DNA from: Candidatus Poseidoniaceae archaeon
Lineage (GTDB): Archaea; Thermoplasmatota; Poseidoniia; Poseidoniales; Poseidoniaceae
DNA: 64,000 nucleotides
Direction: 5' to 3'
NCBI GenBank assembly: GCA_028353405.1
Contig: JAOMOG010000002.1
Location: 31,583 to 95,582, forward strand
In this document: one piece after another, positions 1 to 64,000 of the stretch
Layout: every line of letters begins with the position of its first letter
Position numbering within the stretch: the first letter of the stretch is position 1
The notes under the pieces: model-generated
Databases searched by the model: none
What the model was told of the DNA's origin: nothing
What the model saw: the letters and a program-made list of their open reading frames with translations, nothing else
Translations under genes and position numbers: made by a program

Positions 1-276
1 ATGATCAACATTAACCCATTTTGCAGAATCAGAATGTTCTAAAAATCCGCGCAGAGTCAAAAATGCGAAACGCTTCCCATCATCATTTTTCAATTCAACC
101 GATTTGGCTATTTTGTCTACAAAGACCATTTGCCAAGGACCATATTCAGCCATTTCAAGGAAAGCGCCATCAACAGCCAAATCAATACCAAGGGCAGATT
201 CTAATTCTTTTAACAAAGGTGCGATTTGTTTTCTACGGACTGGTCGTCGCTTTTTGATATGCCATTCCTTTGCCAT
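1..276 (-). CDS. PUA-domain RNA-binding protein (MCT-1/archaeal PUA-like), truncated by window edge
   Basis: Reverse-strand translation MAKEWHIKKRRPVRRKQIAPLLKELESALGIDLAVDGAFLEMAEYGPWQMVFVDKIAKSVELKNDDGKRFAFLTLRGFLEHSDSAKWVNVDH is open to the window edge; basic N-terminal pre-PUA style. Not in the ORF track because it has no stop inside the window. Confidence 0.6.
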   Translation of the reverse strand, partial: MAKEWHIKKRRPVRRKQIAPLLKELESALGIDLAVDGAFLEMAEYGPWQMVFVDKIAKSVELKNDDGKRFAFLTLRGFLEHSDSAKWVNVDH

Positions 277-355
277 CAAAGAGTGCTATAGGCTACTACT
301 TTTGACCCTTAGCACTACCAACTTGTTCATTTGGCGTTTTGTCCTGGGCAGGTTT

Positions 356-964
356 ATGGCACTATGGTGTACTATCCGAACTTTTTCTAAACATGCTGAA
401 GAACTTGGTAATCAGCAACCGATAGAACCGGTATTTTTTGTCAAACCGCAAAACTGCATCACTCGACAAGGCCCATTGCAAATTTCACAGCATCCGGGGG
501 AAGTTCATCATGAAATTGAATGTATAATTCGTTTGGGAAATAATCTCCAACCGGAGGCAGTAGCAGTTGGTTTGGATTTGACTGATAGAGCTGCACAATC
601 GATATGCCGAGAACAACAAATACCTTGGGCTAAAGGAAAGTGTTTCAAAGGCAGTGCAGTGATTGGTCCGTTTTCTGATTATACAGATGATATACATTCA
701 ATGGTCGATGAAGAAAAAGGATTGGCTCTGATCTTAACAGTAAATGGAGTGGTTGTTCAGCAAGCTCCTCTTTCGCAAATGAGTATTACTCCAAGTATGC
801 AACTCGTTGCACTCCAGCAGTGGGCGCCGGTCTGTCCAGGTGATTACTTGTTCACAGGTACGCCTGCAGGAGTTGGACAATTACATGCTGGAGATAGATT
901 AGTTGCAATATTACAGACGATAGATGGCCGTTCAGTATCGCGCTTTGAAGCGAATTGTATCTAA
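356..964 (+). CDS. Fumarylacetoacetate hydrolase family protein
   Basis: ORF 104-964; likely ATG at 356. Motifs HHEIECIIRLG, KGKCFKGSAVIGPF, GDYLFTGTPAGVGQLHAGDRL typical of the FAH family. Confidence 0.85.
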   Translation: MALWCTIRTFSKHAEELGNQQPIEPVFFVKPQNCITRQGPLQISQHPGEVHHEIECIIRLGNNLQPEAVAVGLDLTDRAAQSICREQQIPWAKGKCFKGSAVIGPFSDYTDDIHSMVDEEKGLALILTVNGVVVQQAPLSQMSITPSMQLVALQQWAPVCPGDYLFTGTPAGVGQLHAGDRLVAILQTIDGRSVSRFEANCI

Positions 965-1020
965 GGGTTGCTTTCATATATGGTTGGCCGGTCGGATGGA
1001 GTCGTAAGGATTGGATTATT

Positions 1021-1401
1021 ATGGCACAATGGCATGGAATCTCTCGTCGCAAACCCTCAGGTGGTCGTCTAGTTCAGGCTCGCAGCAAGCGTTCTACTGA
1101 AATCTCGACCGAAAAACAATTCGCATTAGTTGGCGAACCAAAGCGCAAAATCTACCGAAAGACCGGTGGAAATATCATGGTTCGTGTCATGTCAGAAAAC
1201 CGAGTTTCTCTAAATGATACCAAAACTGGAAAGACTACAATTGGAATCATCCATTCAGTAATTGAGAACCAATCTAATCCAAACTATGTTCGTAGAAACA
1301 TTCTGGTCAAGGGAGCAATTATCGAAACCGACAAAGGTCGTGCACGTATTACTTCTCGTCCAGGTAAAGATGGCGTTATCAACGGCATCCTTCTTGAATG
1401 A
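1021..1401 (+). CDS. rps8e: 30S ribosomal protein S8e
   Basis: MAQWHGISRRKPSGGRLVQARSKRSTEI...RNILVKGAIIETDKGRARITSRPGKDGVINGILLE; ATG at 1021 within the longer ORF. Confidence 0.95.
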   Translation: MAQWHGISRRKPSGGRLVQARSKRSTEISTEKQFALVGEPKRKIYRKTGGNIMVRVMSENRVSLNDTKTGKTTIGIIHSVIENQSNPNYVRRNILVKGAIIETDKGRARITSRPGKDGVINGILLE

Positions 1402-1457
1402 TTTGATAACCCTGTTATCCTCACCGGTATGATGGGGCATTACCCCAGTGAGGTGAG

Positions 1458-1922
1458 ATGATGGAACACAACCCAGACAGACTCAGTATCTGGCCAGGTT
1501 ATTTTAATGCCAAAATTTCACGCCGCAAAGGCCGTCGCGTCCCAAAAGACTCTTCGGTAATCAAACCAGATTTAGAAGGATTATTTCTTGCAGCAAGAAA
1601 AGTAGGGCTTCGTAAAATCAAGCGCGAAGAAGGAACTAGTCACCCGCGCCGCCCTCATGGTGGTGAAGGAAGATTATGGGTTTCCAGAGCAGGTTCCAAA
1701 CAGAGCATTGGCGCAAATTCAAAAGAAGAAATTTTACAATTAATCGGTGGTGAATGGCGCCAGATGCAACGCGACTTGAAAGAAGCAAAGGCAGATCGAG
1801 AAGAAAGAGGTCCACAAGCAGGTGACCGCCGAGCACGTTCACAAAGAAAAGGAAGTAGCCGCCAGTCCAACAAAGAACCTTCTAAAAAGAAGAGCTTCAA
1901 GAAAAGAGGATTCAAGAACTGA
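1458..1922 (+). CDS. srp19: Signal recognition particle SRP19 protein
   Basis: LSIWPGYFNAKISRRKGRRVPKDSSVIKPDLEGLFLAARKVGL; basic C-terminal tail. Confidence 0.85.
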   Translation: MMEHNPDRLSIWPGYFNAKISRRKGRRVPKDSSVIKPDLEGLFLAARKVGLRKIKREEGTSHPRRPHGGEGRLWVSRAGSKQSIGANSKEEILQLIGGEWRQMQRDLKEAKADREERGPQAGDRRARSQRKGSSRQSNKEPSKKKSFKKRGFKN

Positions 1923-1924
1923 AT

Positions 1925-2947
1925 TCAATTTGTAGGAACTTCGTGCAACCAACCAAAGGTATCAGGTGAAGTTTCACTTTGTATTCCAGTTAATTGATCG
2001 TAAAGAGCCGTTGTAATCTCGCCAGGAATTCCATTACCATATACTGTTTTATTTTCACCCTTGGTTATTGAACCGATAGGAGAGATTACCGCAGCAGTTC
2101 CACAACAGAAAGCCTCATCAGCACTCATTGCAAATTCAGCAGTTACCTTTGTTTCAATTACTTCCATTCCATTTTTACGAGCCAATTTAATAATTGAATC
2201 ACGAGTAATACCTGGTAATATTGTTCCAGTTAATTCAGGAGTGTATAATATCCCATCCTTTAGACAGAAGAAATTAGCAGCACCGACTTCCTCTATACAG
2301 GAATGTGTCTCAGCATCTAGATAGATTACTTCAGAGTAACCAGCAGCCTTCGCTTTCTTGCTTGGCATCATTCCAGGCGCATAATTTCCAATCGCCTTGA
2401 CGCCGCCAGAGCCACCAGGTGCAGCACGATGATATTCTTCTGAAATCAGTAAATCAATCGCAGTAACTCCTCCTTTGAAATAAGGCCCTACTGGAGTTAC
2501 ATAAACCAAGAATGTGTATGATGGAGCGGGTGAAACTCCCAGAACAGGTCCTGAACCCATTAGCAATGGGCGCACATAAAGTGCGCCTTTACCCATCGGC
2601 GGAATCCACTTCAAATTAGCTGCAACTACCTGTTCAACAGCATCGATGAATACAGATTCTGGAACAGGCGGCATTTTCAAACGGTCAGCGCCTCGTTGCA
2701 TTCTCCTAGCATTTTCTTCAGGCCTAAAAAATACAACTCTATCGTTTGCAGTTCGATATGCTTTCATCCCTTCAAACAAGCCTTGACCATAATTTAGAAC
2801 ACCAGCGGCTGGAGAAATTGACATATTTCCATATGGGCGTAAATCCCCAGGCATCCAAGCCTCATCTTGCTTAGTTTCTGTCAAATACATTGTATCTGTT
2901 GGCGTTAAGGAAAATGTTAGGCTATCCCAATCGATATCATTGCTCAT
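1925..2947 (-). CDS. ilvE: Branched-chain amino acid aminotransferase (PLP fold type IV)
   Basis: ORF 1925-2980; MSNDIDWDSLTFSLTPTDTMYL start; GQGLFEGMKAYR, YVRPLLMGSGPVLGVSPAPSYTF, EVGAANFFCLKDG, TPELTGTILPGITRDSII. Confidence 0.93.
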   Translation of the reverse strand: MSNDIDWDSLTFSLTPTDTMYLTETKQDEAWMPGDLRPYGNMSISPAAGVLNYGQGLFEGMKAYRTANDRVVFFRPEENARRMQRGADRLKMPPVPESVFIDAVEQVVAANLKWIPPMGKGALYVRPLLMGSGPVLGVSPAPSYTFLVYVTPVGPYFKGGVTAIDLLISEEYHRAAPGGSGGVKAIGNYAPGMMPSKKAKAAGYSEVIYLDAETHSCIEEVGAANFFCLKDGILYTPELTGTILPGITRDSIIKLARKNGMEVIETKVTAEFAMSADEAFCCGTAAVISPIGSITKGENKTVYGNGIPGEITTALYDQLTGIQSETSPDTFGWLHEVPTN

Positions 2948-3098
2948 AATTTCACCAAGCCCACATTTGTTCGGGAGCATAGACCCCTTTCAAGGGTTGT
3001 GGCCGTTTTGCCAATATGTTGGGCAGGAGAAAGTTTGGAGATATACCCGTAGGGGTGGGTTGAAGGACTGTGCGCCGTTTTGGTTGTTAGGGGAGTCT

Positions 3099-5753
3099 AT
3101 GACCTGGCACGGCGACATCGGAATTATCAGTGGCCGTTATCATTCCACTGAGGTCGTAGAGGGCGGCCAAACAATTCCTCGTACAGTGGTAGAGTTATTT
3201 GGCCGCAGTAAAACTGGACAATCTATTTGTTTGCTAATAGAGGGCCTTTCGCCAACCTTTGAAGTGGCTAGTTTGGCGCCATTGGATGAAGAAGGAGACT
3301 TACCTGAATATCTTGTAAATAGACTTCGTAGTCTGGAGGCGCACGCAGATATTGTCAGTTGTAAAGGTCCAGTAATGAAATTAACAGACTTGGGTATGAG
3401 GCCAACTTGGCAAATAGAAGTCAAACAACCATACCTCGTCCCTCAGTTACGCAAAAAATTACAACAGCAAGGCTGGAGTATTTTTTCAGGAGATATTCCT
3501 TATTTGAATAGAATCTTTTTAGATTTAGATCTAGGGATGCATGTTTCTGTTGAAGGACAATTAATCGATCAAAGAAGTGCTGATGATGAAGATGGTAGCC
3601 GAATTAATGCGGTAATTGAAGCGGGTGGAGTTGGCCGTTATCCGGTTGATATTACAGTTAGTTGTAATCTATCCAATTTGGTAGCAGCAGAACCATTCCC
3701 TGTTCCCTTCAAGGTATTTTCATTTGATTTGGAGACCAGCATTGCTCACAATACTGTACTATGTGGTGCTGCTTGGATTGAAAATATGCAAGATGGTACG
3801 CGTCAACAATTCACATTTGTTGGAGAAGAATCTCATATTCTTGAACAGATGACTCTTGTAGTTAGGGCAAATGATCCAGATATTATTACCGGCTACAATA
3901 TTGATAATTTTGATTTACCGCGGCTATTTGAGAGAACTGAAGTATTAGCTAAGAAAATAGAATGGAGAAAAAGAGCCCAATTATTAGGCTGGGGTAGAGT
4001 TCCCCAAATTGAATCGGAGTTGAAGCGAACTAGAACAGGGCTAATGCCGAAACGGCAATCCAATCGTGCTTGGAATCTAGCGGGGCGAGCAATAGTTGAT
4101 TGTTGGTGGCAAGCAAGAATTGCACTCAAGCCACAAAGAGAAACTCTAAGTTTTGTCTCTAAACTATTATTTCCAGATGATGATGAACGTCATAAAATGG
4201 ATATTGATGCATCAAATATGGATGTTGAATGGGCTAATCGGCCAGATGAAGTTCTTGAATATTGTATCAGAGATGCAGCTTTACCACTAGATATTCTAAA
4301 CGCAATACAAGTCATTCGTCGTAAGGAAGCGGTTGCCAGTGTTGCTAAGGTTAATTTTGATACCGCTGCCAATGGTAGCACAAGTCAGTTAATCGATTCC
4401 TTGGTTATTCGTTTAGCCGATTCAAAGAATGTTGCAGTACCATTAACTGGTTCAGCAGATGCAAAAGAAGGTCAGATTACAGGTGGATACGTTCACGATG
4501 TTGAAGCGGGTTTACATCCATGGATAGCGGTGCTGGATTTCAAAAGTATGTATCCTTCAATTATGATCGGCCACAATATATGCTACACCACAAGAATTGA
4601 CTCCAATCAAGACACTCAGCCTTCAGAAGGTGACTTGATTCATACTGCACCGACTGGTGCAAAATTCCTTCATCAAGAAAAACGTAAAGGATTAGTTCCG
4701 TTGTTATTAGAAGATTTGATGGCGCAAAGAGATGAACATAAAGCGGGTATGGCGGCCGCCAAAAACAATCAAGATGACAAGGCTTTACAATTTCATGACT
4801 CTATGCAATATGCGGTAAAGATTCTAATGAATTCTTTTTACGGTGTTTTCGCATCAGGATTTTATCGTTTTACTCATCGCGATTTAGGTTCATCAATTAC
4901 TGCATGGGCGCGTCATAATATCAAAGTGATAATCGCCAGGTTAGAAGAAGAAGGACATTCAGTAGTCTATTCTGATACCGATTCAATATTTGTCCGTTCA
5001 CCGGTTGACGAAAACGCAATTTCAGTTTTGAAAGAAGATTCAACTGAAGCAGAGATTGAAAATTGGAACAATGCAAAACAAGCAATGATCACCTTTGGGT
5101 TAGATATAGCGCAACGCTTTAGCAAAGATTCAGCAGTATTAGAATTTGAAAAAGGCTTATCTGTATTTTTCAGCCATGGTGCTAAGAAAAGATATGTTGG
5201 TCAAGTGGTTTGGCCGAGTGAAGAAATGTTAATCCGCGGCTATGAAACTCAAAGGACAGATACATTTTCCTATCTACGAGATACGATGAAGCAAATGTTT
5301 AATTTCGCTCTAGCCGATGAAGGCGAGGAGTTGGTACAATACGCATTAAGCAGAGTTCAAGCGGTAAAAAATAAACAAGTTGATGCTTCAGAATTAGTGC
5401 TTTCAAAGTCTTGTAAAGGGAAATTGAATAAAGATGGTTCTATCGATTTTACTAAACACTATGCAAATCCCGATTCTATGGCACAAGTTAGAATCGCTCG
5501 CGCTTTGATAGAAAAGGGACTTGGCTTCACTCCTGGTATGAAAGTTGCTTATATTGTAAGTGATGCTAGTAATAGGCCAATGAATGTAGAGCCATGGCTT
5601 GAGGGTGAAGAAAATGGTGGCATTAGCGGGTATGATGAGATATTCTATGCAGAACGAACTGCTGCTGCAATTGGCAGAATTACCGAGGCATTTGGGTGGA
5701 GTGCAAAAGAATTAGTTGCGGGTAACCGCCAAACCTCGCTTTTCTCCTTCTAA
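3099..5753 (+). CDS. polB: Family B DNA polymerase
   Basis: Exonuclease FSFDLETSI / ITGYNIDNFDLPRL; polymerase DFKSMYPSIMIGHNICYTTR, KILMNSFYGVFASGFYRF, VVYSDTDSIFV; likely ATG at 3099. Confidence 0.95.
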   Translation: MTWHGDIGIISGRYHSTEVVEGGQTIPRTVVELFGRSKTGQSICLLIEGLSPTFEVASLAPLDEEGDLPEYLVNRLRSLEAHADIVSCKGPVMKLTDLGMRPTWQIEVKQPYLVPQLRKKLQQQGWSIFSGDIPYLNRIFLDLDLGMHVSVEGQLIDQRSADDEDGSRINAVIEAGGVGRYPVDITVSCNLSNLVAAEPFPVPFKVFSFDLETSIAHNTVLCGAAWIENMQDGTRQQFTFVGEESHILEQMTLVVRANDPDIITGYNIDNFDLPRLFERTEVLAKKIEWRKRAQLLGWGRVPQIESELKRTRTGLMPKRQSNRAWNLAGRAIVDCWWQARIALKPQRETLSFVSKLLFPDDDERHKMDIDASNMDVEWANRPDEVLEYCIRDAALPLDILNAIQVIRRKEAVASVAKVNFDTAANGSTSQLIDSLVIRLADSKNVAVPLTGSADAKEGQITGGYVHDVEAGLHPWIAVLDFKSMYPSIMIGHNICYTTRIDSNQDTQPSEGDLIHTAPTGAKFLHQEKRKGLVPLLLEDLMAQRDEHKAGMAAAKNNQDDKALQFHDSMQYAVKILMNSFYGVFASGFYRFTHRDLGSSITAWARHNIKVIIARLEEEGHSVVYSDTDSIFVRSPVDENAISVLKEDSTEAEIENWNNAKQAMITFGLDIAQRFSKDSAVLEFEKGLSVFFSHGAKKRYVGQVVWPSEEMLIRGYETQRTDTFSYLRDTMKQMFNFALADEGEELVQYALSRVQAVKNKQVDASELVLSKSCKGKLNKDGSIDFTKHYANPDSMAQVRIARALIEKGLGFTPGMKVAYIVSDASNRPMNVEPWLEGEENGGISGYDEIFYAERTAAAIGRITEAFGWSAKELVAGNRQTSLFSF

Positions 5754-5802
5754 GGCGTACTTGGGAAGGAAGGGCTTTTCAAACAGCAGGCTTAGCAAGT
5801 AA

Positions 5803-7020
5803 ATGATGAAGTTACAATTTGGCCCAGTTTTGATGGCTTTCATGATGTTATTAGTCGGCTTATCAGGCTGTATTTTTGAGGAAGAAAATACCTCTTCAGG
5901 TGAACTATTTGCAGTTTTCAGTTTTTCATCAAGCAATGAAAACATCAGAGTCGGTGATACCGTCTCGTTTGATGCCAGTAGTTCAACTCCGGCCGATGGA
6001 AGTTTGACATACCGTTGGGATTTTGATGGCGACTTATCAGTAGATAAAACAGGAAAGACTGCCGAATGGTCTTATGATTCAGTCGGAATCAAAATGGTAA
6101 TATTAACAATTTCAGATGGCTTTGGATCTTCAGAACAGATTAGAAACTTAACCATTGTTGATGCTACAGCAGTCGCACCAATAGCCGAAATAACTCAGTA
6201 TAATGACGCTGAGGATTGTGAGGACAATGAAATCGATGAAAGCACAAAAATAGTAGTTTGGATGTGTCATTACGATAAAAGTCAAACTGATAGAGATGTG
6301 TCAGAAACAACCACTATCTCACTAGATGCATCTAATTCAGATGCAGGAGATCCTAACGAATATATTCCTGATTATGATTGGGACTTAGATCTAAATGTTG
6401 ATGCTGATAATGATGGAGATGCTGAAAATGATGTCGATTTGAGCGGTGAGTCTGTGAATTGGAACGATGTCCAACCAGGCGAATACCAGATAAAATTGAA
6501 CATAGTAAATAGCCAAGGTTTAGTTGATTCTGATACAATCAAAGTCTATGTCTCATATGCTGCTAAATGGTCAGACTTTGAGATGGCAGGAAATACTTCT
6601 GCAAACAATGACCCAAACAGCGAACTTGACTTTGACGTTACTATTTCCTATGATAAAGATACTGGAAATACCATTCGTAAGGTAGTTGCAGAGTTAACTT
6701 ATCCTCAGCAAGATGATGGTTGTATTGATACTGTCCCGGGCGAAGAATCAAATTGCCGTGCACAGTTAGAGATTTTTGCCTTCAATGAAGACGATGAAGA
6801 GGGGGGTAATACCGCAAATACAGGATTAGATCAACGTGATGATGGAGAGGATTGCGACGAAGAAAACGATTGCGTACACCTCGTCATGTCATCTTATCTT
6901 TTTGGTGATGCTGAAAACGACAACACCTATGGTGATGGGGATTGGACTTTCGATATTAGAAATGATAAACGGAATACACTTCAAGTGGAATCATTCGTCA
7001 TTAGATTAGTGTATGTCTGA
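5803..7020 (+). CDS. Lipoprotein with PKD-like domains, acidic
   Basis: N-terminal signal with lipobox LVGLSGC; PKD-like FDASSSTPADGSLTYRWDFDGD and LDASNSDAGDPNEYIPDYDWDLD. Confidence 0.75.
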   Translation: MMKLQFGPVLMAFMMLLVGLSGCIFEEENTSSGELFAVFSFSSSNENIRVGDTVSFDASSSTPADGSLTYRWDFDGDLSVDKTGKTAEWSYDSVGIKMVILTISDGFGSSEQIRNLTIVDATAVAPIAEITQYNDAEDCEDNEIDESTKIVVWMCHYDKSQTDRDVSETTTISLDASNSDAGDPNEYIPDYDWDLDLNVDADNDGDAENDVDLSGESVNWNDVQPGEYQIKLNIVNSQGLVDSDTIKVYVSYAAKWSDFEMAGNTSANNDPNSELDFDVTISYDKDTGNTIRKVVAELTYPQQDDGCIDTVPGEESNCRAQLEIFAFNEDDEEGGNTANTGLDQRDDGEDCDEENDCVHLVMSSYLFGDAENDNTYGDGDWTFDIRNDKRNTLQVESFVIRLVYV

Positions 7021-7140
7021 TGACATTGCAATTCTATTGCGTAATTGCTTTGTCCTATCAATTTCTTTGCAAGAGGCTAAATAGATTTGCCAATCCACCA
7101 CAAAATAACACTACTCTGAAAGGGCAAGGGGGGGAATGAA

Positions 7141-8781
7141 ATGGACTTAAAAGATACTGCTGGCAAACTAATCCAGGGTGATGTCAAAGGCGTTATTTCA
7201 GATGTTTCCAAGCAATTTGAGCGAACTGTAGGTTTGGCCGGTGTCATAATTATTTCACTTTCTGCAATGCTTGGTTCGGGACTCTTTGTATTACCTTCCT
7301 TTGCAGCAGTTATGATGGATGAAGGAATTTGGCTCGCATTTTTACTTGCGGCTTCAGTAGTTTTACCAGGGGCCTTTTCTAAATCAGAATTAGCATCTGG
7401 GATGCCCTCGAGTGGAGGTTCATATGTATATCTCGAAAAAACATATGGTCCTTTGGTTGGAACGATTAGCGGTATTGGCTTATGGGCGTCGTTTCTACTA
7501 AAAGCATCCTTTGCATTAATTGGTTTTTCTGCATATATGTACACAATAACTACTTACTTTGATTTTGAACTGAACTCTTATGTTGTATCAGCATCAGCAT
7601 TAATCTTAATCACAATCATCAACCTATTAGGGGTTAAGAAAGTTAAAGCCATTCAAGCACCAATTTTGGCATTAACCTTGTCTCTATTATTCGTTATTTC
7701 AATTATGGCATTGTTTGAACAATCTACCGATTTGTCAAGACCTTGGGATGCAGCAATGAGTGCTGATCCTTGGACTATCGCGGAAACATCCGCATTTGTT
7801 TTTGTTGCGTATGCTGGAGTAACCAAGGTTGCTGCAATCGGAGGGGAAGTTAAAAACCCGGGAAAGAATCTACCTTCTGGAATCATGATTTCGTTATTAA
7901 TTGCTACAGTTCTCTATTGTTCTATCACTTACATAATGATGGCCACAATTCCGGGTGAATGGTGGCTGAATAACGATGGGTCTACTATCGAAGATCCTAT
8001 TTACAAATTCGTTGAGACTGTAGCAGGTTCTAAAGTAGGCGTAGTAGCTGCAATTTTGGCTGTTTTAACCATGATTTCTATGGCATTGTCTGGTATTTTA
8101 GCGGCCTCACGATTTTTGTTTGCCATGGCTAGAGACAATTTACTCCCGCAGTCTCTAGAGGAAGTAAATGCAAAATATGAAACTCCACATTGGCCAATAA
8201 TTTTGACGGCTACAATCATGGGAATGGCCATACTATTACTTCCTGTGAAAGATGTTGCAAAGCTAGCCTCTGGATTCAAAATAATGATATTTATTATGAT
8301 CAATTCATGCGTTATTATTCTTCGTCAAACAGATTTCAAACATGAGTGGAATCCGGAATACCGCAGTCCATTATATCCATTCCTCCATATCTGGGGGATT
8401 TTAGCTGGTTTGGCTTTAGTTTACATTATGGGTGAAAAAGCATTCATTGGAGCTTCTGCAGCTATTGTGATGGGATTAATCGTATACTACCTGTACGGTA
8501 AAAAGCATGCACATCCAAGAGAAACTCCCTTTCACACTTTCAAACAAGAATTCCGTAATCCAACACCAGAAGAGCATAAACGCCGTGAGGAAATGTTCCA
8601 CATGGCGGATTTGGGTGGTAAGAATCATTTGACACTTACAGAATTCCAGCATGCATTGAAAAAACTTGGATTCAATTATAACGTGTACGAGTCCCGTATG
8701 ATTTTTCACAAAGCGGATATCAATGAAGATGGAGTTATTGACATTGACGAATTCCTCAATAACTTTGAAGGCGAAGAATGA
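7141..8781 (+). CDS. APC-family amino acid permease with C-terminal EF-hand domain
   Basis: GLAGVIIISLSAMLGSGLFVLPSFAA, multiple TM segments; C-terminus has the canonical EF-hand loop DINEDGVIDIDEF preceded by a degenerate one (DLGGKNHLTLTEF). Confidence 0.88.
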   Translation: MDLKDTAGKLIQGDVKGVISDVSKQFERTVGLAGVIIISLSAMLGSGLFVLPSFAAVMMDEGIWLAFLLAASVVLPGAFSKSELASGMPSSGGSYVYLEKTYGPLVGTISGIGLWASFLLKASFALIGFSAYMYTITTYFDFELNSYVVSASALILITIINLLGVKKVKAIQAPILALTLSLLFVISIMALFEQSTDLSRPWDAAMSADPWTIAETSAFVFVAYAGVTKVAAIGGEVKNPGKNLPSGIMISLLIATVLYCSITYIMMATIPGEWWLNNDGSTIEDPIYKFVETVAGSKVGVVAAILAVLTMISMALSGILAASRFLFAMARDNLLPQSLEEVNAKYETPHWPIILTATIMGMAILLLPVKDVAKLASGFKIMIFIMINSCVIILRQTDFKHEWNPEYRSPLYPFLHIWGILAGLALVYIMGEKAFIGASAAIVMGLIVYYLYGKKHAHPRETPFHTFKQEFRNPTPEEHKRREEMFHMADLGGKNHLTLTEFQHALKKLGFNYNVYESRMIFHKADINEDGVIDIDEFLNNFEGEE

Positions 8782-8830
8782 TATTCGTTAATTGCATATC
8801 TTAAAACGCTATGCATACCAGCGATGACTG

Positions 8831-10282
8831 ATGAGAAGAACACGTATTGTGTCTACCATCGGACCATCTTCCGACTCTCCCGAGATTCTAGAGTCGCTTC
8901 TTAGAGCCGGTGTTGATGTATGCCGATTGAATTATTCGCATGGCGAACCAGCAGAGAAAACTCCAATTTATGAACGCATAAGGGGATTTGAAAGCATAAT
9001 CGGTAGACCTACTTGCATACTTGCAGATTTACCAGGACCTAAACTGAGGCTAGGGGTTTTCCCTGGAGTCATTCTATTGGTCAAGGGCCAAACTGTAGAA
9101 CTTCACTGTGGTGTGGCTAAGATGAGTAACGCGAGTGCTGCAAAGTTACCAGTAGAATATGCAGGTCTTAGTTCAGAATTAAATGTCAACGATCCAGTTC
9201 TTATCGCCGATGGCCTGATTAGATTGGTTGTTACGCAGACGAAAGGCAAATCAGCTGGTATTGTAACATGTGTCGTTGACGATGGCGGCCCAGTTAGTAA
9301 GAGAAAAGGAATCAATGTTCCAAGCACAATGGTGGATTTGCCAGCTATTGGAAAAAATGACAAACTCGCATTAGAACATGCGCTTCAACATGGCGCAGAT
9401 TATATTGCAGTCAGTTATGTTCGTACTGCTGCAGATTTACTACCGGCTAAAGAAGCGATAAAAAAGGCTGGGCAACATGTTCCTATCATTGCTAAAATAG
9501 AACACCCAGCCGCTTTAGAGAATCTAGAAGAGATTCTAGATATGGCTGATGCTGTGATGGTTGCGAGGGGCGATTTGGGAGTGGAAATTCCACTGGAACA
9601 AGTTCCGTTGGCCCAACAAAGAATCATTGATGGTGCATTGCAAAGAGGTATGCCGGTGATTGTTGCGACACAAATGCTAGATTCGATGATTCTGAATTCG
9701 CGGCCTACAAGGGCTGAAGTGAGTGATATTTCTAATGCGATTCGTTTTGGTGCTACAGCTGTGATGCTCTCCGGTGAAACCGCTTCTGGAAACTATCCAC
9801 TACAATCGGTTGAGACGATGGCGAAAATTGCTATTGCTACTGAACAAGGTTTGGAGTCATCAGGTGCTAGTCCAAGCGGATTGGTAAGATACAAAGCAAC
9901 AAGAGCAGTTGCACATGCTGGTGTTGAATTGGCAAAAATTAGTAAAGCGGTAAGACTTATTGTTGCTACTGAGCATGGTAATGCGCCGAGATTGGTTGCA
10001 GGACACCAGCCAGGGATTCCAATTACTGCGGTCAGCGATAGGATTAGAGCGACTCGAAGAGTCCAATTATTGCCGGGCGTTGATAGTATAATTATCAAAG
10101 AACACCAACGCGGTTCAGAAACAATGGAGGCAGCGGTTTCAGCGCTTTTGGCGGATGGAAGGCTCAACTTCGGAGATCGTGTAGTTGCAATCTCAGGAAG
10201 CCCTCTTGCAATGAGGGGTGTGACTAGTACAATCCGAATGTATCGCATCTCCAAAGATGGAACAATTCTTGGAGCCGAATAA
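8831..10282 (+). CDS. pyk: Pyruvate kinase
   Basis: MRRTRIVSTIGPSSDSPEILESLLRAGVDVCRLNYSHG, ADLPGPKLRLG, AKIEHPAALENLEEI, VMVARGDLGVEIPLEQVPLAQ, ATQMLDSMILNSRPTRAEVSDISNA. Confidence 0.96.
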   Translation: MRRTRIVSTIGPSSDSPEILESLLRAGVDVCRLNYSHGEPAEKTPIYERIRGFESIIGRPTCILADLPGPKLRLGVFPGVILLVKGQTVELHCGVAKMSNASAAKLPVEYAGLSSELNVNDPVLIADGLIRLVVTQTKGKSAGIVTCVVDDGGPVSKRKGINVPSTMVDLPAIGKNDKLALEHALQHGADYIAVSYVRTAADLLPAKEAIKKAGQHVPIIAKIEHPAALENLEEILDMADAVMVARGDLGVEIPLEQVPLAQQRIIDGALQRGMPVIVATQMLDSMILNSRPTRAEVSDISNAIRFGATAVMLSGETASGNYPLQSVETMAKIAIATEQGLESSGASPSGLVRYKATRAVAHAGVELAKISKAVRLIVATEHGNAPRLVAGHQPGIPITAVSDRIRATRRVQLLPGVDSIIIKEHQRGSETMEAAVSALLADGRLNFGDRVVAISGSPLAMRGVTSTIRMYRISKDGTILGAE

Positions 10283-10473
10283 TCGGCCGTAATAACCACT
10301 CTCGCTAATGTTTGAAAATTGGGGCATTTGAGATTATTCCGCCCATTATTTTGAATCCATAAGTCCCCTGTGGCCCGATTGTGTCGATTATTATTTACAT
10401 TAAGTTAGATAAAAACCGTCGCGGTCTTCAAATAGGGGTTTCTTGTCGGCTGACTCGCTAAGGAGTTATCAAT

Positions 10474-11763
10474 ATGGGATCTCAATGGGAAGATAGAAGC
10501 AAGTCACACCTGAATATCGTGTTTATCGGGCACGTAGACCACGGAAAGTCCACTACTGTTGGACGCCTACTGTTGGACTCCGGTCACATCGAAGGTCACG
10601 TAGTTGAAAAGAACGAAAAGCTCGCTGCAGAATCTGGTAAGGCTGGATTCGGTCTTGCGTACGTCATGGACGGACTAAAGGAAGAGCGCGAACGTGGTAT
10701 TACTATCGACGTTGCTCACAAGGAATTTTTCACACCTAACTACTACTGGACTGTTATTGACGCTCCAGGTCACCGCGATTTCGTAAAGAACATGATTACT
10801 GGTGCTTCACAAGCTGACGCAGCAGTTCTACTCTGTGCAGCAAATGATGGTGTCAACTCACAAACCAAGGAACATGCTTTCCTTGCTCGTGTACTTGGTG
10901 TTTCACAACTCATCGTCCACGTCAACAAGATGGATATCTCTGGTGTTGACTGGTCCGAAGACAAGTATAAGGCAGCATGTGCAGAAGTTAGCACTCTACT
11001 AAAGCAAGCAGGATACAAGCCAGATGACATACCAATGATTCCAGCATCTTCTCTAAACGGAGACAATGTCTTCAACAAGTCCGATAAGTGCCCTTGGTAC
11101 AATGGACCTACACTGTTCGAGGCTATTGACAAGGTTACAATGCCTCCTAAGCCAGTTGACAAAGCACTTCGCTTGCCGATTCAAGATGTCTACAAGATTT
11201 CAGGTATCGGAACTGTTCCAGTAGGAAAGATCGAAACAGGAACTCTAAACGTTGGAAAGACTGTTGTCTTCAATCCATCACAGAAGTCTGCTGAAGTCAA
11301 GTCTATTGAGATGCATCACACAATGGTTGACAGGGCAGAGCCTGGTGACAACGTTGGATTCAACGTTCGTGGCCTAGCAGCTGTTGACATCCGCCGTGGA
11401 GACGTTGCAGGATACACAGACTCTGCACCTACATTCGTTCGTCATGACGAAACATTCGTTGGACAGATTAGTATCATGGGTATTCCAAAGGCAGTTTCAG
11501 TAGGATACACTCCTGTATTCCACGCTCACACTGCTCAAGTTGCAATCCGCTTCTTGGATCTTCTAGAAAAGACCAACAAGAAAGGAAAGGAAGCAAATCC
11601 TTCTTTCCTAAAGACTGGAGACCAAGCAATGATTCGCTTCCAGCCTACCAAGCCTTTTGCAATCGAGCAATTGGAGGACTTCCCACAACTTGCCCGCTTC
11701 GCTATTCGTGACATGGGTAAGACAGTCGCCGCTGGTGTTTGTCTAAAGATTGAAAAGAAGTGA
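10474..11763 (+). CDS. tuf: Translation elongation factor 1-alpha (aEF1A)
   Basis: [57 protein letters not shown]. Confidence 0.97.
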
Positions 11764-11800
11764 GTCTAATTGATTTCATCTGATACTTGGGGGAATTAAA

Positions 11801-12130
11801 ATGGCAGCAGTAACAATCATCAAGTTAACCGGTGAAAACCATTCTGACATTGATTTAGTCGCAGCACAAATCAAGAACATTTGTGAAACAGGTGGCATTT
11901 CACTCCGTGGACCAATCCCACTACCTACACGCCGTTTAGTCGTACCAGTTCGTAAGGCACCATCCGGTGAAGGCAGTGAGACATACGATCACTGGGAACT
12001 GAGAGTTCACAAGCGTCTTATTGAGATGGATATTACCACTGGCAAGGATGAAAAAGCACTTCTCGCAGTAGCTCGTATCCAAGTTCCAGATACTGTAGGC
12101 ATTGAACTTACAATGCGCGCAGTTAACTGA
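11801..12130 (+). CDS. rps10: 30S ribosomal protein S10
   Basis: GGISLRGPIPLPTRRLVVPVRKAPSGEGSETYDHWELRVHKRLIEM; directly downstream of EF1A as in many archaea. Confidence 0.95.
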   Translation: MAAVTIIKLTGENHSDIDLVAAQIKNICETGGISLRGPIPLPTRRLVVPVRKAPSGEGSETYDHWELRVHKRLIEMDITTGKDEKALLAVARIQVPDTVGIELTMRAVN

Positions 12131-12181
12131 AATGTTAGTATTGACAATAATACATTGGCCGTAAGGCTAGTAATTTGACAT

Positions 12182-13261
12182 TCACAGGGCTGCAATCTTT
12201 GCAAACCCGCCATCGACCAACATTTCTGCTGTTAGTGAATCTAGGAAGTGAACATCGCCCACTTCTAAAGTGACTTCTTCACCCGCGGCGTTGATTATCG
12301 CTTCAGGTAACGACTCCAATATTCTAACTCGGATTAACTCATCAGTCTCAGGTTCAACTTCTTGATCTTCAATCATATCTTCTAAGATTATTTCACTAGC
12401 CTTGGAAGAAGGTGCCAGTTCCATCGCTGCTGCATGACGTATTTCACCTGCCATTCCTTCCATGAAGTCAGACATACCTTCATCTTCATCTTTGGTGGTA
12501 GTAATTGTTTCTTGAATTCTTTCATTATTATCTAAATCAGCATGAATGTGCTCATCTAGGTCAGGCCATTCAGTATCACTAAAACGGTCCTCCTCATCAG
12601 TTTCCATAACCTCAATTTTTTCAGGTTTATCATCTTCAAAAGCCAAAGCTGGAGGTGGGTTACCAGTCAAGTTATTGCTGGAGAAAGAATCTAATTGCAT
12701 GGTTCCAGGTGCATGACGAACTTGGCTTATTCCACCTTCTCCAGCAATACCATTCTGCATTCCATTCCAGTCAACGCCCATTTTAAAGCGGTCTATTTGA
12801 ATTTGTAATGCATGATAGAACGCCTTCTCTTCAGGATCGTGACGATGCCAATCAAGTGACGGTAATTCTTGGTTCTTAGCAGTATTTGCAGTGGCTCTCA
12901 TCGATTGACTCGCTGCGTGCTGCATCATTGCAACCATTCTCTTACGCGCTAGATCACTTGCAATGCGGCGAATATTTGCTTGTCTTTTCTGAAGGTTTTG
13001 CAAGCGAATACCCGTTGCACCCACCCTTAGCATATCCTGAATGTCCAAATCAATGTCAGAAAGTAGTTTTTTGACATTTTCCCAGAAATCAGTTCTCGGC
13101 AAACTGGTAGGAACATTTCGCCCTGATTGTTGCCGATTGGTAGTGAATAGTTGTTCTTCCACCTCGTGCGCTTGGGCGCTATCGAGTTCACGTGGAGGCG
13201 ACATTATGGCAACCCTGTCGCCCACGATTCTTGAACCCTTCACTAAAACCGTTTCACACAT
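12182..13261 (-). CDS. Putative GINS complex subunit (Gins51-like), with acidic linker
   Basis: N-terminal helical region with A-domain-like pattern (DFWENVKKLLSDIDLDIQDMLRV...IRRIASDLARKRMVAMM...PEEKAFYHALQIQIDRFK) and C-terminal B-domain-like RVRILESLPEAIINAAGEEVTLEVGDVHFLDSLTAEMLVDGGFAKI; start may be the ATG at 13204. Confidence 0.55.
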   Translation of the reverse strand: MCETVLVKGSRIVGDRVAIMSPPRELDSAQAHEVEEQLFTTNRQQSGRNVPTSLPRTDFWENVKKLLSDIDLDIQDMLRVGATGIRLQNLQKRQANIRRIASDLARKRMVAMMQHAASQSMRATANTAKNQELPSLDWHRHDPEEKAFYHALQIQIDRFKMGVDWNGMQNGIAGEGGISQVRHAPGTMQLDSFSSNNLTGNPPPALAFEDDKPEKIEVMETDEEDRFSDTEWPDLDEHIHADLDNNERIQETITTTKDEDEGMSDFMEGMAGEIRHAAAMELAPSSKASEIILEDMIEDQEVEPETDELIRVRILESLPEAIINAAGEEVTLEVGDVHFLDSLTAEMLVDGGFAKIAAL

Positions 13262-13317
13262 TCCATACTCACTTTGATATTCAAAGGCTACACCTCGCAG
13301 AGCGAGGTGAGTGAAAC

Positions 13318-16300
13318 ATGAGTGCTAAGGAAGGATTGAAGGATGGTGAAAATTCTCAATCTAATGCTGCATTTTTCATTGTATTCATCTTACTAATCAC
13401 AGCCTATACGCCTATAATAGGAAATTCACAACCAGATGCTATTCTTGAAAAAACATCGTACTACGAGACAGGTGATGTATCAAAATCAACATCAATTGAG
13501 CATTGGTCTGGACCGGACTCCTTCTATCCTAATTCCAATCAAACCGGTGTGAACCAAACTCTCAATTCTTCAATTAATATCCCATATAATCAAAGTGTTA
13601 GCACAGCAGAAATATCAATCCAGCCCCTTTTTACTTCAACCAACGGTAATGGAACAATGTTTGGTCCACAATCTGCTAATAATTGGAATGGTACGCACAA
13701 TGACACCAATGGCATTGGGCATACTGGAATGCTTACGCTAGCAACCAATTCTTCACTTGGAACATTAACTGACTTTGAACAGAATGTTTACACTCCTATC
13801 GATTGGCTGGGGCATGGAGATAATGATGACATATGGCATATATTACGTCCTACCATAGATTCACTCAATACTTCAAGTAACCAATCTGTACCATCTAGTA
13901 CGAGTCAAGGAATCGGATATCTGAGTTCAAGAGCATTGGGTGATATTTATCAAAACTTTAATTCATGCCTTAGTTCATCTGTATTCGAGGTTCCTAATTA
14001 TGTTAATAATTATTCATTGACAACAAAGGTATGGCTTTCACTTTTAGATTCTGATGCTGTTTGGATTGAAGCGATGAATGATTCGGGGATCTGGCAGGTG
14101 ATCACTCCTGATTCAAATTATAGTAATTCTAGTTCACTAAATGGTTCTCCTTCAATGGTTTGGTCGGGTCAAAGCGATACTTGGCTTTCACAGCGCTTCC
14201 AATTAGATTCGATTGTTTCATCACAAAGTAATGAAATCAAAATCAGGCTCTGTCTACAGACCTCTTCAACTGTTAGTGCCCGTGCCGGAGTATTCTTTGA
14301 TGATTTGAAACTACATAATGATGGAGATCAATCAGGTGCATGGTTACACGGAAGTTTGAACGGAGATTATGCACCAGATGCAAATGGAAGGTTGATTGTT
14401 CCAGCAAACCTCAGTAATTTGAGTGGAGCACTAGAGATTGAATTATTTACCAATTGGGATATTGAAGGTGGCACTAACGATGGAATGACCACTTGGCTAT
14501 CGCTTGACAATGGAACAAATTGGTATTTACTTTCTCTTTCACCGGGACATCCTGGAAACGGGATATGGTATCAAGGGACCTTTCATCAAACTGAATCTAG
14601 TGGGTGGGTGCCGATTAGTTATTCATTACCAGCGAATGTGTCTAGTCATGCTAATGCAAGTAATGCCCTATTCAGATTCCTTGTTCAAACCGATTCAATT
14701 GTAAATTATGGGGGACTCTCTTCATCTGGTTGGGAAGGAATGGCCATTGACGATATTGCGGTTTATGCCAACCGCAGTACTTCTAGTGCTCAAAAAAGAA
14801 TAATTGCTAATTTTACCAGTTCGAGTGATGGCCTTTATGGTAATCAAAGTGGTTGGTTAAATTATTCAGGAGCAAATGTCAATCAGTGGAATTGGACCAA
14901 CCTTCTGGGAGCCAATGGTCCAAAAGATATATTGTTCCGCTTTGATAGTGGAAACCTAGCACCTGCGGGCTGGTCTGTACAAACTAGTGATACGAGGAAA
15001 TTTGAAGTTGGTGCGGTAAGTAATGCTGCTGGGTTTGGGCCAGCATCATGGCCTTCGGGAACTAATGGGGCAGGAATATACCTGGACAACAAATATACCA
15101 GTAATATGCGAACTCATCTGATAACTCCAATTTACGATATTCCTGAAAACTCTACAGCAAGACTTTCTTTCAAAAGTTGGGTTTGCACCGAAGCAGCTTG
15201 GGATGGTGGAGCGGTTTCACTTTCAACAGATGGAGGAGATAGTTGGTGGTATATTCCACCAGATCTGAATGGATTCCATGACCAAATCTCTCAAGTCAAT
15301 ACATTTTCACCATTCTACGGTGAAGGAATATTTGACGGTTCAAACGTCAATGGCGGTTGTCATAATGTCGTTAGAGGATTTGATTTGAAGCAATCTGACA
15401 TCAGTAATCTTACCGGGCAAAGTGTCAGAGCGAGGTTTACTTTCTTTTCCGATACCTATGTGGAATTAGATGGCTGGTATTTGGATGATGCAGGAATTGA
15501 AGTAGATATATATGAGCCACAAGGAGAATGGATTTCTAATTTGATTTCATTTGATGATGATTTTCAAAATGGTGGAATCTTGGATGGTTTCGTTGAAGAA
15601 ACAGGAGGTACCAACATTAGATTCGATATCCTCTCGGCAAACGGAAGTGAAATATTTGGATTACAAAATAAAACACTTCCATTATCAATTGATTTAGACC
15701 GTAGTATTCATTCACAATTTCAAGTAAGAGTAAGAATGAGCACAAACTCTCCGTTACAAACTCCAGTATTGAAAAATCTTAATTTCGGTTCAAATTCATA
15801 TTTTGATGTATTTCACTTGCAACACCAATCTAGAGATTACACTATTTCCGGCCAGTCCAATATGGATTACTCAAGTGGACTAGAAATTATGGCTATTGGT
15901 CAGACTTCAATTTCATGGGATATCAACGCAGTGTGCCCTATGAAGAATGGAAGATTGACTATCGTTGGAGATAACACTACAATTTCTCACCCAGGATTAA
16001 TTGTTAATCTTCAGCAATGGGAGGAATCACCAGCGAGAACTATCTATGAGATGGCAAGCAGCACCTCCTTTAGAAATTCAACTACATTGAGTCTGACTAT
16101 GTTTGCAGGTGATGAGATTACTTCTGTAATGTTTGAGCCAGATTGCCTTTTCGCACCTAGGGATACAAAAATAATACTTGGTGATAGTCTGACAATCTTT
16201 GAAGTAAGTCCAGGTCAAATGATATTCAATGAGATTCTACAATCAGTCAACGCTTCATCAGTTGACAATTTAATAGATCAATATTTCCAAGGAGGAATGA

Positions 16301-19300
16301 GAGAAGTTGTCAGTATTCCAATGACCGTCCAAACCTCAAGGGGTGCGATTAAAGTTGATTTCGGCTGGGTTGATGAGCCAATAATGGAAGATAGTATTTC
16401 TTCAATTAGTGCAAGCCGTTGGGTACCAGATCAGAACATGAACCTAACTACATTGAGTTGGCGAACAGAGAGCAGCGAACCATTATTTGACTTCCCAACC
16501 AAAATAGATAAGGTTACTTTAATGCTATCAACTTCACCGTTACAGAGTGATTCATTTGTTGAGGTTGAAGTTGTTAATGTTCAAAATAATCCAACCTTCC
16601 GTCAAGTCAAAGGAACTGGATTAGCAAGTTTGAATACAGCAAGTTGTCAAATTCAAATAATGCTGAATAGTGTAGAAGTTGATTGGTCAATTGATACACA
16701 TTGGCTGATGGACGATGTTGATGAAATCCATTATTTGGTTTTGTCAACAGACGAGGAAGGGTTTGAAGCTGGCCCAGGACATTTAGTACGTTCAACGCCA
16801 TTTAATGAATTTGAGAATGATTTAGAAATAATTGATTTCAATGTTGTTTCAGGTAATTCCAAGCAATTAGGAGATGCGTTTAACCCGCTGTGGCCTTTCC
16901 ATTTACAGCCAAACCAAACTCTATCGGTAACGGGTAAAGTTAGATTCGAAGGCATTGCCAATACATGGGCTCCACAGGATTCAGCAGAGATCCAAATTGA
17001 GATGAAAGCAGTCCCTCCAAAGAATGAATCTGGTGGGATAGATGAGTGGATTGGTGAGCCAATTATTTGGTCGCAAGTATGGTACTCATCATTAAATCAA
17101 AATTCTGTATTTGACCGAGATTTGATAGTTCCTCAATCCTTTGGACAATTCCCTAGCGGAACACGTTTTGAAATTCGCCCATCAATAAGTCGTGTAGGTC
17201 CATTAAGCGAGAACTCGTCTACTAGTATTGATACAACTGCAAATTCAGTATTCGTTCCCTTTATCATCGATATCGAAAATCCAAAAATAATTTCAATATA
17301 TGCACTTGATTCAGGTGGAATCACTCCTGCCGATGGTCACGTATGGATGTCGGGACAATCCCTTGCATTACGATTATTCATTGAGGACTCAGATGGTCTA
17401 GCAAGTCCTCTGAAGATGTATTATTGGCTAGAAAATCATGATGATAGTAATAACGATGGAATAATGCAGGCCAATGAATATAGAGAAATTAGTGTTACAT
17501 TAAATAACGGTTTATTATCAACCGATATTGATTTGCCGTTATTAGATGATGAACAAATCAAAGCCCCTGAAGAAATGGTTGGTCGCGCTAGTGTATATTT
17601 TGTCGGTGAAGATTTAGCTGGTAATTACATCGCTAATGGTGGTTCATTTGGTGAAGAAAATGACTTAGCTACAATCACTGTTGCCAACAGACAGAATACA
17701 GTAATAGACTACGATTCTCTAGAGTTTGATACAATACAGGGGGTTCTATTAGCAGGAAAAGAACACCACTTCTCATTCAATCTCACAGATGGAAATGGTA
17801 TTCAAACACTTGATAGAATTGAATTAGCATTGTTGGGAAGGGAAGATTTTTCAAATTGCTTCATCACATACTTTCCGAGGTATATGATAATTGAATACGA
17901 TCAATATTGTATTATTTCAGCACCACAAGTTATTGTTACGAAGCATCCACAATCAGCGACTTGGAATGTTGATTTCACATTTAGATTGGATTGGAACGGC
18001 TCATATAATTCTGGCCAAGGTGGTGGAATTCCTTCTCTAAAAATATTTGATGAAGGACAAGATCTTGGCCTTGGTGTTAGCAAAATAAGTATGTTTTTGT
18101 GGCAACCATCATTTGAAATTGAAATAGAAATTACCAGTCTAGAAGATATTACAGAACCAGTTGGAGTTATTGAATCTAACAATATGTGGCTGCTTAGAGG
18201 TGATGAGATTGAATTATTCGCAACATTAATGCACAAAGGAACTGGATTGGCAGCAGAATATTTCCCTACCGAGGCAGTATTAAACTGGCACTTAAGTGAT
18301 ACTGAGAGAGATTCATATGGTGTCATTGAACTAGGTATTGATGGTAACATTTACCTTCTATTGGAGATTGATAATGAAATTGTTAAGCATAGATTTGCGA
18401 CTTTGGAATTGTATATTTCAGGAACTAATATTGCCATTCCTCAACCGCTAATGATCAATATGACAATAGATGATTCCCCCCCATTATTAGCAATTCCAAC
18501 TGGATATCTGACAATTATAAATTCTGATGAAATGGAAAACGTTGATGTCGCCGTATTGATTTCAGATTCTGCTGGGATGAAAAACACCGAAATCACCATG
18601 CATTGGCATTTCCGTCGAGCAAATCAAATAGTCATGGGAAGTTATGGACAAGCCATAGTACCCTATAATTCACATTCAGGTACTACTACGACCTTTTTGG
18701 CAATAATTGATATGACCTTAGAAGACCAATCTATATTACAAGCATTTGATCGTGTTGAGATTTGGTTTGAGGCTACGGATAAAGCGGGATATGAATTACA
18801 AGGCTATGGTAGCTCATTTTCACCAGTTCAACCATTATTTAGATGGATTGACTTTGAACCTAGATTTGATACTATCCAAGCAACACCTTACCGTCCGACG
18901 ATTGGAGAGGAACTCAATATCACAACACGAGTTGTAAACGAAGGGGTTTTGGGTGGTGAAATCACTTTGATACTAGCCGATTCCGATGGAAAAATATACG
19001 CAACAGAGGTAGTTTATCTCGAATCGGGTCAATGGCAGCAATTCAACTGGACAATAGAGGCCTGGAAAACAGGAAGACTTGGCTTAACATTACAAATCCT
19101 CAACCAGACAGGGGAAGTGCCGATACCGCTTGCCAATGTAGCAGAAATTCCTGAAGAGTCTATATCTGCAACATCTGGATTATTGGGACTCTCAATTCTG
19201 ATGGTCTTATTCTCATCAATAGGATTATTCATGGCAAGTCAAAAGAGAAAACGAGTGGTTGATGAATATGAAATGAAGAGAATTGGGCACTTAGTCGCAG

Positions 19301-19359
19301 CACATGCCTCTGCCCCACCACGCCCTGCAGATTTAGATGAAAATAGCCAAGAGGAATAG
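13318..19359 (+). CDS. Giant secreted/cell-surface protein (2013 aa), C-terminal TM anchor
   Basis: N-terminal hydrophobic segment AAFFIVFILLITAYTPIIG; many N-x-S/T sites; Asp-box/MAM-like segments (SLSTDGGDSWWYIP, ELDGWYLDDAGIEVD); C-terminal TM GLLGLSILMVLFSSIGLFMASQKRKR. Confidence 0.75.
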   Translation: MSAKEGLKDGENSQSNAAFFIVFILLITAYTPIIGNSQPDAILEKTSYYETGDVSKSTSIEHWSGPDSFYPNSNQTGVNQTLNSSINIPYNQSVSTAEISIQPLFTSTNGNGTMFGPQSANNWNGTHNDTNGIGHTGMLTLATNSSLGTLTDFEQNVYTPIDWLGHGDNDDIWHILRPTIDSLNTSSNQSVPSSTSQGIGYLSSRALGDIYQNFNSCLSSSVFEVPNYVNNYSLTTKVWLSLLDSDAVWIEAMNDSGIWQVITPDSNYSNSSSLNGSPSMVWSGQSDTWLSQRFQLDSIVSSQSNEIKIRLCLQTSSTVSARAGVFFDDLKLHNDGDQSGAWLHGSLNGDYAPDANGRLIVPANLSNLSGALEIELFTNWDIEGGTNDGMTTWLSLDNGTNWYLLSLSPGHPGNGIWYQGTFHQTESSGWVPISYSLPANVSSHANASNALFRFLVQTDSIVNYGGLSSSGWEGMAIDDIAVYANRSTSSAQKRIIANFTSSSDGLYGNQSGWLNYSGANVNQWNWTNLLGANGPKDILFRFDSGNLAPAGWSVQTSDTRKFEVGAVSNAAGFGPASWPSGTNGAGIYLDNKYTSNMRTHLITPIYDIPENSTARLSFKSWVCTEAAWDGGAVSLSTDGGDSWWYIPPDLNGFHDQISQVNTFSPFYGEGIFDGSNVNGGCHNVVRGFDLKQSDISNLTGQSVRARFTFFSDTYVELDGWYLDDAGIEVDIYEPQGEWISNLISFDDDFQNGGILDGFVEETGGTNIRFDILSANGSEIFGLQNKTLPLSIDLDRSIHSQFQVRVRMSTNSPLQTPVLKNLNFGSNSYFDVFHLQHQSRDYTISGQSNMDYSSGLEIMAIGQTSISWDINAVCPMKNGRLTIVGDNTTISHPGLIVNLQQWEESPARTIYEMASSTSFRNSTTLSLTMFAGDEITSVMFEPDCLFAPRDTKIILGDSLTIFEVSPGQMIFNEILQSVNASSVDNLIDQYFQGGMREVVSIPMTVQTSRGAIKVDFGWVDEPIMEDSISSISASRWVPDQNMNLTTLSWRTESSEPLFDFPTKIDKVTLMLSTSPLQSDSFVEVEVVNVQNNPTFRQVKGTGLASLNTASCQIQIMLNSVEVDWSIDTHWLMDDVDEIHYLVLSTDEEGFEAGPGHLVRSTPFNEFENDLEIIDFNVVSGNSKQLGDAFNPLWPFHLQPNQTLSVTGKVRFEGIANTWAPQDSAEIQIEMKAVPPKNESGGIDEWIGEPIIWSQVWYSSLNQNSVFDRDLIVPQSFGQFPSGTRFEIRPSISRVGPLSENSSTSIDTTANSVFVPFIIDIENPKIISIYALDSGGITPADGHVWMSGQSLALRLFIEDSDGLASPLKMYYWLENHDDSNNDGIMQANEYREISVTLNNGLLSTDIDLPLLDDEQIKAPEEMVGRASVYFVGEDLAGNYIANGGSFGEENDLATITVANRQNTVIDYDSLEFDTIQGVLLAGKEHHFSFNLTDGNGIQTLDRIELALLGREDFSNCFITYFPRYMIIEYDQYCIISAPQVIVTKHPQSATWNVDFTFRLDWNGSYNSGQGGGIPSLKIFDEGQDLGLGVSKISMFLWQPSFEIEIEITSLEDITEPVGVIESNNMWLLRGDEIELFATLMHKGTGLAAEYFPTEAVLNWHLSDTERDSYGVIELGIDGNIYLLLEIDNEIVKHRFATLELYISGTNIAIPQPLMINMTIDDSPPLLAIPTGYLTIINSDEMENVDVAVLISDSAGMKNTEITMHWHFRRANQIVMGSYGQAIVPYNSHSGTTTTFLAIIDMTLEDQSILQAFDRVEIWFEATDKAGYELQGYGSSFSPVQPLFRWIDFEPRFDTIQATPYRPTIGEELNITTRVVNEGVLGGEITLILADSDGKIYATEVVYLESGQWQQFNWTIEAWKTGRLGLTLQILNQTGEVPIPLANVAEIPEESISATSGLLGLSILMVLFSSIGLFMASQKRKRVVDEYEMKRIGHLVAAHASAPPRPADLDENSQEE

Positions 19360-19392
19360 TCAAGAAGAGAAGGCATCACGCCTCAACTACTA

Positions 19393-19477
19393 GCCGAGGT
19401 ACCCGAGTGGTCAAAGGGGGTGGATTCAAGCTCCTCTGCATAATGCTTCGCAGGTTCAAATCCTGCCTTCGGCACCA
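19393..19477 (+). tRNA. tRNA-Leu (CAA), encoded 3' CCA
   Basis: GCCGAGGTACCCGAGTGGTCAAAGGGGGTGGATTCAAGCTCCTCTGCATAATGCTTCGCAGGTTCAAATCCTGCCTTCGGCACCA: acceptor stem, T-arm GCAGG-TTCAAAT-CCTGC, loop TTCAAGC with anticodon CAA, extended class II variable arm. Confidence 0.9.
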
Positions 19478-19493
19478 ATCAAAAAACACTCTT

Positions 19494-20210
19494 TCAAGGA
19501 CCTAGAATTGCATCGACTAGTGGCTGAAAAGTATCACCATGCAGATGCGGTGAAATTACATCTGCTGCATCTTTAATTTCTTGAAAAGAACCACCGACTG
19601 CTATTGACCAATTGGCTAGTTCAAACATTGACAAATCATTTGGAGCATCTCCGACACATAACAAATCTTGAGATGACAAATTCATTCTGTCTAAGATGAA
19701 TTCTATACCTTTGCCCTTTGAGAGGTCGGGGGACATCAAATGGATTGCAAAACCAGTACGAATTACATTTAGATGCGACCACTTACTTTGCGAAATTTTT
19801 TCTTTAACCAATTGTAAATTTTCGGAGGGAAATAAACACCACTCGCTTTCTCTCCAAGCATTGCTCTCAATTCCTTGTGGATCAAGATCTGGTATTTCTT
19901 CAGCAAGCCATAGTGCTGCTTCCCTTGCCTCCTCACCATTTGCTCGCATAACGACTTCAGGCCATTGCGGATGCCATAGAACTCCTCCATTCTCACAACA
20001 AATCGGGCCACTGAGTTGTAAAAACCTCCACAGTCCATAGGTGATTGCTCTGACATTTCCAGTAGCAAGAATAACTGCTATTCCAGCCGCTTCAAGCTTC
20101 CTTAGTGCAAGAATAGCATCGGTATTGAGTCGTTTATTATCGTCGGTTAGAGTCCCATCAATATCGACGGCGACAACCTTCGGTCTCCAATCATCTGGAA
20201 GCCACTGCAT
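19494..20210 (-). CDS. HAD-superfamily phosphatase, archaeal phosphoglycolate phosphatase type
   Basis: VVAVDIDGTLTDDNKRLNTDAILALRKLEAAGIAVILATGNV; LLCVGDAPNDLSMFELANWSIAVGG; start could also be 20237. Confidence 0.85.
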   Translation of the reverse strand: MQWLPDDWRPKVVAVDIDGTLTDDNKRLNTDAILALRKLEAAGIAVILATGNVRAITYGLWRFLQLSGPICCENGGVLWHPQWPEVVMRANGEEAREAALWLAEEIPDLDPQGIESNAWRESEWCLFPSENLQLVKEKISQSKWSHLNVIRTGFAIHLMSPDLSKGKGIEFILDRMNLSSQDLLCVGDAPNDLSMFELANWSIAVGGSFQEIKDAADVISPHLHGDTFQPLVDAILGP

Positions 20211-20288
20211 GTGTATGGGCAACAGTACTGTTTTCATCAAGTTTGGCAAAGACCGATTATAATTATTATTAATTTTTCTCGGCTTGAG

Positions 20289-23066
20289 ATGAAATTTAAT
20301 ACTAGTCTTCAAAACAGTTTTGTTAGAGCAGTGTATATGGTCGGAGACGATGATGCTGAGGTTTTCCTTTCCATCGAAGACGATTATCCCTCGTCAGAGG
20401 ATAAAAAACCAAGGTTTTCCAAAGCTAAAAAAGTTACAAAGGAGAAGCCAAAAATCGTTAAAACTGTAGAAAAAACTCCAGAAGAGGAAGTTTTTGATGG
20501 CGAGATATTAGATGCCGAAATCGTAACACAATCTGGTGGTGTTTATGACGTCGCTTGGCCACTACTAGGAATGGATTGCCCTGACTGTGCATCAAAAGCA
20601 ATGAGGGCAATGTCCTATCTGCCACAGGTCAAAACATCATTAGTTTCGGCAACATCTGGTGAAGTAAGGGCAACTGTTGATTTGGCCGATGGTTCAATTT
20701 CAGAAATTTCCTCAATTTTACACTCACTTGGCCACGCACCAAATGTTGAGCATCACCAATTGGTTGGAATCAGTGCTGGTGGTGTTGCGAGAAGAAACGG
20801 TGTTGAAGTAAGGAAATTGGAGAAGATTATTCGTTTACAACCAGGGATTCTCGATTGTGAGATTGATTCCGATAATCGTATATTGGTACAATTGGTTAGT
20901 GATACATCATCGCAATTACTTGAAGCACGAGATTCTGCATTGGATGTAATATTAGGGGCGGCTCCAAAATATGTTGAAGCAAAAAGTGCAAAAATACGCC
21001 CCGATCAATGGAGATTAATTGGTGGCGGTTTGGCACTTCCAATTCTGGTGTTAGTTTTAATGGCAGAATTTCTTTCACTATCGGGTATTGTAATCGCAAT
21101 GATCGCTCTACCCGGATTGGCATTAGGTGGATTGCAGATGTTTAAAGAAGCGATTGCAAGTATTAAAAATCGCCAACTTGGATTTCAGGTTCTCACTAGT
21201 CTAGCAGTTATCGGTGCAGCAGTGTGGGGAATGTGGGAAGAAGCACTTATTGTAGCGATACTAGTTGCCTTTACAGCCCATTTAGAGGGTGATGCACTTG
21301 TCAAAGCAAGGGAGGCAATGCAAGGAGGTTTGGATAGATTACCGCGCACAGCAAGAAGGTTATCTGGAAGTAAGTTACTCAACCAACAAGGACTTAATCA
21401 AGCGATAAAGACAAGTGGATTTTCGTTACAAATGGTTCCTGATACTATCGACATCACTCCTGGGACTGGGCCGTTAGCAACCTGCCAAGATGAAGGTGAA
21501 GGCGTTGAGGTAGTGCCAATTGATTTGATTCGAGTAGGTAATCAAATAGAGATTAGAAGTGGTGAATTAATTCCTTGTGACGGAATCATTCTAGATGGAA
21601 TCGGCGCTTTAGATAAAGCGCCTTTAACCGGAGAATCAGTTCCAGTAGAGGTTTCAAAAGGAGAAGAAATTCAAGCAGGTTTGGTTCTTGCAAAAGGACC
21701 ACTGGTCATTGAGGTAACCGCAGTTGGCGACAATACTAGATTATCGGGATTAATTGAAGCAGTTCATACTTTCAAAGAAGAATCACCGCGTATTCAAAGT
21801 GGTATTGAGACATTTACTGCGATTTGGGTACCAACAGTTTTGATTGGTGCCTTTGTGGTTTGGTATCTAATGTTCCCAGATAATTGGAAAATAATTCTCC
21901 TGTTATGGGTTGTATCTTGTCCATGTGCCCTATTATTGGCAACACCAGTGCCACATGCTGCGGCATTATCAAACGCTGCACACATGGGAGTAATCTCTCG
22001 TGGTGGAAGTGTATTAGAACGGCTGAGCAAAGTAAACCATGTATTACTAGATAAAACTGGAACATTAACATCTGGTAAACCAAAAATTGGTCAAGTAATT
22101 ACAGCAAAGGGAAAGCGCAGTGATTCTGCAATAAAAATCGCTGCTGGTCTAGAGGCCCGTTCTAACCACCCCTATGCTCTTGCAATCATGGATTTGGCAA
22201 CGGAAAAAGGATACAAACCAAGTCCTATTCATGGTCATAGCGATGTTGAAGCTGGAGTAGTTGGTATGAGTTCAGGAAAGCAAGTATCGTTAATACGGCC
22301 TGATCGCTTAGTCAAATTAGGGATTAAAATTCCAAAGGAAATTCAAACAGTGCTCGACCAAGCCAACCAACAAGGGCATGGTGCTAGTATTCTATGCAAA
22401 GAAGAAGTTCCTATTGCATTGTTTACATTTATTCATGATGACACTCGCAAAGGTTCGGATATGATAATTGAGAAATTATATCAGCGAGGAATAAATGTTG
22501 AAATTCTTAGTGGAGATTCTCAAGCAGCAGTATCAAAGTTTGCCAAACGGGTAGGCTTGCCAGAAGCTGCTGCACATGGTAACTTGAGTCCTGAAGACAA
22601 AGTTAAGTGGGTGAGGGGCAGAAGTAAAACGCACATTACAATGATGGTTGGAGACGGATTCAATGATGCTGCAGCCCTAGCTGTTGCTGATGTTGGAGTT
22701 GCGGTTGGTTGTGGGGAAACAGTAAATTTAGAGGCTGCTGATGTATTGATACCTGCAGAAGATCCAAGCATGTTATGCGACTTGATTGATTTAGCGAGAA
22801 AGGCACAACGAATCTTAATTGGAAACCTTGTTTTCTCGGTGGCGATAACACTAGCATTAGTTTTCGCGGTAATCACCGGCATGTATGACCAATTATGGGT
22901 TGGAGTTCTGATTCATGAAGCATCTGTAATAGTCGTCATTTTGAATGGTGCAAGGCTTGCAGGTAATTCTGGTGCTATGCAATTACTATCTCAAATCCTT
23001 AAATCATTATATTTTGATACTAGAAAATCCTTCGATGCCTTATTTTTGAAGTACCGTTCTAATTAA
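20289..23066 (+). CDS. P1B-type heavy-metal transporting ATPase
   Basis: HMA-like GMDCPDCASKAMRAM; TGES (APLTGESVPV); CPC motif SCPCALLLATPVPHAA; DKTGTLT; MVGDGFNDAAALAVADVGVAVG. Confidence 0.92.
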   Translation: MKFNTSLQNSFVRAVYMVGDDDAEVFLSIEDDYPSSEDKKPRFSKAKKVTKEKPKIVKTVEKTPEEEVFDGEILDAEIVTQSGGVYDVAWPLLGMDCPDCASKAMRAMSYLPQVKTSLVSATSGEVRATVDLADGSISEISSILHSLGHAPNVEHHQLVGISAGGVARRNGVEVRKLEKIIRLQPGILDCEIDSDNRILVQLVSDTSSQLLEARDSALDVILGAAPKYVEAKSAKIRPDQWRLIGGGLALPILVLVLMAEFLSLSGIVIAMIALPGLALGGLQMFKEAIASIKNRQLGFQVLTSLAVIGAAVWGMWEEALIVAILVAFTAHLEGDALVKAREAMQGGLDRLPRTARRLSGSKLLNQQGLNQAIKTSGFSLQMVPDTIDITPGTGPLATCQDEGEGVEVVPIDLIRVGNQIEIRSGELIPCDGIILDGIGALDKAPLTGESVPVEVSKGEEIQAGLVLAKGPLVIEVTAVGDNTRLSGLIEAVHTFKEESPRIQSGIETFTAIWVPTVLIGAFVVWYLMFPDNWKIILLLWVVSCPCALLLATPVPHAAALSNAAHMGVISRGGSVLERLSKVNHVLLDKTGTLTSGKPKIGQVITAKGKRSDSAIKIAAGLEARSNHPYALAIMDLATEKGYKPSPIHGHSDVEAGVVGMSSGKQVSLIRPDRLVKLGIKIPKEIQTVLDQANQQGHGASILCKEEVPIALFTFIHDDTRKGSDMIIEKLYQRGINVEILSGDSQAAVSKFAKRVGLPEAAAHGNLSPEDKVKWVRGRSKTHITMMVGDGFNDAAALAVADVGVAVGCGETVNLEAADVLIPAEDPSMLCDLIDLARKAQRILIGNLVFSVAITLALVFAVITGMYDQLWVGVLIHEASVIVVILNGARLAGNSGAMQLLSQILKSLYFDTRKSFDALFLKYRSN

Positions 23067-23119
23067 TTTCCCGCGATATCTTCATACCTAAAGCACGCCT
23101 CTTCTCACTTGGTGAGACA

Positions 23120-23629
23120 ATGGCACGACTACACGCAGACCCAGTGACTACTGCATTAGTACACCCTACACGGAGAAATCTGTACTCGACATTAATGGCA
23201 GTTGAAGAGATGAGTACTGTTCAACTTCAAGCAGCAGTCAATGTTGATAGATACAATTTATATCACCATCTGAAGAAACTTGCTTCTCTAAATCTGGTTG
23301 AAAATCATAGAGATGTAGGAAGGGCACGTTGGTGGAAAATCACTCAACGTGTCACTCTACCTGGGATCGTTGGTAGCAACGAACCGATTGCAGCACAGCC
23401 GGTAGCAACCGTCTCCGCTAGTGAGATTGATACTACTGGGCTTCCAAGTGAATTAGCAACTGCAATTTCCGAAGGAAGAGACATACACATTGTCAATTTA
23501 GATGGTTCCCGCGAGCAAATTGGAGCAAAGAAAATGCTTGAGGCATTAGCCAATGATTACGGTATCGAACTCAATCTACCATTTACTTTCGTTCCAGGTG
23601 GAATCGCATTGATCGGCAAGAGCCGATGA
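23120..23629 (+). CDS. Winged-helix (ArsR-like) transcriptional regulator
   Basis: VHPTRRNLYSTLMAVEEMSTVQLQAAVNVDRYNLYHHLKKLASLNLVENHRDVGRARWWKI: wHTH pattern. Confidence 0.75.
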   Translation: MARLHADPVTTALVHPTRRNLYSTLMAVEEMSTVQLQAAVNVDRYNLYHHLKKLASLNLVENHRDVGRARWWKITQRVTLPGIVGSNEPIAAQPVATVSASEIDTTGLPSELATAISEGRDIHIVNLDGSREQIGAKKMLEALANDYGIELNLPFTFVPGGIALIGKSR

Positions 23630-23671
23630 TCATTCAACAATAATCAAGAATAATACGGATGTGGCTTAGGC

Positions 23672-24067
23672 ATGGAAGAAGAAGAAGCAGTTGTAGAATC
23701 AAGGATTGCACCCCCTGCATTATCCTGTCCAAAATGTTCTTCGCTACTACCTTCTGATTTAGGCGTGTTGACCTGTTCAATTTGTTCATCAAAAGTCAAA
23801 GTTGAACATCCTGTGACTCGGCGTAATTGGAATGATGAAAAGGTAGGGTGCCCTGAATGTTCTAAAGTTCTCATAGTTGGAGTTGACAAGAGGCCAGCCC
23901 ACTTACAATGCGCTTCCTGCTCAACACATTTCACCGTCGAGAAAAATGTACCGCGTACTGAAGTAGCCTGCCCAGGATGCGATCGTCGCCTAAGAATGAA
24001 AATAAAACCGGGTGAACGAGATATCGATTGTCCTGCCTGTTCCACATCATTCAAAGTCAAATTTTGA
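23672..24067 (+). CDS. Multi-zinc-ribbon protein
   Basis: CxxC pairs CPKC...CSIC, CPEC...CASC, CPGC...CPAC: three predicted zinc ribbons. Confidence 0.7.
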   Translation: MEEEEAVVESRIAPPALSCPKCSSLLPSDLGVLTCSICSSKVKVEHPVTRRNWNDEKVGCPECSKVLIVGVDKRPAHLQCASCSTHFTVEKNVPRTEVACPGCDRRLRMKIKPGERDIDCPACSTSFKVKF

Positions 24068-24076
24068 GGTGAGGAG

Positions 24077-24976
24077 TTGAAAACAACATATCGAATGATG
24101 GGAATCGCCGATTACATCACCTTGTGTAATGGATTATTCGGAACTGCTGCAATCTTGTTCATTATTTTAGCAGTTGAAGATTTGCATCAGCCATACTACG
24201 ATGGTGGCTTAAAAACACACTATATTTGGTTAGCAATGCTCTGTATTCTAGCCTCGGTGATAGGTGATATCATCGATGGTCCAGTCGCTAGAAATTATTC
24301 AAAAAGAAAACTACTCGGAGGCTCCTTGGACATTATGTCTGATTGCATTTCATTCTGTGTCGCTCCAGCATTATTGATTTTCGTAATGTTTGGTCGGTGG
24401 GGGGAAGCATCACCATTTTGGACTATATCTTTAGGAATTGCAAGTTGTTGGATAATTGCAACTGGAATGTTAAGGTTGGCACGTTTTCAATATGAAGACG
24501 GTTCAGAAATCAATTATTTTGTAGGTCTATCCAGCCCAGGAAACGCATTATTGTTGCTAAGTGTTGCAGGTCTAATTTGGATTCAACCCTCAACAGGCTT
24601 TGGCCCAGATTTAACAACTTGGGATTGTTCAGTATGTTTTGGAAAAGGCACTTCTAAACCCTATTTTGATTTTATGATGTTACCATTGATGTTAATCTGC
24701 GGTGGATTAATGATTTCGGACAGACCGATGTCAAAATTGAAAGGAGGCCTTCCAATGAAGTTGAGTGTCTTACAATTAGTTGCGATGTTAGTTGCGATAA
24801 CATCCGCATTAGTTCATACCACTAAATCAGAACATGGTCTTGATATGGTAGGTCTGAATTTATCTTTTTATCTATTTATTATTTCAGCACTATTGGTTCT
24901 AGTCTACATTATCTTAGGTAAAAGAATAGTCAAAAGCAGCAAACAAATTAACGATTCACTTTCATCGGAAGAATAA
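24077..24976 (+). CDS. CDP-alcohol phosphatidyltransferase (archaetidylserine/phosphatidylserine synthase type)
   Basis: Complete CDP-alcohol motif DGPVARNYSKRKLLGGSLDIMSD (DGxxAR-x8-GxxxDxxxD), multiple TM; TTG start at 24077. Confidence 0.85.
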   Translation: MKTTYRMMGIADYITLCNGLFGTAAILFIILAVEDLHQPYYDGGLKTHYIWLAMLCILASVIGDIIDGPVARNYSKRKLLGGSLDIMSDCISFCVAPALLIFVMFGRWGEASPFWTISLGIASCWIIATGMLRLARFQYEDGSEINYFVGLSSPGNALLLLSVAGLIWIQPSTGFGPDLTTWDCSVCFGKGTSKPYFDFMMLPLMLICGGLMISDRPMSKLKGGLPMKLSVLQLVAMLVAITSALVHTTKSEHGLDMVGLNLSFYLFIISALLVLVYIILGKRIVKSSKQINDSLSSEE

Positions 24977-25109
24977 TTGAATTGACAAACCTTGGTTTCA
25001 AGAGAGTTTGGCTAGCCATATAACACTGCGAAAAACGGCATTCTAAGGGCAAAGTTAGTCGCGCTCTTTAACTATGATGAGACGAGGATGAGAGATTGGA
25101 TGGGATACA

Positions 25110-27626
25110 ATGGGAGTCAGCGAAAGCAAGACGATTGATGCAGCTAGTGCAAACTCGCCTGCTCGCAATGGGTCTGACTCCGTATCTTTGTCATCATTGA
25201 GATCTCAATTCACTTCTAGTAAATCAATGTCACTTGACCAAGCGACATTAGGTAGCGCACGTTTCCGTCAAGAAGAGAGGCTGCGAGGCGATATTCGTAG
25301 AGAAAAGCGAATTCGTCAGCAAGCAATGGATGAAAGAATAGCAGCAATGAAAGATTCAGTTGCTACAGATTTAGCAGTTAGTCACGAACTTACAATGGAC
25401 GCATTAGAGAAAGAAATGCGCGAAGGAATGGAACAAGAACTTGCCGAAATGGAGCGAGAATCATTATCCAGAGAAGAAGGGAGGATGCGAATGGAATTAG
25501 ATTTGCGCCTCAATCGCCAACTAGATTCATTACGTGAAGGAATTGAAGTTGAGCAAGACAGAAGGCTCAATGAACATAAGGAGCAGATAAAATCCAATAT
25601 TGAAGCACAATTGCAACAGGAACATCGTCAGCGTCTCGATATTCAAAAAGAGAGATTATCTCTTGAATATAATCAAGAATTACAACGAAGGGTTAGAGAG
25701 ATTGAAGTCAACATAGAAGTTGAAATGGAAACACGATTCAAACAAATGGAAAGTGCTGAAATCAACCGTCTTGAAGAAGGCCATATCGCTCGTTTAGCAG
25801 AAAGAGAAGAACAATTACGCAGAGGTATTAGAACTCGCCTAGAACAACAACTTAGAGGTCGTCTAAAGCAAAGAGAAGCTAGGCTAAAAGCAGAATACGA
25901 ACGCCGTAGTCTACGTTTAGAAGAAGATATTGCTCAACAATTACAAGAGGAATTAGAAGTTCGCTTGCGCCAGGAAACAGATGATCTTGAAGAAAACATG
26001 AGAGAAGATGTCGAACTTGCAATAGCGAGACGCCGTGATGAGTTACGTGTTGAAATTGCTCGCCAATTAGAGGAGCGCCACTCCGAAATACTTAGTGAAA
26101 GGAAATCACGACTTCGAGAAAAGTATGATATCACCTTTTCAAAGGCAGTCGATGACATCTCTCATTCACTGAAGACAGAGGTTGAGTCTGAACTTGACCT
26201 CAGAATGGAAGAGGAATTCACAAATTACCGTAGTGCTAGAGAAGCAGAAATTCAAAATCGTCTTGCTCGCTTTAGATATGATCGAGAATCTGAATTACGT
26301 GACCAATTAGGCGCCCAATACGAAGCCAAGAAGGTCGATTGGTCGGAACGTCTTGAACTCGAATTCCAATCACGTGAATCAGCAGCAAGAAAGGCGATTA
26401 TGTCTGAAGTTGATGCCGGATTACGTAATGAACGTTTGACCTTTGAAACCGATCTTGACTTATTGAAGGAAGAGACTTCTCTTGAACTTGAAATTGATAT
26501 GGAAGAAAGACTCAACGATTTCAAGGTCCGCAAAGAAAACGAAGTCGCTACTCAACTTGAAAGGCAACTTGACAAGCGTGAAGAGATTATGCGAAACAAG
26601 GCTCTCATCGATGTTAGAAAGAGAGAAGCTTCAATCAGAGCAGAAATCGAAGCACAACTTGGACTCAAGCGTGCAGAAATTCGTGACCGCTTAAGTGGTC
26701 TAAGTGAGAAGATGGATTCATTCAAGGAAATGGCTGAAGAGAAGATGCGTGATGCAGTCACCAATCAAATCCAAGGTGAGATTGATAGTGAACAAGCGAT
26801 CCTACAAAGTCGTGAACAAGAATTCAAAGAATTACAAACCCAAGACAATAAGGTCGACAAGCGCCAAACATGGATGCAAGCAATTTCTGGACAAGGAACT
26901 CAAGGAATGCAAGCAACTGGCATGGATCCATTTGCATTGGGGGCACGCCAAGGAGCACAATCAGGTGGAAGGCCGTTAGGCGGTACCTTGGGTGCTGCTG
27001 CACAACAACATCAACCAAGAATTGGTCTGGCTGGAATGAGGTCGCCAACGACAAGTGCAAAACCACTTTCGTCGGCAATTCCAATGGCTAGACCTGTTAA
27101 ATCGCCTCTGATTAATCAACCAACTAGCGCTGCTACAACTGCTGCATTACCAGCACCAGTTCAACAGAAAGTTGTACGTTCTCCAATAATGCCGGTACAA
27201 CCGATTACCCAGATTGAGCAAAAGCCTACTATCGTTCAACCTGTGTCAACTCCGATAGATCCAATTGAACAAGTGGAAGAGATTGTCGCTGAAGAAGAAA
27301 TAATCGCAGATATCAATATTGAGGATGAGATGGCAGAAGCAATCTCAGAAGAATTAGTTGCGGAACTTGAAGATGAACCAAAAACAGCATTACTTACTCC
27401 GATTAGAGCTAAACTTTCGGTTGCAGAACCAGAACAGCAAAAAGTTGCATCATTAACTCCAATTAAACAATTACAACCGGTTAAGAAAATGAGAGGAAGC
27501 CCTCCAAGTTCTGGAAAGGGAGAAGCACCTTCAATGGCAACATTGAATCCTGTCAAAAAATTGACTCCTCTTAAAATCGAGAGAAGAAAGTTACAACCTT
27601 CTAAAGAAGACGAAGAAGATAATTGA
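25110..27626 (+). CDS. Long charged coiled-coil protein (838 aa)
   Basis: About 550 aa of Glu/Arg/Leu/Gln-rich heptad-like sequence, then a Pro/Ala/Gln-rich linker and a basic C-terminus with repeated L(T/N/Q)P(I/V/L)K motifs. Confidence 0.8.
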   Translation: MGVSESKTIDAASANSPARNGSDSVSLSSLRSQFTSSKSMSLDQATLGSARFRQEERLRGDIRREKRIRQQAMDERIAAMKDSVATDLAVSHELTMDALEKEMREGMEQELAEMERESLSREEGRMRMELDLRLNRQLDSLREGIEVEQDRRLNEHKEQIKSNIEAQLQQEHRQRLDIQKERLSLEYNQELQRRVREIEVNIEVEMETRFKQMESAEINRLEEGHIARLAEREEQLRRGIRTRLEQQLRGRLKQREARLKAEYERRSLRLEEDIAQQLQEELEVRLRQETDDLEENMREDVELAIARRRDELRVEIARQLEERHSEILSERKSRLREKYDITFSKAVDDISHSLKTEVESELDLRMEEEFTNYRSAREAEIQNRLARFRYDRESELRDQLGAQYEAKKVDWSERLELEFQSRESAARKAIMSEVDAGLRNERLTFETDLDLLKEETSLELEIDMEERLNDFKVRKENEVATQLERQLDKREEIMRNKALIDVRKREASIRAEIEAQLGLKRAEIRDRLSGLSEKMDSFKEMAEEKMRDAVTNQIQGEIDSEQAILQSREQEFKELQTQDNKVDKRQTWMQAISGQGTQGMQATGMDPFALGARQGAQSGGRPLGGTLGAAAQQHQPRIGLAGMRSPTTSAKPLSSAIPMARPVKSPLINQPTSAATTAALPAPVQQKVVRSPIMPVQPITQIEQKPTIVQPVSTPIDPIEQVEEIVAEEEIIADINIEDEMAEAISEELVAELEDEPKTALLTPIRAKLSVAEPEQQKVASLTPIKQLQPVKKMRGSPPSSGKGEAPSMATLNPVKKLTPLKIERRKLQPSKEDEEDN

Positions 27627-27702
27627 TTAAGATTGGTCACAGGACCGATTAATTGCACTTTTACCCGTCTGTTTCATATCTAAATGCGTTTTCGAGTAGG
27701 AC

Positions 27703-30159
27703 ATGAAGCGCGGCGTTTGTTTAATATTAGCATTTTTACTATTACCCCTGACAGGGTTCTTGCCGAGTATTTCTGCAGATACAAGTAATTTGATTGAAGC
27801 GGGGATTACTGATGAATTCGATGAAGAGTTGGTTTTTTGGCAAAGAATGGATGATGGCACAATTTTGATGGTAGATGATACTGGAAACCTCAGTGTTAAC
27901 AGTTTTTCTAATGGTCAACATGCACTACAGTGGAACATTGATTTGAATGTTTCAGCAAATTCAGCGAGGCTCGATGATGCACAACAATTAGTAGCAGTTG
28001 CCCACGATGATGGAATCTCCATCATCCATTTGGATTTCCAAATAGTCAATAGAAATATCTCATTGCAATGGCCCGTCGATTCGGTGGATTGGGATGATCA
28101 GGGTGATTTATGGCTAGCCCATTATGCGGGAAGACGTCGTGCTGAAGAGTATAGTCCAGAAGGTGCTACCGGAGTGTACACTACTGCTATAAGTGCCGGT
28201 ATGAGTGCATTTCAAGTTTTGAATGATGGAAGACTTATCACTGGAAGTTATGATACAAAGATCTACGTCAGCGATGATGGCGGAGCAGCATTAGGGACAT
28301 TGACAGATTCAAATGCAATAATAAAAGTATTATTTGAAGATTCAAACAGTGATTTAATAGTTGGAACAGCAAATGGAAAATTGCTCAGATATAACACAAG
28401 TTCTTGGGCTGTTGAATCATTAACTCTTTCACATGGAAAAGCAATATCTTCTATTCAACAATATGATAACTCAACATATGCAATCGGTTCAAAAAGTGGG
28501 CATCTAAGTATTGTGGATGTGACTACATTTAGCGAACAAAACACACATACTGCAACTGGATATGTAATCGGTTCACTTCAATATTACACATCTGCAATTT
28601 ATGTAGCAAGCACTACTCCTACAAGCTCAAAAATTTACCTTTTCGACATCGATTCTGATTCAGATGGAGTAACTGACCGGTTGGATAAGTTCCCTACTGA
28701 ATCAACTCAGTGGGATGATGAAGATGGCGATGGATATGGCGATAACCCTCTAGGATTTTCTCCAGATGCATTCCCGCAAGATAGCACACAGCATCTCGAT
28801 ACTGATGGTGATGGTTATGGCGATTCACCTATAGGATTTGAAGGCGATTTATTCCCTAATAATGCCGACCAATGGCAAGACCGTGATGGAGATGGTTATG
28901 GTGATAACGAAAATGGCCAAGCGGGTGATAAATATCCGGATGAACCAACTCAATGGGCGGATTACGATCAGGATGGATATGGAGACAACCAAGCCGGACT
29001 AAATCCCGATGGATGCCCTCAAACAAACGGGTTTTCAACTATTGATAGATTTGGATGCTTAGATTCAGATCAAGATGGATATTCTAACCCATCCTCGGAT
29101 TGGGGCATTTCTAATGGTGCAGATGCTTTACCAAATCAAGGCACTCAATGGCTTGACGGAGATGGAGATGGATATGGTGATAATGCAGACGGGCTACAAC
29201 CGGATGCCTGTCCTTGGCAAGCAGGCAATTCAACAAAAACTTGGCTGTTAAATGAAAGTTCAGTTATTGGCTTCACAGAAGTTACTTCGTATGGTTGTGA
29301 AGACCTTGATGGTGATGGATGGGTTGACTTCTCGGAGTCACTAGGCATGGATACAGACCCGAATGAGCACTATGATGCAGACGGTGATGGTGCTGGTGCA
29401 AATTCAGATTACGATGACAGTAATCCGCAGATAAAATCGGAACAAGACCACTGTAATATGAATCAGGATGATGTTAGTAGCCAATGCGAAGGATGGCGTT
29501 CAGATGATTATCAAGAATACTTGTCGCGTGATAGAGAAGTCAATGAGACTGATATGTCATTCTATGCATGGAATGCAAGTAATAATGCAGGACTCTTAAC
29601 CGAGCCAGGTGAAATTGATGAAGGGGTTTTGGCTCAAGTAGCAACCGTCGGTGGAATAGCCTTTATCTCACTCACAATAGTAATACTAGTGATTGCGATG
29701 ATAGTTAGGAAGCGTAAGGTTGCAGCCTTGGTAAAGTTGTATGGAGTTCCATATGTGCCAAAGGAATCATCTGCTAGTTTAGAAGCATTACAAGGTTCAG
29801 CTGGATCTTCAGCAATTGGTGGTGTCGAAGCTGATTCTGGTTGGGAAGACAGTATTGATAGCCTCGACTTCTCGGCAGAAAACAATACAGAGTTAGAGGC
29901 TGATGGTTTAGAAGCAGATGTGTCTAGTGAAGATATGTTGGATGTGGATTCAATATATGGTGATTCAAGTTCCATTGAGGACATTGCAGGAATGCCACAA
30001 GCACAAGCTCCTGTTGAGGAAGTAGCCGCAGCAGCACCAGAATCTAACCAACCTCCAGCACAGACCGCACCACTACCAGAAGGTGGACTACCGGCCGGAT
30101 GGACGATGGAACAATGGCAATGGTACGGCCATGAATGGCTTGCTAAGAATGCTAAGTAA
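27703..30159 (+). CDS. Secreted/membrane-anchored protein with beta-propeller-like N-terminus, thrombospondin type-3-like Ca-binding repeats and C-terminal WTMEQW motif
   Basis: Signal peptide; repeated DxDGDGYGDNxxGxxPDxFPxxxTQW units; TM VATVGGIAFISLTIVILVIAMIVRKRK; C-terminal LPAGWTMEQWQWYGHEWLAKN. Confidence 0.8.
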   Translation: MKRGVCLILAFLLLPLTGFLPSISADTSNLIEAGITDEFDEELVFWQRMDDGTILMVDDTGNLSVNSFSNGQHALQWNIDLNVSANSARLDDAQQLVAVAHDDGISIIHLDFQIVNRNISLQWPVDSVDWDDQGDLWLAHYAGRRRAEEYSPEGATGVYTTAISAGMSAFQVLNDGRLITGSYDTKIYVSDDGGAALGTLTDSNAIIKVLFEDSNSDLIVGTANGKLLRYNTSSWAVESLTLSHGKAISSIQQYDNSTYAIGSKSGHLSIVDVTTFSEQNTHTATGYVIGSLQYYTSAIYVASTTPTSSKIYLFDIDSDSDGVTDRLDKFPTESTQWDDEDGDGYGDNPLGFSPDAFPQDSTQHLDTDGDGYGDSPIGFEGDLFPNNADQWQDRDGDGYGDNENGQAGDKYPDEPTQWADYDQDGYGDNQAGLNPDGCPQTNGFSTIDRFGCLDSDQDGYSNPSSDWGISNGADALPNQGTQWLDGDGDGYGDNADGLQPDACPWQAGNSTKTWLLNESSVIGFTEVTSYGCEDLDGDGWVDFSESLGMDTDPNEHYDADGDGAGANSDYDDSNPQIKSEQDHCNMNQDDVSSQCEGWRSDDYQEYLSRDREVNETDMSFYAWNASNNAGLLTEPGEIDEGVLAQVATVGGIAFISLTIVILVIAMIVRKRKVAALVKLYGVPYVPKESSASLEALQGSAGSSAIGGVEADSGWEDSIDSLDFSAENNTELEADGLEADVSSEDMLDVDSIYGDSSSIEDIAGMPQAQAPVEEVAAAAPESNQPPAQTAPLPEGGLPAGWTMEQWQWYGHEWLAKNAK
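28645..29440 (+). repeat. Tandem calcium-binding type-3-like repeats within the 27703-30159 CDS
   Basis: Repeated DGDGYGDN/DQDGYGDN units spaced about 30 residues apart. Confidence 0.75.
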
Positions 30160-30173
30160 CGTTCCTATCAGAA

Positions 30174-32525
30174 TCATTCATCCTTTGATTCGACAATAGA
30201 TGCGAGTAATCCACTGATAAATTCAGATATTGCAGTTACTATCTTTTCGACCATATTTGCTTCGACTTCAACATCTTCAACAACTTCAGGGGTTACAACA
30301 GTTTGACAATCCATTACTTCAGTCTCTACTAATTCACCATCTTCAAACAATGTGCCCAATAAGCAGTATTCTCCGCTTTCTAATTCTATCTCATCGGTTA
30401 CTAGCCATGTATCAGTAATTTGTAACCCAGTAGAATTTTCGATCCCTTCTGAGCCAGAAACGATATCAAAGGTAGCAGTAGAAACGATCCACCACTCAAT
30501 TGTGTAATCTTTAGAGGAATCAAGATTGGAAGCTGTTAGAGATAGAATGGAAGGAGATGTTGTAGTATCTAATTCAGCATCGAGTGTAGGTGGAATGTAA
30601 GGTTGTTCATCCTCATCACCAGTATCGTTGTCTCCACCAGTGTTGTTATCATCATCACCAGTATCGTTGTCTCCACCAGTATTGTCATCTCCATTGCAGT
30701 CTTTTTGAGCAAGTCCAAGAATGTTATACTCAACTACACCTCGGGCATTACCATAGTTCATCATGAATAAGTTTCCATTATGGCCAAGACCGACATTATC
30801 GCCACCATGTCCCTGGACCCATCCATGAACATCGCTTAATATCGCATCTTCAGTATTTCCATCTGAAATTTCTAGAGTCGAATCTCCACCAAAATCAATA
30901 GAATGGTAATTCCCTCCATAAGCTAGCGCGACTCCTGGTTGACGGAAAACAAAACCAACATATTGATCTTCGGATGTAATCAATGTATTTACAAAATCTG
31001 TTACATCTAAAGTGAATACATCTTCTCCATTGTATGATACATTCTTTACAAAGACACCACTCTGGTAATCTGAATTTGTTAGAACTCCATCACCAGTAAA
31101 TCCATAAATTTCCCATGTAATTGGATAAACCACATAATCTGTTGTATGTGTATCAGAACGTGTTAATTCAATATTTGCGGTACATACATCGTTGTCTCCG
31201 CCAGTGTTATTGTCTTCGCCAGTATTGTTGTCGTCATCACCAGTCTTGTTACCACCTGTACTATTTGATTGGATTGTAAAACAAGCAGTATCATCATCAA
31301 CAGGTGTGTATGTATTACCATCATATACCTTTAACAATGCTTCCCAGCAATAATCGCCCAATGGAAGACTCAGAGATGAATAGTTCATTCCAAAAGTACT
31401 GCCATCTTCACTAATTGGGAAACCCCAGTGTCCATAAGGACCTAGCTGTTGAACACCTAAGTTCATCGATGCCCAGTTATTTCCTCCACCCCATCCTTGA
31501 ATATCGTAATTCATACCGTTTGAATTATTCAACCATGCGATTAAGGACATTGAATTATTGGAAGGAATCCAACAAGTGTCAAAATATCCATCGAATTGAT
31601 CTCCTATGTTGTAAACAGAATTTACATCAGTGATGTTGACTAAACCATCAATTGGCAGTATAGAACTCACACAACCCATGCCAGCATCGTCATCTCCTAG
31701 GTCATCTTCTAATACACATTCATATACATCTCTAATAGAATCATATGAACCAGAGTTACCTCGATTCCGGAATGTTATTTCCTCATTAAAAGTTCTTAAT
31801 TCAACAGAGATTGTGTTTGGCCAGAACTTTTGACAGTACTCTAGTTTACGGTCACCATAACCTTCTGCTCCCCACTGCGCATGTGTCCCTCCACCAGACA
31901 CACCATCGGAATCGGTCATCCAGACACCATTTTCATTGTGCTGGTTAACCTTTCCAGACCAGAATGAGATTCTAGGTGTAGTATCATTTTTAGTATCATT
32001 CAGTGGTATGACAATAAGCATTCCAGACTGTTGAACCGGATCCCCATTTATCGATTCTGCATCAAGTTCCCAATTGACTAAAAGTCGATTCGCTAGAGCT
32101 CCAGTTGCATCCAATGTCAAAGTACTTGCTGCTGAACTTACGAAGAACGTTGATGCTTGTGTTGGGATACGATCAGTTGCGGAATTGTAAGGGCTGATAC
32201 CATCCTGGTCTACCACTTTGAAAACAGTTAATTCAATAGTTCCTGAATCTAGGTTTGCTACACAGTCAATGTCCATTGTATATGTTTCAGGCTCCACAAT
32301 GATTCTAGTGAGTTGCCCGTAAATCCTTTGCCCGAAGTCTTCTATGTCTTGTGAATCATAAATGTCGCCTTGACTATCGGTAAGTGATAGGTCACAGACA
32401 TCTTCAATTCCACCCATGTATGTAGGGCTTGCTGAAGCAAATGCGGTTAATGGTGCTAACAAAAATATCAATGTAACTATGATAGTTTTTGTCAATTTCT
32501 TCTTTGAACTTGCAAGTTTTTGCAT
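30174..32525 (-). CDS. Secreted acidic surface protein with Asn/Asp/Gly/Thr repeats
   Basis: Signal peptide IIVTLIFLLAPLTAFASA; low-complexity GDDDNNTGGDNDTGDDDNNTGGDNDTGDEDE; C-terminal hydrophobic/charged tail. Confidence 0.75.
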   Translation of the reverse strand: MQKLASSKKKLTKTIIVTLIFLLAPLTAFASASPTYMGGIEDVCDLSLTDSQGDIYDSQDIEDFGQRIYGQLTRIIVEPETYTMDIDCVANLDSGTIELTVFKVVDQDGISPYNSATDRIPTQASTFFVSSAASTLTLDATGALANRLLVNWELDAESINGDPVQQSGMLIVIPLNDTKNDTTPRISFWSGKVNQHNENGVWMTDSDGVSGGGTHAQWGAEGYGDRKLEYCQKFWPNTISVELRTFNEEITFRNRGNSGSYDSIRDVYECVLEDDLGDDDAGMGCVSSILPIDGLVNITDVNSVYNIGDQFDGYFDTCWIPSNNSMSLIAWLNNSNGMNYDIQGWGGGNNWASMNLGVQQLGPYGHWGFPISEDGSTFGMNYSSLSLPLGDYCWEALLKVYDGNTYTPVDDDTACFTIQSNSTGGNKTGDDDNNTGEDNNTGGDNDVCTANIELTRSDTHTTDYVVYPITWEIYGFTGDGVLTNSDYQSGVFVKNVSYNGEDVFTLDVTDFVNTLITSEDQYVGFVFRQPGVALAYGGNYHSIDFGGDSTLEISDGNTEDAILSDVHGWVQGHGGDNVGLGHNGNLFMMNYGNARGVVEYNILGLAQKDCNGDDNTGGDNDTGDDDNNTGGDNDTGDEDEQPYIPPTLDAELDTTTSPSILSLTASNLDSSKDYTIEWWIVSTATFDIVSGSEGIENSTGLQITDTWLVTDEIELESGEYCLLGTLFEDGELVETEVMDCQTVVTPEVVEDVEVEANMVEKIVTAISEFISGLLASIVESKDE
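30613..30685 (-). repeat. 39-nt period in-frame tandem repeat (NTGGDNDTGDDDN)
   Basis: Near-identical units tcatcaccagtatcgttgtctccaccagt at 30613 and 30652. Confidence 0.85.
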
Positions 32526-32640
32526 GCTTAATTATGTGTCATCCGAAGTATATGAATCAAAGTAAGGGCTCTGTTGGGATATCCCAAATTAATCAATTCC
32601 TGCGATGGTATAGGCTTAGAATAAATGACCAAATTAAAAA

Positions 32641-32904
32641 TTACAACCAAACAATGGGCAATGATTGCTTTAGTGCACCGAGTTCTTCACCACTATAGAC
32701 AGGTTTTCCATCTTGTTTCAGAGTGTTCATTATCAGCCATAGAACGCCATTCCAGGCGTTCGGTGCAACGAATATTTCAACATGACCACACGCAGCAGCC
32801 TCGAGTAACCTTCCTTCCTCAGTATTGGTATCAAATAAAGCACGGACTAAATTTGCCGCTTTGAATTCAAATCCTTTTGGTCTCCAATCCATCATGAGTT
32901 TCAC
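32641..32904 (-). CDS. Small protein of unknown function, GTGA overlap with the upstream RHH-like gene
   Basis: 87 aa MDWRPKGFEFKAANLVRALFDTNTEEGRLLEAAACGHVEIFVAPNAWNGVLWLIMNTLKQDG; GTG start overlaps the preceding stop. Confidence 0.6.
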   Translation of the reverse strand: MKLMMDWRPKGFEFKAANLVRALFDTNTEEGRLLEAAACGHVEIFVAPNAWNGVLWLIMNTLKQDGKPVYSGEELGALKQSLPIVWL

Positions 32905-33143
32905 ACCTTGAATGGAGCTAGATTTAATCGGTCAGCCAATTGATCAACAGGGACATCTGCAATATCTTTCATTCGCTGGCGCAAAGTGTCTATTTCACCT
33001 TGCATCTTTGCGATTTTGTGAGCACGTACCATGTCGTTTAGCAAATCGTTTACACTTCTATGTCCACTACTAGTTCGCATTGTGTTAAGTTGTCTTCTTA
33101 CTTCATAACTTACGCTAATCGATGTCATTCCTTCTGCAGTCAT
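32901..33143 (-). CDS. Putative RHH/VapB-like DNA-binding protein
   Basis: MTSISVSYEVRRQLNTMRTSSGHRSVNDLLNDMVRAHKIAKMQ: strand-helix-helix pattern of RHH/antitoxin type, then a coiled coil. Confidence 0.55.
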   Translation of the reverse strand: MTAEGMTSISVSYEVRRQLNTMRTSSGHRSVNDLLNDMVRAHKIAKMQGEIDTLRQRMKDIADVPVDQLADRLNLAPFKV

Positions 33144-33230
33144 ATCTCATCCCTGTTACGCTGTGCGTTCTATAGCATACTTAAGCCACGCGAAGCAAGT
33201 TTAGCAATAATTAGCAATTATGCCACCTTT

Positions 33231-34214
33231 TTAGTTAGGCGGGGGAGTGAGATTTTGACGGTTTTGCCTATCTAATAATAATCTTGGAACTTCATTAACT
33301 CCAAACTCTCTTCTCATCTCTAATGTTCTTTGATGGAATTCTTTAGCCAAAGTCCAGTATTCGAGTGAACCTGCTCCAGAGCCAGAGTTTGTTGGTTTAT
33401 TGAGAATAACAGTAGGTGCACCACTCCATGGGGCTTCTGCGACCTTTACCAACCTTCTAACAGTGGTATTGAATAGTTTGTTAGGCATTTTGGTATTGAC
33501 TTGGTCACAAACATGGCGACTTAATTTAGAGCGGGAATCAACCATGGTCATCACCACTCCAAAAATCTTCAATTGGCGATTAATTCTTCTTTGGATCATC
33601 TTGATCGAATTCATCAGCATGCTAAATCCTTCTAGAGCATAGTATTCCGCTTGAACAGGGACCATTACCCAGTTAGCAGCACACATTGCATTTATCGAAA
33701 GTAATCCTAAACTAGGTGGTGTATCGATGATAATATAATCAAAATTGTCAACGATTGGAAGTAACGCTTCTCTAAGTCGCGTTTCTCTTCCAATCTTGTG
33801 GCTCAATTCTATTTCAGCTCCAGACAAATGAATGTCGCTTGGTAATAACCAAAGGTTTCCAGATGTAATATTTGCAGGCGCTTTCTTACCACCATTACGT
33901 AAACTCCAAGCCGCTCTCATCGCTTCTGTTAATTTTTTAGGAGATAATAGATACTCATCCATTAGTGGCAATTCATCTCCTAAATCGTTACTCAACAAAT
34001 CATATGTGGTTTTTTTGACTGATTTTTTCTCCACACCAAATGATGTTGCACAATTTCCTTGAGGGTCTAAATCGATTAACAGAACCTTTGCAGGAGGTAG
34101 TCCCATTTTCCTATTCCCCTTCGCTAGGGCTGCTGCTAAATTAACAGCAGTAGTAGTCTTTGCACAACCTCCTTTTTGATTTGCAACTGCTACAACCATT
34201 TTGTACGGATTCAT
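33231..34214 (-). CDS. parA: ParA/Soj-family ATPase
   Basis: Deviant Walker A NQKGGCAKTTTAVNLAAAL; LLIDLDPQGNCATSFG; IIIDTPPSLGLLSINAM. Confidence 0.92.
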   Translation of the reverse strand: MNPYKMVVAVANQKGGCAKTTTAVNLAAALAKGNRKMGLPPAKVLLIDLDPQGNCATSFGVEKKSVKKTTYDLLSNDLGDELPLMDEYLLSPKKLTEAMRAAWSLRNGGKKAPANITSGNLWLLPSDIHLSGAEIELSHKIGRETRLREALLPIVDNFDYIIIDTPPSLGLLSINAMCAANWVMVPVQAEYYALEGFSMLMNSIKMIQRRINRQLKIFGVVMTMVDSRSKLSRHVCDQVNTKMPNKLFNTTVRRLVKVAEAPWSGAPTVILNKPTNSGSGAGSLEYWTLAKEFHQRTLEMRREFGVNEVPRLLLDRQNRQNLTPPPN

Positions 34215-34283
34215 GTAATCACCTCTTACGATGTTGACGAGGGGACTCCCCCCCTTTCAATGCAAGCCTTGAGATTGGCCAAA

Positions 34284-35294
34284 TCAAGCCGATTGAATAA
34301 CAGGTACTGGAACTTCGGACAGGATTTTTCTGACAATATGCATACCAGTAATTCCTCGTATCTTCGCTTCCGGCTTCATGTTAATTCTGTGGCTAATAAT
34401 TTGTAGTGCAATACCTTTGATGTCATCTGGAATTACATAGTTGCGTCCAGCAATTGCTGCTGCTGCACGTCCAGACTTGAATAATGCCTGTGAAGCACGA
34501 GGTGATGCACCATTTGTTACTCGGTGGTCTTCACGTGTTCTCTGGACAACTTCAACGATATAGGATAGAATTGCAGGGTCTACATGAACTGTTTCCAATG
34601 CTTTCTGCATTGCAACAACCTTCTTTGGAGAAGTAATTTGCTCAACATCGTGACCATCTTTTCCACGCATCTTTCTGCGAGCCAAGATCGCCTTTTCTTC
34701 AGCACGGTCTGGATAGCCCATACTCATCTTCATCAAGAAACGGTCCATTTGTGCTTCAGGAAGCGGATATGTACCTTCTTGTTCGATTGGGTTTTGAGTT
34801 GCAATAACAACGAATGGTGCAGGTAACTTGTGAGTAATACCCTCAATAGTAACCTGCTTTTCTTCCATCGCTTCAAGCAGAGCTGCTTGAGTCTTTGGAG
34901 GCGCTCTGTTAATCTCGTCAGCTAGTAGAATGTTGGTGAATAGAGGTCCAGCTCGTAACTTAAAGTCTCCAGATTTTTGGTCATACATGTATGTACCCAT
35001 AATATCTGAAGGAAGTAAATCTGGAGTGAATTGAACACGCTTGAATTTACATCCAAGTGCTTGAGCAAAGGTATTGGCAAGGAGTGTCTTTGCTAGTCCA
35101 GGGAAATCTTCAAGCAACATGTTTCCATTGCTCAGTATACCAACAGTAACTCTTCTCAAATTTTCATTCTTTCCGATGATTACTTTACTAACTTCATTCA
35201 TCAAACTGTTAGAAATTGCTGCTACAGTTGCAATCAAGTCTTGTGCTTGGCCTGCTGGTGCTGCAGCCTGTGTTGGTTGAAATCCTGCTTCCAT
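34284..35294 (-). CDS. MoxR-family AAA+ ATPase
   Basis: GNMLLEDFPGLAKTLLANTFA, GPLFTNILLADEINRAPPKTQAALLEAMEEKQVT, VIATQNPIEQEGTYPLPEAQMDRFLMK. Confidence 0.94.
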   Translation of the reverse strand: MEAGFQPTQAAAPAGQAQDLIATVAAISNSLMNEVSKVIIGKNENLRRVTVGILSNGNMLLEDFPGLAKTLLANTFAQALGCKFKRVQFTPDLLPSDIMGTYMYDQKSGDFKLRAGPLFTNILLADEINRAPPKTQAALLEAMEEKQVTIEGITHKLPAPFVVIATQNPIEQEGTYPLPEAQMDRFLMKMSMGYPDRAEEKAILARRKMRGKDGHDVEQITSPKKVVAMQKALETVHVDPAILSYIVEVVQRTREDHRVTNGASPRASQALFKSGRAAAAIAGRNYVIPDDIKGIALQIISHRINMKPEAKIRGITGMHIVRKILSEVPVPVIQSA

Positions 35295-35473
35295 GATAAT
35301 TAACCCCTAAGGACATATTGCGTCCCTACCTTTCCGTATATGAATGTGCGCGGTAATTATGTCGTTAAATCTCATGCCAATTCTTCGCCGAAAACGCACC
35401 ATTGCCCCTCATTAGTCTATATTATTCATCATGTCGGAACAATGTTTAAGGGGGCTTTTGAAATCACAAGGGT

Positions 35474-36937
35474 ATGAGTCATTTTTCAAAGGTAATATTG
35501 TTGGCAATTATCACCATTTTATTACTACCTGCAGTGCAAGCAGAACAAACATTTCCTATTGAACCGGAAGGAGAATGGTATGTTTTAGATGCTGCAGATT
35601 TGTTTGATAACCAAACTGAACAGAGGTTTTCTTTGCAATTAGCTGAAATTAGAAATCAGACAAATACACTTGTTAGAGTGGTTACAATAGAATCAATGGC
35701 TGATTATGGAGTGGATGAAGGCCGTGAATATTTCATGGGTGATAGTGGATATGCAAGACAAATGTTCCAGCATTACAATATGGAAGGGAATGAAGAAAAA
35801 GCAATATTAATCACCTTTTCAGAGCAGGATAGAAAATTCAAATTCGTAATGCCAGACCACAATGAAATTCAACAAAAAAGGTCTGGTGAAGTGTATTACG
35901 ATGTTGTGCAGCCAGCCCTTTCTAATAATGAATGGGAATGGGGGACGGAGTTAGCAATTCTCTATGCGGAAGACATCATTGAAGCAGAAGCAGTTGATGA
36001 TTTGATTGTATTGGCAATGTTTTTGATTCCATTTATTCTATGCATCACTTTATTCTATTTGGCTTACAATAAAGCTAAACGTTACAAAACAACTGGACTT
36101 GAAGCTGTGATTGCAGAACAAAGAATGATTCAAGAAATGACAAAGGCAAGAGGAATGAAGGTAATGGAGCATTTGCAGGAAAAAGAATCTGGTACCTTCC
36201 AAATGGAATTCTTAGATCAATTAAACACAGTCACTGAAGGTTATCCATCTCCTGTAGCAGGATCGGAAAGAGATTACGCAAAGGAGGCGATAGTCTATAA
36301 AATCAAGAAAGAATTTGATAAGGCCTCTATTGGAATAAATACTAGAGCAGATGAGTTAGGAATTGGATATGATTTACCATTAGAATATGCTGAAGCAGAA
36401 CAAGATTTAATCGAATTAAATAAATTTGAAGCATTTGCAAAGGCTACATTCCCATCGCCAATTGCTTTCGGATTGATTATTCCTGCTGTCATTGGATTCT
36501 TTAATTTCTTAGATAGGCCGATGGATGCGTTCTATTTTTATGATGACCTTGTTGGTTTTGTTATTGTATTTTTAGTAATCACAGGATTCGCAATCGCAGT
36601 GTATAGGGCAATGCGAGAAGATGTCGGCATATTTTTTCCAATAGCATTCTTGGTTAACAAAAGCACTGAGGTTCACAAACTTGGGACTTCCGGATGGGGC
36701 GGTATTAGTTCCAGCAGGCTATCTTCTGGAATTGTATTAACTGGGATGACTGCAGCAATGATAGTCTCTCCTAGATGGACTGTCACAGTGTCAGGTGTTG
36801 ATGAATATGGAAATAACATGTATGACTACAATGAGCACAGTCACAGTAGTGGCGGTAGTGGTTGTGGCAGTAGTTGCGGTAGTAGTTGCGGTGGCGGTTG
36901 CGGCGGTGGCGGTTGCGGCGGCGGTGGCGATTTCTAA
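35474..36937 (+). CDS. TPM-domain membrane protein with Gly/Cys-rich C-terminus
   Basis: Signal peptide; TPM-like YVLDAADLFDNQTEQRFSLQLAEIRNQTNTLVRVVTI; TM segments; tail GSGCGSSCGSSCGGGCGGGGCGGGGDF. Confidence 0.8.
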   Translation: MSHFSKVILLAIITILLLPAVQAEQTFPIEPEGEWYVLDAADLFDNQTEQRFSLQLAEIRNQTNTLVRVVTIESMADYGVDEGREYFMGDSGYARQMFQHYNMEGNEEKAILITFSEQDRKFKFVMPDHNEIQQKRSGEVYYDVVQPALSNNEWEWGTELAILYAEDIIEAEAVDDLIVLAMFLIPFILCITLFYLAYNKAKRYKTTGLEAVIAEQRMIQEMTKARGMKVMEHLQEKESGTFQMEFLDQLNTVTEGYPSPVAGSERDYAKEAIVYKIKKEFDKASIGINTRADELGIGYDLPLEYAEAEQDLIELNKFEAFAKATFPSPIAFGLIIPAVIGFFNFLDRPMDAFYFYDDLVGFVIVFLVITGFAIAVYRAMREDVGIFFPIAFLVNKSTEVHKLGTSGWGGISSSRLSSGIVLTGMTAAMIVSPRWTVTVSGVDEYGNNMYDYNEHSHSSGGSGCGSSCGSSCGGGCGGGGCGGGGDF

Positions 36938-36955
36938 GTAAGCGAAGGTGCGAAA

Positions 36956-37537
36956 ATGGCAGTTGAAATTCTTGAATCTCCGGTTGAGGGAATAATTCCA
37001 ATTGAGACTCATCGAAGATTGCTGGATTATCATATCGGGCCAGTGGACATTGAATTAACATTCAATCATAGGCTGGCCCACGAAAATGGCTGGAGTCATG
37101 GCTATGCAGATTATGTGGTTGAAGAATACAAGCGATTCGCCTATTTGTGCACCCATGGCAATCAAGTCTGCACTCCCTCAAAAGATGTAGATCAAGCATG
37201 GCATTTACATCTAACCTATACCAATGATTATTGGAATATTTTTTGTCCTAAATTACTTGGTAAAGATTTGCACCATGGCCCTACAATCGGTGGAATGGAA
37301 GATGAAATGAAGTATAGACAACACTACATTGAAACTTTGCAATTATATGAATCTGTATTTGGACGTAAACCTCCAAGCAATATTTGGAAAGACGTTGATA
37401 CAAGATTTTCCCATGATAGTAACTCGCAATGGGTTGACTTAGCAAGCAATATCATTACTTCAAAAAATAGCCTTTTGATCAAGGTAACTTCTGCGGTACT
37501 CATTGGAGTATTGCTTGGGTATTTGTTCCCTTTTTAA
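36956..37537 (+). CDS. GRDP-like (glycine-rich domain-containing protein-like) protein with C-terminal TM
   Basis: VVEEYKRFAYLCTHGNQVCTPSKDVDQAWHLHLTYTNDYWNIFCPKLLGKDLHHGPTIGG; C-terminal TM VLIGVLLGYLFPF. Confidence 0.65.
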   Translation: MAVEILESPVEGIIPIETHRRLLDYHIGPVDIELTFNHRLAHENGWSHGYADYVVEEYKRFAYLCTHGNQVCTPSKDVDQAWHLHLTYTNDYWNIFCPKLLGKDLHHGPTIGGMEDEMKYRQHYIETLQLYESVFGRKPPSNIWKDVDTRFSHDSNSQWVDLASNIITSKNSLLIKVTSAVLIGVLLGYLFPF

Positions 37538-37599
37538 TAACGGCTCAACAAACATAGTGACGGAGCGGAATTAGTCTTAAATACCCTACGAAACGTGTA

Positions 37600-40581
37600 A
37601 TGTTTATGGTCGCAGAGATTCACGATGTTTTGAAACAAGGTCCGTATTCTAATTGGAACGAATTGCATGAACAGATCTCGCAAATTGACGAAAGTACCAC
37701 TGCTAAAGGCGATGCATTTGAGCAATTTTCTTATTTTTACCTTCTCTATCACAAAGATATATACGAAATCGAGGAGATTTGGTGTGATAAAGTTCCAAAC
37801 CGAGAAATTCCGGATTATTTTAAAGATCAAAAAGGCAAGTATAGGATTGGAGCAGGGAAAGATATAGATCATGGGACAGATTTAGTCGCCCAACTAAAGG
37901 GATTTGAGGAGCCTCACGAAGCATACCAGGCTAAATTTCGTTCAGATTACAGCACCCACCCGTCATCTCATGAATTGTCAACTTTTTGGAATGATTCTGT
38001 AAGATTTGAGCGAAGACGAATTATTACTTCATCTGATACTGTCGCTAATACCGATAAAAATACTGACTACTTTGATAATGCCGCTCATCATATTTACAGA
38101 GGGGACTTTCTAAATATTTCTGACCCAGAAGATTTCTTTGCTAAGCTCCATGAATGGGCAAATGACCAAGAAAAAGTCCCAGAGAGAACACTGTATGAAC
38201 CTCTTGACCATCAAGAAGAAATGATCAAAGATGTTGTTGCTGGTTTTGTTAAATTAAAGAAAAAGCAAGACCAGCGTGGAAAATTAATTGCTGCCTGTGG
38301 AACAGGGAAAACCCTAGCAGCATTATGGATTACAGAACATTCTGACTTGGATATCTCTAATCTATTGTTCCTTGCGCCAACAATAGAATTGACAGCTCAA
38401 ACTTTTAGAGAATGGGCAATGCAACATAAAGAGGAATTTGATTTCCTTATCATTTGTAGTGATGATGATGCAGGCAATGTTGGAGAAGATAATTCAGATA
38501 TTCCGGTATCAGATCTAGGAATTAGAGTAACAACAGATGTTCATGAAATCTTGGGTTTCCTAGATATGAAATCCGATAAGAGGAAATATGTATTCAGCAC
38601 TTATCAATCATCAGATAGAATTAGAGAAGCGATGGAACTTACGACGGCATTCAAATCATTTGATTTGATAATATTTGACGAAGCACATAGGACTGCATCA
38701 AAAACATTCGATCCTAAAGGAGGCATGCAAGTAGCAATTGATAACACCAAAATTGATTCAAAACGTCGATTGTTTATGACGGCTACAGAGAGAATACAAA
38801 CTCCAAGAGTGAAAAAGTACCTTGAAACTGCTGGCAAAGATTATTTTTCAATGGATGATGAGGACAAGTATGGTACTACCTTTCACTCCCTAACATTCGG
38901 CAAAGCGATTAAGCAAAAAATCATTGCAGATTATCGAATTATTCTTGCAGGATGCGACTATCAAGGGGAGGATGAAGATGTAATTTTAGATGCTATTGTG
39001 GAAGTCAACGGGATAAGTAAACCTTTGACTTATCTTGAAGTATACCAAGCTCTTTTCGTTTCTAAACTTATAGATGAAGGAACAATTAGCAAAGTTTTGA
39101 CGTTTCAAAACACCGTTGCTAGGGCCCAGGCTTTCTCATATCTATTAAGAACAATTAACGGGGTATCAGATATCAATATTGATGCCATATGGGGAGAAGA
39201 AGGAATCGCTAGTCGTAGAGAGAAAAAATCACAGTTTGGATTGGCTAAAAAAGCAGTTCTATCAAATGTACGTTGTCTATCAGAAGGGGTAGATTTACCG
39301 ATGATAGATTCAGTAGTATTTTGTGACGACCGCAGTTCACCGATTGATTTAATCCAAGCTGTAGGAAGAGCACTTCGTATGAAGAAAGGTGAAGATAAAG
39401 TTGCTACTATTCTAATACCAGTTCCAATTCCATCGGATACCAAAACATTGGATGATGTTGATTGGGATAATGTACCAGGAATGACTACTTTTCACGAGAT
39501 TCTTCAGGCATTAAGAGATCAAGACGGTATTTTAAATGAAGAAATAGAAGAGATTCATGTCCAATCTACAAAAAGCACATTGGGTAAAAAAAGAAGTAGC
39601 GGTAGTGCAAAGACACAAGGGAAAATATTGGTAATCCCACCACCTTCTTTGAAGATTAATTTACATGATATGTGGGATAAAATTGGGATACGTATTTCCG
39701 CAGCGAATTTCCGTAAAAAGGGAGAAAAATCTATTTTTGTGTTTGAAAAACCAGGAGATAGAAAATCCAAACATAAATCAAAGTTTGCTTTATTTGGAAA
39801 TTATAATATTCAAAACGGAATGAAAAATGAGTGTTTAGAAGTTATTGCACAATTATCAGTTGATAGAAAACCGATTTTAAAATCCACACTTAAGACATAT
39901 GCTTCTTCTGAGGGCAACAACACTGCATCAATGCTCATCTCAATCGGAGCAGTGAAAGAAATAGATAGAAATACTGTTGTGATTACGTCTTTGGGCCTTA
40001 GATTAAAATCTCATCCAGAGCAATGGGATGATGTTGTAATTAATCAAGCATTAATTTTTTCCAAGAACGGTATTCTCCCATATCGTTTAATTCTTAACAT
40101 TTTATCCGAATACAGGTTTTTGAATTATCATGAGTATCTATTGGGAATTAGTCAGATAGAAGTTATTGGAATACTGCCTGATTTTGAAAAAATGCATAGC
40201 ACAATTACTTATTTGAGGAAAAATTATCCAAATGGATTAGGCGGAATTCCAGATGGTAGACATGAAGAAACTATTGCCGAACTTGAAAGTAATGGGATCG
40301 CTATTAATGTTGAAACGAAAGACATATGGTCATCAGGAACTACTCAAAGAAATTATTGGGGATATCTTAGATCTTGTATGGAAGTATTGCCCTTTATTTC
40401 AACAAAGAATGACCCGGACAAAGGCCTGATAATATATCTAAAAAGTAAAGAAGCATTGAAGGAATTGAAGATATCGCTTATAGATTCCTCCAAAGCCCTA
40501 GGGAAGGAATATGGTTCAGCAAGCTCGTGGTGGTATACCTCTCCAGAAGAAGAAGATGATGATGATGATTACCCGTTTTAA
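37600..40581 (+). CDS. Predicted restriction nuclease-helicase: N-terminal PD-(D/E)XK (Mrr/type ISP-like) plus SF2 DEAH helicase
   Basis: N-terminal AFEQFSYFYL...GKDIDHGTDLVAQLKGFEEPHEAYQAKFR (D...QxK core); Walker A AACGTGKTLAA; DEAH IIFDEAHRTAS; MTATERI; motif VI QAVGRALRMK. Confidence 0.85.
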   Translation: MFMVAEIHDVLKQGPYSNWNELHEQISQIDESTTAKGDAFEQFSYFYLLYHKDIYEIEEIWCDKVPNREIPDYFKDQKGKYRIGAGKDIDHGTDLVAQLKGFEEPHEAYQAKFRSDYSTHPSSHELSTFWNDSVRFERRRIITSSDTVANTDKNTDYFDNAAHHIYRGDFLNISDPEDFFAKLHEWANDQEKVPERTLYEPLDHQEEMIKDVVAGFVKLKKKQDQRGKLIAACGTGKTLAALWITEHSDLDISNLLFLAPTIELTAQTFREWAMQHKEEFDFLIICSDDDAGNVGEDNSDIPVSDLGIRVTTDVHEILGFLDMKSDKRKYVFSTYQSSDRIREAMELTTAFKSFDLIIFDEAHRTASKTFDPKGGMQVAIDNTKIDSKRRLFMTATERIQTPRVKKYLETAGKDYFSMDDEDKYGTTFHSLTFGKAIKQKIIADYRIILAGCDYQGEDEDVILDAIVEVNGISKPLTYLEVYQALFVSKLIDEGTISKVLTFQNTVARAQAFSYLLRTINGVSDINIDAIWGEEGIASRREKKSQFGLAKKAVLSNVRCLSEGVDLPMIDSVVFCDDRSSPIDLIQAVGRALRMKKGEDKVATILIPVPIPSDTKTLDDVDWDNVPGMTTFHEILQALRDQDGILNEEIEEIHVQSTKSTLGKKRSSGSAKTQGKILVIPPPSLKINLHDMWDKIGIRISAANFRKKGEKSIFVFEKPGDRKSKHKSKFALFGNYNIQNGMKNECLEVIAQLSVDRKPILKSTLKTYASSEGNNTASMLISIGAVKEIDRNTVVITSLGLRLKSHPEQWDDVVINQALIFSKNGILPYRLILNILSEYRFLNYHEYLLGISQIEVIGILPDFEKMHSTITYLRKNYPNGLGGIPDGRHEETIAELESNGIAINVETKDIWSSGTTQRNYWGYLRSCMEVLPFISTKNDPDKGLIIYLKSKEALKELKISLIDSSKALGKEYGSASSWWYTSPEEEDDDDDYPF

Positions 40582-40595
40582 TAATTAGAGAGATT

Positions 40596-40656
40596 GTTAA
40601 TTATTGATTCACTTTCACTTTTTATTCATCCGCCCCCTTGCTAAATGATAATTAAC
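40596..40656. promoter_or_regulatory. Inverted repeat GTTAATTAT...ATAATTAAC upstream of the methyltransferase gene
   Basis: GTTAATTAT at 40596-40604 and its exact reverse complement ATAATTAAC at 40648-40656. Confidence 0.4.
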
Positions 40657-40707
40657 CATCGGCCTTGAAATTGTCTTATCATAGTTACATATGCAGGTGG
40701 ATAATTG

Positions 40708-42570
40708 ATGGTAAATATTCAACCTATACAATATTCTGTTAAGGCTAAAACACATAGTGCCCCTTATCAAATGCACAAGTACTATGCAAGAAGGCCATAC
40801 AATGTCTTTAGAAATTTAATAGAGCATTATTCCAAGCCGGGAGATTTGATTCTGGATTGCTTTTGTGGTGGAGGTGTGACTCTATTGGAAGGCTTGACTG
40901 TTGACCGTAAAATAATTGCAGTCGATCTAAACCCACTAGCGACTTTCATTACAAAGATGCAAATACAACAAATTGACATTGATTCATTGGAGGAATATTT
41001 TAGTGAATTCCGCAAAATATGCGAGGACGAATATAGTAAATATTACTTTCAAAAAACTCCCGATGGAGAACAAGAAGTAGATTGGGTAGAGTACATTTAT
41101 GAGGTTGAGTGTCCAAAGTGTGAATCATCAATATTACTCTCAGAAGAAAATAAAGTTCGAAATGGTTATTACACTTGTAATAATTCCAAATGTGAAAGTA
41201 ACTTAACCCAAAAAGGGCTTAAGAGAACTGATTGTCGACCCATATCGACAGCACCTTCAAGACTTAGTTATACATTAGAGAATGATACTAAATTGCATAA
41301 CTTATCACAGAATGAGAAAATAATTATTTCTCAAGCAAAGTATGACTATACAATACATGCTGATTTACAGGAGATAGATATTGAAGTTCCTTCAAATTGG
41401 GACAGATGGCATGAAGATTGTTTACCACAGAAAGGAGTACATAGATTTCCGGATTTTTTTACAGAGAAAAATTATTTCATCAATGTAATGATTTTTAATA
41501 AAATACTTGCAATGGACAAATCAGAATTTAGAGATTTACTTTATTTCGCTTTTAGTTCATCTTTAAGATATACCAACAAGATGTCTAGAGTTGTACAAGA
41601 TTGGGAAGGAGGAAACCCAACATGTATGGATAAACATGCATATTGGTTGCCAAATATTTTTGTGGAAACAAATATTTTACATTACTTAAAAAAGCGAATG
41701 GGAAGTGTGGTTAAGGGAATGAAATACATCCAAGAAACAATACCAAGCAACAAAAAAGAGGCCAATTCATTCGAAGAAATCATCGAGGATGGCGATTATA
41801 TGATACTAAATCAGAGTTCTAGTCGTCTTTCGATTCCTTCGGAGTCGATAAGCGCAGTTATCACAGACCCGCCTTATGGCAGTAATGTTCAGTATGGGGA
41901 ATTATCTGCATTTTGGAATGTTTGGTTGATGCAATATTTGGGCCTTGATAATTTTCAATATTTGGACGAAGAAGCAATATCAAATCGGAAACTGAAGAAG
42001 ATTGAAGGGAAAAACTCGCAACATTATGAGGACATGTTATTTTCAATTTTTTCTGAAGCGAACCGAGTCCTGAAACCGAATGGATATCTTGTATTTACTT
42101 TCAACAATAAGGATATTGACATTTGGGTCCGGATGCTTAGAGCAGTAGTGAAATCTGGCTTTATTTTACCCCGAGATGGACTAATTTACCAAAAATACAT
42201 CAAAGGTTATGAAAATACAGCTCACCTGAAATCAGAAGGAAATATCCAAGGAGATTATATTTATTCATTCATCAAAGGCAGTATTGCATATTCCGAAGAT
42301 ATTAACCTTAATTTATTCGAAACCGAATTAACTCAGACCATTCATGGGTGTGTAGAAAAATTATTCTTACAAAAATCAGAATATAATACTCCAACTCTAT
42401 ATCAGTATATTTTCAGTGAAATTGTCTCGATGCTAATGAAGTATCTTCATGCTGAACAGTATGTAGGAGAAAAAGTAGGTACTAACCTTACAAAAACATC
42501 TATTGACAAAATTCTTGAATTAGTTCTCAATAATGATGATCACATATGGACTTTAAAGGACGGTGATTAA
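40708..42570 (+). CDS. DNA methyltransferase with Zn-ribbon insert (COG1743-like adenine-specific)
   Basis: SAM motif LILDCFCGGGVTLLEGLTVDRKIIAVDLNP; catalytic VITDPPYGSNVQYGE; inserted CPKC...CNNSKC ribbon between motif I and motif IV. Confidence 0.85.
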   Translation: MVNIQPIQYSVKAKTHSAPYQMHKYYARRPYNVFRNLIEHYSKPGDLILDCFCGGGVTLLEGLTVDRKIIAVDLNPLATFITKMQIQQIDIDSLEEYFSEFRKICEDEYSKYYFQKTPDGEQEVDWVEYIYEVECPKCESSILLSEENKVRNGYYTCNNSKCESNLTQKGLKRTDCRPISTAPSRLSYTLENDTKLHNLSQNEKIIISQAKYDYTIHADLQEIDIEVPSNWDRWHEDCLPQKGVHRFPDFFTEKNYFINVMIFNKILAMDKSEFRDLLYFAFSSSLRYTNKMSRVVQDWEGGNPTCMDKHAYWLPNIFVETNILHYLKKRMGSVVKGMKYIQETIPSNKKEANSFEEIIEDGDYMILNQSSSRLSIPSESISAVITDPPYGSNVQYGELSAFWNVWLMQYLGLDNFQYLDEEAISNRKLKKIEGKNSQHYEDMLFSIFSEANRVLKPNGYLVFTFNNKDIDIWVRMLRAVVKSGFILPRDGLIYQKYIKGYENTAHLKSEGNIQGDYIYSFIKGSIAYSEDINLNLFETELTQTIHGCVEKLFLQKSEYNTPTLYQYIFSEIVSMLMKYLHAEQYVGEKVGTNLTKTSIDKILELVLNNDDHIWTLKDGD

Positions 42571-43932
42571 TTGTCTGAGATAAAAAACCGCTACCACCCT
42601 TATCAAAACAATGAATTGGGGCAGTATATTCAGTCTCTTGAGACTCGATATAATATAAAGGATGAAATTAATTTCTTTAGTCAATTAGTCAACTTTTCCA
42701 AAAATGTTGATGCCCCTTATCATCGTTGGTTTAAGTACAGAGAAGGTTTTTCTCACACTCTTGTTTCGGAATTGATAAAGAGAAGTGAGATTACTTCTGA
42801 TGAATACATAATCGATCCTTTTTGTGGTAGCGGTACAACAGTTTTGGAAGCTAAAAAGTTAGGTTTTTCCGGTTTGGGCATTGATATCAACCCGATGTCT
42901 ACATTTACTTCTCTAGTAAAATGTAGGACTTATGACGACAATGAAATTCAAGAAATAGAACAATGCTTAGAAGAAATTAAAGAACTCTATCCCGAAGAAA
43001 TAATAGAAGACGAAACACAAGAAAAATATGCAATTTGTGATAAATTTTTTAGTTCTCATAATTTTCAACAGTTATTGAAAATACGCCAAGTACTGAATTC
43101 ATTGGATACTATAGGAAAAATTTCTGACTTATTTCTTTGCGGCTATCTTTGTATTATTGAAGAAGTTTCAGACAGAAAAAGGGATGGTAATGGCTTGAGA
43201 AAGAGAACTTCTAGAGTTACCAATGTTGTTAATCATTATGTTGAAAAAATCCAATCAATGCTAACCGATATCAAAAATAAACGACTTAAAAACAGTATAT
43301 TTTCAGATATAAAATTAGGAAACGCGACCGATATGACCGCGATTTGTAGCGAATTAATTAATGCAGAAGTCACTCCCGGTGCTATCATTTATTCCCCACC
43401 TTATCCGAATTCATTCGATTATTTTGAATCCTACAAAATGGAATTGTATCTTGGGGATTTTATTGAAAACAGTAGTGATTTGGCAGACCTAAGAAAACAA
43501 GCGATTCATTCCTTTGTTCGTCCCGGTGTGAATTTGAAACAAACTCCAAAATACATCAATTGGATGAGTCAAGAGATTGAATGTGCAATACCTGAAAAAG
43601 AAGAAAGAACCGGTAAAAAGGACATTCGTACTCGTAAAGTTCCTGCTATGATCATAGGCTATTTTGCAGATATGGAGGAAGTAATCAAACAAAGTTCACA
43701 AACCCTAAGTGAAGGGAAAAAATGCTACATTGTTGTAGATCAAAGTGCGTATCTTGGAAAAATTGTACCGACTGATTTATTCCTTGCCGAAATTGCCGAA
43801 AATTATGGATTTAGTGTAGAGGAGATAATAGTGTGCAGAAGGGCAAGAACCTCACCACAACAATTGAAATTATACCCTTACTTAAACGACCTTCTGCGGG
43901 AAAGTATCGTAGTTTTGAAAAGACTTGCATAG
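42571..43932 (+). CDS. DNA methyltransferase (N6-adenine/N4-cytosine class)
   Basis: IIDPFCGSGTTVLEAKKLGFSGLGIDINPMSTF and IIYSPPYPNSFDYFESYK; TTG start directly follows the upstream TAA. Confidence 0.85.
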   Translation: MSEIKNRYHPYQNNELGQYIQSLETRYNIKDEINFFSQLVNFSKNVDAPYHRWFKYREGFSHTLVSELIKRSEITSDEYIIDPFCGSGTTVLEAKKLGFSGLGIDINPMSTFTSLVKCRTYDDNEIQEIEQCLEEIKELYPEEIIEDETQEKYAICDKFFSSHNFQQLLKIRQVLNSLDTIGKISDLFLCGYLCIIEEVSDRKRDGNGLRKRTSRVTNVVNHYVEKIQSMLTDIKNKRLKNSIFSDIKLGNATDMTAICSELINAEVTPGAIIYSPPYPNSFDYFESYKMELYLGDFIENSSDLADLRKQAIHSFVRPGVNLKQTPKYINWMSQEIECAIPEKEERTGKKDIRTRKVPAMIIGYFADMEEVIKQSSQTLSEGKKCYIVVDQSAYLGKIVPTDLFLAEIAENYGFSVEEIIVCRRARTSPQQLKLYPYLNDLLRESIVVLKRLA

Positions 43933-43938
43933 AAAAGA

Positions 43939-45891
43939 TCATCTTCCCCAGAAGTGATTCACTTTGCGGTGTAATTTGATTAACTGTTCAAAAATTTCCT
44001 GCTCTTTAGGATCTAATTCAATATTCTTTAATCGCTTTGCATGAGATTCAGGGACATCGACATAGAATTCATCCAATTCCTCGATATGTCTTCCAACGGT
44101 TGGTCCATGGACTGCAACAGCTAACTCATCGCCTGTAGAGCCTTCTTTGACATCATCTCCGTCACGCGTCCGCAATGATTTAATTTGACCAACAGGAGTT
44201 CCATCTAACTTCATAATTTTCTGACCGATGTGAACTCGTCCACCAACAACTCTCATTCCAACAATCGCTGGCCCTTTCGCTCTAAATGTGTGATCTCTTA
44301 GATAGAGGAGTTGTCCTGGATAAACCAAGGATTCTCTCAATTCAGCCTCAATTTCAGCCTGTAATTTCTCTCTCCACTCTTCATATTCATCTAAGACGTG
44401 GTAAATTATCTCACCACTAATGAAGTTAATTTCAGAGTCTCCAGATTTCAAACCATCAGTGACTTCGGAATTTGCTTTGGTAGAAAAACCTAAAATTATT
44501 TTGTATAATGGATCTTGAGCACTCTGTGCCATCAAAATATCTTTTTTATTTACTACTCCAACCGTTGCTCTACGGACAGGAATCTTCAATTTGAACAATT
44601 CAAATGCAAGTGCTTCTAAACCACCAACCGTATCAGCCTTAATGACAATTCCTTTCTTTTCTTCTTCAGCATCTTGACAAGGACCTTCCTCTTTGACGTG
44701 GGTCTTGAAGTCAGTTCGAGAGAATACTTCACTACATTGAGTACACATAATTGGCATTTGATTGAAAACACCTCTCCATTCATCCCGTATTGCTTGCTTA
44801 GCAATTTTTATCTCTTCTTCTGTATTTGCGATATGAAGAGTAGTTCCAGGAATTGTACCTTCCATATTCGGTGCAACAATTTTGACTCCGCAAGCAGCCT
44901 CCACGCCATCGTAATTGACCCAACGCTTACCTGCGTCACGCATTTCAGACATACCCTTAGGACGCTTCAATCCCTTGATATGCGTTTGATATGGACCATC
45001 AGGACCAGCCAGCATAATCTTGTCTCCAACCTTTAATCCACCACGGTAAAGAATGATGTCAATGGTTTTGCCCATTCCTATCTCTTCTCTAACCTCAAGA
45101 ACAGTGGCTTGGGTTGAGCCCAAAGTATCAGTTAATCTCTCCTCTAAAAACCTCTCAGCCAAACCAACAGTGACCGTCAATAAATCTTGAAGTCCTTCGC
45201 CTTCTTTAGCACTCATAGGAACTAGTGCAACGTTATTACGGAAATCTTTGATCAGGTCATATCTTTCAATATTGAAACCATGCTCAGCAAACTGTCCAAG
45301 TAACTTCCAATATCTAGCTTCGAACAAATCTGTTACATCGCTACGTTGATTTTTTGATGATTCAATAAAAGAACGGCCCTTTTCACACATCCATCCATGA
45401 ATTCGGTCTATTTTGTTACCAGCGATTACAAAGGGAGTTTTTGAATCACGTAATACTTTCAAAGATTCAATAGTCTGCGGTTGCAACCCCTCCATGATAT
45501 CTATGACCAGTATTGCGATATCGGATACTGAACCACCTCTATTACGAAGTGAAACGAATGAATGATGTCCCGGAGTGTCAATGAAAAGTAATCCCGGTGA
45601 CTTGAATTTATTACCCTTCATCATCTCTGAACAGGTTTCATTGAGAATATCTGCTGGAACTTCAGTAGCACCAATATGCTGAGTAATTCCTCCAGCCTCT
45701 CTATCCATGACACTGGCTTGACGCTCACTACCGATAGAGCGAACTAAATCTAAAACACTGGTTTTACCATGGTCAACATGGCCTAAAACAGAAACGATTG
45801 GTTGACGGTTATGTCCTTTCTCAACTTCTTCAACCACTTGCTCAGCGATATCAGGCTCAAGTGAATCAGAGTTATCCTGCTCTTCCGTCAT
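43939..45891 (-). CDS. infB: Translation initiation factor aIF5B/IF-2
   Basis: PIVSVLGHVDHGKTSVLDLVRSIGS, EAGGITQHIGATEVP, LLFIDTPGHHSFVSLRNRGG, NKIDRIHGW. Confidence 0.96.
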   Translation of the reverse strand: MTEEQDNSDSLEPDIAEQVVEEVEKGHNRQPIVSVLGHVDHGKTSVLDLVRSIGSERQASVMDREAGGITQHIGATEVPADILNETCSEMMKGNKFKSPGLLFIDTPGHHSFVSLRNRGGSVSDIAILVIDIMEGLQPQTIESLKVLRDSKTPFVIAGNKIDRIHGWMCEKGRSFIESSKNQRSDVTDLFEARYWKLLGQFAEHGFNIERYDLIKDFRNNVALVPMSAKEGEGLQDLLTVTVGLAERFLEERLTDTLGSTQATVLEVREEIGMGKTIDIILYRGGLKVGDKIMLAGPDGPYQTHIKGLKRPKGMSEMRDAGKRWVNYDGVEAACGVKIVAPNMEGTIPGTTLHIANTEEEIKIAKQAIRDEWRGVFNQMPIMCTQCSEVFSRTDFKTHVKEEGPCQDAEEEKKGIVIKADTVGGLEALAFELFKLKIPVRRATVGVVNKKDILMAQSAQDPLYKIILGFSTKANSEVTDGLKSGDSEINFISGEIIYHVLDEYEEWREKLQAEIEAELRESLVYPGQLLYLRDHTFRAKGPAIVGMRVVGGRVHIGQKIMKLDGTPVGQIKSLRTRDGDDVKEGSTGDELAVAVHGPTVGRHIEELDEFYVDVPESHAKRLKNIELDPKEQEIFEQLIKLHRKVNHFWGR

Positions 45892-45933
45892 ATTCCTCAC
45901 CGTCCGTCCAGCAGGTGGTTGAGCTGGTTTGTT

Positions 45934-46380
45934 TCACTCGTAGACCCAAGCGCCCATCAAGTTGTCCCATTGCATGAGACCTTCAGGGAACCAAAGGTTT
46001 AGTTCAAACGCAGCTGTTTCAGCAGCATCAGAGCCGTGAATCATATTGTAACCCATGTCCATGCCAAAGTCACCTCGAATAGTTCCAGGTGCTGCTTCAC
46101 GTCCATTAGTTGCACCGATTAAGGTACGAGCAACAGCGATTGCATCAACGCCAGTCCAAGCCATACAAACTACAGGTCCAGATGTTACGAACTTGATTAA
46201 TCCAGGGTAGAATGGGCGTGCTGCGTGACATTCATAGTGTGTTTCAGCGGTTTCCTTACTTGGAACAACAGATTTCAATGCGACTAATTTCAGTCCTTTG
46301 CGCTCAAATCGTCCAATAATTTCTCCAACAAGTCCACGTTGTACGCCGTCAGGTTTGATCATGATGTATGTAGTTTCCAT
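45934..46380 (-). CDS. ndk: Nucleoside diphosphate kinase
   Basis: [36 protein letters not shown]...[25 protein letters not shown]. Confidence 0.96.
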
Positions 46381-46528
46381 AGTGTTCACCAAAGCGAGCC
46401 ACCAGCGGCTCCTTTAAAACCAAATCCCTCAACGAAACTTGAATTAACATTACAATAACATCTATTGATGCAATTGTTGGTAACAGTGTCCCAAAGGGAC
46501 TGCTGGGTAATAATCTCAAAGAGAGAAA

Positions 46529-46717
46529 TCAATTACTGCCCTTGACAAAGTGGCGTGTCCACTTTACCTTGCGGCTATTTCTCTTCAGTTTGATCATGTT
46601 CTTGCGGGCCTTGGAGTTCTTGAACCACATGATGCTTCCATCACGTCGAATAAACATCATTCCAGTCCCAGGTTCGATTTCCTCACCAGAGAAAGTACAA
46701 ATTCTGCGTTCAGGCAT
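46529..46717 (-). CDS. rpl24e: 50S ribosomal protein L24e (zinc-ligand-depleted form)
   Basis: MPERRICTFSGEEIEPGTGMMFIRRDGSIMWFKNSKARKNMIKLKRNSRKVKWT. Confidence 0.9.
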   Translation of the reverse strand: MPERRICTFSGEEIEPGTGMMFIRRDGSIMWFKNSKARKNMIKLKRNSRKVKWTRHFVKGSN

Positions 46718-46722
46718 AATAT

Positions 46723-46947
46723 TCACCGTCCTCCAATCTTACGGGCCTCGCGACCTGTATCCTTGAGCATCAATAAATCGCCAACGCGAATTGGGCCCAA
46801 TACATTTCGAGTAATGATGCGACCCACGTCACGTGGGTTTGGCGCATCGTTGACACGGACCTTGACTTGAGTAGCTTCTCCGGTCATACCTGTACGACCG
46901 ACAATTTCTACTACTTCAGCAGGCCATCCACCTAGTTCTTCGCTCAT
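46723..46947 (-). CDS. rps28e: 30S ribosomal protein S28e
   Basis: [62 protein letters not shown]. Confidence 0.95.
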
Positions 46948-46974
46948 AATTTCCATCTCCTAATAATAATGGAC

Positions 46975-47346
46975 TCACGCCTTTAAGGCTGCGATGAGCT
47001 CTACAACTTCGTTGAATTTTTCTTGTGCACCTTTGGTGATTTCCATAACAGCGATTGATGCTGCTTGAACACCTTTTGGAAGGTTTGCTTCCTGTGCAAG
47101 GAATTCTTGAGAAGGAACATATCCGTATGGGATTCCTTTCTCTTCACAAATTAGAGGAATGTGAGCCAATAGTTCTGGTGGGTTCACATCTTCTGCAAGA
47201 ATGATGAATTGAGCGGTTCCGCGCTCAGCCGTCTTAGTCACTTCATTGCTGCCTCTTTTTAGGCGGCCGTTTGTGTTTGCAGTAATCATCTCGTAGATTT
47301 TATCAGAGACTTCGCTTGGGGTTTCAAATTTTACGTGTACATTCAT
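46975..47346 (-). CDS. rpl7ae: 50S ribosomal protein L7Ae
   Basis: NGRLKRGSNEVTKTAERGTAQFIILAEDVNPPELLAHIPLICEEKGIPYGYV. Confidence 0.96.
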   Translation of the reverse strand: MNVHVKFETPSEVSDKIYEMITANTNGRLKRGSNEVTKTAERGTAQFIILAEDVNPPELLAHIPLICEEKGIPYGYVPSQEFLAQEANLPKGVQAASIAVMEITKGAQEKFNEVVELIAALKA

Positions 47347-47477
47347 TGGATATCACTCCGTCCTCATGTAAGGCAGTCTTGCGCCTATACTCACATATTA
47401 AAGCGCGACGGTTAAGACAATAAACCAAATTCCAGTACTAATTGCCTAGTAAATGCCCACAAAGAGATGCACTAGGC

Positions 47478-48464
47478 CTAATTTTTCCATTCTAATGTTT
47501 CCATTAATTGGTTGACTCCACGTGCTAAAGCCGGTCCGCCGGAGATGACATCTCTAGGGTTGGATAAACTACCAGTAGCATGTACTCCGTCAACATATCT
47601 TAGTAGCCTGGCAATAGCACCACCGGTGAATAATCCATGTGAACATGCAGCGTGAACTTCGATTGCTCCTTGACTTCGTAGTGCTTCAGCTGCACGACAA
47701 ATTGTGCCGCCGGTAGCGATCATATCATCGACAATTGCAACCTTCTTGCCATCAACATCCAAATCCTTTGCCTTGTGGATAATTGTATGAGCGTCTATTC
47801 GAGTCTTTTCCAGATAACTAAATTGGCAATTGATAGTTCTTGCAACTTCACTGGCTCTCTCAATTGCACCTTTATCTGGTGATAAGATGAAATCAGGTGC
47901 TACAGTCTCTTGTAAATGCTTAGCGAGTTCAGGCATTGCGGAAGTAAATGCTACAGGAACTGGCAAATCTTCCAGTACCTTAGGGGCATGTAAATCAAAA
48001 ACGACAATCCCATCACAACGAGATGCCATTAATTGGCCGATAGCACGTGCAGAAATTGCTTCCCCCGGTTTGAATCTCTTATCTTGTCTAGAATATCCGA
48101 AGTATGGTATTGCAAGAAGGATTCCTGGGCCGACGTCAGGTAATTGTTGAGGTCCGATTTCTCGGAGGTTTTCCATCTTGCCACTTCGGACATCATTGAT
48201 CGCCTCCAACATTAGTAATGTTTCAATAATTCCAGCATCAGGAAATGTGTTGGAAACCAATACTACTGGTTCACTTCGCACATCCTCTATTATTTCTTCA
48301 GGAATGCGAGTATAGCCCTCAGTGTCAGGAAAACGCCTAGTTTCAAGACTGTGATGAGTCCATCCCAATGCTTCAGCAAGTTGGGTTGCAAGCAACCTCG
48401 AATTACTTCCGGATAGGACTACCATGGGTGCTGCCTCATGTATGGGTGAGCGCCGCCCCTTCAT
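47478..48464 (-). CDS. prs: Ribose-phosphate pyrophosphokinase
   Basis: RRFPDTEGYTRIPEE, YFGYSRQDKRFKPGEAISA, VAIVDDMIATGGTI; start MKGRRSPIHEAAP at 48464. The longer ORF start is an artefact running through a tRNA. Confidence 0.93.
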   Translation of the reverse strand: MKGRRSPIHEAAPMVVLSGSNSRLLATQLAEALGWTHHSLETRRFPDTEGYTRIPEEIIEDVRSEPVVLVSNTFPDAGIIETLLMLEAINDVRSGKMENLREIGPQQLPDVGPGILLAIPYFGYSRQDKRFKPGEAISARAIGQLMASRCDGIVVFDLHAPKVLEDLPVPVAFTSAMPELAKHLQETVAPDFILSPDKGAIERASEVARTINCQFSYLEKTRIDAHTIIHKAKDLDVDGKKVAIVDDMIATGGTICRAAEALRSQGAIEVHAACSHGLFTGGAIARLLRYVDGVHATGSLSNPRDVISGGPALARGVNQLMETLEWKN

Positions 48465-48524
48465 GTTCTTTACTTCTAAAATCAAAATCAGATAAGGATT
48501 GAAATTACAATAATAAATGAAATT

Positions 48525-48601
48525 TGGTGCGCGAGGCAGGACTTGAACCTGCGACCTCCCGGTTATCAGCCGGGTGCTCCAACCGACTAAGCTACCCGCG
48601 C
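48525..48601 (-). tRNA. tRNA-Ile (GAT), encoded 3' CCA
   Basis: Reverse complement GCGCGGGTAGCTTAGTCGGTTGGAGCACCCGGCTGATAACCGGGAGGTCGCAGGTTCAAGTCCTGCCTCGCGCACCA; anticodon stem-loop CCCGG-CTGATAA-CCGGG. Confidence 0.96.
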
Positions 48602-48705
48602 TTGGGTAATTCCGCCGACTCGCAACCCCGTCATAAGAGTGACGGAATAACAGTACTGTGATGTCATTCGCTGTCAAGGCGAATCATATGGCGTTTTTGC
48701 CACAT

Positions 48706-49299
48706 TCACTCTTCTTCTAAAGCATTGATTGTAATGTATGAAGGTAAGTTCAATACTTTACCAAATGTTCGCGATAATACGACTTCGTCAAGTTTGTCTC
48801 TTGTACGTGAAAAGGCAGTGATCGGAATTCGTATAAACGAATCAACGCCGAATTCTTTCTGTACTGCGATTCTGGTTCTTACTATTACGCCTTTGTAGGT
48901 TCGCTTTACTTTGAACAAATCAGTGATGACTCCAATTTCGTCACCTTGATTGTCTAGTACTGCTCTATCTAGCATTTCATCAGGTGCATACAATTTTTCA
49001 TCAATTCGCACTGTGTTTCTCCATCTGCGTTGTAATTCACGCATTGACTTTGAAAGCCTTACAGTTCCATCGTTACGGATACTGTGTACTAGCTCCTTTG
49101 GTAGTGGAGCAAGTTCTGCAGGCTTGCGCATGTATTCTCCTGCAACCTCGGAATCGACTTGGATTCTCATAGATTGCACTCTGGCTTCGTTAGGATGATG
49201 TCGTTCTCCGACTATCGTCCCAACCTTCTTATCGTTCACATAAACATCTCTTTGGAGTAACTCCTGGATGTCGTATTTGTCTTTTGGCATTTTTCCCAT
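48706..49299 (-). CDS. PRC-barrel domain protein
   Basis: DVYVNDKKVGTIVGE...LDRAVLDNQGDEIGVITDLFKVKRTYKGVIVRTRIAV...IRIPITAFSRTRDKLDEVVL; start could be 49290. Confidence 0.6.
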   Translation of the reverse strand: MGKMPKDKYDIQELLQRDVYVNDKKVGTIVGERHHPNEARVQSMRIQVDSEVAGEYMRKPAELAPLPKELVHSIRNDGTVRLSKSMRELQRRWRNTVRIDEKLYAPDEMLDRAVLDNQGDEIGVITDLFKVKRTYKGVIVRTRIAVQKEFGVDSFIRIPITAFSRTRDKLDEVVLSRTFGKVLNLPSYITINALEEE

Positions 49300-49378
49300 C
49301 TCCTTGCTCCGGTGTAGTCCGGCTTACTTAATGCTCGTTCGTGGGGGGTCTTATACTCTTTGCATCTCTAAAAGTGAT

Positions 49379-49730
49379 TTTCAATTGAAATGTCGTATAA
49401 TTTTATGCTAATCCAATTGAAAAAACGATATGAATTCAATTTTGACTAATGTCGTATAATTAATTATACAATAGGAATTAAGGTATATTTGTCAGATGTG
49501 TAAGGTGGATTAATTTCAATTATGCTAGTATAGAGATTTATCTTTAATAGTGTTAAATCAACTATTTACTAATTGGAAAGTCATTATTTTTGCAGTTGGT
49601 GCTGACAGGTTATTCCAGATCGAGATGAAGATCAATTTTTTACAGCTTGGGATTAGAGATGCAGTGTCGAATTGCGTCACATACTTGATATAATTTTCCA
49701 ATTGAAAATTAGATTTTGCAATTGAAGTTT
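49379..49730. repeat. AT-rich intergenic region with repeated CAATTGAA palindromes and duplicated AATGTCGTATAATT
   Basis: TTTCAATTGAAA at 49379-49390, CCAATTGAAAA at 49413, TTTTCCAATTGAAAA at 49694-49708, CAATTGAA at 49719; AATGTCGTATAATT at 49389-49402 and 49448-49461. Confidence 0.65.
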
Positions 49731-49821
49731 TAAAGTATTGTCTGCACCCCTATCCGATGATCCTTGCCAGTTATGATGTCAGCATGGTTGCTTTCAAATG
49801 ATGAAGGCTGCTGGGTAGAAT

Positions 49822-50658
49822 ATGGCAACCCCAGTCGTTCATCTTCGTGGCAGCGATAGTAGCATAGGCAGGGCAACCATCACTCGTCTGCTTCGTACAG
49901 ATGCTAAGATAGTAATTCCAACTGCGGATTATCAATGGGCCATAGAGATGTATTCTACAGAATTAATTTATTCAAAATCACAATTTTTGAAATCGGAAGA
50001 AACAGCGATTACAGATGGCCACAGAGTCGTTTTGTTGGGTCTAGGGCCTTATTTAGATGACCTGGAGCAATCCTCAATTGGTGCAGATGGCAGTGAAACT
50101 ATCTTGGTAACTGCGGGTTTTGATAAGACTGAAATAGATACTAGCGAAGTAGATTCTCATCTGATAATCAATCACATGCTTCCAAGTTCTTTCGATGATT
50201 CGTGGTGCTGCCCAATACTTCAAAACTGGTACAATGCGATAAAAAGCAATGACGCCATCGTATCTGATTCACGTCCAAGACATTGGTGGGTTTCAGAAAT
50301 GGATGTAGCCGACTCCATTGTAAGAATTCTAGTAAGCGAACAACCATTCCCTAAAATTGCCAACATTTCTGGAAGGAGGGCATGGTCTGATGATCAAACA
50401 GTAGAGGAGATGAGAATCTTGTTTTCAAGAACTATGGCAGGAAAGAGCGGGGAGTTTTCGGCACAACACCTTACTACTCCTTCATCTCCAAAGATCGAGG
50501 TTGAAACATTGAGTGAAGTTAGTGATGAACAGTTTTCAAGACCTGATTTGGAATCTATTCACCAAGTATTAGTTGAATGTGATGGGGATGGTTGGAGGCC
50601 ACTAATGCCAATACGTAGTGCATTAATGGTGTTTCTAATTGGGGCAATCGAACAATGA
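49822..50658 (+). CDS. NAD(P)-binding/epimerase-like protein (weak)
   Basis: MATPVVHLRGSDSSIGRATITRLLRTDAKIVIPTADY; long ORF with Rossmann-like N-terminus. Confidence 0.45.
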   Translation: MATPVVHLRGSDSSIGRATITRLLRTDAKIVIPTADYQWAIEMYSTELIYSKSQFLKSEETAITDGHRVVLLGLGPYLDDLEQSSIGADGSETILVTAGFDKTEIDTSEVDSHLIINHMLPSSFDDSWCCPILQNWYNAIKSNDAIVSDSRPRHWWVSEMDVADSIVRILVSEQPFPKIANISGRRAWSDDQTVEEMRILFSRTMAGKSGEFSAQHLTTPSSPKIEVETLSEVSDEQFSRPDLESIHQVLVECDGDGWRPLMPIRSALMVFLIGAIEQ

Positions 50659-50679
50659 TGATGAGATAGTTAATTTGCT

Positions 50680-51120
50680 GTGAGCGTTCCAATTAATGCT
50701 ATGGCAAAACTGGTTGATGTCAATGATGAGCGCGGCGAAAGGATGAGTCCAACGCTGCCAGAGGGAATGAAGAACCTGATGATCGACATAGATGGAACAG
50801 TTTGTGAAGATGTTCCAAACGAAGAACCATGGCGCATGGAGTCAGCCGAATTGTATGAAGGGGTTGTAGAAATTATCAATGGCTGGTATGGGGAAGGACA
50901 CATCATAACTTTCTTCACAAGTCGCTTGAGCGAGCATTCCGAAGTTACTGAAGCATGGTTGGATAAACATGGATTTCAGTATCACGGAGTTCTTTACAAT
51001 AAACCAAGAGGTGGAAACTATCATTGGATTGATAATCACACTGTTAGAGCTACAAGATTTGAAGGTAAATTTACAAATTTTGTTAAGAAAACATTAGAGG
51101 TTGAAGTATTTGAGGAATGA
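50680..51120 (+). CDS. HAD-superfamily phosphatase
   Basis: MKNLMIDIDGTVCEDVPNEEPWRM ... ITFFTSRLSEHSEVTEAWLDKHGF; GTG start at 50680. Confidence 0.7.
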   Translation: MSVPINAMAKLVDVNDERGERMSPTLPEGMKNLMIDIDGTVCEDVPNEEPWRMESAELYEGVVEIINGWYGEGHIITFFTSRLSEHSEVTEAWLDKHGFQYHGVLYNKPRGGNYHWIDNHTVRATRFEGKFTNFVKKTLEVEVFEE

Positions 51121-51138
51121 GGTAAAGGCGAAGGACTC

Positions 51139-52299
51139 ATGTCTTTGGCATTACTGGCATTGGTTGTGATGGGACGTCGTTGGTTCTCAAATTCCTATGC
51201 AGAGGCGGCAGGAAGATTTACAATTGCCTGCCAAGATTTGACATCTGCAGGCCATAAGGTGACTCACCAACGTTTGAAACTTGGAATGAAAGGTCCAGAG
51301 GCGGAGGAGTTAGCAATAGATATTGCAGTAATTGGTTCATTAGATTGTGGAAAGGCCATCATTTCAAGCAGTGGAGTGCATGGTGTTGAAGGCTACCCTG
51401 GTTCTGCAATTCAGTTGTCTATTATGGATAAATTGGCAAAATCTGAACCGTTTGAGGATCATGCCGTAATTTTCATTCACGCAGTCAATCCCTATGGAAT
51501 GGCTTGGTGGAGGCGATTTAATGAGAATAATGTTGATTTAAACAGAAATTTCCTTCGCTTAGATGAACTGTATGGTGGAGTTCCCGATGGATACGAAGAG
51601 GTTAAGGATTTTATTAATCCAAAGACAGTTCCTAAGAAGAATGAATACTCATTCAATATTAGGGCCCTACTATTGATTTTGAAACATGGTTTTTCCAACC
51701 TTAAACAAGCTGTAGCAGAAGGGCAATATGAGTATCCAACAGCGATTCAGTATGGCGGTTCAAAGTTAGAACAAGGACCTTCCATGCTGATAGATTGGCT
51801 CAATATCAATCTCGCCCCGGTAAAACAAATATTTGCTATCGACCACCATACAGGGTTAGGTCCAAGTGGCCATGATACACTACTATTGCCACTTGAATTA
51901 AGAGAGAACGACTTCGATCGGTTTGTACAATTACAACAATTATTTCCTGGCCACATAGAATTATTGGATGCTAAAAGCGGTGTTGGATATGAGATAAAAG
52001 GAGATATTCATCAAGGTTTAGTCAATCGTTTTCCCAATATTTCTTGGACATATTTAACACAAGAATTTGGTACCTTCAAACCAACCAAAGTAATCAGAGC
52101 AAATAGAGATGAAAACCGTTGGACACAATGGGGCGACTATGTCGACGAGGTTGGTGCAAAGTCTCATTGGAGCAGACTGAGGTTACTTAGAGTGTTTAAT
52201 CCGAATGATGCAAACTGGCAAAATAAAATAGTCACAAGGGGCAACACTGTGTTTGAAAGTGCAACTCAATATCTATTGACTCAGAAAGATAATTCTTGA
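51139..52299 (+). CDS. DUF2817-type M14-like zinc carboxypeptidase homolog
   Basis: AIISSSGVHGVEGYPGSAIQL, FIHAVNPYGMAWWRRFNENNVDLNRNFL, FAIDHHTGLGPSGHDTLL, WTYLTQEFGTF. Confidence 0.8.
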   Translation: MSLALLALVVMGRRWFSNSYAEAAGRFTIACQDLTSAGHKVTHQRLKLGMKGPEAEELAIDIAVIGSLDCGKAIISSSGVHGVEGYPGSAIQLSIMDKLAKSEPFEDHAVIFIHAVNPYGMAWWRRFNENNVDLNRNFLRLDELYGGVPDGYEEVKDFINPKTVPKKNEYSFNIRALLLILKHGFSNLKQAVAEGQYEYPTAIQYGGSKLEQGPSMLIDWLNINLAPVKQIFAIDHHTGLGPSGHDTLLLPLELRENDFDRFVQLQQLFPGHIELLDAKSGVGYEIKGDIHQGLVNRFPNISWTYLTQEFGTFKPTKVIRANRDENRWTQWGDYVDEVGAKSHWSRLRLLRVFNPNDANWQNKIVTRGNTVFESATQYLLTQKDNS

Positions 52300-52300
52300 A

Positions 52301-53743
52301 TCACAGAGTTTGAGGTCCACCAGCGATCATTTCTGCAAGAGGTAGGACTTCTCCACGAAGACTTGGACCCATTGTAAGACTGCCATATATTCCCGAATTC
52401 GTTGGGTTGTGGGATAAAGCGAACCAAACTCTTCCATTCGCATCAATTTGCATGTCAAGGAAATCACCGAATCCACCACAGCGTTCGTATCCACAAGTAG
52501 GGCTTGCATCATCAAGAGGATCACTTGCCTCGTTTACCATCACAGTAGTAATCAGTGGAGTTTCATTGAAAGAATCTGTCATCATGGAAATGTATCCATG
52601 CCAAAGCCCATCCCCAGTTGTCCCAACATAGCCGAATGCAACCCTTCCAGCATCTCCCGCAATGATGACGGGGAAGCCAGTTCCTTCAAGGTGCGAAGGG
52701 GCGATCATTTGTGCTTCAGACCATGTATTTGCATCATCTAAGGAGTATGAAAAGTATGGTAAATTATCAATCCCCATCCACATAGCATAGACATTTGAAT
52801 CAGGATCAACCGAAACTTGCGCTTCTTCAGCATTCCACGTATCAGCAGTTCCGCTCACTTCAGTAGGCAATACATGTTCACTCCATGTCAAAGCGCCATC
52901 CTCTGTTTTGTACATTGAATAACCACTTCCATCACAACCGTTTTGACCTCTGTAGAAGTTTCCATTTTCCGCTCCGATTATGTGTGCTGAGAGGCCACCG
53001 CTCTGGCAATCTATCGGAGCTCCGGGCAATTCAGGCCCCCAAGTCGCCCCACCATCTTGTGAAGCGGCGCATACAGGGAATGGGAAGTTTCCATTGATAC
53101 AAAATACCCACAAAGTTTCATGCAATATTGCAGGATATGGTGCTGAAGCAATCGTTTGATGGTCTTGTACAGAATATCCAGTAGCAATCGTTGGCCCAGT
53201 CCATGAATCTCCTTCATTATCAGACCATTCTACAGTCATTCCAAGTAGGGCATGCATGTCAAATTTCATTATTCGATCTGTCCATGGGTCAACATAGATG
53301 TAAGGGTCATTGGAATTGGCTACTGGCAATACTGGGCCATAGACATTTTGACAAGAATAATCTAAATCAGTAGTCATTGAAGTCAATCCTGTGCATTGTA
53401 CTACTGCAGTGGAGCCTGAAGGGCCATTACCGTGGCTGGCCATGTACAGATTACCTGCGGAAGTGATACCCATTGTAGGCTCAAAGGTACTCATGCCAAT
53501 GCCATAATAACTTCCAGTAGAAAGTAATGGAATATTATCTCCACCAAGTGCTGAAGTGTTATTCATTGCATTTAATCCACCAGGATAGTGGTACCATGTA
53601 TTGTTACCCAATTGATCTTTAAAGGAGAAAAAAGAGTCTTCCTCAACAGTTTCGCCCACTGAACCATCTGAGCCAAAGCAACCTGCTAGCATTGACATCG
53701 ATACTAGGACTGTAAGAAAAGTAGCCTTGTAAACTGCTTTCAT
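52301..53743 (-). CDS. Lipoprotein with sialidase-like Asp-box beta-propeller
   Basis: Lipobox MLAGC; Asp-boxes SDNEGDSWTGP, SQDGGATWGPE, TEDGALTWSEH, SLDDANTWSEA. Confidence 0.75.
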   Translation of the reverse strand: MKAVYKATFLTVLVSMSMLAGCFGSDGSVGETVEEDSFFSFKDQLGNNTWYHYPGGLNAMNNTSALGGDNIPLLSTGSYYGIGMSTFEPTMGITSAGNLYMASHGNGPSGSTAVVQCTGLTSMTTDLDYSCQNVYGPVLPVANSNDPYIYVDPWTDRIMKFDMHALLGMTVEWSDNEGDSWTGPTIATGYSVQDHQTIASAPYPAILHETLWVFCINGNFPFPVCAASQDGGATWGPELPGAPIDCQSGGLSAHIIGAENGNFYRGQNGCDGSGYSMYKTEDGALTWSEHVLPTEVSGTADTWNAEEAQVSVDPDSNVYAMWMGIDNLPYFSYSLDDANTWSEAQMIAPSHLEGTGFPVIIAGDAGRVAFGYVGTTGDGLWHGYISMMTDSFNETPLITTVMVNEASDPLDDASPTCGYERCGGFGDFLDMQIDANGRVWFALSHNPTNSGIYGSLTMGPSLRGEVLPLAEMIAGGPQTL

Positions 53744-53761
53744 AATATCACCTTTGAGTTT

Positions 53762-54766
53762 TCATTGGCCGAAAAAATCACTACCGAGAAGTGGGAGTAA
53801 TAGGCTAGCATCACCTTCTACGCAAACATTAGGTGCGTCAGGGCGCATTTTGCCCCAAGAAATTGCCTCGCGTAATCTGGCACCAGAAAGGCTACCATCG
53901 TGTTCAGGGGCGGTTGTGATGTATACTGCGCTATCAAGTCCACCGCGATACTGATTCCACCAGATGACGTGGTGTTTTGAGATACCTCCGCCGATCATCA
54001 AAGCGTTAGATGTCGGAACATCCCATGTTATGTCGGACATGTGCAGTTCATCTGCCAAGGTATCAATGTGAAAGTCGCGATGCTTTTGGCGGAGCATGAA
54101 TAGTTGTGCTCCAATCGAGCCATCGGTAATTCCTGGAATTACAACAGGAATCTTATGCTTTGCAGCCCAGTAAATAATTGTGTCAGGAGTTCCGATTCTC
54201 TTACCTAATTCCCAAACTAACTGGATAGATCCAAATCCAATCCACGCATCAGCACCAGTTTTTCCAGTCTCTTCTAGTCTGCATTTGTAGATGTCTTCTA
54301 AAGCGGGCATGACCATCGCTTCAATAATTTCTCCATATGACTCATTTGGCACGATTACATTGCCTAGGCGCATCAATGAATGCTCCCCCAGTTCGATGTC
54401 GTCCAATTCAAAAGAACCGTGATAATAGTGCTTGTAAGCTCTCGCAATATCGTGGTCAAGCATTCCGCAAGTGGTTGAAACTACATTGAACATCTTTTGC
54501 TTCAGGGCTTCAACAAAGAATCCTCGAGTTCCAGTAGCACACAAGCAAGCAGGGAATGAAAGCCAATTACAAACCTTGGTATTATCCCCATCAACTGCAT
54601 CAATTTCTGACTTCATATCGCGTAGAATATCCCTTGCAGTAGCAAGTTTTGTTGCTGTAAATCCGCCAGCTGTTGCCATTTGATCAATCAATGAAGAGGG
54701 GGTGGTTAGGGCCGAGAAATCATAGTCCACTACAGGGACGTCAAAGGACTCAGGGTCAATTGCCAT
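53762..54766 (-). CDS. dys: Deoxyhypusine synthase
   Basis: MFNVVSTTCGMLDHDIARAYKHYYHGSF, KHKIPVVIPGITDGSIGAQLF, NALMIGGGISKHHVIWWNQYRGGLDSAVYITTAPEHDGSLSGARLREAISWGK. Confidence 0.92.
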   Translation of the reverse strand: MAIDPESFDVPVVDYDFSALTTPSSLIDQMATAGGFTATKLATARDILRDMKSEIDAVDGDNTKVCNWLSFPACLCATGTRGFFVEALKQKMFNVVSTTCGMLDHDIARAYKHYYHGSFELDDIELGEHSLMRLGNVIVPNESYGEIIEAMVMPALEDIYKCRLEETGKTGADAWIGFGSIQLVWELGKRIGTPDTIIYWAAKHKIPVVIPGITDGSIGAQLFMLRQKHRDFHIDTLADELHMSDITWDVPTSNALMIGGGISKHHVIWWNQYRGGLDSAVYITTAPEHDGSLSGARLREAISWGKMRPDAPNVCVEGDASLLLPLLGSDFFGQ

Positions 54767-54826
54767 GTGCAAGGGCTGGTGCGGCCCTCATATCAAACTC
54801 GCTATATTGGCGGGTTGAATCTACTT

Positions 54827-57304
54827 TCACATGTCGAGCAATTGTTGCAACTCGTAAACTCTATCTCGCAATCGAGCAGCCTGTTCAAAGTCTAGGTTTT
54901 TCGCAGCCACTTTCATCTCTGCATTGAGTTCTGCTATCAGCGTTTCAATCTGGTGGAAATCAAGCCCTTTGAGGACATCATCCGGCTCATCATATGTCAA
55001 TTGGTTTTTTAATTTTTCAATTGGTAAATTGTCGTTATCAATGGTGCCTGTAGAACCATCTTGTCCAGAACCACTACCCCATGCTCCAGCACCCAATTTC
55101 AGGCCTTGAGCCCAATCTCCTTCTTTACGACCACCCTTCTTGGCGATAAGGCGCTTTTTACCATCAGCATCAGACGTAGTTCCGGCGATTAAATTCTCAG
55201 TATCAGCTCCCATTGTTGGTAGAGCCTTTACGATGGTTTTTGGAATAATTCCATTGGCAATATTGTGTGCATGTTGGCGTTCTCTGCGTTCAAGTGTTTG
55301 CCGAATAGCGGCTTCCATCGCTGGACTAAAACCATCAGAGTATAGCAAAACTTGCCCATTCTCATTTCTTGAAGCTCGCCCAATAGTCTGTAATAGTGAG
55401 CGTTCATTTCTTAGGAAACCCTGTCGGTCAGCATCAAAGATTGCAACTAAACTCACTTCTGGAATATCTAATCCCTCACGCAGTAGATTGATTCCAACGA
55501 TTACATCGATATGTCCGATCCGGAGTGCATTGATGATCTCAGTTCTTTCAATAGTATCTATCTCAGAATGAAGATGATGTGCCTTGACTCCCATTTGATT
55601 GAGGTATGCCGCTACTTCTTCAGCGAACTTGATGGTCAATACCGTGACCAATGTTCTCTCTCCAATAGAGATTCTAGCATTTATTTCAGATAGTAAATCT
55701 GCGATTTGACCAGTGGTGCTTCTAACCTCAATTTTAGGGTCAAGCAATCCCGTCGGTCGGATTTCCATTTTTGAAATTCCTTCAATAGATTGTAGCATGT
55801 CATACATTGTTTCAGCTTGTGGATGTTTCTTCTCAAGGTCGGGAGCAAAAGCACCACCACCTGATTTTGCATGCAGTAATCCGTTAGGAATTTTCTGACC
55901 AGTAATTTCACACAAATGCCTTAATTCTCTTTCACCAGGTGTTGCTGACACATAGACCATGCGTGGTATCAATGACTGGAATTCAGGCATTTTCAAGGGT
56001 CTATTATCTGCAGCAGTCGGAAGTCTAAATCCGTGTTCAATCAGACTAATCTTACGCGAACGGTCTCCAAAATACATTCCTCCTACTTGAGGTAATGATA
56101 CATGGGATTCATCCATAATCACCAAGAATTTATCTTTATCTCCATGAAATTGTTTTGCACAAGCGGCAAAGAAATCTAGCATACAATATGGTCTTTCACC
56201 CCTCTTTCTTTCATCAAAATGTAATGAATAGTTTTCAACAGCAGTACAATGGCCAATCTCTCTCAGCATTTCCAAATCATATCTTGTTCTTTGCTCAATA
56301 CGATGCTTTTCCAATTCTCTTCCTTCACTTGCATAGTGTGCTATCCTATCATCAAGTTCGTCTTCAATAGAGACTAATGAGGCTTCAAATTTATCAGGAT
56401 TTGTCATAAAGAATTGTTTTGGATGAATCCATGCTTCTTGTAAATCATCGAGGACTTCCCAAGTAACTGGATCACATACTTGCACCTTTTCCACACCATC
56501 TAGGCCGAAGCGAATGCGGATTGGGTCATCGCGACTAGGCATCCAAATATCGATTACTTCGCCCCTAACTCTGCACTGTCCTCTAGTCAAATCACTAGTG
56601 CTTCTTTGGTATTGTAAAGCGATCAATTCCTTTAGTAAATCTCTTGTTTCAATTTGTTGTCCAACGTGACACCTGATGTGGTATTCAAGGAATGTCTCGG
56701 GAGGGTTCAATCCGTAAATGCATGAAACAGATGATACTACAACACAATCGGGACGGGTAACTAAACTGGCAACAGAAGCGAACCTCTCCTGCTCAATTCT
56801 TTCATTGATTGAAAGTTCTTTGTCGATATACAAGTCTCTCTTAGCCAAGTATGCCTCAGGCTGATAATAGTCATAATGAGAAACGAAGTATTCAACTGCA
56901 TTTTGCGGGAAATAGCCAACCATTTCGTGGTGTAATTGCCTTGCTAATGTTTTGTTGTGAGAAATAATTAATGTTGGAATATTGAGTTTCTCAATAACTT
57001 TGGCCATAGCGAATGTTTTTCCGCTTCCAGTAACTCCCAATAGCACACATCTTGACTGTTGATTTTCCAATTGAGAAATTAAATTTGCAATTGCTTTTGG
57101 CTGGTCTCCAGCAGGTTCGAAATCAGAGTGTAGAACAAATCTCTTTACATCTGGTGATAAGTGCTCAAGAGCTGCACCTTCCAGTGCTCTAGAAATGTCA
57201 AACGGATCACGTTCCAACAAATCGGAATCACCGACATCGTGGTCAGCAACTTGTTCAAAGGTGCCAGCGTCATCCCATTCCTCAACCAAACTTATCCCCT
57301 CCAA
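54827..57304 (-). CDS. uvrB: Excinuclease ABC subunit B
   Basis: LLGVTGSGKTFAMAKVI, YFVSHYDYYQPEAYLAKRDLYIDKE, RMVYVSATPGE, VGINLLREGLDIPEVSLVAIFDADRQGFLRNERSLLQTIGRASRN, C-terminal UVR motif. Confidence 0.97.
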   Translation of the reverse strand: MEGISLVEEWDDAGTFEQVADHDVGDSDLLERDPFDISRALEGAALEHLSPDVKRFVLHSDFEPAGDQPKAIANLISQLENQQSRCVLLGVTGSGKTFAMAKVIEKLNIPTLIISHNKTLARQLHHEMVGYFPQNAVEYFVSHYDYYQPEAYLAKRDLYIDKELSINERIEQERFASVASLVTRPDCVVVSSVSCIYGLNPPETFLEYHIRCHVGQQIETRDLLKELIALQYQRSTSDLTRGQCRVRGEVIDIWMPSRDDPIRIRFGLDGVEKVQVCDPVTWEVLDDLQEAWIHPKQFFMTNPDKFEASLVSIEDELDDRIAHYASEGRELEKHRIEQRTRYDLEMLREIGHCTAVENYSLHFDERKRGERPYCMLDFFAACAKQFHGDKDKFLVIMDESHVSLPQVGGMYFGDRSRKISLIEHGFRLPTAADNRPLKMPEFQSLIPRMVYVSATPGERELRHLCEITGQKIPNGLLHAKSGGGAFAPDLEKKHPQAETMYDMLQSIEGISKMEIRPTGLLDPKIEVRSTTGQIADLLSEINARISIGERTLVTVLTIKFAEEVAAYLNQMGVKAHHLHSEIDTIERTEIINALRIGHIDVIVGINLLREGLDIPEVSLVAIFDADRQGFLRNERSLLQTIGRASRNENGQVLLYSDGFSPAMEAAIRQTLERRERQHAHNIANGIIPKTIVKALPTMGADTENLIAGTTSDADGKKRLIAKKGGRKEGDWAQGLKLGAGAWGSGSGQDGSTGTIDNDNLPIEKLKNQLTYDEPDDVLKGLDFHQIETLIAELNAEMKVAAKNLDFEQAARLRDRVYELQQLLDM

Positions 57305-57362
57305 TTAGTAGTGATTAATCAATTTAGAAAACAACAGGTTTTGAAGTCTGTCTTAAAACACA

Positions 57363-58109
57363 TCAAGGGAGGTATAATCCTCCATTGACATGGATGATTG
57401 CACCAGTGATATATGATGAATCAGGTCCGATTAAGAATGAGATAGTTCCAGCCATATCTTCAGGTGATGCTACGCGTTTCAATGGAACAAGTTGTTCCCG
57501 TTCCTCTCTTTTTTGCTTTGAATCTCCAGCTAGTATTGCAGTATCAACAAATCCAGGTGCAAGGATATTGACTCTCTTTCCTTGTGGTCCAACCGCCTGT
57601 GCTAAAGAACGGGCCCACATTGCTAATGCTGCTTTTGATGCTGAATAATCCGCACCATGCGGTGAGCCACGTGTGCCCAATTGAGAACCGACGACAACGA
57701 TTCTTGCACTATCGGTTAGATGAGGTTGAACAGCCTTCCACACTGCAACAGCACCTTCAAAATTAGTCTTCATTGTAGTCCTTAGTCCTGCTATTGTCAT
57801 ATCTTCAGCAGCAACTCTCTCGTATCTACCATGGTTCAATACTAGAGCATCAATTTCTCTGTGCATCCATGGGTGAATTCCCAATAGGGCAACTTCTGCA
57901 TCGTCATTACAATCAACTTTGACAGCCAATGCATCTGCACCAGTTCTTCTAATATCATCAACTACCATCTCGGCAGGTTTTGAAGATGTATTGTAGGTCA
58001 ACAAGATGTCATATCCATCCTCTGCTAAGCGTTTACTAGTCGCAGCGCCAATCCCACGACCGCCTCCAGTTACCAATGCAATCGGGCGGCTCATGCTCTT
58101 GCCAAACAT
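57363..58109 (-). CDS. Short-chain dehydrogenase/reductase (FabG-like)
   Basis: ALVTGGGRGIGAATSKRLAEDG; YSASKAALAMWARSLAQ; C-terminal ITGAIIHVNGGLYLP. Confidence 0.88.
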   Translation of the reverse strand: MFGKSMSRPIALVTGGGRGIGAATSKRLAEDGYDILLTYNTSSKPAEMVVDDIRRTGADALAVKVDCNDDAEVALLGIHPWMHREIDALVLNHGRYERVAAEDMTIAGLRTTMKTNFEGAVAVWKAVQPHLTDSARIVVVGSQLGTRGSPHGADYSASKAALAMWARSLAQAVGPQGKRVNILAPGFVDTAILAGDSKQKREEREQLVPLKRVASPEDMAGTISFLIGPDSSYITGAIIHVNGGLYLP

Positions 58110-58170
58110 TACTCAGTCATCAAACCAACCGCTGATTTGAAATTATTCAATTCCAAAAATATTGAATTTT

Positions 58171-59001
58171 TTACAACTCATAACCGCAGTATTTACAGAA
58201 TTTAGCATTGAAATCATGCCCTTCCTTTGAACAATTCTTACAAGCTTGAGTACTGATATCTCCTAATTTCATCATTTCTGTTGAGATTATACCGGTGGGG
58301 ACTATGATCAAACTATACCCCATAATCATGATGAAAATAGCCAGCAGTTTACCAATTGGAGTGATCGGAACAGTATCACCATACCCGGTGCTAGTAAGCG
58401 TTGTAATGGCCCAATAGACACTTTGAGGTATTGAGGTAAAGCCGTGCTCTGGACCTTCGACAAGATACATACCAGCGCCGGTGATGAAACTGAGTACTGT
58501 AATAGTCGATAAAAACACGACAATTCTTGTTCTAGATTGAATGATGGCTTCACTAAGAATATTTGCCTCACCTAGATAGCGGGATAATTTGAACACTCTA
58601 AAAATGCGCAGTAATCTAAGTCCTCTAATGACCAGAAGACTTTGCGCTCCAGGAATAAATATACTGAGGTATGTCGGTAAAATAGCCAATAAATCAACAA
58701 CTCCGAAGAACGAGGTGGAATATTTTACCGAATGTTCAGTAGAATAAAGGCGTAATATGTATTCAATTGTAAATAGAATTGTAAAAAACCATTCTATCAT
58801 AACCAACTGAGAATGGTATACTTTGTCAATCGCTTCTATACTCTCCAATGAAACGGCGATAACTGAAAATATGATCGAAAACAATAATGCAATATCGAAG
58901 TATTTCCCTGATGGCGTATCTGCTTCAAAGATTACTTCGTGAATCTTTTCTTTCATTGTCAAAGAGGTTGCCTTGACATCTGATGTAGAGGAATCAGCCA
59001 T
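58171..59001 (-). CDS. Voltage-gated-type K+ channel with C-terminal zinc ribbon
   Basis: S4-like LLVIRGLRLLRIFRVFKLSRYL; selectivity filter TLTSTGYGDTVP; C-terminal CKNCSKEGHDFNAKFCKYCGYEL. Confidence 0.88.
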   Translation of the reverse strand: MADSSTSDVKATSLTMKEKIHEVIFEADTPSGKYFDIALLFSIIFSVIAVSLESIEAIDKVYHSQLVMIEWFFTILFTIEYILRLYSTEHSVKYSTSFFGVVDLLAILPTYLSIFIPGAQSLLVIRGLRLLRIFRVFKLSRYLGEANILSEAIIQSRTRIVVFLSTITVLSFITGAGMYLVEGPEHGFTSIPQSVYWAITTLTSTGYGDTVPITPIGKLLAIFIMIMGYSLIIVPTGIISTEMMKLGDISTQACKNCSKEGHDFNAKFCKYCGYEL

Positions 59002-59102
59002 ATGCTAATCACAAAGTATCGCACATATAGGTTTCATTCAAGCAAGACAGCAGATTGGAGGGATTATATTATGCTGCAATAATTACCATAGGAGGTAAAG
59101 AG

Positions 59103-59486
59103 TTACTCTTTGGTTACGAATTGTGCCAGTTGCGGAGCAGTCCAACCTTGCGGTTTCATGACCTTTCCATCTTCTCTGCGTAAGACCTTTCCATCAACCA
59201 ATTTTGCCATGTTTGAACGGTGTACTTCGTCAAATGCATCATCATAGATATTCTGCATTCCATGGTTTAGGATTGTTCCAGCCAAGATGTATCCAATATC
59301 GGCAAGGGCGTCAAGAACTTCAACGAGATCTCCTGCACGAGCAGCTTCAGCATACTCCTCAACTTCTTCTTTGAGTAACTTTATTCTCAATTCAATCAAC
59401 TCTTCCGAACCAATATCGGGTGAGTCTAGTTTAGGGATGTCAAAGGCTTGATTGAACTCAAGTAGAGATGCGACAATAGGGTTCAT
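59103..59486 (-). CDS. MazG/all-alpha NTP pyrophosphohydrolase-like protein
   Basis: LRIKLLKEEVEEYAEAARAGDLVEVLDALADIGYILAGTILNHGM (EExxE...ExxD pattern). Confidence 0.75.
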   Translation of the reverse strand: MNPIVASLLEFNQAFDIPKLDSPDIGSEELIELRIKLLKEEVEEYAEAARAGDLVEVLDALADIGYILAGTILNHGMQNIYDDAFDEVHRSNMAKLVDGKVLRREDGKVMKPQGWTAPQLAQFVTKE

Positions 59487-59553
59487 GTTACTTTGCGATA
59501 GACTAAGGCACATGAATATTACATTGAATAGAAACAAGTTGATATGAACAACA

Positions 59554-61206
59554 TCATTGACAAGATGAATTCGAATTCAGTTGAATGTAGTGGAAAGAAC
59601 GTTGATTCATTTCGAAGTTTGCCATCTCGAACGTGTCTCCAGTAAAATCACCCTCCGCAATTAATTGCCATGGTTCTGAGTCGTTATTGACCATTCCCCA
59701 ATGTTGCCAAGTGTAGTCGCAAGAGGCATCCAACCCATCCAACAACAGATTGACAGTATCGTTAAATGCACTAAATGCGTTGGGCTGGCTTGCATTTTCA
59801 TCTACATATCGAGAAAGTAAGATGCCTATTTGAGAACCATTTTCAGATTTTCCAGCCAGAATATTAAACTCATTTGAATCAATAGAATCTGAAGGGAAAC
59901 CTCCTTCGTTTTGTAACCTGATAGGGGTATTAGCAACCATTTCACTGTACACGCTCCAGGTGATCCCAGGTGGCTTAATGCGCCCATTTTCCTCCCAAAA
60001 GAAACTTCTCGCTGCGAAGAAATGTGCCATCCTTAGGGTACTCACATCATAGGATGAATTTCCTTCATTCCCTTCCCATAGATCATTGTAGATTGTTAAA
60101 ACACTAGTCAAATAAGATTGACTAGCAGGACTTTGTGCATAAACCGGAATATTCCTATTCCATTCTGTAATGTAAACAGGGGTGTTTTCTGAATAGCCAT
60201 ATTGTGCCAAAAACACTCCGAGTGACTCAGTTTCGTGAGTGAAAAAATAGGTTGTTTGAGAGGGGTTTACCCTGTACAAATGAACATAAACGGCATCTAT
60301 GGGTTCATTGTTTTGTTGAGCCAATTCCATAAACCTATGAGAAAACCCATCATCTCCATCTCCTAATGTAATGGCGGCGACAACATCAATTTCATCACCA
60401 AATTCATTGGTAACCGCTGAGTTTACTGCATGATAGAGTTCATAATATTCATCCGCAGTACCGCTCCACCAATCGGACAAATACGGTTCATTCCAAACTT
60501 CAACCACATCAAAATCATCATAATAAAAGCCATCATTCCAACCCTGTCGATAATGCTTCAATACTTGGACTGCCGCTTGTGCAAAGACTGTGAAATTATC
60601 TGGAGGGCTCCGCCAATCAGAACAATCTTGGTAGGCTGGGAATGCTTTAGAGTAGCCCATTCGCCAATAGACGCTCGTATGAGTAGTTGCCATCGTAGCT
60701 TGAACTCTCTGATCAGTCTCAGTGAAGTCATAATTTGAAAGATTAAGGGGGTCATATCCATCATAAACCGGTACTCCATCTTCGTCAGCATGTATCCATA
60801 TTCGGTTCATATCTCCAGGGCCTTCACCATGTGTACGAGAAGATGGAATTTGCATTTCGTTATATTCTTCGGTATAATTAGAACCATACCAAATCTGTTG
60901 GCAATCCTCTATTTCCCAGGCATTTCTAATCAGCGGACCATTATTAACGCCATGAATTGGTGCAATCCTACCGTACTCTTCAGCGAAATGAATAGTTGCA
61001 TTTAGATCTGCAGGATTGATGATGATATATTCGCAAGAAGAGTCATCACTATTCGCTTCAGGATTGAAGTTGGTTGCATCACTATCCATGCAACCGAATA
61101 TTTCGCTAATACCTCCACCATCATCGTCTGCACCGCCACCAGTACCAAAACAGCCAGGTAATACAAACATGATTGCGAATAAATAAGCGTAAATTGCTTT
61201 GTTCAC
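59554..61206 (-). CDS. Lipoprotein with glycoside hydrolase (GH39-like) domain
   Basis: Lipobox VLPGC; GCMDSDATNFNPEANSDDSSCEY; catalytic-like DVVEVWNEPYLSDWWSG and TPVYITEWNRN. Confidence 0.7.
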   Translation of the reverse strand: MNKAIYAYLFAIMFVLPGCFGTGGGADDDGGGISEIFGCMDSDATNFNPEANSDDSSCEYIIINPADLNATIHFAEEYGRIAPIHGVNNGPLIRNAWEIEDCQQIWYGSNYTEEYNEMQIPSSRTHGEGPGDMNRIWIHADEDGVPVYDGYDPLNLSNYDFTETDQRVQATMATTHTSVYWRMGYSKAFPAYQDCSDWRSPPDNFTVFAQAAVQVLKHYRQGWNDGFYYDDFDVVEVWNEPYLSDWWSGTADEYYELYHAVNSAVTNEFGDEIDVVAAITLGDGDDGFSHRFMELAQQNNEPIDAVYVHLYRVNPSQTTYFFTHETESLGVFLAQYGYSENTPVYITEWNRNIPVYAQSPASQSYLTSVLTIYNDLWEGNEGNSSYDVSTLRMAHFFAARSFFWEENGRIKPPGITWSVYSEMVANTPIRLQNEGGFPSDSIDSNEFNILAGKSENGSQIGILLSRYVDENASQPNAFSAFNDTVNLLLDGLDASCDYTWQHWGMVNNDSEPWQLIAEGDFTGDTFEMANFEMNQRSFHYIQLNSNSSCQ

Positions 61207-61363
61207 ATTGCTTCTATGAAAGTCAATCTAATGAATGCTTGTAATTAGCAGATACAATGCAGTGTGGTTTAGTATCAATTGTTATATTGGGTTGAGAGAT
61301 TAACCCATTTGAATGGAAAAAAATAATAAGATAGAATTATTTGTAAATAATCAGGGGAATTAG

Positions 61364-61861
61364 ATGGGAGACGAGGTTTGGGATGCAGTGGGCAGTGTAC
61401 TCATCTTAGTAGCAATTGGCTTGATCATTTTCTTCATCTTTAATCTTGCTAAAGGGCGTCGGAAGAAAAATAATGATGCTTGGAAACAAGCTGCAACAGA
61501 ACTGGGATTTAATTTCACTCCCACAGGAACACTTGGCAAATATACAATGAGTGGGGTGATAACAGATGGCCTCAAACAACTGAGTTGTACGGTTTGGGCG
61601 CATACAGAACATTATGGGCAGACTCATATTACTTTCATGAATTATGAAGTTAGTTTTTCCCCGTCAGTCGAACTTGTTTCGAATTCGCCGCATTTTCAAT
61701 CTAAACTCTTAGAGGCAAATAATGTCCTGAAGAAGGTGGAAGTTTCTGGTGATTCTGTCAAAGCCACTCGTGTGCGTGGATTCATTCGCAAATCAGATAT
61801 TTTAGTTCAAAATGTCAGACTACTGATACAATTGGCTGAGTTGATTATTCCAAACGAATAA
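61364..61861 (+). CDS. Membrane-anchored protein of unknown function
   Basis: 165 aa; single N-terminal TM VGSVLILVAIGLIIFFIF. Confidence 0.5.
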   Translation: MGDEVWDAVGSVLILVAIGLIIFFIFNLAKGRRKKNNDAWKQAATELGFNFTPTGTLGKYTMSGVITDGLKQLSCTVWAHTEHYGQTHITFMNYEVSFSPSVELVSNSPHFQSKLLEANNVLKKVEVSGDSVKATRVRGFIRKSDILVQNVRLLIQLAELIIPNE

Positions 61862-62042
61862 GTTGATTCTATCTTTAAGGAGATTTGATACGGTCAAGCA
61901 GGTAACGCAGAAACGAATTTTAGAATCGAATAATCAAATCAGATCATTCGCAAGATTCCATCCGAATACAATGTGGTTGGAAGGGTTAAAATTCGATCGA
62001 TGCCGGGAAAATATTCAAAACTATCAGAGGGAACGATGAGAT

Positions 62043-62645
62043 ATGCATAAGGTTCCAAGATGGGTAATTCGAATTGGTGGAACTCTGTTCGCGCTCGGTT
62101 TGCTCGCAGTGATGTTCGGGGGGACAGTAATCGGTAATGCGGACACTCCACCGGAAAGTGAGGATTGGAGTGGCACTCTTATGTTCAAAGGTGAGACTCC
62201 TGCCACATACGATGTTGAACTGAATATATTCTCGTCTTACTATGTCTTCGTGCAGGAAGGTGCTAATATCACAGTTGAGATTCTGAACGGAAATGATCGT
62301 AATTATTTCGAGCCCTGCGAAAATGATGATGACTGTGACATGTATGACATTGAAGGGAACATCAGCGGATATGAATACATCGGAGAGATTCTAATTGATG
62401 ATAAAGGCGAATACGACATCATATTCACGGAAGAAAATGGTGAGGCTGTTGAAGTCATGATTCGTGAGGACCAGGGCTTCCAGTCGTTCTTGATGATTGC
62501 AGGTGGTTCGGTCGGTTGTTTCGTTGGATTGCTCTTATTGTTCATTGGCGGAATTATGGCGATGATGATGAAAGAGAGCATTGATGTTGAACTTTCATCT
62601 CAAGTGAGACCGGAATCAATCCAAGAAGTTCAATCCTATGACTAA
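62043..62645 (+). CDS. Two-TM protein with acidic extracytoplasmic domain
   Basis: N-terminal TM GTLFALGLLAVMFGGTVIG, acidic middle domain, C-terminal TM GGSVGCFVGLLLLFIGGIMAMMM. Confidence 0.6.
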   Translation: MHKVPRWVIRIGGTLFALGLLAVMFGGTVIGNADTPPESEDWSGTLMFKGETPATYDVELNIFSSYYVFVQEGANITVEILNGNDRNYFEPCENDDDCDMYDIEGNISGYEYIGEILIDDKGEYDIIFTEENGEAVEVMIREDQGFQSFLMIAGGSVGCFVGLLLLFIGGIMAMMMKESIDVELSSQVRPESIQEVQSYD

Positions 62646-62795
62646 TCGAAAACGGATGGGTAGAGCGGGTTCATCCGAAATCCCTTTGCATTTTATTTTC
62701 CGATACAAAGGGGATAATAGGCCGATACAGACGCTAGCGAGGCGGGAGGCCCACTGCGAACCCATGCATTCAGCAATTGTGAGCGTGAGGGTGTT

Positions 62796-63350
62796 ATGGT
62801 GAGGCCCTTGGTAATCCTCAATGAAAGCGTTCAAAGATTGAATTTATTTTATATTCCGGAGGCTCTTGGACAGACTATGGATGACCTCGAAGACTTGTCT
62901 GCATTCATTTCCAGTTCACGGAGTACAAATCTTCATTCTGCTGAACAAGAGGCATTGAGAATTCATCAAAAGATTAATTTCAAAAAGTACATTTCTGATG
63001 CAATCTCACAAAACCAAAAATCAGTAAGTTTTGGGTTGATGGATGCGTTACGTGTGGGAGGTAGTGAAAATTATGATCCTGATGACGGTTGGGAAAGTGA
63101 ATATATTCATTCAGGAAGTGAGATATTCGCTGGAGAAGAAACATGGTCACAAATCTGGAGATACTTTGTCGAACTTGTTGAGGGTCAAGGTATTTCTTGT
63201 TCCCTGCTCCGAAGTGCCGTGTGCAGAACATGTTCGACAGTTCGCTATGAAGAAAAACTGGATTCGGATGGAGAAGTTAATTGCAATCCCTGCGGTGGAT
63301 ACAGAAAAGGAAACATGTGGGTGACCGGATTAAGACTTAGTTGGGAATGA
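62796..63350 (+). CDS. Hypothetical protein with C-terminal zinc-ribbon motif
   Basis: CRTCSTVRYEEKLDSDGEVNCNPCGG near the C-terminus of a 184-aa ORF. Confidence 0.5.
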   Translation: MVRPLVILNESVQRLNLFYIPEALGQTMDDLEDLSAFISSSRSTNLHSAEQEALRIHQKINFKKYISDAISQNQKSVSFGLMDALRVGGSENYDPDDGWESEYIHSGSEIFAGEETWSQIWRYFVELVEGQGISCSLLRSAVCRTCSTVRYEEKLDSDGEVNCNPCGGYRKGNMWVTGLRLSWE

Positions 63351-63413
63351 TGCTGATTATATCGCATGGGTCCCTTACAATTACGGGCAATCGCCTCGCT
63401 ACGGTCTGCTTAC

Positions 63414-63956
63414 CCATCTAATCAGAGGGGGGCCCTTTGATTCGGAAACCGGCCCAACCCTTATTTCATAGTAATTATTGGTAGTGCTATGGTTGAAATT
63501 GAATGCCCTCATTGTGATGAAGGCATTGAATTAGATGACGATGATTTTGGATTGTTTGAATGCCCACATTGCGATGAAGAATTTGAATGGAATAGTGAAA
63601 ACCCCTCTGCCCATGAGGATTTATTCATGCAGCGGGAATTTTGGATTGGTTCACTTGTTCCCTTTCTAACTACATGCTTGGGCCTGTTCGTTTCGTTTAT
63701 TGCTGTAGGTGGTTCCTGGGATTTCATCGCTTGGGGGACTATTTCCATATTGCTTTGGCCAATAGTGGCCATTGGTATCGGAATTTACGGATTTATGAAA
63801 ATGCGGAGTCCACTGTGGTTTGGCGCAGGCATATCGCTAGCAATATCTGTGGTCCTATTCTTACTATTTGTAGTGGCCATAATAATTTTATGATTGAAAG
63901 GATAGCGAGAAAAACGCTCCTTTGCTACCCTAAGATTGGGCATCTAATCAGAGGGG
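63414..63956 (+). repeat. Direct repeat CATCTAATCAGAGGGG flanking CDS 63489-63893
   Basis: Copies at 63415-63430 and 63941-63956; both are followed within about 15 nt by CTTTGATTC. Confidence 0.75.
63489..63893 (+). CDS. Zinc-ribbon membrane protein
   Basis: N-terminal MVEIECPHCDEGIELDDDDFGLFECPHCDEEFEW, then three hydrophobic segments. Confidence 0.65.
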   Translation: MVEIECPHCDEGIELDDDDFGLFECPHCDEEFEWNSENPSAHEDLFMQREFWIGSLVPFLTTCLGLFVSFIAVGGSWDFIAWGTISILLWPIVAIGIGIYGFMKMRSPLWFGAGISLAISVVLFLLFVVAIIIL

Positions 63957-64000
63957 TTACGGTCAAACTCTTTGATTCACTTTACGATAATTAAAGGCCG

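Follow-up and report, generated by a model that had tools for sequence, protein, structure and literature searches.

Three plus-strand genes (H, M1 and M2), occupying positions 37600-43932 of a 64,000-nucleotide stretch of a Candidatus Poseidoniaceae genome (hereafter the window), encode a predicted restriction-modification (R-M) cassette that resembles type ISP enzymes in cutting and motor function and type IIS systems in reading and protection, and is a member of neither. The trio probably constitutes a complete, mobile and stand-alone R-M system, in which H would read an asymmetric site and cut after ATP-driven movement, with M1 and M2 protecting one strand each. The genome holding the window comprises 1.38 Mb in 54 contigs and is 66% complete. 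The predicted features are as follows.

37600..40581, plus strand: H, 993 aa; predicted restriction protein with Mrr-type nuclease, SF2 motor and C-terminal AlwI/BspD6I-like DNA-recognition domain
37696..38028, plus strand: nuclease domain of H (about residues 33-143); G92-x-D94...Q110-A-K112; aligns with the LlaBIII nuclease
38194..39519, plus strand: SF2 motor of H (about residues 199-640); GTGKT at 234, DEAH at 360, TAT at 394, QAVGRALR at 586
39907..40482, plus strand: putative recognition domain of H (residues ~770-961); homology with AlwI/Nt.BspD6I-type enzymes, N-terminal half, by hhalign and PF09491
40705..42570, plus strand: M1, 621 aa; predicted amino-methyltransferase; motif I DCFCGGG at 51, DPPY at 388, Cys4 zinc-ribbon-like insert
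42571..43932, plus strand: M2, 453 aa; predicted amino-methyltransferase; motif I DPFCGSG at 82, SPPY at 275
37451..43937, no strand: inserted segment, absent from the near relatives G098 and G756

A preliminary description of this DNA had proposed a nuclease-helicase followed by two methyltransferases, and the three ORFs indeed lie at that place and on that strand with the corresponding domain matches. Given such length and full domain matches, the ORFs are not due to chance. M2 begins directly after the TAA of M1, as the abutment described earlier implied; these two form the only abutting pair, and H and M1 are separated by 123 bases. An alternative start of M1, an ATG at 40708 located 3' of an AGGTGGA stretch, may be the true one. 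The G+C content is 0.363 in H, 0.338 in M1 and 0.344 in M2, versus 0.408 in the window. Neighbouring genes in the window include an adjoining one that we take to encode archaeal IF5B (aIF5B) and, presumably, a ribosomal protein L7Ae-like gene, a gene content that points to the Poseidoniales as the probable source.

Nuclease, motor and putative recognition domain of H

H is predicted from sequence and model to be an Mrr-type PD-QxK nuclease joined to an SF2 motor, with LlaBIII as its closest solved relative. Residues 199-396 match ResIII and residues 487-594 match Helicase_C (Pfam). H homologues, 930-990 aa long, show little or no variation in the motor motifs GTGKT, DEAH, TAT and QAVGRALR. The best solved-structure chain by sequence is LlaBIII (4xqk, E 5e-48, nuclease-helicase region), followed by LlaGI (5ffj). 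An AlphaFold model of H, built from nine homologues, is of moderate confidence (mean pLDDT 69.5, pTM 0.48); Foldseek ranks 4xqk first for it (E 5e-27), with the same ISP enzymes at the top as by sequence and SauUSI as a lower-ranked match. The relation to type ISP enzymes put forward in the preliminary description is thus borne out, as is the PD-(D/E)XK-like core that it placed at the N-terminus: structure prediction, the check named for this claim, yields a nuclease fold there, and G92-x-D94...Q110-x-K112 is invariant across nine H homologues. Mrr_cat_2 scores above the Pfam cut-off in the homologue from the viral contig L029. The PD-QxK form, with Q replacing E, has been described as typical of type ISP (PMC3874165).

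Beyond the motor, the likeness to type ISP is lost from about residue 660-710, and the alignment with LlaBIII fades past approximately residue 710. Pfam and PADLOC models gave no methyltransferase match anywhere in H, whose chain ends at 993 aa. PADLOC matched H only over residues 6-421 of the 1646-aa REase_MTase_IIG model, with no full-length match to a system protein, and would label it a fragment of a single-chain enzyme.

The C-terminal region of H is very probably a type IIS-like domain with which H would read its target. An alignment of eleven H C-termini (A7) was compared with one of five AlwI-family enzymes (A8), a set homologous to Nt.BspD6I (E 1.5e-79). By hhalign the two matched over 173 columns (probability 94.9, E 4.3e-8, score 67.6), pairing residues ~770-961 of H with columns 66-257 of 556 in the AlwI set. 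Shuffling the columns 100 times gave no score above 24.9 and no E below 0.033, and controls with a reversed profile, the M1 profile and the M2 profile matched nothing. The homologue in L075 passes the PF09491 (RE_AlwI) cut-off (25.0 bits versus 23.1, profile positions 1-93 of 441). It is the only H homologue to do so by itself, and the AlwI link is visible only through this Pfam match and the profile-profile comparison; a HMMER search of solved structures with the A7 profile returned no match, and no PADLOC model matches the H C-terminus. The C-terminal nuclease of AlwI-type enzymes is not matched in H, both the Pfam and the hhalign matches being confined to the N-terminal spans given above. 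The N-terminal domain of Nt.BspD6I resembles FokI and is on that ground regarded as DNA-binding, and a DNA complex of this family has not been crystallised, as far as that report says (PMC8533099). Since the H C-terminus matches the AlwI/BspD6I recognition half, the specificity unit probably lies inside H, and the earlier statement that no HsdS-like specificity subunit is visible is probably wrong.

The two methyltransferases and conservation of the trio

M1 and M2 are predicted to be separate amino-methyltransferases. Both match N6_N4_Mtase (Pfam), with motif I preceding motif IV, and are not close to each other, motif IV being DPPY in M1 and SPPY in M2. M1 carries a Cys4 zinc-ribbon-like insert (C136, C139, C158, C163). 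Each protein has its own insert between motifs I and IV, and these inserts could read different sites. In PADLOC, type II methyltransferases make up most of the better matches of M1 and M2, with a PglX model ranking first for M1. For the M1 model, Foldseek found nothing beyond weak matches to class I methyltransferases in general. Neither protein matches the Mod models in NCBIfam, and HsdS and HsdM subunits find no match in H, M1 or M2, contrary to the earlier designation of the cassette as type I-like. Plasmid relatives of M2 belong to various type II-like systems, and in two cases a second methyltransferase adjoins; some M2 homologues elsewhere belong to type II systems with one methyltransferase.

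Judging from gene content, the trio is a conserved unit. The preliminary description had set beforehand that absence of co-occurrence would speak against the cassette; the trio was found far outside this genome, which refutes a chance neighbourhood of H, M1 and M2. A search of viral contigs with M2 led to L029, where the gene order is again H-M1-M2 and identities are 31-38%, and profile scans after L029 yielded further trio contigs; H and M1 as direct protein queries against viral contigs returned unrelated helicases or nothing. The complete trio was located at ten distinct loci, namely in this archaeon, a congener, a Bacillota genome and seven viral contigs. Besides the window, they are listed below together with two incomplete loci.

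G239: congener; H cut by the contig start
L029/L073 and L079: viral contigs; both led by a WYL regulator
L080/L072: viral contig
L071: viral contig; order M1-M2-H
L077, L076 and L070/L078: viral contigs; H convergent; M1-M2 of L070 a single 1128-aa chain
G357: Bacillota genome
L075 (M2 and H) and L081 (M1 and M2): incomplete, both cut by contig ends, outside the ten

Three arrangements occur, with M1 and M2 fused once; H lies on the opposite strand to the methyltransferases in five loci, and the order H-M1-M2 with gene overlaps is seen in several. Where the contig reaches far enough, no trio locus lacks M1 or M2, and H is present in every viral contig that has M2 at 35% identity or more and enough flank. 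Distant M2 relatives (24-26% identity) have no H alongside.

Full-length H was found in 1 of 399 Bacillota genomes, and H in 2 of the 293 genomes of the window's class; full-length H was absent from all 277 genomes of one actinobacterial phylum and all 58 of a third phylum, in a taxon sampling that is thin beyond Bacillota, the actinobacterial phylum and the window's class. Relatives of H in other phyla are mostly ISP proteins, whose matching ends near profile position 630-700. When H and two homologues were compared by tblastn with plasmids and phages, only type ISP-like partial matches were obtained, none reaching 80% of the query, and no annotated named plasmid or phage member of the H family was found. 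In relatives, the trio neighbours WYL regulators, a McrB-like AAA ATPase, GmrSD, phage portal and tail genes, and a serine recombinase.

Evolutionary distances of M1 and M2 correlate (Spearman 0.70), whereas those of H against M1 or M2 correlate poorly (0.24-0.27) because archaeal H sits on a long stem; strict co-inheritance of H with M1 and M2 is accordingly not claimed. The branching of the three trees is otherwise broadly alike.

Recent acquisition and proposed exchange of H alleles

The cassette is judged from genome comparison to be recently acquired, dispensable and mobile. In G098 and G756, the 5' neighbour (36956-37537) and aIF5B lie side by side with the cassette site empty, and the C-terminus of aIF5B is 98-99% identical to that of the window. 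The right edge of the insertion is sharp at 43937/43938, the left edge is ill-defined, falling between 37451 and 37537, and a target duplication is not apparent at the segment edges. Recent acquisition and dispensability follow from the low G+C content and the absence of the cassette from all but 2 of the 293 class genomes.

Comparison with G239, whose contig begins inside H, gives protein identities of 67% for H and 91-93% for M1 and M2. At the DNA level, identity is 77-78% within H and becomes 95% from base 40549 through M1, M2 and the chromosome. By these alignments the two strains hold different H alleles beside nearly identical methyltransferases, which points to a swap of H by recombination.

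Proposed mechanism and relation to known systems

Type ISP enzymes resemble the trio in having an N-terminal Mrr-type PD-QxK nuclease followed by an SF2 motor, in being the best match by sequence and fold, and in the asymmetric site expected. They are, however, single chains (~1,500-1,680 aa in the relatives seen) with a coupler, a gamma-class methyltransferase, an M.TaqI-like recognition domain and one-strand modification, whereas H lacks the coupler, the gamma-class methyltransferase and the M.TaqI/type I-like recognition domain, an AlwI-like domain and two separate methyltransferases standing in their place. Full-length H scores 1254 bits versus at most ~460 for canonical ISP proteins; among 13 distinct ISP-like proteins examined, NPPY/NPPW occurs near residue 1000 in 11, and the AlwI profile matches none of the 13. 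Split ISP genes of Natranaerobius were rejected as equivalents of the trio, their methyltransferase motif still being of ISP type. In type ISP systems, the methyltransferase and recognition domain read the site and one strand is modified; cleavage follows the collision of two enzymes from head-to-head sites, and newly replicated host DNA is spared (PMC4666363, PMC4872093, PMC7049714).

Type IIS enzymes such as AlwI, Nt.BspD6I and FokI share a homologous recognition domain with H, and the paired methyltransferases are as expected for an asymmetric site, type IIS systems with non-palindromic sites usually having two, one per strand (PMC12898733). Unlike H, AlwI-type proteins lack an ATP motor and bear a C-terminal nuclease of their own; H has no counterpart of that nuclease, and its recognition domain follows an Mrr nuclease and SF2 motor in one chain. 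CglI and NgoAVII are ATP-dependent, with a stand-alone methyltransferase, an asymmetric site and movement along DNA (PMC5737866, PMC4267653), the last two being predicted for the trio; there, however, nuclease and motor are separate proteins and the methyltransferase is single. Type III systems (Mod and Res) also combine an SF2 motor with a separate methyltransferase, but the nuclease of the trio is N-terminal and Mrr-type, its methyltransferases are two, and neither belongs to the Mod family by any match. By sequence criteria, then, the trio stands outside type ISP, type I and type III. No paper joining type ISP with AlwI was found, in a search that extended to a minor part of the subscription literature, nor was such a cassette found in reports on Poseidoniales/Marine Group II archaea or prophages; the combination of an ISP-like motor-nuclease, an AlwI-like reader and two methyltransferases is absent from the catalogues and papers searched.

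In the proposed mechanism, the C-terminal domain of H would bind a short asymmetric sequence. At an unmodified site, the SF2 motor would leave the site and move along DNA using ATP, and the N-terminal nuclease would cut once two H molecules collide, in the manner of type ISP enzymes. M1 and M2 would each methylate one strand of the same site, as type IIS paired methyltransferases do, leaving both daughter duplexes hemi-modified and hence protected after replication. We infer site reading by H alone, a site shared by M1 and M2 on opposite strands, translocation and collision cleavage; the preliminary suggestion that the two methyltransferases may act on the two strands would fit a type IIS-like recognition domain. 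In our judgement the case is evenly balanced as to whether the trio represents a distinct ATP-dependent class, in which a translocating R protein locates its own site through a type IIS-like domain and separate methyltransferases protect both strands.

Several points speak against this mechanism: the family to which the recognition domain is homologous has, as far as PMC8533099 says, no crystallised DNA complex, a single H homologue reaches the Pfam cut-off by itself, the separate inserts of M1 and M2 could read different sites, and H and the methyltransferases are not evolving in step in the congener. The same divergence, strong in H and slight in M1 and M2, nevertheless suits independent proteins better than a type III-like or type I-like complex, in which H would need bound M1 or M2 to find the site and its C-terminal domain would serve only for binding or coupling. 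We consider such a complex unlikely: H resembles ISP enzymes, where an in-cis methyltransferase and recognition domain do the reading (PMC4872093), and the overlapping H-M1-M2 order of several loci would suit it, but the C-terminal domain matches a recognition domain rather than a coupler and H is encoded opposite the methyltransferases in five loci. It is more doubtful still that M1 and M2 serve two different sites, one protecting against H and the other being accessory or anti-restriction. The distance between M1 and M2, their differing motif IV forms and the M2 homologues found in other type II systems, some with one methyltransferase, would agree with this; their distances correlate, however (Spearman 0.70), they are fused in L070, and neither is missing from any trio locus with sufficient contig.

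A modification-dependent (type IV-like) nuclease beside unrelated methyltransferases is suggested by the structural match to SauUSI, a methylation-dependent ATP-driven nuclease, yet LlaBIII is a far better match and the host would itself be attacked if such a nuclease stood in a fixed neighbourhood with two methyltransferases that look active, which renders this reading highly improbable. The least credible reading is that of chance neighbours or a decayed island: the G+C content (0.34-0.36 versus 0.41) and the occurrence in only 2 of 293 class genomes could be so explained, but the trio recurs in 10 loci with all catalytic motifs intact and no frameshift.

If the proposed stand-alone R-M system with two-strand modification is correct, it could dispense with the head-to-head rule by which hosts of type ISP and type III enzymes are protected. 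Such a connection between modification and orientation has been discussed for CglI (PMC5737866), and the trio family would offer a natural test of whether that rule is a consequence of one-strand modification. In the H family, the motor-nuclease is uncoupled from modification, and the reading head looks borrowed from type IIS enzymes; type I-like and type II enzymes would then be able to trade motor and recognition modules in nature, and H would be a compact motor nuclease with a recognition module that might be replaced by others. For marine archaea and phages, the cassette would add an R-M type where present annotation would show a broken type ISP/IIG gene and orphan methyltransferases.

Possible expression signals and further genes in the window

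The restriction gene H is preceded by CTTAAATA at window positions 37577-37584, about 23 bases 5' of its first ATG, which could represent an archaeal TATA box for a leaderless transcript. In contrast to H, the two separate methyltransferase genes M1 and M2 carry Shine-Dalgarno-like stretches. Two further places in the window are of note:

32641-33143, minus strand: two small overlapping genes, of 80 and 87 aa, that resemble a toxin-antitoxin pair
47478-48677: ribose-phosphate pyrophosphokinase ORF, listed with a TTG start and overrunning a tRNA-Ile gene (48525-48601); translation probably begins at an internal ATG instead (MKGRRSPIHEAAP)

Related loci on viral contigs and a plasmid

Among viral contigs carrying the H-M1-M2 trio, L070 contains M1 and M2 fused into a single 1128-aa reading frame (6647-10030), which is closely preceded by a GmrSD-type gene (4443-6095). 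In L079, the trio is followed by a gene for a McrB-like AAA_5 ATPase (8904-11123), which suggests a second restriction system within this island. Directly upstream of H in L076 lies a gene (12641-13882) for a 414-aa IrrE/M78 peptidase-like protein with a zinc ribbon, a possible regulator, whose place is occupied by WYL proteins in L029 and L079. Additionally, Rhodococcus plasmid NZ_AP023173.1 (locus L062, 7911-11552) encodes a 1214-aa type ISP-like nuclease-motor protein that lacks a PPY methyltransferase motif and adjoins a 1360-aa protein; here too, an ISP-like system may do without a methyltransferase in the same chain.

Allelic difference in H between congeners

When the two congeners are aligned (L060 1-1860 versus window 38722-40581), DNA identity steps abruptly from 77% to 95% at window position 40549, the 3' end of H. 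Judged from this sequence comparison, the restriction gene H alone has apparently been exchanged.
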